Source of the DNA: Gemmatimonadota bacterium
GTDB taxonomy: Bacteria; Gemmatimonadota; Gemmatimonadetes; Longimicrobiales; Gaopeijiaceae
NCBI GenBank assembly: GCA_026706635.1
Contig: JAPOYJ010000042.1
Coordinates: 1-38,769, forward strand
Direction of reading: 5' to 3'
Length of the DNA stretch: 38,769 nt
Shown here: positions 1-38,769 of the stretch, piece after piece
How positions within the stretch are numbered: the first letter of the stretch is position 1
How the letters are laid out: each line of letters opens with the position of its first letter
The notes under the pieces: model-generated
Seen by the model: only the letters and a program-made list of their open reading frames with translations
What the model was told of the DNA's origin: nothing
The model's database searches: none
Translations under genes and position numbers: made by a program

Positions 1-15
1 CGCTGCGCTCTGCGT

Positions 16-170
16 TGCTCCTCGGACCAATAGCGCTGCGGCTATTGGCCCTTCGTCGCGCCTTGCCAGCGGGGCGCTTCGCCGGTCTCGGTGCTCGTCC
101 GGGCCTGTCCACGGACCGACAGCGCAGCGCCCCACTCGGTGCTCGGGCGAGATTATCTACGGACTGCTAG
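16..170 (-). repeat. Left terminal copy of a ~155-bp dispersed repeat
   Basis: Read on the minus strand, this segment aligns end to end with the last 154 bases of the window, so the window is bounded by inverted copies of one repeat. Bases 16-99 differ from the other copy at only about 3 positions; the gene-proximal half is more diverged. It contains a hairpin, CCAATAGC at 27-34 and GCTATTGG at 41-48. Its gene-facing edge is the 20-bp core at 151-170 ending CTGCTAG, two bases before the first start codon. No protein is encoded. The family is not recognised by name; it could be a REP or MITE-like element. Confidence 0.85.
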
Positions 171-172
171 CG

Positions 173-1447
173 GTGGTACGGATCGGAGAGATTGCGCCAG
201 GGTCGGTCGGCGAAGCCCTCGAGATGCGTGTTGGCACACGCATTATCGCCGTCAATGGGGAACGGGTGCGCGACGGGCTCGACTTCCTCTTCCGTGCCGC
301 CGACGGCGAGCTCGAGCTCGAGGCCGTAGATGCCGAGGGGAACCGCACCGTATACGAGATCGGCGGGTACGACGATCGGCCGCTGGGGATAGTCCCGGAC
401 CGGGACAAGATCAGGGAGTGCGCCAACGAGTGCGTCTTCTGCTTCATCGACGGCAATCCCCCAGACGCGCGGACGCCGCTCTGGCTGCGGGACGACGACT
501 TTAGGCTTTCCTTCACCTACGGCAGCTACGTGACCCTTACGAACCTGGGCCCGCGTGGCCTGGAGCGGCTGGTGGAGCAGCGCATCTCGCCGCTCTACGT
601 CAGCGTGCACGCGACAGACCCAGCCGTCCGGTCACGGATGCTGAAGAACCCTCGCGCAGGGCTGATCATGCAGCAGCTCCGGGAGCTGCTGGAGGGCGGA
701 GTGGAGTTGCATGCGCAGGTGGTGCTCTGTCCGGGGTGGAACGATGGCCCGGAGCTCGACCGCACGATCGAAGACCTCTACGGGCTGGGCGACGGCGTCC
801 TCAGTCTCTCGGTGGTGCCGGTGGGGCTGACGCGCTACAACGTGGGACGCCCGGTGCGCCTGCTCGATGCCGACGAGGCTCAAGTCGCCATCGGACAGAC
901 GGAATCGGCACGGCGGAGGGCGAGAGCCGAGAGAGGGCGGAGCTGGTGCTACGCGGCCGACGAGCTCTTCCTGATCGCCGATAGGGAGGTGCCCGCCGCC
1001 GCCTACTACGACAAGGGCGGGCTGGCGGAGAATGGAGTGGGGGCGCTCCGCGAGCTCCTCGACGCATTCGAGTCGGGGAAGGGGAGACTGGCGCCGACGG
1101 CGGGGGTGGAGAGGGTGCGCGTGGTGACCGGCGCGTCGATGGAGCCGTACTTCGCCGAGATGGCGACCGCCGTGCGAGCGGGGATGGGGTGCGAGACGGA
1201 GGTGGTATCCGTGCCCAACAGCTACTTCGGCCCCACCGTCACGATAGCCGGGCTCCTGGCGGGCTCCGACATCGTGGGGGCAGTTCGCGACTCCCGGCTG
1301 GGCGACCTCGTGCTACTTCCGCGCGCGGCCCTGTCGGGCGAGGATGCGTTCATCGACGGGATGCCGCTCGTGCAGGTCGAGCGGTCGCTGGCACCCGCGA
1401 CGGTGCGCACCGGACACGAGCTGGTCGAGGCCTTGGTCGGCTCGTGA
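173..1447 (+). CDS. PDZ / radical SAM / DUF512 iron-sulfur protein
   Basis: The 424-residue product belongs to the DUF512 family of putative radical SAM enzymes; its substrate is unknown. Residues 1-60 form a PDZ-like segment (GSVGEALEMRVGTRI). A CX3CX2C cluster at Cys83, Cys87 and Cys90 (CANECVFC) is the expected 4Fe-4S ligand set. The C-terminal part ends in the DUF512 region. Placement directly before der, plsY and gpsA matches a gene order seen in several phyla. The GTG start at 173 lies two bases after the CTGCTAG edge of the terminal repeat, and no clear Shine-Dalgarno is seen. The stop overlaps the der start (GTGA), suggesting translational coupling. Family call is firm; biochemical role is unknown. 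Confidence 0.9.
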   Translation: MVRIGEIAPGSVGEALEMRVGTRIIAVNGERVRDGLDFLFRAADGELELEAVDAEGNRTVYEIGGYDDRPLGIVPDRDKIRECANECVFCFIDGNPPDARTPLWLRDDDFRLSFTYGSYVTLTNLGPRGLERLVEQRISPLYVSVHATDPAVRSRMLKNPRAGLIMQQLRELLEGGVELHAQVVLCPGWNDGPELDRTIEDLYGLGDGVLSLSVVPVGLTRYNVGRPVRLLDADEAQVAIGQTESARRRARAERGRSWCYAADELFLIADREVPAAAYYDKGGLAENGVGALRELLDAFESGKGRLAPTAGVERVRVVTGASMEPYFAEMATAVRAGMGCETEVVSVPNSYFGPTVTIAGLLAGSDIVGAVRDSRLGDLVLLPRAALSGEDAFIDGMPLVQVERSLAPATVRTGHELVEALVGS

Positions 1448-2784
1448 GTGCGCCGGTAGTCGCGCTTGTTGGCCGCCCAAATGTGGGTAAGTCCACCTTC
1501 TTCAACCGCGCCCTCGGGCGAAGGGTCGCCGTCGTCGACGACACGCCCGGCGTGACCCGGGACCGCAACTTCGGGCTGACCGACTGGATCGGGCGCAACT
1601 TCTTTCTCGTCGACACCGGTGGGGTCGTGATGGGCTCCGACCGCGAGCTGGACCGCCTGATCCGCAGACAGGCGATGGTCGCGGTCCGGGAGGCTGACGC
1701 CGTGCTCCTCCTCGTGGACGCCAAGGTCGGCATTCACCCCCTCGACGAGCGGCTGGCCGATGAGCTCCGTAAGGTCCCGAAGCCCGTCCTGCTGACCGCC
1801 AACAAGGTGGACAACCTGCCGAACGACGAGTCGCACCTGGAGTTCTGGGGGCTCGGAATGGGGGAGCCGCACGCGGTCAGCTCGGTATCGGGACGCGGCT
1901 TCGGCGATCTCTTCGACGCCTTGCTCCCCCAACTGCCGGAGGAGAACAGCGCCCCCGACGAGACCGACCTCCGAGTTGCCGTGGTGGGAAAGCCGAACGC
2001 CGGAAAGTCGTCGCTCGTGAATCGTCTCTTCGGCCACGAGCGCGTGGTTGTGAGCGATGCGCCTGGCACGACGCGCGACCCCGTCGACCTCGAGTTGACG
2101 TACCACGGAGAGCGCCTCGTCTTCGTGGACACTGCCGGCATCCGGCGCCACTCCCGAATGAGCGATTCGGTCGAGTACTACAGCAGCCTGCGCACCGCGC
2201 GTGTCGTGCGCGAGGCCGATGTCTGCCTAGTGGTGGTGGACAGCGCGGAGGGTCTGCACGCGCAGGACATCAGGGTCGCCGAGAGGGCATGGGGGGCCGG
2301 CTGCGGTGTGATCATGGTCTGCAACAAGTGGGACCTGGTGGCCAGGGAGACGAACAGCGCGGCCCAATTCAGGCGCGCGGCCGGGGAGCGGGCCCCGTTC
2401 CTGCGACAGGTGCCATTCCTCTTTGCTTCGGCGCTGACGGGTCTGCGGGTCCGCAGGACGCTGGATCTGGTGCGTGCGGTCGCCCGGCGGAGATGGACGC
2501 GCATCGGGACGCCCCAGGTCAACGATGCGGTCGAGTCTCTGGTGCGCCGACAGCCGCCGCCGCACTACCGAGGACGCCCCGTAAGGCTGAAGTACGCCAC
2601 TCAGGCGCGCACCCTTCCGCCGACCTTCGTCGTCTTCGCCAACTACCCGGACGCGATCCCGGTCCACTACCGGCGCTACCTCGAGAACTCGCTTCGGGCG
2701 ATGTGGGACTTCGAGGGCGTGCCGGTCAGGGTGCGCCTGCGCCCGAGCGGCGGGCGAAGGACCTCGGCCGGGAAGGGGGGGTAG
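1444..2784 (+). CDS. der: GTPase Der (EngA), ribosome assembly
   Basis: Der is a double-GTPase needed for maturation of the 50S ribosomal subunit. Both G domains are intact. The first has GRPNVGKS at residues 10-17, DTPGVTRD, DTGG and NKVD. The second has GKPNAGKS at 182-189, DAPGTTRD, DTAG and NKWD. A C-terminal KH-like domain follows (RGRPVRLKYATQ). The product is 446 residues, normal for the family. The GTG at 1444 overlaps the upstream TGA. The reading frame stays open further upstream to 1189, but that extension only shadows the DUF512 gene. The next gene starts one base after the stop. Confidence 0.97.
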   Translation: MSAPVVALVGRPNVGKSTFFNRALGRRVAVVDDTPGVTRDRNFGLTDWIGRNFFLVDTGGVVMGSDRELDRLIRRQAMVAVREADAVLLLVDAKVGIHPLDERLADELRKVPKPVLLTANKVDNLPNDESHLEFWGLGMGEPHAVSSVSGRGFGDLFDALLPQLPEENSAPDETDLRVAVVGKPNAGKSSLVNRLFGHERVVVSDAPGTTRDPVDLELTYHGERLVFVDTAGIRRHSRMSDSVEYYSSLRTARVVREADVCLVVVDSAEGLHAQDIRVAERAWGAGCGVIMVCNKWDLVARETNSAAQFRRAAGERAPFLRQVPFLFASALTGLRVRRTLDLVRAVARRRWTRIGTPQVNDAVESLVRRQPPPHYRGRPVRLKYATQARTLPPTFVVFANYPDAIPVHYRRYLENSLRAMWDFEGVPVRVRLRPSGGRRTSAGKGG

Positions 2785-2785
2785 G

Positions 2786-3403
2786 GTGGAGAGCGTTCCC
2801 CTCCTCGCCCTGGCCGCGTACGCCGCTGGGTCGATCCCGTCGGCGTACTGGATCGGCAAGGTGTTCCACGGCAAGGACCTGAGAAAGCTCGGGAGCTCCA
2901 ACCTGGGGGCCACCAACGCACTCCGGGTGCTGGGGTGGCGAGCGGCCGTGCCAGTCGTGCTGGTGGATGTCTTCAAGGGGTTTGCGCCAGCCTGGTGGTT
3001 CCCGCTGCTCGATGGCCACGCAGGCGCTTGGCCGACGGTCCTCTACGGCGGGACCGCGATAGTGGGCCACGTCTTCTCGCTCTGGGTACGCTTCCGAGGC
3101 GGAAAGGGGGTCGCGACGGCCGCGGGTGCCCTGCTCGCGATATCCCCGATGGCCGTCGCTGTGGGGCTGCTAGCCTGGCTGGTGGCGCTCATCGCGCTCC
3201 GTACCGTCTCGGTCGCGTCGATGGTGGCGGCTCTCGCGGTGGGCTTGGCCGGATTGGTCATCCCGGGTGCGGACAGGGCCGTGCAGCTCTTCCTGGGGTC
3301 GATCGCGGTCTTCGTTGTGTGGGCCCATCGCTCCAATATTCGGAGGCTGATCGCAGGCACGGAGCCCCGGATCGGTGGCCGCCGAGGCGAGGGGGACGGG
3401 TGA
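2786..3403 (+). CDS. plsY: Acyl-phosphate:glycerol-3-phosphate acyltransferase PlsY
   Basis: PlsY transfers the acyl group of acyl-phosphate to glycerol-3-phosphate, the first step of phospholipid synthesis, in the inner membrane. The 205-residue hydrophobic protein shows the three conserved cytosolic motifs: GSIPSAYWIGK, GSSNLGATNALR and the glycine-rich FRGGKGVAT. About five membrane segments are visible. It starts with GTG one base after der and ends in a GTGA overlap with gpsA, which makes its substrate; the pair form a functional unit. Confidence 0.96.
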   Translation: MESVPLLALAAYAAGSIPSAYWIGKVFHGKDLRKLGSSNLGATNALRVLGWRAAVPVVLVDVFKGFAPAWWFPLLDGHAGAWPTVLYGGTAIVGHVFSLWVRFRGGKGVATAAGALLAISPMAVAVGLLAWLVALIALRTVSVASMVAALAVGLAGLVIPGADRAVQLFLGSIAVFVVWAHRSNIRRLIAGTEPRIGGRRGEGDG

Positions 3404-4449
3404 AGGTACCTGCCGGGGAGCGCGTCGCGGTGGTAGGCGGAGGTGCCTGGGGCACCGCCCTCGCCGACCTGCTGGCGAGGGGCGGCGGCAGCTCGGTTCG
3501 TCTCTGGGCCCGGGAGCCCGAGGTGGTGGAGTCGATCCGCGAACGCCAGGAGAATGCGGAGTACCTGAAGGGTCTGAAGCTCTGTACGGAGCTCAGAGCC
3601 ACCAGCTCGCTCGAGGGCGCTCTCGGCGGAGCGGGTGTCGTCATCTGGACGTGTCCGGTCCAGTACAGCTCGGCGCTGCTCGCCCGTGCGCGGGAGCACA
3701 TTCTGCCGGAGGCGATCGTCGTCTCGGCCTCGAAGGGGATCGAGGTGGAGACGCTGCGCCCAATGCACGAGATCCTGGGTGCGCACCTTTCCCCTGGGCA
3801 GAGCCGCCGCGTCTGCGCCCTCTCGGGGCCTTCGTTCGCCAGCGAGGTGGTCGCGAGAGTTCCGACCGCTGTCGTCGCCGCGAGTCGGGACCAGGCGGCC
3901 CGTCGCCAGGTGCAGTCCCTCTTTCAGACGAACCGCTTCCGGGTGTACACCAACCGCGACCTGATCGGCGTCGAGCTGGGTGGCGCCCTGAAGAATGTGA
4001 TCGCGCTCGCAGCCGGAGTGGCCGCAGGGCTCGAGCTTGGCCACAACACGGTGGCGGCGCTGATCACCAGAGGCCTGGCCGAGATTGGGCGGCTGGGGGT
4101 CGCGATGGGGGCTAGCGCCGCCACCTTCGCCGGGCTGGCGGGGATGGGCGACCTGGTCCTCACCTGCACAGGGGGTGCCAGCCGGAATCGAAAGGTCGGC
4201 GAGCGGCTGGGCAGAGGCGAGTCGATGGAGGAGATCATGGCCGGGATCAACACCGTGGCCGAGGGCGTAGCCACGGCCCACGCGGTGCGCGATCTTTCGA
4301 GGCGCCACGGTGTGGAGATGCCGGTCTCCACCGAGGTCTATGCGATAGTGGTGCAGGGACGGGATCCAATGGAGGCGCTCGACCGCCTGATGACCCGCGA
4401 GCCGACGTCGGAGGCCCCCGTCGCCTCCCCGAACCCGGAAAGGGGCTAG
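3400..4449 (+). CDS. gpsA: Glycerol-3-phosphate dehydrogenase [NAD(P)+]
   Basis: GpsA reduces dihydroxyacetone phosphate to sn-glycerol-3-phosphate for phospholipid synthesis. The 349-residue protein has the N-terminal Rossmann motif VVGGGAWGTALA, the SASKGIE and GPSFASEV motifs, and the C-terminal helical domain with the catalytic-lysine segment GGALKNVIALAAG. The GTG start at 3400 overlaps the plsY stop, implying coupling; the frame is open further upstream only by chance. A short proline- and glutamate-rich tail follows residue 335. Identification is secure. Confidence 0.97.
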   Translation: MKVPAGERVAVVGGGAWGTALADLLARGGGSSVRLWAREPEVVESIRERQENAEYLKGLKLCTELRATSSLEGALGGAGVVIWTCPVQYSSALLARAREHILPEAIVVSASKGIEVETLRPMHEILGAHLSPGQSRRVCALSGPSFASEVVARVPTAVVAASRDQAARRQVQSLFQTNRFRVYTNRDLIGVELGGALKNVIALAAGVAAGLELGHNTVAALITRGLAEIGRLGVAMGASAATFAGLAGMGDLVLTCTGGASRNRKVGERLGRGESMEEIMAGINTVAEGVATAHAVRDLSRRHGVEMPVSTEVYAIVVQGRDPMEALDRLMTREPTSEAPVASPNPERG

Positions 4450-4455
4450 TGCAGT

Positions 4456-4809
4456 TTGCGGCCGATCGCCCGAAAGACCTACTACTCGATTGGTGAGGTA
4501 AGCGACCTGGCTGGGCTCAAGACCCATGTGCTCAGGTACTGGGAGTCGCAGTTCGATGTGATCTCGCCCACAAAGCGCGGAGGCAAGCGCGTCTACCGAA
4601 TGCGCGACATCGAGACGATCCTCCTCGTCAAGCACCTCCTCTACGAGAAGAAGTTCACCCTCGAGGGCGCGAGGCGCGAGCTGCAGGAGCTGCGCAAGGG
4701 TGGCAGGGTTGCCGTCGAGGGAAGGGAACGGGCCGATCCAGCGGTGGTTGCGTCGATCAGGAAGGAGCTGGAGGAGCTGCGCGACACCCTGACGCTGCCG
4801 GACGGGTAG
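4456..4809 (+). CDS. MerR-family transcriptional regulator
   Basis: The 117-residue protein has an N-terminal winged-helix MerR domain at about residues 7-75 (YYSIGEVSDLAGL, LRYWESQF, KRVYRMRDIETI), followed by a charged, probably coiled-coil segment (GARRELQELRKGG and on). There is no C-terminal cysteine set or ligand-binding domain, so it is a small MerR-type regulator rather than a metal sensor. The apparent start is TTG at 4456, six bases after gpsA; no ATG or GTG alternative in this frame lies close upstream. Its targets cannot be read from the sequence. Linkage to gpsA and surE suggests co-transcription. Confidence 0.85.
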   Translation: MRPIARKTYYSIGEVSDLAGLKTHVLRYWESQFDVISPTKRGGKRVYRMRDIETILLVKHLLYEKKFTLEGARRELQELRKGGRVAVEGRERADPAVVASIRKELEELRDTLTLPDG

Positions 4810-4817
4810 CGGCCCGT

Positions 4818-4833
4818 GGCCACGGACTGCTAG
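4818..4833 (+). repeat. Short CTGCTAG repeat core upstream of surE
   Basis: The segment GGCCACGGACTGCTAG matches the core of the terminal repeat (TTATCCGCGGACTGCTAG). Its final CTAG touches the surE GTG start codon. It overlaps a perfect 12-bp palindrome CCGTGGCCACGG at 4814-4825. The motif occupies the place where a Shine-Dalgarno would be expected, and no good one is present. Confidence 0.7.
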
Positions 4834-5580
4834 GTGCGAATACTCTGCACGAACGACGACGGGTACCTGTCGCCGGGGATCCGGGTGCTGGCAGAGGCCG
4901 CGCATGCGATCGGCTCGGTGGATGTGGTGGCCCCCGACCGCGAGAGGAGCGCCTCTAGCAACTCGCTCACCCTTCACCGTCCGCTCCGCAAGCGCCGGGT
5001 CCCCGACGGCGCCACGATCGTCGACGGCACCCCCACCGACTGTGTCATCCTGGCGGTGATGGACTCCGCCGACCGGCTGCCCGACCTGTGCGTATCGGGG
5101 ATCAACCACGGTCCGAACCTCGGCGAGGACGTCTTCTATTCGGGGACGGTCGCCGCCGCGATGGAGGCGACGATCCTGGGGATCCCTTCGGTGGCCTTCT
5201 CCTACGTGGGCCAGGGGATCGAGGAAGTGGAGGGGTGGCAGGGGGTGGTCGGCAACCTGCTCCGCCAGATCGTCGCCCAGGGGATCCCTGAACACGAGCT
5301 CCTGAATGTGAACCTGCCGGCCTGCTCCCCGTCGGAGTTGCAGGGACTGCGCGTCACGAACCTGGGGCGCCGCCGGTACAGCGACGCCATCACGCGCTCC
5401 GAGGACCCGTCGGGGCGCGAGTACTACTGGATCGGCGGCGGCTACCCGCACTTCCACGGCGGTCCGGACGCGGACTTCCGCGCCGTCCAGGAGGGGTACG
5501 TCTCGGTCACCCCGATGCACCTGGATCTCACCAGCTACAGGCGCCTGGACGACGTGCGCAAGTGGAAGCTGACGCCCTGA
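4834..5580 (+). CDS. surE: 5'/3'-nucleotidase SurE
   Basis: SurE is a metal-dependent nucleoside-monophosphate phosphatase linked to stationary-phase survival. The 248-residue protein carries the canonical metal site at the N-terminus (CTNDDGYLSPGI), then SSNSLTLHRPL, DGTPTDCV and SGINHGPNLGEDVFYSGT. Length is normal. The GTG start at 4834 places the metal-binding NDDG at residues 7-10, as usual, and lies directly after a CTGCTAG repeat core. Upstream are the MerR gene and gpsA on the same strand. Confidence 0.96.
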   Translation: MRILCTNDDGYLSPGIRVLAEAAHAIGSVDVVAPDRERSASSNSLTLHRPLRKRRVPDGATIVDGTPTDCVILAVMDSADRLPDLCVSGINHGPNLGEDVFYSGTVAAAMEATILGIPSVAFSYVGQGIEEVEGWQGVVGNLLRQIVAQGIPEHELLNVNLPACSPSELQGLRVTNLGRRRYSDAITRSEDPSGREYYWIGGGYPHFHGGPDADFRAVQEGYVSVTPMHLDLTSYRRLDDVRKWKLTP

Positions 5581-5592
5581 AGCCTAGCGGTC

Positions 5593-5608
5593 TTCCACGG
5601 GCTGCTAG
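5593..5608 (+). repeat. Short CTGCTAG repeat core between surE and the DUF368 gene
   Basis: TTCCACGGGCTGCTAG matches the recurring core and is oriented with CTAG toward the downstream gene, 33 bases before its start. A degenerate relative (GATTGTCCGCGGGCTGCT) lies at about 6945-6962, just after the DUF368 gene. Confidence 0.6.
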
Positions 5609-5641
5609 TGCCGCTGGCGCGGGGGAGGCACGGGAGTCCCT

Positions 5642-6895
5642 GTGAAGCACTGGCTCGGCAACTCGTTGCGCGGTGTGTGCATGGGGGTGGCTGATGTGGT
5701 GCCGGGGGTATCGGGGGGCACGGTTGCGCTGATTCTGGGTATCTACCCGCGGCTGGTCGGGGCGGTGGGGAGCTTGGGCACGGAGACGCTGCGCATGATT
5801 CGGCGGCGTTCGTTCCGGTTGCTGGTGAAGGAGGGATTGAGGGATCCCGGTCGGCTGGGGGATACGCGGGACGGGACACACGCAGGACACGTTCTCCTGC
5901 TCGCCTCAGTGGTCGCCGGCATCGTGCCAGCCATAGCGATGGGTGCCCAGGTGTTGCCGCCGCTGATCAGCGCCCACCCGGAGCAGATGCGGGGGCTGTT
6001 CCTGGGTCTGGTCGCGGCCTCCGTGACCATTCCCGCCCGCCAGATCAGGCGCCGGAGCCTGCGGCGGTGGCTGCTGGCGGCGGGTGCGGCCGCCCTGACC
6101 GCGTGGTTCGTGGGTCTGCCAGCGCCCTCGACCCGTCATGCCGTCGGGACCGTGACGCTGGAGTTCGCCGAGCCGGTGGCGAGTGAGCTCCGGCTCACGC
6201 CCCGCAACCTCACGCTGACGGCTCCCGGCGAAGGCGGCTGGCCGGAGATCGAATACGGCCTCCGGGCCTCGCAGTACGTGCCCCGTGGCGCAACGGCCCT
6301 GGACGTTCAGGTCGTCGCCCGGATGGCGGGCGGCGCGGGCAACCTCCCCTCGGGCTCGATCCGCGATTGGGACGGCCCCGCGCAGGTCTCCTCGGTGCTT
6401 CAGCGCGAAGCGCTCACCGGCGGCCGCAACCCGAGCCTCGGGTACGTTTTCGTTGGCGGGGCGCTGGCGATCTCGGCGATGGTGCTGCCCGGCATTTCGG
6501 GTTCCTTCGTCCTCCTCCTCCTCGGCCTCTACCACTTCGTGCTGCATTCACTCGCCCTGGCGCTCCGGCACGGCGACCCCGGCGGCGCCGTTGTCGTGGT
6601 GACGATGCTGGCCGCAGTGGCCACAGGTCTGCTCACCTTCTCGCGCGTTCTGAAACACCTCTTTGCCAGGTGGAGAGGGGCGACGCTTGCCGTGTTGGTG
6701 GGCCTGATGGTGGGGTCTCTGAGGAAACTGTGGCCCTTCGTGGACCACGCCGGCGGCGGGCGGGAGGTGTTGACGCTGCCCTCGGCGGGAGACCCCGAGG
6801 CGCTGTCGGTGGGACTCATGTTCTGCGCCGGTGTTGCGGCCGTCCTGCTCCTGGATGCGGTGGGGCGGCGGCAGGGGGGTGGCGACCAGGGCTGA
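5642..6895 (+). CDS. DUF368 family polyprenyl-phosphate transporter
   Basis: DUF368 proteins (PopT group) are thought to recycle undecaprenyl phosphate across the inner membrane. The duplicated signature is present twice: MGVADVVPGVSGGTVALILG near residues 14-33 and ISAMVLPGISGSFVLLLLG near 277-295, consistent with an inverted-repeat membrane fold. At 417 residues it is far longer than the usual ~270-300. The excess is a soluble insertion at about 161-262 between the two repeats. It contains a beta-rich, Ig-like stretch (TVTLEFAEPVASELRL) and is probably extracytoplasmic. The GTG at 5642 is the likely start. Family call is strong; the transported substrate is inferred from the family. Confidence 0.88.
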   Translation: MKHWLGNSLRGVCMGVADVVPGVSGGTVALILGIYPRLVGAVGSLGTETLRMIRRRSFRLLVKEGLRDPGRLGDTRDGTHAGHVLLLASVVAGIVPAIAMGAQVLPPLISAHPEQMRGLFLGLVAASVTIPARQIRRRSLRRWLLAAGAAALTAWFVGLPAPSTRHAVGTVTLEFAEPVASELRLTPRNLTLTAPGEGGWPEIEYGLRASQYVPRGATALDVQVVARMAGGAGNLPSGSIRDWDGPAQVSSVLQREALTGGRNPSLGYVFVGGALAISAMVLPGISGSFVLLLLGLYHFVLHSLALALRHGDPGGAVVVVTMLAAVATGLLTFSRVLKHLFARWRGATLAVLVGLMVGSLRKLWPFVDHAGGGREVLTLPSAGDPEALSVGLMFCAGVAAVLLLDAVGRRQGGGDQG

Positions 6896-6969
6896 ATCCC
6901 GTAGTGGTCGGGCGAAGCCTCTGGACCGGATGCATCCCGGGGGAGATTGTCCGCGGGCTGCTCCAGCTC

Positions 6970-8202
6970 CTACCGACCCGACCGGCTCAACGACCACACC
7001 TGTACATATTCCACACCCAGCTCGTCCGTGGTGTAGCCGAGGATGTAGTCCTCCCCGATCTGGTAGACGCGCAGCCCGGCGGGAGTTTCCATCAAACCCA
7101 GGACGTGTCCCTCGGGGTCGAAGACCGTCCAGACCGGGTTGCCCCGGCCTTGTCCGGGCAGGGTGTACTCCTGAATCCACAGGTGGTTCAGCTCGTCGGC
7201 CAGGACTCTGCGGAACGCGGGGTGGGTCTCGGGGAGACGCACGTCGCGGTACCACTCCTGCTCCTCACGCCTTCTCGCCGCCCGTTCCGGCTCGGGCAAT
7301 CCCGCCACCCGGCGCTCGATATGCGCGTCCAGGTGAGCGGGCGTCGTGGGGATGAGATTGTGTTCCCGGCGGACGATGCGCTTCAGCGTGCCGTCGGTCG
7401 AGTAGACCCGGATCTCGTAGGTGTCGTCGGAACCGACAATGACATCGTCGCCCCATGGGACGACGACGTCGCCGCGGGAAAAGGGAATCCCGATGACCAT
7501 GATCCTGTCTTCCACGGGAGGCGAATACCACTCGCTCCCCGGGAAGGACCCGATGGTTGGGCCCGGTTCCCCTTCGGGGCCCCTGATCTCGTAGATGCTC
7601 CGTGAGCGCGAGAGCCCTGCCTGGGGACTCTCGGTGGGGTCCTGTCGTGAACCGATGACCAGACCGCCCGGCAGCACCGTTTCGACAGAGATGCGGACCC
7701 GGTCCTGCATCCCGAAAACGCGCCCGTAGTTGCCCTGCGAGTCGAAGACGGTCAGGCGATTCCCCTGCGACCAGCGCGCGACGAGCGAATCCCCCGGCCA
7801 GGGGTCGACATGAACGAGGTTTACGAACTCCCCGGGTCCTTCGCCCGAGCCACCCCAGGTAGCCAGGTGGACCCCCAGCGTGTCGAAGGCCCGCAACTCA
7901 CCGGAAGCACGGTCCGCCACGATGATCCTCCCGTCGGGCATTCGGAGAACATCGGAAAGGTCCAGCAGATAAGGGTCCGGTCCGGCGACCTCTCCGATCG
8001 ACAGGACGGGTTTTTCGCCGATCCGCCAACCGAGTCTTGAATCGGCGGGCGGACGGGCGTTCTCGACGACGGGGACCCCGGCGGTGTCCAGGATCTCGAA
8101 GGCGGGCACCGATGCCTCGGGGGGCACTGGTGGGGGATCGCCCGAATCGGCACAGGCGATACCGGTCAAGACCGCGATGGTGAGGCGAGCGGATGGTCTC
8201 AT
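6970..8202 (-). CDS. Six-bladed beta-propeller lipoprotein
   Basis: This 410-residue protein has a short N-terminal export signal ending in a possible lipobox (LTGIAC, Cys17), so it is probably a lipoprotein. The body carries repeated blade motifs of the NHL/6-bladed propeller kind: DVLRMPDGRIIVADRASGEL near residue 85, GDSLVARWSQGNRLTVFDSQG, PWGDDVIVGSDDTYEIRVYS and LNHLWIQEYTLPG. No catalytic residues are recognised. Such solitary propeller lipoproteins are abundant in Gemmatimonadota, with unknown ligands. It is convergent with the DUF368 gene (74 bp between). Confidence 0.75.
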   Translation of the reverse strand: MRPSARLTIAVLTGIACADSGDPPPVPPEASVPAFEILDTAGVPVVENARPPADSRLGWRIGEKPVLSIGEVAGPDPYLLDLSDVLRMPDGRIIVADRASGELRAFDTLGVHLATWGGSGEGPGEFVNLVHVDPWPGDSLVARWSQGNRLTVFDSQGNYGRVFGMQDRVRISVETVLPGGLVIGSRQDPTESPQAGLSRSRSIYEIRGPEGEPGPTIGSFPGSEWYSPPVEDRIMVIGIPFSRGDVVVPWGDDVIVGSDDTYEIRVYSTDGTLKRIVRREHNLIPTTPAHLDAHIERRVAGLPEPERAARRREEQEWYRDVRLPETHPAFRRVLADELNHLWIQEYTLPGQGRGNPVWTVFDPEGHVLGLMETPAGLRVYQIGEDYILGYTTDELGVEYVQVWSLSRSGR

Positions 8203-8573
8203 TTCATTGCGAGAGTGCTCGTTGTGGTTCGGACCCTAGGGGGGGCCGAGCCGCGCAGAGCGGTACACGGCCACCGGTCTGCGCGGGCGGGGTAACCCCA
8301 TGGGGCAGACTGGACAATGTCACCCCCTGGTGCCTAGGCCACCCGTTTCGGCTGGCTCTTCCGCGGGGCCGTGCTGCAGGAAGCGAGGCGATCGAGGCGG
8401 TGGAAGGCGACTCGCCGCGGGAGCCAGCCCACCTGCCAGCAGCGACGAAATCCATTCCGTCGAACATCTCGGGGTCCAGATCCTTCCAGACCGTCTCGCC
8501 ATCCACCACGACCACGACCTTGTTGCGGTCTTCCGTGCGATCTCGTGAACACGCCTGGCCGCACGGAGAAACG
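8203..8573. other. 371-bp intergenic stretch
   Basis: No convincing gene is visible. The only protein-like hint is on the minus strand near 8440-8515 (VVVVDGETVWKDLDPEMFDG). It faintly recalls the VVDG segment of TonB-plug domains but has no start context or continuation. No terminator or repeat was recognised. Confidence 0.5.
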
Positions 8574-8646
<73 letters not shown>

Positions 8647-8830
8647 TCCACGCGAAGGAAGATCACCGGCCCAGGTTGTGCGGACAAGGCGCGGTGGGGC
8701 CGGGCTCGACTCGCAACGGACGAAACACCCGTGCTGTCCAAGTGGGTCCGGCGGGGCGGGTGACCGGCGTTCGGGGGTGGGGCCTCCGAGCGGGTGCAGA
8801 CTACACGTTCGTGCGACGCGTCCGGATCGG

Positions 8831-9529
8831 CTACTGCGTCGCCGCGGCCACCTCTGCGCGGCGCATCTCGACCACGCCTCGGTCCGGGTCGTCATCGGCC
8901 ATCTGGGAGAGCATGCGGTCGTACAGCTCCATGGCGCCGGAGTCGTCGCCCTGGGCGCGCCTGAGCCTGGCGGCGTTCGCAAGCGCCTCGCGCACCTGGA
9001 ACTCTAGCAGCGCTTCGTCCGCCAGCCTGCGGTAGAGCTCCTCCGCGACCCTGAGGTCGCCCAGATCCTCGGTGATCGCAGCGAGCATGGCTGCCGCCTG
9101 GGAGCCCAGCGGCTCCTCGATCCGCCGTGCCAGAGGGCGGAGCGCCTCGGCCGCGGCTGCCATCTCGCCCAGCTCCACATTGACCTGCGCCAGCGAGATG
9201 CGGGCCTCGTCAACGACGCGGGTGCCCGCGAAGCGCTCCACGTAGAGCTCCAGGTCCGGTCGCAAATCGGCCGGATCGCCGCTGACGGCGCGTGCGTTGA
9301 GGACCTCCAGCTGCGCTGCCGCACTCGACTCCAGACTTGCTCGATAGCGGAGGTAGTACACCGACGTGACGATTCCAAGTCCCAGCACGACCACCGCCAA
9401 CGTGACCTTGCCGCGGTTTCGCTGGGCCCAGTGGCTCACCTCCAGCGTCTTGGCTACGAATGCGTCTTCCTTGTCGAGCGGGCTCTCTGGCTCGGGCGGG
9501 CGGTTTGTGGGCTTGCGATACCGTGACAT
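8831..9529 (-). CDS. TPR-containing single-pass membrane protein (YfgM-like)
   Basis: The 232-residue protein has a charged, proline-rich N-terminus, one membrane segment at about residues 41-60 (KVTLAVVVLGLGIVTSVYYL), then an alanine-rich all-helical region with TPR-like pairs (ARISLAQVNVELGEMAAAAE, ITEDLGDLRVAEELYRRL, ANAARLRRAQGDDSGAMELY). This is the architecture of YfgM/TPR_21 proteins, which work near the Sec translocon and periplasmic chaperones. No enzymatic motif is present. ATG at 9529 is a clear start. The exact role here is inferred only from architecture. Confidence 0.75.
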   Translation of the reverse strand: MSRYRKPTNRPPEPESPLDKEDAFVAKTLEVSHWAQRNRGKVTLAVVVLGLGIVTSVYYLRYRASLESSAAAQLEVLNARAVSGDPADLRPDLELYVERFAGTRVVDEARISLAQVNVELGEMAAAAEALRPLARRIEEPLGSQAAAMLAAITEDLGDLRVAEELYRRLADEALLEFQVREALANAARLRRAQGDDSGAMELYDRMLSQMADDDPDRGVVEMRRAEVAAATQ

Positions 9530-9676
9530 GGTCCTCTGGGCGAGTCTGGCTTCCTGATCTGGCGGCCGCGGGGCGATCGGTGGACCGCTCTCCTTCTGAA
9601 GCTACGAAATTGCCGCGCCGACGCCCGCGGATCAAGCGAATCTGGATCGCTGGTGTCGGGGCACCCGCGTAATGCT

Positions 9677-9704
9677 ATGTCGCATAATGTGCATTATGTT
9701 AAGT
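9677..9704 (+). other. dif: dif-like XerCD chromosome dimer resolution site
   Basis: The 28 bp have the dif layout: an 11-bp XerC arm ATGTCGCATAA, a 6-bp centre TGTGCA and an 11-bp XerD arm TTATGTTAAGT. Compared with the E. coli dif sequence as I remember it, 21 of 28 positions agree, including 10 of 11 in the XerD arm and the CGCATAA of the XerC arm. The site stands out as AT-rich in GC-rich DNA and lies in a gene-poor gap. XerC/XerD recombine dif at the terminus to resolve chromosome dimers. A dif copy carried by an integrated element remains possible. Confidence 0.85.
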
Positions 9705-10174
9705 CAGTTCGAACATGGCGACACGCCTGGGCTTCCTTCCCCATAGGAGGACAGCGACTTTCGTCTGCCCCGGGGTACCCCGGGAGCGTGCGCTGGCCGA
9801 TACCATCGCCCCAGCCAAGGGTCGCCTATCTGAACAGCGCCCTGATCCCCGCTGCCAGTCTCTCGTCGGCGCGCTGGACAGCTTCGCGACGATTGCTACG
9901 ATCAGCCAATTGGCCCGGCCGAGCCGTGACCATCCCCCGCCCACCGATCCGCCGGTGTGCAGTCACCCGAGAGCCCCGAAATGCCCTCTGCCACCATGAG
10001 GGAATCGAGGATCGCCTTGGTGGAATCTATGGCTGCGGCGTACTCCTCGGCGGCATGCCCAACGGTGTAGCCGGCGTCCAGTGGTGTGCCTTCACCGGCA
10101 GCCGGGACAGGAGCGACGAAGGACCGTGGTCGGACGGCGTTGCCGCTGGTCCGGCGGCTCGCAGCCGAACATAT

Positions 10175-10192
10175 TGTAAAGAACACCTTACA
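10175..10192. repeat. AT-rich 18-bp palindrome (diverged copy)
   Basis: TGTAAAGAACACCTTACA has the outer TGTAA and TTACA arms of the twin-palindrome family found at 24563-24601 and 28013-28126. The expected second palindrome after a 3-bp spacer (10196-10213) is badly degraded, so this is probably an old or partial copy. Confidence 0.55.
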
Positions 10193-10497
10193 CAATGTCA
10201 TGTCTACCATACTCCCTTCAGCGGCGTCGAGCCTCGCCGAAGCGACCTGCCCCCTCGGCGCCCACGCAGTGGTCGCAACCGTGCGCGCCTCACAAGCCCC
10301 GCGGCCCCGTTGGAGTCGCACCCATCTCCCGAGTATTGCAGCACCGATCAGGTCGAGCATCTGGGCTGCGACCGCGGCGACGCTGGCCCGCACTCCAGGT
10401 GTAGCATCCATCAGCGCCGGGAGCGGGACCGATCGATGCCTCCCCCCTGTTGATTGACGGTACCTCCGCCGCGCTTCCCCTCCGGGCGGGCTCGGTG

Positions 10498-12960
10498 TCA
10501 TGCCACGAAGCCCTGGTGCCGCAAACGCCCCGCCAGTCCCCCCATGTAGGGGGAGGCGAGCAGCACGAGGACAACCACCGCCGCCCCCACGCTGAGCCAG
10601 AGCGCCCGCCGCACCGTGGGGGCCGTGAAGCGCATTGTCACCGTGTGCTCCCCGGCTTCCGCGATCCGCACGGCCTGCAGGGTCAGGTTGGCCCGGTGGA
10701 CGTCGGCGGGCTCGCCGTTGACCTCGGCCACCCACCCCGGGAACCAGTTCTCCGATACGACCAGCAGCGCGGGGCCGGTTGTGCTCACCCTCAACTCCCG
10801 CTCGTCGGGCTCGTAGCTCACCCACTCGACCGGGCCTGAGCCCCCGCCCCCCACGGCCCCGGGGAGCGGTGCCGCCAGAACCGCTTCGCGCCCGGGATCG
10901 AAGTCCCTCGACAGAATGCGCGCGAGGGCGGCCTCGTCGTCTTCCATGACGGTGACCCAGTCTACCGTCCATGCACGCCCGAGGCCGCCGAAAGCATATA
11001 CCGCCTCGGCACCGTACGGCCCCTGTGCGGTACTCAGGGGTCGCGGTTCCTGGTCGGAGGGGGTGCCCGACAGGACGACGTATCTGACGTTCATCATTCG
11101 CAGCACGTTCGGATGCCGCGTGTTGGCCCCGCGGCTCTGGCTGCCCTCAATGCCCAGCAGCATGCGGTACCGCGCCAGATCGTTTGGGTGATGCCCCGCG
11201 AGGAGGTCTAGGCCGTGCATTGCAAGGTCGACTTTCTGGTCGCTGCGGAAGTCCCGGCGCATGTCGGCGACCCGGAACGGTGATTCCTCCGCATGGCGCT
11301 CCTGCAGGAAGCGGACATTGGCGGTCGGCGCCGCCCACTCGTAGAAATCCACCGTTCGGATGAAGGCGCGGTCGATGCGGCCGAGATCGATGGTGACGAG
11401 TATTGTCAGCGCGGCCAGCGCCACGGTGCGCGAGATCCTACCTTCGCCCGCCGCCCAGACCGTCGTGACCGCGAGCCCCCCCAGAAACAGCGCGATGCCG
11501 AAGCCGCGCGTGATAAAGGGCGTCGCGCGTGCCAGGGCAGCCTGCTGGAAGTCTGCCATGCCGGTGTGGATGGTGCTCGTCCAGATGCCGGTGAGCACAC
11601 CGCTGGCTTGCAGGAGCAGTCCCAGGAGCAGGAGCCCCAGGAATCCCAGGAGGGCCTGGCCCCGCCTGCTCTTCAGGAATTTCCCCGGCGTGCGCGATTC
11701 CCGGACCAGATCCTCCACCCCGAGCACGAAGAGCGTCACGACCCCGAAACTCACCAGGAAGGCGGCGATAGCCGGGACTCGAAAGAGGGACATCCCTGGA
11801 ACGATCTCGTAGACGATGCGCCACACGGGCGTGTGCGCCCCTAGGGCGTAGAGCAGCCAGAGTGCGCCGAGTCCCCCCATGAACCATCTCAGCGGTCGTC
11901 TCCGATGGCCTAGGAGACCGAAGAGCGCCAGCACCAGCACAGTCATGCCCAGATACTCATGATTGAGCTTGAGTGCGTTCCTTCCCCAGTAGGTGCCCTG
12001 TCCCCAGCTCGCGTCGGCGGCCGTGTTGCCGACGAACTCGGGAACCGCCAGCGCCAGGACTTCCTCCGGATGAAAGGACCAGGAGGTCGCGTAGGCGATT
12101 CTCTGCTCCTGCGTGGCATCCACCGTGGTGGCGACGCGGCGAGAGTACTCCCCGACGTATGCGGCCGCTGGCGCGAGTTGAAACGCGGCGAGCGCGCCCC
12201 CGAGGAGCGAGCTGCCCAGGAAGACTCCCATGACCAGCGTTGCCCGGGAGAGGCGGTGTCTCCGCTCGGTTGCCTCCCCCTCCCTCCACATCAGGATCGT
12301 GCGGAAGACCGCATACGCCCCAACTGACCCGAAGAGGAAGTAGCCGGTCTGGAACTGGGTAGTTAGAAGGGTCAGGGCGACAGCGCCCGCCAACCCCGCC
12401 GCCGTTCGCCCGGAGGGTCGGCGCAGCAGTGCGTCGGCGGCCCAGAAGACCATCGGCGTCAGCGACGCGACCATGAGCTTCCCGTCGTTGCCCCCTAGGG
12501 TGAGCGTGACCATCACCGGAGCCATAAGCCAGGCCACGCCTCCGACTGTGGAGGCGGGTCGCCCAAGGCCGAGGCTCCGCGCCCAACCGTACATGAAGAA
12601 GCCCCCGGCGAGCACGTGCAGCACGAGCTTCCAGCCCAGGGCACGGTAGGCGTCGGTCAGGAAGTAGAGCAGGCTGGTTGGGTAGATGAAGTCCCCCCCC
12701 GAAATCGCCTCGAACATCGGGACCCCGCCAAGCAGCCTCGGAGCCCAGAGCGGGAAGTCACCTCCGGTGATCCGCTCCGCCAGGAATGCGCGCGCCATGT
12801 AGCCCAGCGCAAAAGTGTCTTCTCCGTAGAGCATCAGGTTGGAGAAGATGAACTCGCCGTACAGGATGACGGTCGCGAGCAGGAAGATCCCCGCGGTCAG
12901 CCAGAACGGCGGCCGCAGCACGCCCTCCTCCGCCTGGCCCGAGCTGCCTGGATGCTGCAT
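10498..12960 (-). CDS. YfhO-family multi-spanning membrane protein (GT-C-like)
   Basis: The 820-residue protein belongs to the YfhO family of large membrane proteins, thought to be polyprenyl-phosphate-sugar-dependent glycosyltransferases. The N-terminus has one TM helix, then an acidic extracytoplasmic loop (LYGEDTFALGYMARAF), followed by about a dozen hydrophobic segments. The C-terminal ~230 residues form a soluble domain (from about VRFLQERHAEESPFRVADMR) with a beta-rich portion (LLVVSENWFPGWVAEVNGEP), then a final TM helix. ATG at 12960 is the start. It diverges from the acyl-modification cassette. A truncated paralogue lies at 21932-22207. Sugar donor and acceptor are unknown. Confidence 0.85.
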   Translation of the reverse strand: MQHPGSSGQAEEGVLRPPFWLTAGIFLLATVILYGEFIFSNLMLYGEDTFALGYMARAFLAERITGGDFPLWAPRLLGGVPMFEAISGGDFIYPTSLLYFLTDAYRALGWKLVLHVLAGGFFMYGWARSLGLGRPASTVGGVAWLMAPVMVTLTLGGNDGKLMVASLTPMVFWAADALLRRPSGRTAAGLAGAVALTLLTTQFQTGYFLFGSVGAYAVFRTILMWREGEATERRHRLSRATLVMGVFLGSSLLGGALAAFQLAPAAAYVGEYSRRVATTVDATQEQRIAYATSWSFHPEEVLALAVPEFVGNTAADASWGQGTYWGRNALKLNHEYLGMTVLVLALFGLLGHRRRPLRWFMGGLGALWLLYALGAHTPVWRIVYEIVPGMSLFRVPAIAAFLVSFGVVTLFVLGVEDLVRESRTPGKFLKSRRGQALLGFLGLLLLGLLLQASGVLTGIWTSTIHTGMADFQQAALARATPFITRGFGIALFLGGLAVTTVWAAGEGRISRTVALAALTILVTIDLGRIDRAFIRTVDFYEWAAPTANVRFLQERHAEESPFRVADMRRDFRSDQKVDLAMHGLDLLAGHHPNDLARYRMLLGIEGSQSRGANTRHPNVLRMMNVRYVVLSGTPSDQEPRPLSTAQGPYGAEAVYAFGGLGRAWTVDWVTVMEDDEAALARILSRDFDPGREAVLAAPLPGAVGGGGSGPVEWVSYEPDERELRVSTTGPALLVVSENWFPGWVAEVNGEPADVHRANLTLQAVRIAEAGEHTVTMRFTAPTVRRALWLSVGAAVVVLVLLASPYMGGLAGRLRHQGFVA

Positions 12961-13215
12961 CGTCTGGTTCTCCCTGCTCTTCCTGGCGTGTCCCGGCCCA
13001 GGAGGGCCGAGGTTCGGGTGCGCGGGTCTTTGGCGCGACGCGGAGGTGGGGCCCGCACCCGCAAGGGCGTACGCACGGATACGGTACCCCGGTTGCGCGG
13101 TCGATTCAAGCCGAAGCGGCAGTTCGGTTGTTGGTGCCGGGGGATTGGATTATCCTCATACCGAGTCCCCTCCCCACCTGCCCCGCACAGAGAGCGGACC
13201 CGCAAGTACTGCCGA
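12961..13215. promoter_or_regulatory. Divergent intergenic region, probable promoters
   Basis: These 255 bp separate the minus-strand YfhO gene from the plus-strand MaoC-led cassette, so promoters for both must lie here or nearby. The most AT-rich patch (about 13136-13165) contains TTGGATTATCC. No confident -35/-10 pair or operator could be assigned. Confidence 0.4.
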
Positions 13216-13659
13216 ATGACCTCCGAGCTACTGGCCAATGACATCAGAACGTCCAGGCTTACCTTGGACGAGGCATCGATGCGGGCGTTCGCGGAGCTGT
13301 CGGGAGACACGAACCCTATCCACGTCGACGGAGACAGCGCGCGCAGGTCCGGCTTTCCGAGACGGGTTGCGTACGCCGGCCTTCTCCTCGCAGAGGTCAG
13401 CCGGATGATCGGAACCCGCATTCCGGGGCCCGGGTCGCTCTGTGTCTCGTACCAGTTCGACTTCAAGGCTCCCGTGCTCGTCGGCGAATCGGTCCTGTTC
13501 GAAGTCACCGTCACCCACTACTCGGAGGCGGCGCGCGTGGCGCTCCTTGGGTTCGTTGTCCGCCGGGAGCACGATCAGGAGGTTGCAATGGAGGGCTCGG
13601 CGACGGTCCGCATTCCGGTCGATGAAGGGCGCAGGGATCACCTGGCCACCGACGGCTGA
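13216..13659 (+). CDS. MaoC-like hotdog hydratase / acyl thioester protein
   Basis: The 147-residue protein is a single hotdog domain of the MaoC (R)-specific enoyl-CoA hydratase type. The hydratase signature is visible at residues 28-36 (ELSGDTNPIHVD), with Asp31 and His36 as candidate catalytic residues. It is followed by ARRSGFPRRVAYAGLLLAEV, the substrate-facing helix region. ATG at 13216 gives a normal-length protein; the open frame further upstream overlaps the YfhO gene on the opposite strand and is ignored. It heads a plus-strand cassette, 9 bp before the FkbH-like gene, so it may act on an ACP- or CoA-bound acyl intermediate. Confidence 0.85.
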   Translation: MTSELLANDIRTSRLTLDEASMRAFAELSGDTNPIHVDGDSARRSGFPRRVAYAGLLLAEVSRMIGTRIPGPGSLCVSYQFDFKAPVLVGESVLFEVTVTHYSEAARVALLGFVVRREHDQEVAMEGSATVRIPVDEGRRDHLATDG

Positions 13660-13668
13660 AGGAGCACG

Positions 13669-15513
13669 ATGGCCTCTTTGGGACCCGCACAGGTCGTGCA
13701 GGACGGGGACTGGAGCGAACGCCTGCGCAGGGCGGCCGCGAAGCTTGCGTCTGCCCCGTCCCATGCGAATGCGCACGAGGCCTACCGGGCCGGCATGGAG
13801 GCGCCGGCCACTGTGGAGGGGTTCGCCCCCCTGAATTGCGGCATCCTGCGAAACGTGACGGTGGAGCCGTGGCTGCCGGAGTTGTACGGCGCCCTCCTGC
13901 AGCGCGGCATCAAGACGACTTTCCTGGTCGGCGACTACGCCGTCTACGAGCCCTACGCGTCCGCTCCCGCCGACCTGGGCACCCCCATGCCGGACTGCTT
14001 CCTGGTCTACCTGGATGCGGGGGTCCTGGCGGGCGACGCGCGCCACGATCCGCCTGCGGACATGGGAGGAGCGCTCCTGGGACGCATCAGGGCGATCGTG
14101 GGCGGCCTGATCGAGCGCACCAGCGCCAACGTCGTCGTCACCAACCTCGCGCCGGAGCCGCATCCGGTTCATTCGGTGCATGGGGACCAGGATCGGAAAG
14201 GGTGGCCACACCTTCGCAGGACGGTGAACGCGGAGCTGACAGCCGCCCTTTCCGAGGAGCCACGGGTGTCGATTCTGGATATGGACCGAATCGTAGGGGA
14301 GTTCGGGGCTTCCCGCGCGTACGACATGCGAATGTACATGACCGCCGCCAGTCCCTTCGCGGTCGAATTCCTGCCACAGCTGGGGCGGGCGTTTGCGGCG
14401 ACGGTCGCAGCCGCCGTCCTGCCTCCGAGGAAGTGTGTGGTCGTCGACTGCGACAACACCCTCTGGGGGGGCATCCTCGGCGAAGACGGTCCAGAGGGAG
14501 TCGCGATCGGGACGAACTACCCCGGGTCCGCCTACCGCGAATTCCAGCTTTTCCTTGCCGGGCTCGCCCGCAGGGGATTCCTCCTGGCCCTGAACAGCAA
14601 GAACAACGAGGGCGACGTGTTGTCGTTCATGGAGGAATGCCCGGAGATGGTCCTCGGGCCTGCCGACTTCGCGGCCTGGCGGATCAACTGGGAGGACAAG
14701 GCGGCCAACCTGGCGGAGCTTGCGCAAGATCTGAACATAGGGCTCGACTCGATGGTCTTCATCGACGACAGTCCCTTCGAGTGCGAACGCGTGAAGTCGG
14801 CGCTGCCCGAGGTTCAGGTCGAACGGTTCCCCGCCAACCCCCTTGAAGTCCCGCGGTATCTGTCCGCAATCCAGGGAGTCGAGCGGCTCGGCGTCGGAAG
14901 CGACGACCTTGCCCGCACCGAGTCCATCCGCGCGAATGCACGCCGCGAGAGACTCAGGAGGGAGACCCCGGACCTGGGTTCATTCCTTCGGAGCCTCTCA
15001 ATCAAGCTGACGATCGCGCGACAGGACCGGACGGCGGTGCGACGGATCAGCGAGCTCTGCCAGCGCACCAACCAGTTCAACCTGACGACCAAGAGATACA
15101 GCGTGGGCGACATCGAACGCCTGATGGACGAGGGCGCAGTCTATACCATGAGCATGAAGGATCGTTTCTCGGACTACGGAACCATAGGAGTCGCGATCGT
15201 GGATACGGGTTCCGGGGACCGCTGGGAGATCGATTCCTTCATGTTGAGCTGCCGGGCATTCGGACGCGGGGTGGAAGTGGAATTGCTCAAGGCGGTGCTG
15301 GAGGACGCCGGGACGGCGGGTGTGCGGTCGGTCGGAGCCCGCCATGTTGCCACCGCAAAGAACGGAATGACGCGCAACTTCTTCCCCGATCACGGGTTCG
15401 CCGAGACGGAGGGGCCGAACGGCGAGGTAAGGTTCGAGATGCGCATCGGTGCGGCCGACGGGCGTCGGACGGCAGGCGTCGGCGAGGTGCGGCGAGTGGA
15501 GTCTCCGACATGA
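13669..15513 (+). CDS. FkbH-like HAD-IIIC enzyme
   Basis: FkbH-type proteins load a three-carbon unit from 1,3-bisphosphoglycerate onto an acyl carrier protein and remove the phosphate. This 614-residue protein has the family layout. An N-terminal SGNH-like region covers about 50-250. The HAD-IIIC domain has motif I DCDNTLWGG at 260-268, LNSKNNE near 308-314 and FIDDSPFE at 364-371. A GNAT-like C-terminal domain contains the NQFNLTTKRY and FSDYGTIG segments and ends near residue 600. Catalytic Asp260 and Asp262 are intact. Its stop overlaps the ACP start (ATGA), strongly implying that the two proteins work together. The substrate could instead be another phosphorylated acid. Confidence 0.92.
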   Translation: MASLGPAQVVQDGDWSERLRRAAAKLASAPSHANAHEAYRAGMEAPATVEGFAPLNCGILRNVTVEPWLPELYGALLQRGIKTTFLVGDYAVYEPYASAPADLGTPMPDCFLVYLDAGVLAGDARHDPPADMGGALLGRIRAIVGGLIERTSANVVVTNLAPEPHPVHSVHGDQDRKGWPHLRRTVNAELTAALSEEPRVSILDMDRIVGEFGASRAYDMRMYMTAASPFAVEFLPQLGRAFAATVAAAVLPPRKCVVVDCDNTLWGGILGEDGPEGVAIGTNYPGSAYREFQLFLAGLARRGFLLALNSKNNEGDVLSFMEECPEMVLGPADFAAWRINWEDKAANLAELAQDLNIGLDSMVFIDDSPFECERVKSALPEVQVERFPANPLEVPRYLSAIQGVERLGVGSDDLARTESIRANARRERLRRETPDLGSFLRSLSIKLTIARQDRTAVRRISELCQRTNQFNLTTKRYSVGDIERLMDEGAVYTMSMKDRFSDYGTIGVAIVDTGSGDRWEIDSFMLSCRAFGRGVEVELLKAVLEDAGTAGVRSVGARHVATAKNGMTRNFFPDHGFAETEGPNGEVRFEMRIGAADGRRTAGVGEVRRVESPT

Positions 15514-15743
15514 GCGAGAGCACGGAAGCGACTCTCGAGAGGATCTTTCGGAGTGTGCTCAAGGTGCGGCCGGGTGAGGACGTAGCTTCGGTGTCTGTCG
15601 AGTCGCATGGCTGGGACTCGGTCGCCCACCTGAATCTCATCCTGGCGGTCGAACAGGAGTTCCGCTTCATGATGACTCCAGATGAGGCGTCGGCTGCGAG
15701 TTCCTTCCGAGCGATGCTGGATCTGGTGAACAGCCGGCGATAG
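15510..15743 (+). CDS. Acyl carrier protein
   Basis: The 77-residue protein is a stand-alone acyl carrier protein. The phosphopantetheine attachment site is Ser37 in GWDSVAHL, followed by the usual helix II/III pattern (LNLILAVEQEFRFMMTPDEA). The start codon ATG overlaps the stop of the FkbH-like gene, so it is most likely the dedicated carrier for that enzyme rather than the fatty-acid AcpP. It is one base from the next gene. Confidence 0.93.
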   Translation: MSESTEATLERIFRSVLKVRPGEDVASVSVESHGWDSVAHLNLILAVEQEFRFMMTPDEASAASSFRAMLDLVNSRR

Positions 15744-15744
15744 G

Positions 15745-16641
15745 GTGGTGAACACTGTGCGCGGCCCCGGTGTATTCGCACTCCGCTTCGACGTGGACTC
15801 GGTAACATGCCTCGAGCATGGGGTCCCTGCCCTGCTGAAACTGGGCGAGCGCCACGGCGTACGGTTCACTTTCTTCGTGAACATGGGGCGCAGCTTCAGC
15901 TGGCGGCATACGGTCGCACGCACGCTCAGGTCGAGGCGCGCCCGAACGACGGGTGACGACGCTGGCGGCGCACGCGCGAACAAGCTGCCGGCGGCGGCGA
16001 AGCTCGGACGGAGCGGCGTGCTGAAGACCGTGCTGATGAATCCGCGACTCGGGTGGCGTTATCGCCCAGCCCTTGACCGACTTTTTGAGGAGGGACACGA
16101 ACTGGGACTGCACGGGGGCTCCAATCACGCGACGTGGCAGTACGCCCTCGATGAACTGGGGGAGGATGGTCTACAGAGGCACGTCCGGTCGTCCTTCGCG
16201 ACTTTCCGGGATCGATACGGGCAGCCGAGCGGCTTCGCCAGCCCGGGATTTCGCTACAACGAGGCAGTGCTGGACCTCGTGGACAGCGAAGGCTTCGAGT
16301 ACGCCTCGGACATGACCGGGGAGCGACCGTTCCGGCCTGCCCGTCCTGGCAGCAAGCGCCGCTACACCCACTTCCAGGTCCCGGTCAACGTGATCGGAGA
16401 GGACAGTGTTCCCGTCATCGAACAGGGCCTGGCCCTTGGCCGGTCCGACGTCCGTATTGTACGCGACGCGGTTGAACGGATCCGCGAGCGGCGGTTCGCG
16501 CTGATGTACGGACATCCATACGTCGAGGGCGTTCATTGGCGCCTCCTCGACGCGATTTTCGCGGAGCTGTCGGGCGACTACGAAGTCGTCACCGTCGCCG
16601 AGTACCTCAGGCGCTGGAAGGAGTCGGCTAGCCATGGGTAG
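15745..16641 (+). CDS. NodB/ArnD-like polysaccharide deacetylase
   Basis: The 298-residue protein is a carbohydrate esterase 4-type deacetylase most like ArnD deformylases. It has LRFDVDSVTCLEHGVPALL, with metal/catalytic Asp16 and Asp18, followed by LGERHGVRFTFFVNMGR. The later motifs are HELGLHGGSNHATW, the ASPGFRYNEAVLDLV substrate loop and FALMYGHPY near the C-terminus. A roughly 50-residue arginine- and alanine-rich stretch after residue 52 is an insertion relative to short family members. GTG at 15745 is two bases after the ACP stop. The context suggests it removes an N- or O-acyl group from a lipid-linked sugar so that another acyl group can be added. Confidence 0.87.
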   Translation: MVNTVRGPGVFALRFDVDSVTCLEHGVPALLKLGERHGVRFTFFVNMGRSFSWRHTVARTLRSRRARTTGDDAGGARANKLPAAAKLGRSGVLKTVLMNPRLGWRYRPALDRLFEEGHELGLHGGSNHATWQYALDELGEDGLQRHVRSSFATFRDRYGQPSGFASPGFRYNEAVLDLVDSEGFEYASDMTGERPFRPARPGSKRRYTHFQVPVNVIGEDSVPVIEQGLALGRSDVRIVRDAVERIRERRFALMYGHPYVEGVHWRLLDAIFAELSGDYEVVTVAEYLRRWKESASHG

Positions 16642-17095
16642 GGTCATTCGATACCTGGCTTCCATGCTTCCGATCGGCCAGGGATTGCGTGCGCGTCTTT
16701 ATGGCGTGAGCGGGCTTCGGGTCGGAGCGCTGACGATCATCGATCGGAATGTGCAGATCACCCGGCCCGACATGGTGACGGTCGGATCGCGCGTCACGAT
16801 CTGCAATGCGGTCTCGATACTGGGGGAAGTGACGGCTGTAAACTCCCGACTGGAAACGACGTACAGCCTTCGGAAGACGGAACCGGTCGTGATCGGGGAC
16901 GATGCCTACATCGGCGTCAAGGCAACGATCCTGCCAGGAGTCCGGATCGGCCGAATGGCCACGGTCGGAGCGAATACCCTCGTGATCGCCGATGTGCCGG
17001 ACTACGGTGTGGTGCTGGGCGTCCCAGGGCGGGTTATGATGATTCGTTCCCACGAGAAGGACGCGGCTGCCGAGAGCGGCGGCGGCGATTCATGA
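16634..17095 (+). CDS. Left-handed beta-helix (hexapeptide) acyltransferase
   Basis: The 153-residue protein shows hexapeptide-repeat coils (VGSRVTICNAVSILGEV; VIGDDAYIGVKATILPGVRI) and the typical closing motif VVLGVPGRVM, as in serine/maltose/sialic-acid O-acetyltransferases. A basic, hydrophobic N-terminus (VIRYLASMLPIGQGLRARLY) may sit at the membrane. The start overlaps the deacetylase by 8 bp, so it belongs to the cassette. The acyl donor could be acetyl-CoA or the neighbouring ACP; the sequence does not decide. A conserved active-site His is not obvious in the visible repeats, so activity should be treated with some caution. Confidence 0.85.
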   Translation: MGRVIRYLASMLPIGQGLRARLYGVSGLRVGALTIIDRNVQITRPDMVTVGSRVTICNAVSILGEVTAVNSRLETTYSLRKTEPVVIGDDAYIGVKATILPGVRIGRMATVGANTLVIADVPDYGVVLGVPGRVMMIRSHEKDAAAESGGGDS

Positions 17096-17113
17096 AAGCG
17101 AAAGGAGACAGAA

Positions 17114-17954
17114 ATGAGTTACCCAGACCGCGAGTCGGTTCGGATGGAGTCGGCGGATAGCGCCAAACAGGCAAGGAGACCGCAAACGCCGCTCTGGAAA
17201 CGCACGCCGCTTGTTGCGGCTGTGGTTCTAGGCACCGCGTGCACCTCCACACCGCCAGAAGAGCCTGTGACCGAACGCGACGCGCTCGTCGCGCTGTACG
17301 AGAGCACTGGAGGTCCCAATTGGATAAGGGAGGATGGGTGGCTATCGGACACTGCTCTGGGCGACTGGTACGGCGTCGGTACCGACGACCAGGGTAACGT
17401 CACGCGCATCGTGCTCAACGAGAACAACCTCGTTGGTTCCCTTCCGCCCGAGCTCGGTGTGCTGACACACCTCAGCCGCTTGAGCCTTTCAGCGCAACAC
17501 GCTCACTGGCGAGATTCCCGCGGAGTTGGGACAACTAGCGAGCATCGATACACTGGACCTTTACGTCAATGAGTTGAGCGGCGCGATTCCGCAGGAGCTG
17601 TTGGGACTTGAGGAAGTTTCGATGCTGCTTCTTGGCTTCAACGAGCTCTCGGGTTCCATCCCGCCGGGACTCGGTTCCATGCCCGGCCTCGAGAAACTGT
17701 GGCTGAACCACAACAACTTCTCGGGCGATGTGCCACCTGAACTGGGCGACCTCGGGGCCCAGCTGCAGTGGCTTGACTTTCAGGGGAACCCGGGGCTGCA
17801 GGGAGCACTTCCCCGTGAACTCATCGATCTGACCGGCCTCGTCAGGTTCGAGTGGGGCGGTACGAACCTGTGCTCGCCGTCAGACGACGAGTTCCAGGAG
17901 TGGTTGCGATCCGTGCCCAACTCGTATGGTCACGGCCCACGTTGCGATCCGTGA
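17114..17954 (+). pseudogene. LRR lipoprotein gene with a 1-nt frameshift
   Basis: A good ribosome site (AAAGGAGA) precedes ATG 17114. The first frame gives a hydrophobic signal with Cys43 (VLGTACTS) and the start of a leucine-rich-repeat domain (TERDALVALYESTGGPNW; NNLVGSLPPELGVLTHLSRL), then ends at 17572 in unrelated sequence. The next frame continues the LRRs from about 17496 (LTGEIPAELGQL-type, then NELSGAIPQELLGL and more) to 17954. Deleting one C at about 17495 restores a single protein of roughly 280 residues. This is either a real inactivating insertion or a sequence error. The intact form would be a surface LRR lipoprotein, likely a binding protein. Confidence 0.82.
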
Positions 17955-18063
17955 TTGTGCGCGGCGGGCGCGGCGATTTCCGATTCGGTGGTTCTTTCGG
18001 GAGGGGGCTTCTTTGGCAACCGCGGTGCCATCGGGGCCCTCGACCGCCACCACCATCGGGATG

Positions 18064-18918
18064 CTATGGGAACCCGACGGCGAGTCGGGTTCCCTGGATC
18101 GCATGAACTCTCATCTTGTCCGCGATTTCGTCTACGGCCCTGCTGACATCCTCCTGCATGCCGTAGTCATGCCAGACGATCACCCCTGCAGGCCGCACCA
18201 CGCGCAGTGCGTTGCGCGTGTCGGCCACGGCATACTCGCAGGTGTGACATCCATCGATCAGGATGAAGTCGAAGGGCGAGAATTCGTCCCAGTCGAACCG
18301 GGCGGAGTCACCCCACAGTTGCTTGACCTTCCCCGCATACCGCGACGCGATGAACTGCCGCCCCGTGTGGCGACCGGGAGCGGCGTTGTCGTGAATGTCC
18401 GGCACCTCCAGCCCGAAGGTTCCGCCCCATGCGGGCGGCAGATCGAGCGTATACACACGGGCGTCCGAAGGGGCATTGGCGGCGAGGTTGACGGTCGTGT
18501 TGCCCTCGAAGGTGCCGATCTCGAGAACGCGCTCGGGCTTGAGCAGGCGCACCATGGCTCCGATGGCCATAACCTCGGACGGGCTCATCGACAGCAGGGG
18601 TTCCCGGTCGAAACAGCTCACGATCCGGACATCGGTGGACTCGATACCCGGAAACACCGCATTCATCGGCTCCCGCTTCAGCTTCCCGAAGGACCAGCGG
18701 ATGGACCGGCGGAACTCGGGATCCGGCGCCCGGGTGGCGAATGGCCCGTAACGCGGCCACAGCATCTTCCAGGCGGTGATCGGGTTGCGGGCGCTCTTGG
18801 CGGCGGCGTTCCTCGCTCGGCGCAAGATCTGGGTGACCCGGTTCGCTCCCCGGGCCTTTCGGCCTGACCAGGCTGTGCGGGCTCCGCCTTCAGGTTTCGG
18901 TGTCTTGCTGCCTGCCAC
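18064..18918 (-). CDS. Class I SAM-dependent methyltransferase
   Basis: The 284-residue protein has a Rossmann-type SAM site (VLEIGTFEGNTTVNLAA, about residues 143-159), then VYTLDLPPAW, FDFILIDGCHTCEYAVAD and GGVIVWHDYG-like (AGVIVWHDYG) strands. This matches the Methyltransf_24 group that often modifies sugars or O-antigen. The first ~60 residues are basic and poorly conserved; the GTG at 18918 is the longest start and a downstream start is possible. It is convergent with the LRR gene and upstream of the proline dehydrogenase on the same strand. The methyl acceptor is unknown. Confidence 0.8.
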   Translation of the reverse strand: MAGSKTPKPEGGARTAWSGRKARGANRVTQILRRARNAAAKSARNPITAWKMLWPRYGPFATRAPDPEFRRSIRWSFGKLKREPMNAVFPGIESTDVRIVSCFDREPLLSMSPSEVMAIGAMVRLLKPERVLEIGTFEGNTTVNLAANAPSDARVYTLDLPPAWGGTFGLEVPDIHDNAAPGRHTGRQFIASRYAGKVKQLWGDSARFDWDEFSPFDFILIDGCHTCEYAVADTRNALRVVRPAGVIVWHDYGMQEDVSRAVDEIADKMRVHAIQGTRLAVGFP

Positions 18919-19154
18919 AGGTCGTCTCTTTCTCCGGTTTTGATTCAGTTCAGATGTGCCCTGATACCCAACTTCTTCGGGCTGACAGGCCGCTCCTGCG
19001 CCTTCGCCAGGCTACCCGTTCCGGCGGAGCGGCTTCCTCGGTTTCGACGGCGAAGGCAACGCCAGCGTCTGCGACTATATGGCATCGTCCCAGAACATGG
19101 CGGTGACTGGCCAACTCCTGCGCCGCACTGGCGCCCGCACCCCAACAACCCATC

Positions 19155-20084
19155 TCACCGCGGAAGGATATTCCTCGCCAGGAAGCCGATATTGGCTGGC
19201 CGTTCGGCGAGTCTGCGGGCGTACCACGCGAACCAGTGGCTGCCGTAGCTAATCAGCACGCGAACCTTTCTGCCTGTCCTCGCCAGTCGGCGCTGCTCGC
19301 CTTCGGCGATCCCGTAGAGCATCTGGTGCTCCCACGAGCCCGCCTCGACCCCTTTCTCCTCCGCCCACCTGCCCACCCGGCGGATGATCGACGTGTCGTG
19401 AGTTGCCAGACCAAGTCGCACCCCGGCCCTGCGCGCGTCCGGCTGCAGCAGACGGGTCGCCTGCTGGAAGAGCGCCGCATCCACCTCCCTCCTGGTCGGA
19501 AGCGCGATCGTGGGCGGCTCGGCGTAGGCCCCCTTGACTATGCGGATGGAGGCACCGAGCGGAATCAGCGACTCCAGATCCTCGGGGGTTCGCCGCAGGT
19601 ACGACTGGAGGCAGATCCCCACCCTGGGGTGGTCGACCAGTAGGGCCCGGTACAGAGTCAGCGTGGCACTGACGTACCGGCTGTACTCCATGTCCAGCCA
19701 CACGCAGCTCCCCTTCTCCTCGGCCGCCTCCGCGACCCGGCGTATGTTCCTCTCGGCGACGGCAATCCCGAAGTCCAGCCCCAGGTGCGTCGGCTTGAGC
19801 GATATCTCGGCGTCGAGACCCGACTTCGACACCCTGTGCGCCACCTCGCAGTATTGGTCGGCGGCCCGCTTCGCCTCCTCTTCGCTCTCCACATTCTCGC
19901 CCAGCACGGTGACCAAGGCCGACATCCCATGCCGGTCGGAGAGCTTCCGTGCGGCCCGGAGCGCATCCTCCAACTCCTCACCGGGCATGAAGCGCCCCAC
20001 GGCCCGTCTCACGAACCCGTACCGTGGCAGCGTCCTGCTGCACCACCTGTTCTCGGAGGCCCAGAGGAGCATCGATCTGATCAT
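19155..20084 (-). CDS. Proline dehydrogenase
   Basis: This FAD enzyme oxidises L-proline to pyrroline-5-carboxylate. The 309-residue, monofunctional protein keeps the barrel motifs DAEISLKPTHLGLD, CVWLDMEYSRYVSATL, GICLQSYLRRTPEDLE, RIVKGAYAEP, LATHD and SWEHQMLYGIAEGEQRRL. The C-terminus includes YGSHWFAWYARRLAERP, matching the usual Y-GxxWxxYxxRRLAERP signature. No P5C dehydrogenase gene is adjacent, which is common for short PRODHs. It sits as a lone metabolic gene inside a surface-glycan region. Confidence 0.93.
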   Translation of the reverse strand: MIRSMLLWASENRWCSRTLPRYGFVRRAVGRFMPGEELEDALRAARKLSDRHGMSALVTVLGENVESEEEAKRAADQYCEVAHRVSKSGLDAEISLKPTHLGLDFGIAVAERNIRRVAEAAEEKGSCVWLDMEYSRYVSATLTLYRALLVDHPRVGICLQSYLRRTPEDLESLIPLGASIRIVKGAYAEPPTIALPTRREVDAALFQQATRLLQPDARRAGVRLGLATHDTSIIRRVGRWAEEKGVEAGSWEHQMLYGIAEGEQRRLARTGRKVRVLISYGSHWFAWYARRLAERPANIGFLARNILPR

Positions 20085-20145
20085 GGCAATGAGTCTGCAC
20101 GCAAGGGGAGCTCCTGGCCAGCCGCCAGGGGTCCGGCGATGCCCT

Positions 20146-20874
20146 TCACAGCTTGCCGAAGAGGTCCATTATCCGCAGCTGCCACACCTTCCAGACCGCC
20201 TCGCGGATGATCCGCCCCGACATCTTCGACTCGCCGCTGTCGCGCTCGGTGAAGACGATCGGCACCTCGCCGAGCGAGAAGCCCTTGCGCCACGCCCGGT
20301 ACTTGAGCTCGATCTGGAAGCTGTACCCATTCGAGCGGATGCGGTCCAGTCCCACTGCCTCCGCGACCTCGCGGCGAAATCCGTTGAAGCCGCCTGTGGC
20401 GTCAACGACCGGAAGGCCGGTGATCGTGCGCGCATACCACGACCCGAAGAGGCTGATGACCAGCCGCCGGAGCGGCCAATTCACCACTGTGATCCTGCCG
20501 CCGACGTAGCGGGACCCGACCGCCACGTCAACCTCGTCGAGTGCGCCGACCAGCTGCGGAAGCACATAGGCGGGGTGGGAGAGGTCGGCGTCCATCTCAA
20601 TGAGAAGGTCGAAGTCGCGCTGAAGACCCCAATCGAATCCAGCGACATACGCCGCCCCCAGACCGAGCTTCCCAGGACGATGAAGCACATTCACCCGACT
20701 GCTCTTCTCCGCCAGCTGGTCCGCCAGCAACCCCGTCCCGTCGGGAGAGTTGTCGTCCACGATCAGAACGTGGAACCCATTGCCCTGCTGCAGGATCAAT
20801 GGCACCACCCGAGGCAGGTTCTCAACTTCGTTGTACGTCGGAACGACCACCAGCGCCTTCCGGTCCGCGCTCAC
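20146..20874 (-). CDS. Polyprenol monophosphomannose synthase (DPM1-like GT2)
   Basis: The 242-residue soluble GT2 enzyme would transfer mannose (or a similar hexose) from its GDP or UDP form to polyprenyl phosphate. Motifs: LVVVPTYNEVENLPRVV, VLIVDDNSPDGTG, LGLGAAYVAGFDWGL, EMDADLSHP (metal-binding DAD) and DATGGFNGFRREV. The C-terminus (KMSGRIIREAVWKVWQLR) is typical of the short DPM1 form without TM helices. GTG at 20874 overlaps the stop of the flippase-like gene (GTGA). The polyprenyl-P-sugar could feed YfhO- or GT-C-type transferases. Confidence 0.93.
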   Translation of the reverse strand: MSADRKALVVVPTYNEVENLPRVVPLILQQGNGFHVLIVDDNSPDGTGLLADQLAEKSSRVNVLHRPGKLGLGAAYVAGFDWGLQRDFDLLIEMDADLSHPAYVLPQLVGALDEVDVAVGSRYVGGRITVVNWPLRRLVISLFGSWYARTITGLPVVDATGGFNGFRREVAEAVGLDRIRSNGYSFQIELKYRAWRKGFSLGEVPIVFTERDSGESKMSGRIIREAVWKVWQLRIMDLFGKL

Positions 20875-21863
20875 GGCATGCCTCCTGCCACCGATGGGGG
20901 TGGCCTTCGCAGCACCAGCACCCCGACAGCCGCACCGACCAGCTCTACGCTCGTGATCCAGATGCGCTGCAGAGCCGCCAGCACGAAGCCCGCCTCGACA
21001 CCGACTATCGGTGCCAGCAAGCCAACCAGCCCCGACTCGCGCACGCCGATGCCAGCGGGTGCGAAGAGGGCGATGTACCCCGCGAAGTAGGCGGCCGCAA
21101 AGGCCGTGGTCGCAACGACAAGACCTGTCTCCATCCCGACCCCCCAGGCGAGGCACGCGAAGGCGAGCCCGTGCAGGGCCCAGTTGAAGAGGTAGCCAGG
21201 AAGGAGGAGCGCCAGCCTGCGCCCGCTGGGGCGTGGGAGGTCGGCGGCGCTGCCGGTGCGCCTGAGCAGCCAGCCGAGGAGTGCGCCCGCTCCCCCGAAG
21301 TGCAGGAAGGCGGCGGCAGCGAGGACTGCCAGCAGCCCGACAAGGATGCTTGTCGTCCCCATCGTCCCCATCGTCCCCATAGTCCCCATCCGGGTCGCGA
21401 TCACCCATCCGCCGCAGAGGGCTGCGCCCACCATGTTGAGGATCTGGCTCGCGATGGCCGCCGACGTCGCCTTGGTTGCCGAGAGCCCCCTCTGCCGCGC
21501 CAGAATGCCGACTCCCGCAAGCTGCATGATCTTGCCCGGAAGGTAGCGGCCCAGATTGGCGAGTATGAGGATTGCGGCCGCATCGGCCAGACGGACACCC
21601 GGTTCCCCGAATTCGTCGAGCACGCGGCACCAGAGCGCCGCTGTGACCGGCAGTGTCGCCGCCAGAAGCGCCACCGAGAGGGCGAGAGGAAGCGGGTGCA
21701 GGTCCACGCGTGACCAGTCGATGGCGCCGATCTCGTCGAGGCCGATGCCGGCTATGCGCAGGATGAGCCATGTCGCCGCGACGGTGAGCAGCAGCTTGGC
21801 CAGGACCGACCCCCACGCCCTTGCGCGCCCCCCCCTCCCCTTCTCCTCCCTGGGGCCGCTCAC
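20871..21863 (-). CDS. Lysylphosphatidylglycerol synthase-TM/AglD-type flippase-like membrane protein
   Basis: About 330 residues with eight or so TM segments and the UPF0104/LPG-synthase TM signature: ILANLGRYLPGKIMQLAGVG and FAPAGIGVRESGLVGLL. Members commonly sit next to DPM1-like genes and are proposed to move or help use lipid-linked sugars. The cytosolic loop near mid-protein contains (MGT)4, encoded by four 9-bp direct repeats. The start is uncertain: GTG 21863 (VSGPREEKG) is chosen because coding character starts there and the preceding in-frame stretch overlaps the YfhO relic. The 3' end overlaps the GT2 start. Confidence 0.8.
   Translation of the reverse strand: MSGPREEKGRGGRARAWGSVLAKLLLTVAATWLILRIAGIGLDEIGAIDWSRVDLHPLPLALSVALLAATLPVTAALWCRVLDEFGEPGVRLADAAAILILANLGRYLPGKIMQLAGVGILARQRGLSATKATSAAIASQILNMVGAALCGGWVIATRMGTMGTMGTMGTTSILVGLLAVLAAAAFLHFGGAGALLGWLLRRTGSAADLPRPSGRRLALLLPGYLFNWALHGLAFACLAWGVGMETGLVVATTAFAAAYFAGYIALFAPAGIGVRESGLVGLLAPIVGVEAGFVLAALQRIWITSVELVGAAVGVLVLRRPPPSVAGGMP
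21355..21390 (-). repeat. 9-bp minisatellite (4 units) inside the flippase-like gene
   Basis: Four tandem copies of GTCCCCATC (third copy ends ATA) encode Met-Gly-Thr four times. The unit is a multiple of three, so gain or loss of copies leaves the frame intact. It lies in a loop between membrane segments. Confidence 0.9.
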
Positions 21864-21931
21864 TCCGTCGGGGCTGCGGCCTGGATCGCCGGTTCTCCCG
21901 GCGCAACCGTCGGTCGGCTTGGTGACCACCG

Positions 21932-22207
21932 TCACGGTGCGGATGCCAGTCGGGATCGTGTGCGAGCCACGGGGCGGCCGAGCCTGGGCCACATCGCCGG
22001 GGCGACAACCCAGAGCGGGAAGTCGCCCCCGGCGATGCGCTCGACGAAGAAGGCTCGCGCCATGTACCCGAGCACGACGGTGTCCTCGCCGTGGGGCATC
22101 TCGTCGGAGAAGACGAACTCGCCGAAGAGGACGGCCACGGCCACGACGTAGAGGGCCGCGGTCCCCCACCGGGGGATGAGCACTTCGTCGGCGGGCTTTC
22201 TCGTCAT
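21932..22207 (-). pseudogene. Truncated YfhO-family gene (N-terminal relic)
   Basis: The ORF starts ATG at 22207 and encodes 91 residues. Residues up to GGDFPLW align with the N-terminus of the full YfhO protein at 10498-12960: first TM helix, GEDT...LGYMARAF and ERI.GGDFPLW, with 29 identities over 43 aligned positions. After about position 22014 the homology stops abruptly and an arginine-rich tail of no recognised family follows to the stop. About 750 codons of the family are missing, so this is a deletion relic lying between the GT4 gene and the flippase-like gene. Confidence 0.85.
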
Positions 22208-22216
22208 CGCCCGAAA

Positions 22217-23320
22217 CTACCTTCCCAGCAGCCCACGGTACACCTCGACGTGCCTCTCCACGAGACGCTCGTTGCTCCAGGAGGCCAGCACCCTGCGCCG
22301 TCCCGTCGCACCCCGCTCAGCTAGCCGGCCACCTCCAAGGAGCTCGACTACCTTGGCGGCGAGAGCGTCGGGGTCGGCTGGCGGAAAGAGTCCGCCAACC
22401 TCGTCGTCGACTATCTCCGGGAGTCCGCCCACAGCCGATGCGGCGACGGGGAGCTCGCACGCCATGCACTCGATCGCCGCCACCGAGGTCGCCTCGACAA
22501 GCGACGGGAAGACGGCTAGGTCTCCCGAACAGAGGAGAGCGGGCATCTCGGGGTGGGGCTTCGCGCCCAGGAAGGTGACGCGGTCTGACACTCCCAGCTC
22601 ACGGGCCAGCGCCTCGAGTTTACCCCGCTCGGGGCCGTCGCCGATCAGGATCGCCTCGACATCCACCGCCGCCGCGATCATCGGCATCGCCCTGACGAAG
22701 TGTTCGACCCCGCACTTGGCGAATAGGCGGCGGGGCACCACCAGGCGAGCCCGCGACTCCGAGCGCGGCAGGGATCCCGGCACAGGGCGGAAGACCTCGG
22801 TGTCGACTCCGTTCACCAGGACCTCGACATCGATGGTGGGCCCAAGGCTCTCGCCTACATCAGCTATCTCCTTGCTGGCAGCAAAGTTGTAATCGCTGAA
22901 CTCAAGCAGCTTACCGAGTGGCGGCGCGAGTGCTCGATTGGCGGCGAGGCGCAGGAAGTGCGACGTGTGGAGGGTGCAGGCGAGCGGCGTGCTGGACCCC
23001 ACCAGCGCCACCCGGCACGGCAGCAGCGAGGGAAAGGCCTGCGCGTGCACGATGTCGGCGGCGTGCGCCAGCCTCCTGGTGCGCGGCGTCGAGCCGAGCG
23101 CGTGCGCGAGCCAGCCCAGCGGTGTGCGCGCCGGTAGCGGCGTCCTGTGGATCTCGATACCGCCGACGACCTCTCGGCGCGCGAGGCCAGGCTGGGAGAG
23201 GGACGTCACCACGACAACCTCGTGGCCGCGCGCCACAAGGCCTCGGCAGAGGTAGTGCACATGGCTCTCGAGCCCGCCCACCTCAGGGGGGTAGTAGACG
23301 CAGTGGACGAGGATCCTCAC
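22217..23320 (-). CDS. Glycosyltransferase family 4
   Basis: The 367-residue GT-B enzyme has the N-terminal acceptor-domain start VHCVYYPPEVGGLESHVHYL and the C-terminal nucleotide-sugar domain with VVPRRLFAKCGVEHFVRAMP, LIGDGPERGKLEALARELG, VTFLGAKPHPEMPALL and the E-x7-E motif ending in the CELPVAASAVGGLPEIV loop. It retains a retaining-GT4 layout; the sugar is not predictable. The GTG at 23320 overlaps the wecB stop (GTGA). It is the last intact gene before the YfhO relic. Confidence 0.92.
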   Translation of the reverse strand: MRILVHCVYYPPEVGGLESHVHYLCRGLVARGHEVVVVTSLSQPGLARREVVGGIEIHRTPLPARTPLGWLAHALGSTPRTRRLAHAADIVHAQAFPSLLPCRVALVGSSTPLACTLHTSHFLRLAANRALAPPLGKLLEFSDYNFAASKEIADVGESLGPTIDVEVLVNGVDTEVFRPVPGSLPRSESRARLVVPRRLFAKCGVEHFVRAMPMIAAAVDVEAILIGDGPERGKLEALARELGVSDRVTFLGAKPHPEMPALLCSGDLAVFPSLVEATSVAAIECMACELPVAASAVGGLPEIVDDEVGGLFPPADPDALAAKVVELLGGGRLAERGATGRRRVLASWSNERLVERHVEVYRGLLGR

Positions 23321-24504
23321 GGAGCGTTCCAGTCGCCGAGCTGGCGTGGCTCCCCGCCGAGCTCGGCCAGGACGATGTCGGCGATCCGCTCCCCCGCCCG
23401 ACCGTCTCCGTACGGATTGGCGGCTGTCGGCACCGGACGCCCTCCCGAAAGGTGGGCGCTCGCCTCGGAGACGATCAGCTCCTGGTCCGTACCCACCAGG
23501 GTGGCCACCCCCGCCCGCACCCCCTCCGGGCGCTCCGTCACCTCCCGTAGCACGAGCGTGTGCACTCCGAAGGTCGGCGCCTCCTCCTGGATGCCGCCTG
23601 AGTCGGTGAGGACCAGTGCGGCGCGGTCGAGCGCGGTTATCAGGTCGTCGTAGTCAAGGGGGTCGGTGAGACGAACGCCGGGCGAGGCGCCCAGGATCCG
23701 GTGTGCGGGCTCCAGGACCCGGGGGTTCGGATGCACGGGGTAGAGCACGGCTACGTCCTCGAATCGGTTCGCCAGCGCGGCCACCGCCGCGAAGACGCGC
23801 TCGATTGGCTCGCCGAAGGACTCGCGTCGATGCGCGGTGAGGAGCACGAGACGGCGGCCGGAGGCAAGTAGCTCAGCCAGCTGGGGGTCCATTGGGGGCG
23901 GGAGGCGCGAACGCATCCGCTCCAGAGCATCCACCACGGTGTTGCCGGTGACGAATATCCGATCGCCGGGGACCCCCTCTCGGGCGAGGTTGCCAGCCGC
24001 CTCGGCCGTCGGAGCGAAGCAGTAGTCCGAGACGACGTCCGTCATCCGCCGGAGCATCTCCTCCGGGAAGGGAGACCACTTGCGGTGGCTGCGAAGTCCG
24101 GCCTCGACATGACCCAGCCTGCCCTGGCGGAAGAAGGTCACAAGAGCCGCGAAGAAGACCGTCGCGGTGTCGCCCTGCACCAGGGTAAGGTCCGGCGAAT
24201 AATCCTCCTCGACCTCACGGAGGCCGTCGAGGCAGGCATGGCCCACATCGAACAGGGTCTGCCCGGGCCTCATCAACTCAAGGTCGTAGCTCGGGGTCAG
24301 CTCGAAGGCGGCCAGGGCCTGCTCGACCATCTCGGCGTGCTGCCCCGTGAGCGCAAGCCGGTGCTCGCATCCGCCCCGGCGCTCGAGTGCGCTCACCACG
24401 GGCGCCATCTTGATGGCCTCCGGACGGGTGCCGACAACCGACAGGATCCGGGGGCGCGGACGCTCTTCCGATGCGCCCCCCTGTGATCCCTCCGTGCGCG
24501 CCAC
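23317..24504 (-). CDS. wecB: UDP-N-acetylglucosamine 2-epimerase (non-hydrolysing)
   Basis: WecB interconverts UDP-GlcNAc and UDP-ManNAc for surface polysaccharides. The 395-residue protein has GTRPEAIKMAPVV near residue 25, QGDTATVF, HVEAGLRSH, PFPEEMLRRMTDVVSD, TGNTVVDAL, LTAHRRESFG and LTDSGGIQEEAP, all expected for the family. The ManNAc dehydrogenase WecC is not in the window. The GTG at 24504 has AGGGG upstream. The 5' leader is formed by the CTGCTAG core and twin palindromes at 24512-24601. Confidence 0.95.
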   Translation of the reverse strand: MARTEGSQGGASEERPRPRILSVVGTRPEAIKMAPVVSALERRGGCEHRLALTGQHAEMVEQALAAFELTPSYDLELMRPGQTLFDVGHACLDGLREVEEDYSPDLTLVQGDTATVFFAALVTFFRQGRLGHVEAGLRSHRKWSPFPEEMLRRMTDVVSDYCFAPTAEAAGNLAREGVPGDRIFVTGNTVVDALERMRSRLPPPMDPQLAELLASGRRLVLLTAHRRESFGEPIERVFAAVAALANRFEDVAVLYPVHPNPRVLEPAHRILGASPGVRLTDPLDYDDLITALDRAALVLTDSGGIQEEAPTFGVHTLVLREVTERPEGVRAGVATLVGTDQELIVSEASAHLSGGRPVPTAANPYGDGRAGERIADIVLAELGGEPRQLGDWNAP

Positions 24505-24511
24505 GATGCCC

Positions 24512-24530
24512 CTAGCAGTCCGTGGATAAA
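24512..24530 (-). repeat. CTGCTAG repeat core in the wecB leader
   Basis: CTAGCAGTCCGTGGATAAA is the same core as at both window ends, with its CTAG edge facing wecB 8 bases from the start codon. Beyond it (24535-24552) is a GTGGCCTCGCTCG block shared with the repeats at 28061-28150, then the twin palindromes. Confidence 0.8.
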
Positions 24531-24562
24531 CTCAGGCGAGCGAGGCCACGAGGCATAGACAC

Positions 24563-24601
24563 TGTAAACCATGGATTACATATTGTAAAGCATACATTAC
24601 A
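24563..24601 (-). repeat. Twin AT-rich 18-bp palindromes upstream of wecB
   Basis: Two 18-bp palindromes, TGTAAACCATGGATTACA (24563-24580) and TGTAAAGCATACATTACA (24584-24601), are separated by 3 bp, giving a 21-bp centre spacing, two helical turns. Read on the minus strand, order and flank match the copies at 28013-28126. The pair lies between the GT2 gene and wecB. It could be a dimer-binding operator or part of a mobile repeat. Confidence 0.8.
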
Positions 24602-24623
24602 CTGTGGGAGCTCTGTTCACGGG

Positions 24624-25586
24624 CTAGGCGTCGACACCCCGGCGACCCTTCGCCCCCAGGGTGGCCTCGCGTTCCCCGCGCATGGCGTCCAGCTCGTCGT
24701 GGACCGAGGCGATCATCTCGCCCAGGAAGCCAGCGGCGAAGAGGAGTGCGCCGACGGTGACCAGCAGCACGACCAGGTAGAGGAGCGGCCGGTATCCCTG
24801 CTCCAGCGCAAAGCGCATGTAGAGGCCCCAGAGCCCGACGAGCACACCCGCCCCGACGAGCGCCACGCCGGGAAGCCCGAAGGCCACCATCGGCCTGCGC
24901 GCCAGACGCAGCTGGAACCAGACGGCGACTAGGTCGAGCACGCCGCCGACGATCCTCCCCTTCCCGGAGTACTTGGCCACCCCGGCCTCGCGCGGGTGCA
25001 GCTCGATCTCGATCTCGGTGGCGCTGAAGCCCTGCCGATACGCCATGACCACGAAGAACCGGTGCCAGTCGTGCCTCAGACGCAGATTCGCCATCACCTC
25101 GGCCCGAAAGGCCTTCATCGAGTTGAGGTCGCTCACCGGCACCCTGAAGATCCTGCGGCTGAGGGCATTGTAGATCGACGAGACGGTTCGCTTGCTGTAC
25201 TTCCCTACCTTCCTTCCGGTGACGATGTCCCACCCCTCGTCGAGCTTGTCCAGGAAGCGCGGGATCTCGTCCGGCAGGTGCTGCAGGTCGGCGTCGAAGA
25301 GAACCAGATTCCGCCTTTCGGTGGCGCGCGCACCCGTTACAAGCGCCTCGGTCTTGCCCTGGTTGGCCCTGTGGCGCAGAACCGTTAGCGCCGACCAGTT
25401 GCAGCCGAGCTTGCGGGCCAGCTCGCCGGTACCATCGGTCGAGCCATCGTCTACGAGCACCACCTCCCCCTCTAGTCCGTGCCGTTCGAAGGCGGCGCGC
25501 AGCTCCGCGACCAGACGCTCCACATTGGGCGCCTCGTTGAAGGCGGGCACGATGACGGCGAAGTCGCGACGGGCGGTCGACGGCAC
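24624..25586 (-). CDS. Glycosyltransferase family 2 with C-terminal membrane helices
   Basis: The 320-residue protein has a GT2 catalytic domain: AVIVPAFNEAPNVERLV, VLVDDGSTDGTGELAR, NQGKTEALVTGA and the metal motif FDADLQHLPDE. It has two C-terminal TM helices near residues 235-285, as in polyprenyl-phosphate glycosyltransferases such as ArnC/GtrB/DPM1-like enzymes. The start GTG lies one base after the rpoN stop, placing it in the LPS operon where E. coli has hpf and ptsN. The sugar is unknown. Confidence 0.88.
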   Translation of the reverse strand: MPSTARRDFAVIVPAFNEAPNVERLVAELRAAFERHGLEGEVVLVDDGSTDGTGELARKLGCNWSALTVLRHRANQGKTEALVTGARATERRNLVLFDADLQHLPDEIPRFLDKLDEGWDIVTGRKVGKYSKRTVSSIYNALSRRIFRVPVSDLNSMKAFRAEVMANLRLRHDWHRFFVVMAYRQGFSATEIEIELHPREAGVAKYSGKGRIVGGVLDLVAVWFQLRLARRPMVAFGLPGVALVGAGVLVGLWGLYMRFALEQGYRPLLYLVVLLVTVGALLFAAGFLGEMIASVHDELDAMRGEREATLGAKGRRGVDA

Positions 25587-25587
25587 G

Positions 25588-26991
25588 CTAGAAGCGCTTC
25601 CTCATGCGGGCGGAGAGGATGCCGAGCTGGTCGCGATACTTGGCTACGGTGCGGCGCGCGATCTTGATCCCCTCGCTCTTGAGGAGGTTCACGATCGCCT
25701 GGTCGCTGAGCGGCTTCTGCGGGTCCTCGTCCGCTACCAGGTTGGCCACCAGCGCCTGTACCCCGCGCGTCGAGATGTCGGTGCCGGTCACGGTGGGAAG
25801 TCCCGCCGAGAAGAAGAATCGGAGGGGGTGTACGCCCGCTGGAGTCTGCACGTACTTGTCGTGTGTGACTCTCGACACGGTTGATTCCGCCATCTTGATG
25901 TGGTCCGCCACCTCGCGCAGCGTCAGCGGCCTGAGGTGCTGGACCCCCTTCTCGAAGAAGTCGGCCTGCTTGGCCACGATGAAGCGCATGACTCTGAGCA
26001 TCGTCTGGCGGCGCTGCTCGATCGCCTGGATCAGCCACTGGGCGCCATTCAGCTTGTTTGCGATGAACTCCTTGTTGCGCCCGACGAAGTTGGCGCGGTC
26101 GGCGACCACTTCGCGGTACGACTGCGAGAGGCGCAGCCGCGGCAGCCCCGCGTCGTTCACGAAGACGATGTACTCGCCGCCAATCATCTCCACGGCAAGA
26201 TCGGGAATCACGTATTCGTCGGGATCGTCGGAGTAGCGCCTCCCCGGCTTGGGGTCAAGCTTGGCGACCTCGTCGGCTACGTCCTGCACCTCCCTGGGTG
26301 AAATGCCGAGCAGCTCGGCTATCTCCTGCCACCTGCGGCCGACCAGGGCGTCGAAGTGGCAATCGACGACCCGGAAGGCGAGCGAGTCATCCCGCTCCAG
26401 CCGGTCCAGCTGGATGAGCAGGCACTCGCGGAGATCACGGGCTCCCACCCCAGGCGGATCCAACGACTGGACGAGGCGCAGCACCTCCTCGACTTCGGCC
26501 AGGACGCCCCCCTCCGGCTGCTCGTCGCTCACTCCCGCGGCTACCTCCTCGAGCGTGCACGAGAGAATCCCGGCGTCGTCTATGTTGCCGACGATCTCCT
26601 CTGCGATCCGCTGCTGACGCTCGCCTAGTTGGAGCAGGCCGAGCTGGTCGGTCAGGTGATCGCGCAGGTTCCGCGCGTTGACGATTATCGGCTCCAGGTA
26701 CTCGCGGGGCTCGTAGGAAGATCGCGGACCCTCCGGATCGTCTCCGAGCATGAGTTCGTCCCAGTCGATCTCGTCGTCCTCCGGGGATTCCTCGTCGGAC
26801 TCGTCCCCCTCGTCGTCGTCCGCGTCCAGCAGCTCCAGAAAGGGGTTCTCGGCTAGCTCCTGCACGAGGTGTGACTGCAGCTCGACGAGCGGCATGTAGA
26901 GCATATCCATCGCCTGGTAGAGGCGCGGATTGATCGTGGGCCGCTGCCTAAGGCTGGTCTCGGTGAAGAGCCCCGTCTTGGCCTGGCTCAC
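25588..26991 (-). CDS. rpoN: RNA polymerase sigma-54 factor
   Basis: Sigma-54 directs RNA polymerase to -24/-12 promoters and needs an AAA+ activator. The 467-residue protein has the glutamine/leucine-rich region I (LYQAMDMLYMPLVELQSHLVQELAENPFLE), an acidic region II around 57-85, the core-binding domain, the HTH (TLREVADHIKMAESTVSRVTHDKY) and the RpoN box ARRTVAKYR at 445-453. It lies downstream of lptB, as in proteobacteria. No enhancer-binding activator is present in the window. Confidence 0.97.
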   Translation of the reverse strand: MSQAKTGLFTETSLRQRPTINPRLYQAMDMLYMPLVELQSHLVQELAENPFLELLDADDDEGDESDEESPEDDEIDWDELMLGDDPEGPRSSYEPREYLEPIIVNARNLRDHLTDQLGLLQLGERQQRIAEEIVGNIDDAGILSCTLEEVAAGVSDEQPEGGVLAEVEEVLRLVQSLDPPGVGARDLRECLLIQLDRLERDDSLAFRVVDCHFDALVGRRWQEIAELLGISPREVQDVADEVAKLDPKPGRRYSDDPDEYVIPDLAVEMIGGEYIVFVNDAGLPRLRLSQSYREVVADRANFVGRNKEFIANKLNGAQWLIQAIEQRRQTMLRVMRFIVAKQADFFEKGVQHLRPLTLREVADHIKMAESTVSRVTHDKYVQTPAGVHPLRFFFSAGLPTVTGTDISTRGVQALVANLVADEDPQKPLSDQAIVNLLKSEGIKIARRTVAKYRDQLGILSARMRKRF

Positions 26992-27034
26992 GCAGGTGCC
27001 CCCCAGGCCAGCGGCAGTAGGCGGGCCACCAATC

Positions 27035-27916
27035 TCAGGCCCCGGGCGGCGCGTACCTCGACCTCATGCGCGCGGTCAGCGACGGACCCAGGTACAGCTC
27101 GGCCACCTCGTCGTTCCACACCAGGTCGGAGACGGTGCCGCTGACGCGGATCTCGCCCTCGTACATGATGTAGGCGCGATCGACGATCTCCAGCGTCTGC
27201 TCGACGCTGTGGTCGGAGATGATGACGCCGATCCCGCGAGTCTTCAGCTGGGCGACGATCTCCTGGATATCGTGCAGCGCGATTGGGTCGATGCCGGCGA
27301 AGGGCTCGTCGAGGAGCATGAACTTGGGGCGCTGCACGAGGGCGCGGGTGATCTCGAGCCGGCGGCGCTCCCCTCCCGAGAGCGAGAAGGCCTTGGCACC
27401 GCGAAGGTGCGCGATCGAGAGCTCGTCCAGGAGCTCGTCCAGCCTGGCCGCCCGCTCCTTGCGGGTGAGTGGCAGCGTCTCGAGAATCGACATGACGTTG
27501 TCGGCGACGGTCAGCCGCCGAAACACCGACGGCTCCTGCGCAAGGTACCCAACCCCCATCCGCGCCCGCCTGTACATCGGCACCGAGGTCAGCTCGGCGT
27601 CGTCGAGGAAGACCCTGCCCCCGTCTGGCCCGATCAGCCCGACGAGCATGTAGAAGGTGGTGGTCTTCCCCGCCCCGTTGGGACCGAGGAGAGCGACGAT
27701 CTCCCCCTGCTCGACCTGAATGTCCACCTCGGCCACCACCCGCCTCTTCTTGTAGACCTTGGTGAGGGACTCCCCCCGGAGTACCGAGACCGGTTCAACC
27801 GACTCGGACTCCTCCGCGACGACCGATAGTGCGACCGCGATGGGCTCGACGTAGGTGGTGTCGCCCTCCAGCGACGCCTCGCCGACAGTCGCCGGCGCGC
27901 CCTCCCCTCCGCTCAT
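27035..27916 (-). CDS. lptB: LPS export ABC transporter ATP-binding protein LptB
   Basis: LptB powers LPS extraction from the inner membrane. Walker A GPNGAGKTTT, Q-loop region LAQEPSVFRRLT, signature LSGGERRRLEITRAL and Walker B FMLLDEPFAGID are intact. The ATG at 27916 overlaps the ostA stop (ATGA) and is preferred; a GTG at 27931, five codons earlier, directly follows a CTGCTAG repeat core. With either start the protein carries an unusual ~45-residue acidic extension before the ABC domain (conserved part from SVLRGESLTKVYKKRRVV). The lptF/lptG permease genes are not in the window. Confidence 0.95.
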   Translation of the reverse strand: MSGGEGAPATVGEASLEGDTTYVEPIAVALSVVAEESESVEPVSVLRGESLTKVYKKRRVVAEVDIQVEQGEIVALLGPNGAGKTTTFYMLVGLIGPDGGRVFLDDAELTSVPMYRRARMGVGYLAQEPSVFRRLTVADNVMSILETLPLTRKERAARLDELLDELSIAHLRGAKAFSLSGGERRRLEITRALVQRPKFMLLDEPFAGIDPIALHDIQEIVAQLKTRGIGVIISDHSVEQTLEIVDRAYIMYEGEIRVSGTVSDLVWNDEVAELYLGPSLTARMRSRYAPPGA

Positions 27917-30045
27917 CGGCGCGTCCTCCACCTAGCAGCCCGCGGATAAACCTCCCACGGCATTCGAGCAGCGCTGCATCCCCGCTGGACCGCTTCGCTC
28001 GTACCCCCACACTGTAATGTATGATTTACATTGTGTAATCCATGGTTCACAATGCTCGTACCCGTGGCTTCGCTCGTCTCCCCATACTGTAAACTATGAT
28101 TTACAATGTGTAATCCATGGTTTACAATTCCCATACCCGTGGCTTCGCTCTGTGTTGCTCCCGGCTCGTACGGAGGAGGGGGCGGGTCGTCCCCGGAGAC
28201 CTCCGCCTCCTCGCCGTCGTCGACGCCAGTCGCACCACCTGGGGTGGAGTCGGCCTCCAGCGGGAGAGAGTCGGCTCTCGGGAGCGAGTCTTCGCCCCCA
28301 GCCAGCGAGTCCAGCGGAAGCGAGTCGGGAGCGAGCTCGGCCGAGTCGGGCGGGAGAGGCTCGAAGTGATACCCCGTCGTGCGGCCCTCGATATCCATCC
28401 TGACCACCTGGCGGCCCTCCATGTGCACCGTGATTCGATCCCCGCTTACGTAGTGTAACGCGGGCGGGCGCGCCTCCTCCTCTTCGTCGGCCGGCGGGGC
28501 GTCGGGTGCATCGGGATCCGAGGCCAGCGCCGAGTCCGGACCCGGGTCTGCATCCTGTGCCGGATCGGACGCGACCCTGTACAGGCTGCGGGCATTCGTG
28601 GTCGCGGTGATCGTCTCGAGCCGCACCTCCCCGTAGCCCGTCGCGGCGCCTTGGGCCTCCTCCCCGCCGGAGTCCGCCGGGAGGAAGCTCGCCACGATCC
28701 TCTCGCCCTCGATCCAGTCCCTGGCCGCGATCTCGGGTAGCTCCCACTCGATGTCCGAGCGCCCGGGCTCGTCGGAGAGGACTGCCTCCGCCCGCGCACC
28801 CCGGATCGCAGTGACGGACTCGAGCACCCGGCTCGGCGAGAGCACCTCGATCGAGTCGCCCGTCAGGTCGAAGTCGGCGGCTCTCACCAGGGGGCGAGGC
28901 CACGCCCCTGGGGGAGGCAGGTCGGGTGGGTCCTCTCCCCCGCTCTCCCTGAGGAGCTCGAGGGCGCGCTCCGCATCGCCAGCGGTCAGGCCGGTCGTGT
29001 CCAGCTCCTCGGTTCCTGGGCCGGGCAGCGGCACCGGCCCGGGGATCGCCACGATGCGGTCCACCTGCCCCTCGCCCAGGAACAGGCGAATCGAGGGTGC
29101 CCGCATCAGCACCTGGTCGCCGGTGAGCTCGGCGTCGCCGTGCGCCACGATCTCCTCGCTGCGGCCCGTCGTAGGCGATACCGAGATCGCCGCACCCCGC
29201 AGCTCGAATCCCCTGTCAACCACCCGGGAGTCGCCGAAAATCAGCATGGCGCCGACCTCCTGGTCGTAGTCGAGCGAATCCCCGGTCGCCTCGAGCGAGT
29301 CGCGCGTCACAACCACGCCGCCCCCGGCCCGGAAGTAGCGGCGCCCGTCGATGTAGAGGCGGGGTGCCTCGACGAGGTAGGGGTGGGGCGCGACCGGTTC
29401 GACCTGCGGCTCGCTGGCCGCGGGGTCTTCCTCGACCTCCCTTCCGGCGGAGCCGTCGCTGCCGTCGGAATCAGCATCCACCGCTACTTGGTCCATGCTG
29501 TCGGCCCGGGCGTCGGCCGCGGCGACGGACTCGGCCGGCGGCGGCGCAGCGGGCCTCGGCGCCGGCGTCACGACGGCGCGGGGGTTGCCGCCCTGCACCC
29601 GAATCCGGTCCAGCTTCCGATAGCGCGACTTGCGCTGAAAGAAGAGGGAGTCACCTCTCAGGACGGCCCCGCTCCCCTGATCGGTCAGCACCACGCGCGA
29701 CCACGCCCGCATCTCGCCGCTGGTGCCGAAGTAGTACGCGGTGTCGGATCTGAGCTTCGTGTCGGCGTCCTCGTACCGAACCCGCCTGACGAGCTTGACG
29801 CTTCCGCTATGCTCCCACACCACTGCGGAGTCGGACCGAATGCGCGTACCATCGGCGCACCTGTAGTCGATGCCGCCCGACGCGCGGTGGTTGTAGTGGA
29901 CGGAGTCCGACCGGGTGCTGACGGTGTAGCCCCCGACACGGGCCAGAGTGCACTCCCTCTCCCCCTCCTGGGGCTGCGCGGCGGCGATGCCGGGGCAGAG
30001 GGCGAGCGCGGCGAGCGCCTCCGCCCAGAGGGCCATCCGCGTCAT
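27913..30045 (-). CDS. LptA/OstA-like periplasmic LPS-transport protein with repeat-derived tail
   Basis: The ~710-residue product starts at ATG 30045 (ATGA overlap with lptC) and has a signal peptide ending near AAAQ at residue 24. Beta-jellyroll-type OstA repeats follow (RSDSAVVWEHSGSVKLVRRVRYED, LRGDSLFFQRKSRY, ATGDSLDYDQEVGAMLIFGDSRVV, HGDAELTGDQVLMRAPSIRL), split by acidic linkers. Near the end is a DSLPL-rich stretch. Residues 633-682 are two 25-residue repeats (IVNHGLHIVNHSLQ-type) encoded by the AT-rich palindromic units, followed by 28 basic residues and a stop overlapping lptB. Much larger than E. coli LptA (~185). Position between lptC and lptB supports the role. Confidence 0.85.
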   Translation of the reverse strand: MTRMALWAEALAALALCPGIAAAQPQEGERECTLARVGGYTVSTRSDSVHYNHRASGGIDYRCADGTRIRSDSAVVWEHSGSVKLVRRVRYEDADTKLRSDTAYYFGTSGEMRAWSRVVLTDQGSGAVLRGDSLFFQRKSRYRKLDRIRVQGGNPRAVVTPAPRPAAPPPAESVAAADARADSMDQVAVDADSDGSDGSAGREVEEDPAASEPQVEPVAPHPYLVEAPRLYIDGRRYFRAGGGVVVTRDSLEATGDSLDYDQEVGAMLIFGDSRVVDRGFELRGAAISVSPTTGRSEEIVAHGDAELTGDQVLMRAPSIRLFLGEGQVDRIVAIPGPVPLPGPGTEELDTTGLTAGDAERALELLRESGGEDPPDLPPPGAWPRPLVRAADFDLTGDSIEVLSPSRVLESVTAIRGARAEAVLSDEPGRSDIEWELPEIAARDWIEGERIVASFLPADSGGEEAQGAATGYGEVRLETITATTNARSLYRVASDPAQDADPGPDSALASDPDAPDAPPADEEEEARPPALHYVSGDRITVHMEGRQVVRMDIEGRTTGYHFEPLPPDSAELAPDSLPLDSLAGGEDSLPRADSLPLEADSTPGGATGVDDGEEAEVSGDDPPPPPYEPGATQSEATGMGIVNHGLHIVNHSLQYGETSEATGTSIVNHGLHNVNHTLQCGGTSEAVQRGCSAARMPWEVYPRAARWRTRR
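27932..27950 (-). repeat. CTGCTAG repeat core at the ostA/lptB junction
   Basis: CTAGCAGCCCGCGGATAAA repeats the core seen at 24512-24530 and the window ends. It is inside the ostA reading frame (translated near the C-terminus as part of PWEVYPRAA) and touches the alternative GTG start of lptB at 27931. Confidence 0.8.
28013..28051. repeat. Twin AT-rich palindromes, unit 1 of a 75-bp tandem repeat
   Basis: Palindromes TGTAATGTATGATTTACA (28013-28030) and TGTAATCCATGGTTCACA (28034-28051) with a 3-bp spacer, followed by CCCGTGGCTTCGCTCG (28061-28076). The whole 75-bp block recurs directly at 28086. On the minus strand it encodes residues of the ostA-like tail. Confidence 0.88.
28088..28126. 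repeat. Twin AT-rich palindromes, unit 2 of a 75-bp tandem repeat
   Basis: Palindromes TGTAAACTATGATTTACA (28088-28105) and TGTAATCCATGGTTTACA (28109-28126), 3-bp spacer, followed by ACCCGTGGCTTCGCTC (28135-28150). Next comes TGTGTTGCTCC, which resembles the outer edge of the left terminal repeat (TGCGTTGCTCC at 11-21). Offset from unit 1 is exactly 75 bp, or 25 codons. Confidence 0.88.
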
Positions 30046-30635
30046 TGCCCGGGACAGTCTCCCTCCTTGGTCCGCCAGACCTTCACCTCCCGGAAGGACA
30101 TGTCGGCCTCGAATCGGGTCCCCTCTATTTCGCACCCCGCCTCGCGCATCACGACCGGCCTATTGCTCCAGATCAGGTCGCGGAAGGTCGAAATGAGGAG
30201 CTCGTCGCTCCGGATCTCGCGATCCTGTTCCGGGATCGTAAGCACCGCGTTGCCGACGGCGACGAGCTCGGCTTCGCTCCTGGACTCGCCGGGCGGGCGG
30301 TTGGGGCCCTGAAGGCGTCCGCGCTCGGCCGTTATCGTCGCCTGCGCCTCGCCCGTCCCATCCGCGAAGACTCGGAGCGAGAAGCCGATCGCCCAGGTGT
30401 GCGAGGAGTCCCGCCAGCCGAAGAGGCTGTCCGCTGCCAGGATGGCCTCGCGAACGCCATCCGTCGTCAGCGTGTGGGAGACCCCGTACAGCACCTCGTC
30501 CGCATTCATCTCCTCGAATCCGGTCGCGGCGGTCTCTTCCGAATCGTCGAGGCACCCCGCGGCCGCTACGGCCAGCGCCACGCCCGCGAAGGCGCACCGC
30601 AGCGGCGACTCGGCGAGACGACCGACTCCGGTCAC
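30042..30635 (-). CDS. lptC: LptC-like LPS export lipoprotein
   Basis: About 197 residues from GTG 30635, with a hydrophobic leader and a good lipobox (AAAGC, Cys28). The rest is an LptC/OstA-type beta-jellyroll: VLYGVSHTLTTDGVREAILAADSLF, ITAERGRLQG, VAVGNAVLTIPEQDREIRSDEL and EGTRFEADMSFREVKVW. E. coli LptC is membrane-anchored by a TM helix, so lipid anchoring would be a variation. The gene lies between kdsC and ostA, and its stop overlaps the ostA start. The open frame extends upstream to 30686, but the GTG fits the lipoprotein signal best. Confidence 0.87.
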   Translation of the reverse strand: MTGVGRLAESPLRCAFAGVALAVAAAGCLDDSEETAATGFEEMNADEVLYGVSHTLTTDGVREAILAADSLFGWRDSSHTWAIGFSLRVFADGTGEAQATITAERGRLQGPNRPPGESRSEAELVAVGNAVLTIPEQDREIRSDELLISTFRDLIWSNRPVVMREAGCEIEGTRFEADMSFREVKVWRTKEGDCPGQ

Positions 30636-30890
30636 GCTGTCCCCCCCTGAGCAGATCGCGCGGATGGACGCCGCCCACGAGCGCACCCTCGCTCACGGCC
30701 ACTATCGCCCATTGCCATTGTTTCCCACTCCTCTGACTGCGCGCACAGTCGCGGAGCCCAGCTGGTTCGGGATGCGATCTTCGGTGCGCGGGTGGTGATG
30801 TCGGGGACCGGGGGGTCGGGCTTGTCCTCGGTCCGCTCCATGAATCTGGCAAGATCGCCCACGGTTCTGAAGTCGGTCCGCGGCCGTCGC

Positions 30891-31428
30891 TCAGCCGCCT
30901 CGGCTGCGACAGTACTCGGCGACAAGCCCGTCCCACTCTCCGCGGGCCCGCAGCAGCGCCTCCGAGAACTCCCTTGCGGCGCCCCTTCCCCCCTCCCTGG
31001 AGCTGCACCACGACGCCGAGGCCCGAACTTCGGGCACGGCGTTGGCCACGGTGGCCCCCAGCGCCGCGCGCCGCAGGAGCGGCAGGTCGGGGAGATCGTC
31101 GCCCACAACCGCGACCTCGTCCCACGAGAGTAGCCACCCACGGAGCATTTCTTCGAGGACTGGCACCTTGTTGGCGTCGGGCACCTGGTGCACATCCTCT
31201 ATTCCCAGATCGGCGGCTCTGAGGTCGGTCGCCCTTGACACGCGCCCGGAGAGAAGTGCGACTCGGATCCCGGCCGCCTGGAGGAGCCTGACCCCTATGC
31301 TGTCCTGCACGTCGAATCGCTTGAGCTCGATCGCCTGACCGGGCGCCGTCCCCATGTAGATGCCTCCGTCGGTCAGCACACCATCCACGTCGAGCACCAC
31401 GAGCCGTATGCGGCGGGCGACCGCCCTG

Positions 31429-31439
<11 letters not shown>
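30891..31439 (-). CDS. kdsC: 3-deoxy-D-manno-octulosonate 8-phosphate phosphatase (KdsC)
   Basis: KdsC dephosphorylates Kdo-8-phosphate. The ~182-residue HAD hydrolase without a large cap has LVVLDVDGVLTDGGIY (catalytic aspartates), LKRFDVQDSIGVRLL, ALLSGR and VVGDDLPDLPLLRRAAL, all diagnostic for the KdsC/YrbI group. The likely GTG at 31439 overlaps the end of kdsA. A 255-bp gap to lptC (30636-30890) holds no recognised gene. Confidence 0.93.
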
Positions 31440-34743
<3,304 letters not shown>

Positions 34744-34862
34744 GACTCCATCCAATGGGGAGTGCGGGGCTCCGGTTCCAGAATTCGGATCACGGACCTA
34801 AAGGTAGCGGTCCGCGGCCAATCTCGCGCGGGCACCGAGAGCGGCAAGCGCCCCGCAGCTAC

Positions 34863-34945
34863 GGAGGGGGTGGGATTCGAACCCACGAGTCCTCGCGGAC
34901 GCCGGTTTTCAAGACCGGTGCATTGAGCCTCTCTGCCACCCCTCC
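34863..34945 (-). tRNA. tRNA-Ser (anticodon TGA)
   Basis: Minus-strand cloverleaf with a long variable arm, as expected for a serine tRNA. Acceptor GGAGGGG pairs with the 3' CCCCTCC. The anticodon stem is CCGGT/ACCGG with loop CTTGAAA, anticodon TGA. The variable arm is GTCCGCGAGGAC and the T arm TGGG-TTCGAAT-CCCA. It reads UCA (and related) serine codons. Confidence 0.96.
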
Positions 34946-35091
34946 AGCGGGCGGAAAGATCGCCCGGAAGGAGCAGCACCTCAAGCGGTGTCGTGACGGC
35001 AGCCGAGCCAGCAGGGTGCGTTCGCCGAGCGATCGCGCTCGCCGTCGCCTGCGGCGGCAGGAGCGGGCGCCACCCACCGACGGCGATGCCG

Positions 35092-36912
35092 TCAGTAGTC
35101 GACCGGCCGCAGATACCCCTCGCCGATCGCGCTCTCCGAGACCAGGGCCACGGTGGGAAGCTCGCGCTTCCAGTGCGTGGAGGAGAGCCGCTCCGCGACG
35201 AGATCCACCTCGGCGCGGCTGAACCCCCTCCTCGCCAGGGTGTCGGGACCGAACCCCTTTAGCAGCCAGTGCAGGATGGGGTCTGCGATTCGGTAGGGGA
35301 TCCCGAGCTCGTCCTCGTCGGTGACTCCCGGCACCAGGTCGGCGGTCGCCGGTTTCCCCAGGATCGCACTTGGGACGCCAAGGTGGTGGGCCAGCTCCCA
35401 CACCTGCGTCTTGAAGAGGTCGCCCAAGGGATTTATGGGCGGCGAGTCGTCCGCGTGCCAGGTGAAGTAGCCCAGCAGGCGCTCGCTCTTGTTGCCGGTG
35501 CCGAGGGGCAGAGCGTCCAGCTTCGCCGACTGGTCAAAGAGGACCAGCGCACGCATGCGGGCAGCCAGATTGCCCCGCCGTCCGGGGCTCAGGTCGGGCT
35601 CGTGGGCCTCCACGTAGGAGTCCACCGCCGATGTGACGGATATGGTGCGCGATCGCGCCCCGCACGCGCCGATCACCAGCTCCGCGTGCTCCAGACCCTC
35701 CGGGCTCGATGACGAGTAGGGCAACCGCAGCGCGTACACGTTCTCGGGCCCCAGCGCACGGCAAGCCAGGAAGAGGGAGGTGGCCGAATCGACGCCGCCG
35801 GAGACTCCGATCACGACCCTCGAGAATCCCCGTCGCCGCCGAATTTCCTCGCGGATGAACTCGGTGAGCGCCGACTCCACCAGGTCCGGCTGAATGGAGA
35901 GGAGGGCCCGGTCCTCGTCGTTCGGACGATCGGGGGGAGCGCTGGAGGCTCGTCTGCTCGGGGTCGCCCCCGCCCCCCCTGCCCCGCCTTCCGCGCGCTC
36001 CGGGCTCGCCTGGATGGGTGGCCGTTGGGTCGGGCGCTTCCGGGAGCGCTTCTCTATCCTCGACGCCTCGAGCGAGTACAGGAGGTGCGGGAGCGCGGTC
36101 CTCAGGTCGGAGAGGAAGGGAGACTCGGTCCGCACGCGCGTGATCTCGCCGATCTCGATCTCCGCCTCGGTATTCCCGTCGCCGAAGATCGGCCCCCTTG
36201 CCAGCAGCGTTCCGTCCGGGCGCCAGGCAGTAGAGCCCCCGGCGAACACCTTCCCACCCTCGGAGCCGGCGAGGTGCGCCAGGAGCACGAATACCCCGTG
36301 CTCCTTCGCGGTACGGGCGGCGATGCGGTCCCACTCGGCGAGATTGGCCGGACGGGTCAGGGGTGGCTCGTAGCCCCGGGCAGGCGAAGCGCAGCAGCAG
36401 AGCAGTAGATCGGCACCGTCGAGCGCCAGCACGGTCGCTGGCAGCGAGTGCCAGAGGTCCTCGCAGATGAGCATCCCGACGCGGCCGAAGCGGGTGTCGA
36501 AGGCGTGAACGTCGCGGCCGGGCTCGACGTAGCGCCCCTCCTCGAATATCCCGTAGGTGGGGAGGAAGACCTTGCGGTGCACATGCACCAGCTCGTACGC
36601 ACCGTCGCTGGGGGTCAGGTACGCGACGCTGTTGTGCACGCCGGAGCGGCCCCTCTCGTAGAAGCCGATCACGATGTCGCAGTCGCAACCCGCCGGGGGC
36701 TCCCCCAGCGCGCTCGTCAGCCCCTCCGTTGTGAGCGCGACCTCCAGGGCGGCTCCCTCGACGAAGTACCCGGAGAGCACCGTCTCTGGAAACACGGCCA
36801 GATCGGCACCCGGGACGAGGGCACCGCGAACTGCGGCCACATTGGCCTGCAAGTCCCCCTTGCGGGGCTTGATCTGGCAAAGCACTGCCCGAAGTGTGCG
36901 GCCACTCTCCAT
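35092..36912 (-). CDS. nadE: Glutamine-dependent NAD+ synthetase
   Basis: NadE amidates nicotinic acid adenine dinucleotide. The 606-residue fusion has an N-terminal nitrilase-type glutaminase with triad Glu43 (FPETVLSGY), Lys114 (VHRKVFLP) and Cys150 (LICEDLWHS), and a C-terminal synthetase with the P-loop SGGVDSA at 371-377 and LGTGNKSERLLGYFTWHADDSPP. The two are joined by a low-complexity Pro/Ala/Gly/Arg linker at about 288-335. ATG at 36912 fits the nitrilase start; the frame extends upstream without coding character. Divergent from the protease gene. Confidence 0.96.
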   Translation of the reverse strand: MESGRTLRAVLCQIKPRKGDLQANVAAVRGALVPGADLAVFPETVLSGYFVEGAALEVALTTEGLTSALGEPPAGCDCDIVIGFYERGRSGVHNSVAYLTPSDGAYELVHVHRKVFLPTYGIFEEGRYVEPGRDVHAFDTRFGRVGMLICEDLWHSLPATVLALDGADLLLCCCASPARGYEPPLTRPANLAEWDRIAARTAKEHGVFVLLAHLAGSEGGKVFAGGSTAWRPDGTLLARGPIFGDGNTEAEIEIGEITRVRTESPFLSDLRTALPHLLYSLEASRIEKRSRKRPTQRPPIQASPERAEGGAGGAGATPSRRASSAPPDRPNDEDRALLSIQPDLVESALTEFIREEIRRRRGFSRVVIGVSGGVDSATSLFLACRALGPENVYALRLPYSSSSPEGLEHAELVIGACGARSRTISVTSAVDSYVEAHEPDLSPGRRGNLAARMRALVLFDQSAKLDALPLGTGNKSERLLGYFTWHADDSPPINPLGDLFKTQVWELAHHLGVPSAILGKPATADLVPGVTDEDELGIPYRIADPILHWLLKGFGPDTLARRGFSRAEVDLVAERLSSTHWKRELPTVALVSESAIGEGYLRPVDY

Positions 36913-37032
36913 GAATCCCCCGAGCGTTGGGGTTCGAAGGGGAATGCGGGAATTGCCGGCCCCCGCAGTATCTTTCAATCTACCCCAAGCGCTCCCCGCG
37001 CCACCGTGCCTGCCATTTCCCCGGTTGCCAGT

Positions 37033-38619
37033 ATGTCAAAGCCGCTCCGCCTCGCCTGGATCGCCCTCCTGGCCCTCGCTCCCGGCGCAGATGCGCAGGA
37101 CACCGTCGGCCAGTCTCGAATTCTCGGTTCGGACGAGGCCCAGGTCTTTCTGCAGGCGTTTGAGGCGATAAGACGTCTGCACCCGTCCGGCGCGAGCGAC
37201 TCCGCCCTCTGGGTGGGGGCGCTCGAGGGACTCGTCGAACAGATAGACGACCCCTATGCAACGGTCTTCACGCCGACCGAGTACGCTCAGTTCCAGGAGG
37301 GGGCGAGCGGCAAGTACGCGGGCATCGGGGTGCAGATTGCACGGCTGGCCGCCAGGGTGACCGTGATTGCCGTCTTCCGCGACACGCCGGCCGAGCGCGC
37401 GGGCATGCTGGTGGGCGATCGCATCGTCTGGGTCGAGGGACACGACGCGACGGATTGGAGCGTGGACCAGGCGCGCGACTCAATTCGTGGCGAGGTCGGC
37501 ACGGTGGTAAGGATACGGGTGGAGCGCAACGGGCTTCTGGGCCAGATCCCGATGGAGCTGACGCGCGACAGCGTGCACGTGCCCTCCCTGGCGGCGACAT
37601 GGGTCGACAGCGACGTGGCCTACTTCGGTATCGACCGGATTGCGCGGGGCTCCACGACCGAGGTGGCGAACGCGCTCTCCGAGTTCGCCGATGCCGGGGC
37701 GCTGATATTGGACTTGCGGCAAAATCCGGGGGGCTACCTGGACGAGGCGCTGGGCATCGTCGATCTCTTCCTGGCACCGGGACAGCTCCTCGCCGGCGCG
37801 GAGGGAAGGAACGAGTGGGGCGAAGTCAAGACGGAGGCGTGGTTCGCCCGCTCGCCCAGCCGTATGGAGAGCACCCCTATCGTCGTCCTGGTGGACGAGT
37901 TCACCGCGAGTGCGGCGGAGATCATCTCCGGCGCTCTGCAGGACCACGACCGCGCCGTGGTCGTCGGGAGCCGCACATTCGGAAAGGGGGCCGTGCAGTC
38001 GATCCACCCACTTCCGGCCGGTCGTTGGATACGCCTGACGACAGGCTCCTGGATTACCCCCCTTGGCAGGTCGCTGCATAGGCCGCGCAATCGGAATGGG
38101 GAGCCCAAGGAGGTGGATGAGAGCGCCATGGGGTCGGTGACGACCGGGGCTGGTCGGGAGCTGGGGACCGGGGGCGGGGTTGTACCGGACATCGCGATCA
38201 AGCGCGACACGCTCCCTGAGGAGGGGCTCGATCTGTTGTACAACCACGCCATCGAGGTGCAGGTGCCGCTGGGGATTCGCATTCGCGAGTACGCGCTCGG
38301 GCTCGCGGCGACCGCGATGGCCGCAGGTTCAGTGGAGCGCCTACCGTCGTCGGCGTTCGACGGACTGGTCGACACGCTGGTGGCCGAGGGGATGGACTCA
38401 GCGATCCTGGGCGATCCGGCGGCGCGTGACTACCTCGACTGGCGCGCCCAGGTCAGGTACCTGGACCGTGCGGAGGCCCGTGGTCTGGCCCTGCTAGTGC
38501 TGGCCGAGCGGGATCGGGCGCTGGCCGAGGCGCTACGTCTGGCCCGGAGCGCAAGCACTCCTGACGAGCTCTTTGCACTTGCGGAGGCTGCGGCCGAACC
38601 AGCCGAAGAGGGCGGCTAG
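37033..38619 (+). CDS. S41 family C-terminal processing protease
   Basis: The 528-residue protein has a signal peptide (residues 1-22, ending ADAQ), a helical N-terminal region (ALEGLVEQIDDPYATVF), a PDZ domain at about 95-175 (GKYAGIGVQIARL; AERAGMLVGDRIV) and the tail-specific protease domain. The Ser/Lys dyad is visible as Ser293 in DEFTASAAEI and Lys318 in SRTFGKGAVQ. The last ~150 residues are an alanine-rich extension. It is an exported CtpA-like protease; its substrate is unknown. The stop codon TAG is the first part of the right terminal repeat (CTAGCAGTCC), so the natural C-terminus may have been set by repeat insertion. Confidence 0.93.
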   Translation: MSKPLRLAWIALLALAPGADAQDTVGQSRILGSDEAQVFLQAFEAIRRLHPSGASDSALWVGALEGLVEQIDDPYATVFTPTEYAQFQEGASGKYAGIGVQIARLAARVTVIAVFRDTPAERAGMLVGDRIVWVEGHDATDWSVDQARDSIRGEVGTVVRIRVERNGLLGQIPMELTRDSVHVPSLAATWVDSDVAYFGIDRIARGSTTEVANALSEFADAGALILDLRQNPGGYLDEALGIVDLFLAPGQLLAGAEGRNEWGEVKTEAWFARSPSRMESTPIVVLVDEFTASAAEIISGALQDHDRAVVVGSRTFGKGAVQSIHPLPAGRWIRLTTGSWITPLGRSLHRPRNRNGEPKEVDESAMGSVTTGAGRELGTGGGVVPDIAIKRDTLPEEGLDLLYNHAIEVQVPLGIRIREYALGLAATAMAAGSVERLPSSAFDGLVDTLVAEGMDSAILGDPAARDYLDWRAQVRYLDRAEARGLALLVLAERDRALAEALRLARSASTPDELFALAEAAAEPAEEGG

Positions 38620-38769
38620 CAGTCCGCGGATAATCTCGCGCGAGCACGGAGACCGGCGAAGCGCTGGCGGTCCGTGGCGGGCCCTGACGAGCACCGAGAC
38701 TGGAGAAGCGCCCCACTGGCAAGGCGCGACGAAGGGCCAATAGCCGCAGCGCTATTGGTCCGAGGAGCA
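38616..38769 (+). repeat. Right terminal copy of the ~155-bp dispersed repeat
   Basis: Inverted counterpart of 16-170. It begins with the core CTAGCAGTCCGCGGATAA, whose TAG ends the protease gene, and contains the hairpin GCTATTGG-type arms (38738-38759). It runs to the end of the window, so the repeat may continue beyond. It encodes no protein. Confidence 0.85.

Follow-up and report, generated by a model that had tools for sequence, protein, structure and literature searches.

The locus raises the question of whether a 28-bp sequence, lying in a gap between two genes, is a chromosomal dif, the site at which bacteria resolve sister chromosomes that are still joined once replication ends. The window, by which we mean the whole stretch of DNA analyzed, is the entire contig C86 (38,769 nt) from a MAG of a Gemmatimonadota bacterium of the order Longimicrobiales. 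The MAG comprises 86 contigs and 2.81 Mb, with a completeness of 96% and 67% G+C. Its lineage is uncultured and is represented here by MAGs only. The named relatives that matched through the YfhO protein encoded next to the site are Gemmatimonadetes or Gemmatimonadota MAGs, three of them labelled Longimicrobiales, and the isolate names of some suggest a sponge origin. Observed here were the sequence of the site, its uniqueness and conservation, its terminus position in relatives, genes of the XerC-like, XerD-like and FtsK-gamma types in the source genome, and the polarity of the surrounding octamers. With this evidence, we are almost certain that positions 9677–9704 are the single chromosomal dif of this Longimicrobiales genome, at which FtsK-steered XerCD resolution would take place.

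The 28-mer at 9677–9704, ATGTCGCATAATGTGCATTATGTTAAGT, can be written by parts as ATGTCGCATAA-TGTGCA-TTATGTTAAGT:

Positions 9677–9687, forward strand: dif left arm, predicted to bind XerC (ATGTCGCATAA); TCGCATAA / TCGTATAA is retained among genus relatives.
Positions 9688–9693, forward strand: dif central 6-bp spacer, the predicted strand-exchange region (TGTGCA).
Positions 9694–9704, forward strand: dif right arm, predicted to bind XerD (TTATGTTAAGT); TTATGTNAA is retained phylum-wide.

This is a 28-bp site of 11-6-11 layout with conserved XerC and XerD arms, as expected of a chromosomal dif. It shares 21 of 28 positions with E. coli dif and 18 of 28 with B. subtilis dif, and 9677–9704 was the best-scoring position in the window for both. 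The preliminary description had already pointed out the 11-6-11 layout, the 21/28 agreement with E. coli, a CGCATAA left arm and a near-perfect XerD arm, all of which the sequence confirms. Under an independent-base model, the chance of at least 21 matches in 28 is 8 × 10−10 per position, giving an expectation of ≈0.005 such matches on both strands of the 2.81 Mb genome. A search of the source genome with an independent query, the E. coli dif core, gave one match, at 9677–9704 with two mismatches, and the reversed core, included as a control, gave 0 matches in the same genome. The scan for further 28-mers of this form that had been proposed found no second full copy in the source genome. A single copy per chromosome is expected of dif, and the relatives, too, nearly always have one.

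Comparison with related genomes, also proposed in the preliminary description, yielded a matching and nearly always single site in the relatives. The window core was found at ≤3 mismatches in 15 of the 59 genomes searched (the source genome included), with one match each. The relaxed form CATAAT-N4-ATTATGT-N-AA, at ≤2 mismatches, matched 51 of the 59, mostly at one full site; additional relaxed-form matches in some genomes correspond to an unrelated scattered element and not to dif. Across the phylum, the pattern CRYATAA-N5-ATTATGTNAA matched 55 of 61 genomes at ≤1 mismatch, nearly always once, and the reversed pattern had no match in the same 61. The central spacer was the variable part among relatives (TATGTA, TGTATA, TATATA, TAGGTA, etc.). 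The commonest form of dif in the genus was CGCATAATATGTATTATGTAAA, with TTATGTAAA as its right arm. The window site departs from this form in the center and by TTATGTTAA in the right arm, which it shares with E. coli dif and with certain other Gemmatimonadota. The two forms differ at 3 of the 22 core positions, which we counted against the dif reading. The phylum-wide pattern is usable for locating termini in other Gemmatimonadota MAGs.

The xerC and xerD genes that had been suggested as a further check were represented in the source genome by XerC-like and XerD-like genes. The XerD-like protein, on C5, scored 323 bits against a strict NCBIfam equivalog cut-off of 330, and the XerC-like protein, on C12, scored 259 bits against a cut-off of 335. 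XerD and XerC were the best matches of the two proteins, both with scores below the cut-off; that of the XerD-like protein is only narrowly below, that of the XerC-like protein well below, in part because the gene is truncated by the contig end. We counted these scores, too, against the dif reading. The ORF beside it on C12 encodes what is presumably an HslV-like protein. One FtsK with a gamma domain was found, on C30.

GC skew and the distance to dnaA were analyzed by proxy in relatives from its genus and family, because the source genome was too fragmented. In three relatives assembled as single contigs, dif lies roughly opposite dnaA: 48.0% of the chromosome apart in G001 (4,091,820 bp; dnaA at 264,914, dif at 2,229,593), 51.3% in G021 (4,472,315 bp; dnaA at 1,407,289, dif at 3,700,495) and 44.2% in G026 (4,224,903 bp; dnaA at 3,125,510, dif at 1,257,892). 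An initial skew sample of 20 stretches each from G001 and G021 was noisy, and the G001 sample was then tripled to a final 60 stretches of 20 kb (1.2 Mb). In this sample, GC skew averaged +0.018 on the arm running from dnaA to dif and −0.018 on the arm leading from dif back to dnaA (Mann–Whitney p = 7 × 10−6). The best symmetric terminus in G001 was at 2.20–2.25 Mb, with dif at 2.23 Mb. In the complete relatives, dif is located at the replication terminus, and in the densely sampled G001 it coincides with the GC-skew switch. These results support the previous proposal that the window spans the replication terminus, and the skew comparison suggested along with it gave, by proxy, a sign flip at dif in G001. 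With the site, the terminus of this uncultured bacterium can be placed on its 86-contig assembly.

The KOPS motif of E. coli is GGGNAGGG, of which GGGCAGGG is one form. The strand polarity of GGGCAGGG in the G001 sample was 85:32, placing it third of 12,900 octamers, and that of all GGGNAGGG octamers together was 202:93. In the window, the same octamers were polarized on both sides of the site:

Positions 1–9676, forward strand: left KOPS-polarized flank, with 5 of 5 GGGNAGGG octamers directed at dif.
Positions 9705–38769, reverse strand: right KOPS-polarized flank, with 9 of 11 GGGNAGGG octamers directed at dif.

Overall, 14 of 16 KOPS-type octamers are directed at dif (two-sided p = 0.004), a polarity partly confounded with gene orientation, which contributes to it. 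An FtsK gamma domain and polarized octamers beside the site are both features of a dif locus. By analogy with the known Xer system, the site would be bound and recombined by XerCD in an FtsK-dependent manner. The polarized KOPS-type octamers would guide FtsK, which would pair the two dif sites of a chromosome dimer at the septum. XerC and XerD would then exchange strands at the arms (9677–9687 and 9694–9704), across the 6-bp center, and this exchange would convert the dimeric chromosome into monomers.

The site resembles E. coli dif, which is served by XerCD and FtsK, in its 11-6-11 layout, 21 of 28 positions, near-identical right arm and single copy, as well as in its KOPS-polarized flanks and the XerC-like, XerD-like and FtsK-gamma proteins encoded by the host. 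It differs in the outer left arm (the XerC arm of E. coli dif is GGTGCGCATAA) and in two of the six central bases. The B. subtilis dif (CodV/RipX), to which the window site is identical at 18/28, has a different left arm, and its right arm is TTATGTAAA, as in the commonest genus form. The window site is a real but ordinary dif, a standard bacterial feature, and dif in this phylum was already predicted in 2011 (PMC3025954). Kono et al. predicted dif in the one Gemmatimonadetes genome studied (1/1), for which the Firmicutes profile was the best starting profile (PMC3025954). That genome and the source of the window belong to the same phylum, the latter to a lineage represented by MAGs.

The genes around the site are arranged differently from those of the relatives. 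Most genus relatives have a TPR_21 gene directly adjoining dif on its left and genes for PRODH and YfhO on its right, all directed at dif. The window has the following features next to the site:

Positions 8831–9529, reverse strand: gene for a TPR_21 protein (PF09976) flanking dif, on the opposite strand in relatives where it adjoins dif.
Positions 9826–10065, reverse strand: what is left of a gene for a beta-lactamase-like serine hydrolase (PF00144), within the gap to the right of dif.

Compared with the genus relatives that have the TPR–dif pair, the TPR gene of the window is flipped, PRODH is ≈9.5 kb from dif, and the first gene to the right of dif is YfhO; the local gene order is rearranged relative to the relatives, which we also counted against the dif reading. 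A simple codon-usage gene caller gave no gene between 9529 and 10498, confirming the gene-poor gap of the preliminary description. The gap is partly explained by the serine hydrolase remnant, which matches positions 10082–10222 and 11011–11109 of a G008 locus (L105). These two segments are the ends of a PF00144 gene that is intact beside dif in G008, and ≈790 bp between them are missing in the window.

The left flank of the window is closest to G003 (SurE 88% and TPR 70% identity). On the right, YfhO is 84–85% identical at three loci, on contigs of G008, G020 and G022, whereas SurE of these three genomes is 74–76% identical to that of the window. Likewise, identity to G008 is 85% for the two genes at window positions 10488–15669, YfhO and the one after it, compared to 74% for SurE. 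As YfhO is close to G008, G020 and G022 and SurE is close to G003, the sequences suggest that the right flank of dif was exchanged between lineages. A wider scenario, in which recombination at or near dif remodeled the terminus by flipping the TPR gene, removing the serine hydrolase and exchanging YfhO and the next gene with the G008 lineage, is speculative and rather unlikely. If true, the DNA next to dif would be exchanged particularly often among lineages within the genus.

The rearranged gene order might also be expected if the site were not used for chromosome resolution at all, being instead a scar or att site of a mobile element that uses Xer (IMEX or pdif module). The same 22-mer on five environmental viral contigs could be taken in the same direction. 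However, we rejected these matches as evidence of a mobile element because the flanks of the viral contigs are unrelated; these contigs have 33–55% GC, and a search of viral contigs for a 24-bp genus-type form gave no match. The flanks of the window site, in contrast, are chromosomal and common to relatives. An IMEX would have two dif-type copies flanking the element, whereas the source genome has one copy, with no second. We consider a mobile-element origin very improbable. The viral contigs (IMG/VR, L175–L179, n = 5), in which the exact 22-bp core of the window dif stands within unrelated flanks, are possibly phages that use the host XerCD.

A regulatory operator that resembles dif by chance is less probable still, and we give it hardly any weight. 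It would belong to the scattered elements of the TGTAAAC...GTTTACATTATGTAAA type, which are abundant, with 347 matches in the source genome, and whose ATTATGTAAA recurs in the right arm of dif in relatives. The window site, however, lacks the TGTAAAC half-sites and has a CGCATAA left arm that is absent from the scattered element. Moreover, it is a single site in the source genome and nearly always so in relatives throughout the phylum, and it is at the terminus in relatives where this could be tested.

The scattered element is a separate entity, a 39-bp unit in which 3 bp separate two 18-bp palindromes (TGTMAAC-N4-RTTKACA). Weaker dif-like matches in the source genome turned out to be copies of this abundant element, and were rejected as dif candidates. 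The 347 matches were obtained with a 27-bp core pattern at ≤3 mismatches and are counted over both strands, many places being matched on both; the reversed control of the core gave none in the source genome. The window contains the following copies:

Positions 24563–24601: 39-bp element.
Positions 28013–28051: 39-bp element.
Positions 28088–28126: 39-bp element.
Positions 10175–10213: weak copy of the 39-bp element.

The density of the element was ≈10 per Mb in sampled G001 and 47 per Mb in sampled G021; the sample of the source genome (G000) was biased, having been picked around known 39-bp sites. Most copies lay between genes, without being strongly concentrated at promoters, and Pfam annotation of the adjacent genes revealed no shared gene class. 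The spacing resembles that of tandem ArgR boxes, and some copies are embedded in a longer repeat. It is possible that the element is a regulator site or a mobile repeat. Three copies with a 249-bp spacing occur in G021 (G021:C1:207291-207808; L077 7291-7808), in each of which a longer repeat (GCATTCGAACGGCGATGCATCCG...) encloses the 39-bp element, and related flanks are found in G014 and G018. In the window, the two copies at 28013–28126 lie inside an open frame (27913–30135), near its 3' end, and the predicted C-terminus gains repeated residues (IVNHGLHIVNHSLQ) from them.

Follow-up and report, generated by a model that had tools for sequence, protein, structure and literature searches.

A mobile FkbH, ACP, deacetylase and hexapeptide-protein module in a Gemmatimonadota glycan locus: a possible route to acyl exchange on a surface sugar

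In the LpxC/LpxD step of lipid A synthesis, a deacetylase acts first and a hexapeptide N-acyltransferase then draws on an acyl-ACP. FkbH proteins and their ACP partners are already known for glyceryl loading in polyketide and peptide natural products. Formation of glyceryl-S-ACP in vitro has been shown for one FkbH homologue (PMC3625739), and in suomilide an FkbH protein and a methyltransferase are proposed to handle glycerate (PMC13122637). The module described here has four constant members: an FkbH protein, an ACP, an ArnD-like deacetylase, and a short hexapeptide protein.

Several described systems share parts of this set. LpxC and LpxD resemble it in acyl exchange on an amino sugar by a deacetylase and a hexapeptide protein with acyl-ACP; however, LpxC has another fold, the acyl chain is long, and that pathway is core rather than mobile and contains no FkbH. 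The tetronate glyceryl-ACP pairs (Tmn16/Tmn7a and AbyA2/AbyA3) likewise set FkbH and a discrete ACP side by side, but their product feeds a polyketide, and neither a deacetylase nor a hexapeptide protein nor a glycan locus accompanies them. The FkbGHIJK methoxymalonyl-ACP cassette has in common with the module an FkbH, an ACP, and an O-methyltransferase-type gene. Unlike that cassette, the module has no ketosynthase nearby, and no FkbI- or FkbK-type dehydrogenase gene is found among the neighbouring genes scanned. Finally, clusters on pSymB of S. meliloti, on a Rhodobacteraceae plasmid, and at loci L075-L077 hold FkbH and ACP without a ketosynthase, beside a possible sugar-acylating enzyme; there, a membrane O-acyltransferase (MBOAT) replaces the deacetylase and hexapeptide protein. 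The initial annotation of this DNA knew of no described pathway with the exact set, and a limited literature search agrees, although the logic resembles that of known deacetylase/N-acyltransferase pairs. The same search found no paper that treats FkbH jointly with O-antigen or lipopolysaccharide terms.

The window, by which we mean the whole analysed stretch of 38,769 nucleotides (contig JAPOYJ010000042.1 of assembly GCA_026706635.1), carries a plus-strand cassette of the five genes first annotated there, each assigned to its family by profile matches: a MaoC-like dehydratase/hydratase (13216-13659; PF01575, 9.4e-16); a long-form FkbH-type HAD protein with an N-terminal domain and a C-terminal acyltransferase domain (13669-15513; TIGR01686, 3.4e-83); an ACP (15510-15743; PF00550, 3.5e-05); a NodB/ArnD-like sugar deacetylase with a GTG start (15745-16641; PF01522, 2.1e-06); and a short hexapeptide (left-handed beta-helix) acyltransferase-like protein (16634-17095; PF00132 Hexapep, 1.4e-07). 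Packing is as tight as had been claimed: in this order, the genes are separated by a 9 bp gap, a 4 bp overlap, a 1 bp gap, and an 8 bp overlap. Set against up to three relatives, these five genes, a methyltransferase, and YfhO (both below) give dN/dS values of 0.09-0.27. The cassette genes are under purifying selection, and because gene order is also kept across species, the set is not a chance assembly.

The initial annotation had proposed a gene-neighbourhood comparison, with lack of conservation in other genomes as grounds for abandoning its idea. Among 121 genomes of this Gemmatimonadota family, that comparison finds the set in 12, at 13 loci and in three gene orders; the set is therefore conserved elsewhere. 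Within the genus the module occupies 10 of 23 genomes, and FkbH is found in nine of the 22 other than the window's own. The module is accessory: a genome has the block or lacks it, and the rest of the glycan locus is syntenic. As for the proposed five-member set, FkbH, ACP, deacetylase, and hexapeptide protein proved constant but MaoC did not: it is intact at eight of the 13 loci and missing or broken at five, and we reject it as a constant member. Where present, MaoC is a clear family member (58 bits against PF01575, cut-off 27), and DTNPIH is kept in all eight aligned rows, matching D-x-N-P-x-H, which we take to be the MaoC dehydratase motif. Nearly constant instead is a SAM-dependent methyltransferase (18064-18918, minus strand; PF13578, 3.5e-16), found in nine of ten module-positive and in none of 13 module-negative genomes of the genus. 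It is a sixth gene, which comes and goes with the module.

The five genes thus stand as annotated, but the boundary drawn around them was too narrow, since both the methyltransferase and a YfhO-like membrane protein encoded divergently from the cassette (10498-12960, minus strand) join the unit. This YfhO is 71-85% identical to the five other clade-A copies and 62-67% identical to copies in module-free genomes, and the YfhO tree supports joint movement: the module moved between species together with YfhO. A fragment of a second YfhO gene (21932-22207, minus strand) encodes a relic N-terminus of about 66 residues, with 48-63% identity to the full-length YfhO copies that other genomes have in this position. 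YfhO and the module reached the window's lineage by horizontal transfer, and its own resident YfhO persists in truncated form. The core glycan locus, also on the minus strand, comprises a GT4 glycosyltransferase identified by profile match and kept in module-positive and module-free genomes alike (22217-23320); WecB, a UDP-GlcNAc 2-epimerase (23317-24504; TIGR00236, 3.4e-124, above cut-off); and an ArnC-like GT2 of the polyprenyl-phosphate sugar transferase type (24624-25586; NF007986, 2.2e-27, below its cut-off).

The FkbH protein belongs squarely to its family (279.4 bits against a curated TIGR01686 cut-off of 146.65). Residues D260, D262, and C528 are invariant in all eight aligned copies; presumably these are the HAD aspartate pair and the C-terminal cysteine, respectively. 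The ACP gene directly adjoins that for FkbH, and Ser37 in its WDS motif, the expected carrier site, is kept in all 13 orthologues. The chances are about even that the acyl group carried by the ACP is of glyceryl type.

The deacetylase lies above the PF01522 cut-off (28.1 versus 23.1 bits). Residues D16, D18, H123, and H128, which all 11 intact copies share with the proteins of loci L060 and L061, form a candidate metal site. By sequence the closest solved structure is ArnD (8t0j, 4.8e-09), the 4-deoxy-4-formamido-L-arabinose-phosphoundecaprenol deformylase, which the module also recalls through the ArnC-like GT2 in its glycan locus. Fold comparison points the same way (Z 14.5), weakly, because the model is of low confidence (mean pLDDT 60). 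Nonetheless the protein falls outside the ArnD equivalog family (NF011923, 2.1e-18; 66.6 bits, far under the cut-off of 382), and its partners differ from those of ArnD. Among 22 loci outside the genus that encode deacetylase relatives, a GT4-like gene adjoins in 19 and a WecB-like gene lies within about 5 kb in 15; FkbH stands beside none of the 22. Two of these loci (L102 and L109) belong to members of the family, and there the deacetylase sits alone inside the same glycan locus.

The hexapeptide protein is a left-handed beta-helix by its PF00132 match and by its model (pLDDT 76), which aligns with 3ect (VIA Z 15.1, rmsd 2.0 over 121 residues) and with the LacA-like 1kqa (Z 14.5, rmsd 2.2 over 122). 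The best 25 of its 43 NCBIfam matches include LpxA, with no LpxD among these 25. Its gene is accompanied by a deacetylase gene at all 13 loci (intact at 11); the deacetylase family also occurs without it, beside GT4/WecB glycan genes. LacA-like hexapeptide O-acetyltransferases use a catalytic histidine in a loop. An alignment of 13 hexapeptide orthologues contains no invariant histidine, and so does not fit the LacA-like pattern. This absence hints that the acceptor may be an amine rather than a hydroxyl; it could also mean that the protein is no conventional acyltransferase. Position 70 is histidine in nine orthologues, asparagine in three, and serine in one. We considered N70 of the window's protein as a lone lost catalytic histidine, and dropped the idea: asparagine also occurs at L024 and L058, and serine at L059.

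What might such a set do? FkbH would take a three-carbon acyl group, most likely D-glyceryl from 1,3-bisphosphoglycerate, dephosphorylate it, and load it onto ACP Ser37, as its family suggests. The methyltransferase might O-methylate the ACP-bound acyl group or the product, and MaoC, where present, might dehydrate or hydrate either one. Judging by its neighbours, the ArnD-like deacetylase would strip acetyl from a HexNAc that the adjacent WecB, GT4, and ArnC-like genes produce, and the hexapeptide protein would move the acyl group from ACP onto the freed amine. The product would then be exported, and the co-moving YfhO would attach it to the surface glycan. Deacetylation and reacylation are best read as cytoplasmic, following LpxC/LpxD-like logic.

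That this is an accessory glycan-modification module is very probable. We lean, by a small margin, toward N-acyl exchange on an amino sugar of a cell-surface glycan precursor; that loading, deacetylation, and acyl transfer all proceed as outlined falls just short of an even bet. More tentative is the complete proposal: a free-standing mobile module in which FkbH activates glyceryl (possibly O-methylglyceryl) on ACP outside polyketide or peptide assembly lines, for exchange with the N-acetyl of a surface-glycan amino sugar, such that members of the genus differ in glycan acylation. If correct, it would bring a new donor chemistry to glycan diversity, account for cell-surface differences among related uncultured Gemmatimonadota, and provide a small set of enzymes with which unusual N-acyl sugars could be made. 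The original suggestion, that an ACP-borne acyl group made by FkbH is swapped onto a glycan sugar, is borne out in part; the acceptor may be lipid-linked, as that suggestion had it. Acyl exchange gains support from the retention of the set at all 13 loci in three orders, its block-wise presence or absence, and its movement with YfhO; from the hexapeptide gene never being without a deacetylase gene, and deacetylase relatives adjoining GT4/WecB without FkbH; and from the published glyceryl-S-ACP and suomilide chemistry. Against it count MaoC, for which the scheme offers no obvious function and which several loci have lost; the retention of the cassette where the deacetylase is broken (split between two frames in genome G022, internally deleted at the second G005 locus); and the PF09586 match of YfhO, which is confined to the final 48 of 835 model positions (29.7 bits, cut-off 28.5).

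The same genes might instead make two independent decorations, the deacetylase leaving a free amine while FkbH, ACP, and hexapeptide protein O-acylate a hydroxyl, on that sugar or on a different one, to give a glyceryl-type ester. The solved structures closest to the hexapeptide protein, by sequence and by fold, are mostly O-acetyltransferases; at other loci, FkbH-ACP pairs lie next to MBOAT O-acyltransferases (L056, L057, L075, L076, and L077); and the deacetylase family manages without FkbH in other loci. The unbroken pairing of hexapeptide and deacetylase genes, together with the missing histidine of the O-acetyltransferase kind, makes this unlikely. We hold it equally unlikely that the acyl group is something other than glyceryl, with a 3-hydroxyacyl or lactyl group produced by MaoC, ACP, and other enzymes while FkbH serves a different small acid. 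MaoC is present at eight loci, and is fused to SDR-type reductases beside FkbH-ACP at L073, L074, and L075; D-lactate is tied to FkbH loading in one published pathway model (PMC7901079). But five loci do without an intact MaoC, and the module contains no reductase.

Polyketide and peptide assembly lines are the usual clients of FkbH, and the absence of a ketosynthase, as first noted, holds for the locus but not for the genome: FabF and PKS/FAS-like ketosynthases are encoded on other contigs, among them a 3533-aa frame on contig C51 that contains PKS-like ketosynthases. The module could then act in trans, providing a polyketide synthase encoded elsewhere with glyceryl-ACP or methoxymalonyl-ACP. 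Yet PKS-type ketosynthases (those in frames far longer than FabF) occur in 22 of 23 genomes of the genus, with and without the module alike, so polyketide synthase genes do not track it. The fetched flanks of all 13 module loci are free of ketosynthase genes, and the four FkbH loci that are linked to a ketosynthase have a C-terminal match only. With the module moving alongside YfhO, and FkbI/FkbK-type genes absent from the scanned neighbours, supply in trans is very improbable.

Acyl exchange on a glycan sugar can be approached through the module-free genomes. Twelve of these within the genus were compared at the site flanked by YfhO and the GT4/WecB glycan genes: nine are empty there, and three hold another methyltransferase. 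Comparison with such empty sites offers a direct test of the question. The named relatives are Gemmatimonadetes/Gemmatimonadota MAGs, presumably of sponge origin to judge from their isolate names.

The five cassette genes (13216-17095, plus strand) were assigned by family scan as MaoC, FkbH, an acyl carrier protein (ACP), a NodB-type deacetylase, and a hexapeptide protein. Their positions and close packing are as the initial annotation described, with junctions, in order, of 9, −4, 1, and −8 bases (gaps positive, overlaps negative). The FkbH protein is the long form, with HAD aspartates and the carboxyl-terminal cysteine intact, and the ACP serine (residue 37) is kept in all 13 orthologues. 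Values of dN/dS between 0.09 and 0.27 for every gene tested (window versus up to three relatives) argue that these are working genes. The cassette is thus a real set, but its limits required correction, from five genes to six plus YfhO, with MaoC optional.

Within a 2.81-Mb genome, the window makes up contig C86; named relatives of this genome are Gemmatimonadota MAGs. FkbH of the window's type is present in this genome and in nine of the 22 others of the genus. The gene-neighbourhood comparison proposed initially recovers the FkbH, ACP, deacetylase, and hexapeptide set, MaoC optional, in 12 of 121 family genomes; the hexapeptide gene has 13 loci in these 12, each with FkbH within about 3 kb. 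Two of the 12 genomes belong to other genera, with gene orders differing from those of the genus: in locus L058 FkbH lies on the strand opposite an ACP-deacetylase-hexapeptide run, and L059 has a hexapeptide-methyltransferase pair and, diverging from it, an FkbH-ACP-deacetylase run. Across a phylum-wide sample of 298 genomes, 48 have FkbH (E ≤ 1e-40), 19 have a member of the deacetylase family, and 16 have a member of the hexapeptide family (both E ≤ 1e-15). All three families occur together in each of the ten genomes with strong hexapeptide matches (E ≤ 1e-60); the six with weak matches have no FkbH genome-wide at E ≤ 1e-40. Separately, in a Pacearchaeota contig (L107:8085-9278), the gene for a hexapeptide protein like the module's lies divergent to that for a deacetylase relative.

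Members differ in constancy. All 13 module loci retain deacetylase sequence, which is intact at 11; the gene is broken across two frames in genome G022, and the second G005 locus carries an internal deletion. MaoC is intact at eight loci, a remnant at two (L029 and L031), and not found at three (L032, L058, and L059). The methyltransferase (18064-18918, minus strand) accompanies the module in nine of ten positive genus genomes (in G008, the one exception, the contig with the cassette stops short of its position) and in none of 13 negatives; it is also present in L059, and was not found in 18 kb of L058. A leucine-rich-repeat protein gene next to the cassette (17114-17954, plus strand), found at some module loci and missing from others, is split over two frames in the window, its first reading frame having a lipoprotein-like amino terminus; both parts share one frame in L026.

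For the site without the module, twelve of the 13 negative genomes of the genus were read (G012, with no WecB match, was left out). As far as the fetched stretches extend, two gene orders are conserved: GT4, YfhO, flippase-like gene, second GT2; and RpoN, ArnC-like GT2, WecB. The GT4-YfhO interval is at most about 130 bp in nine genomes. In the other three it is about 1 kb and holds one methyltransferase-type reading frame, identified by family scan in L047 (12409-13305) and L055 (13064-13915), and in L049 by likeness to L047. No significant similarity links the L047 protein to the methyltransferase of the module. Because this interval may be empty, or hold one methyltransferase or the whole module, it is best described as a tailoring slot.

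How the module moved is suggested by YfhO (10498-12960, minus strand). In a tree of the flank (second GT2; GT4, 22217-23320; WecB, 23317-24504; ArnC-like GT2, 24624-25586; the last three on the minus strand), the window falls outside the other species of clade A, a group of module loci (starred sets at 95 and 98), whereas the YfhO tree places it inside (starred 100); both are quickly built trees, and in that of the flank the window forms a long branch and three clade-A rows cover only 18% of columns. The window's YfhO shares 71-85% identity with the five other clade-A copies versus 62-67% with those of module-free genomes, and GT4 and WecB have no comparable gap. Moreover, a second YfhO amino terminus of about 66 residues, all that is left of the resident copy, is retained between GT4 and the flippase-like gene. 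Together, these observations indicate that YfhO and the module moved as one block. The remnant lies within 19155-22207 (minus strand), where proline dehydrogenase, the second GT2, and the flippase-like gene separate the module's methyltransferase from GT4; this placement is found in the window only, these genes lying beyond YfhO at the other module loci read. Genome G005 has two module contigs (L027 and L029) of different clades, each of which runs out within a shared GT4 stretch; they may represent different alleles or strains, or contamination (6% for G005).

What the ACP carries is suggested by analogy. An FkbH homologue produces glyceryl-S-ACP in vitro (PMC3625739); the loading module proposed for suomilide takes glycerate, which probably derives from 1,3-bisphosphoglycerate, and methylates it (PMC13122637); and OocJ contains DH-MT-FkbH-ACP within one module, its DH and MT said to be without conserved motifs (PMC4552970). 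The same four kinds of gene are present here, but as separate proteins. These precedents favour a glyceryl or O-methylglyceryl group, to which we would give about an even chance. Alternatively, the ACP may carry a lactyl or hydroxyacyl group, in keeping with the MaoC-SDR fusions that adjoin FkbH in L073-L075. The acyl-ACP might instead supply a polyketide synthase encoded elsewhere, since the window's genome does contain PKS-like ketosynthases (contig C51, L110; in a reading frame some 3,500 residues long). The absence of ketosynthase noted initially therefore holds for the module's surroundings but not for the genome. Such ketosynthases, however, recur in 22 of 23 genus genomes regardless of the module, and no ketosynthase lies in the fetched FkbH flank at any of the 13 module loci. 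The corresponding figure for FkbH loci is four of 40, and each of these four matches the window's FkbH in its carboxyl-terminal part only (at several loci the flank is truncated by the end of the contig). It is therefore unlikely that the module supplies a polyketide synthase.

The deacetylase points instead to a glycan. Of 22 named loci read outside the genus, 19 have a GT4-like gene adjoining the deacetylase or no more than a kb away, 15 have a WecB-like gene at up to about 5 kb, and none has FkbH nearby; in L102 and L109 a lone deacetylase occupies a position between GT4 and WecB in this very glycan locus. The deacetylase is thus associated with WecB/GT4 glycans on its own, and the FkbH/ACP/hexapeptide part is an addition. 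The hexapeptide gene, conversely, was never found without a deacetylase gene, and it is chiefly this one-sided dependence that argues for deacetylation and subsequent re-acylation. Exchange of an acyl group on a sugar, putatively lipid-linked, for one borne by the ACP, as first proposed, is the best supported reading, with both acyl and acceptor putative. (The hexapeptide protein has no invariant histidine, a weak hint that it may acylate an amine rather than a hydroxyl.)

No single part of the module is new as a family; the gene combination and its mobility are new among glycan acylation systems. Consistent with the initial statement that no pathway with this exact set was known, a literature search, mostly outside subscription journals, found no paper describing it. 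In Sinorhizobium meliloti, an MBOAT-ACP-FkbH set on pSymB (L057:5657-10692) lies upstream, by a few kb, of genes for capsular polysaccharide export.
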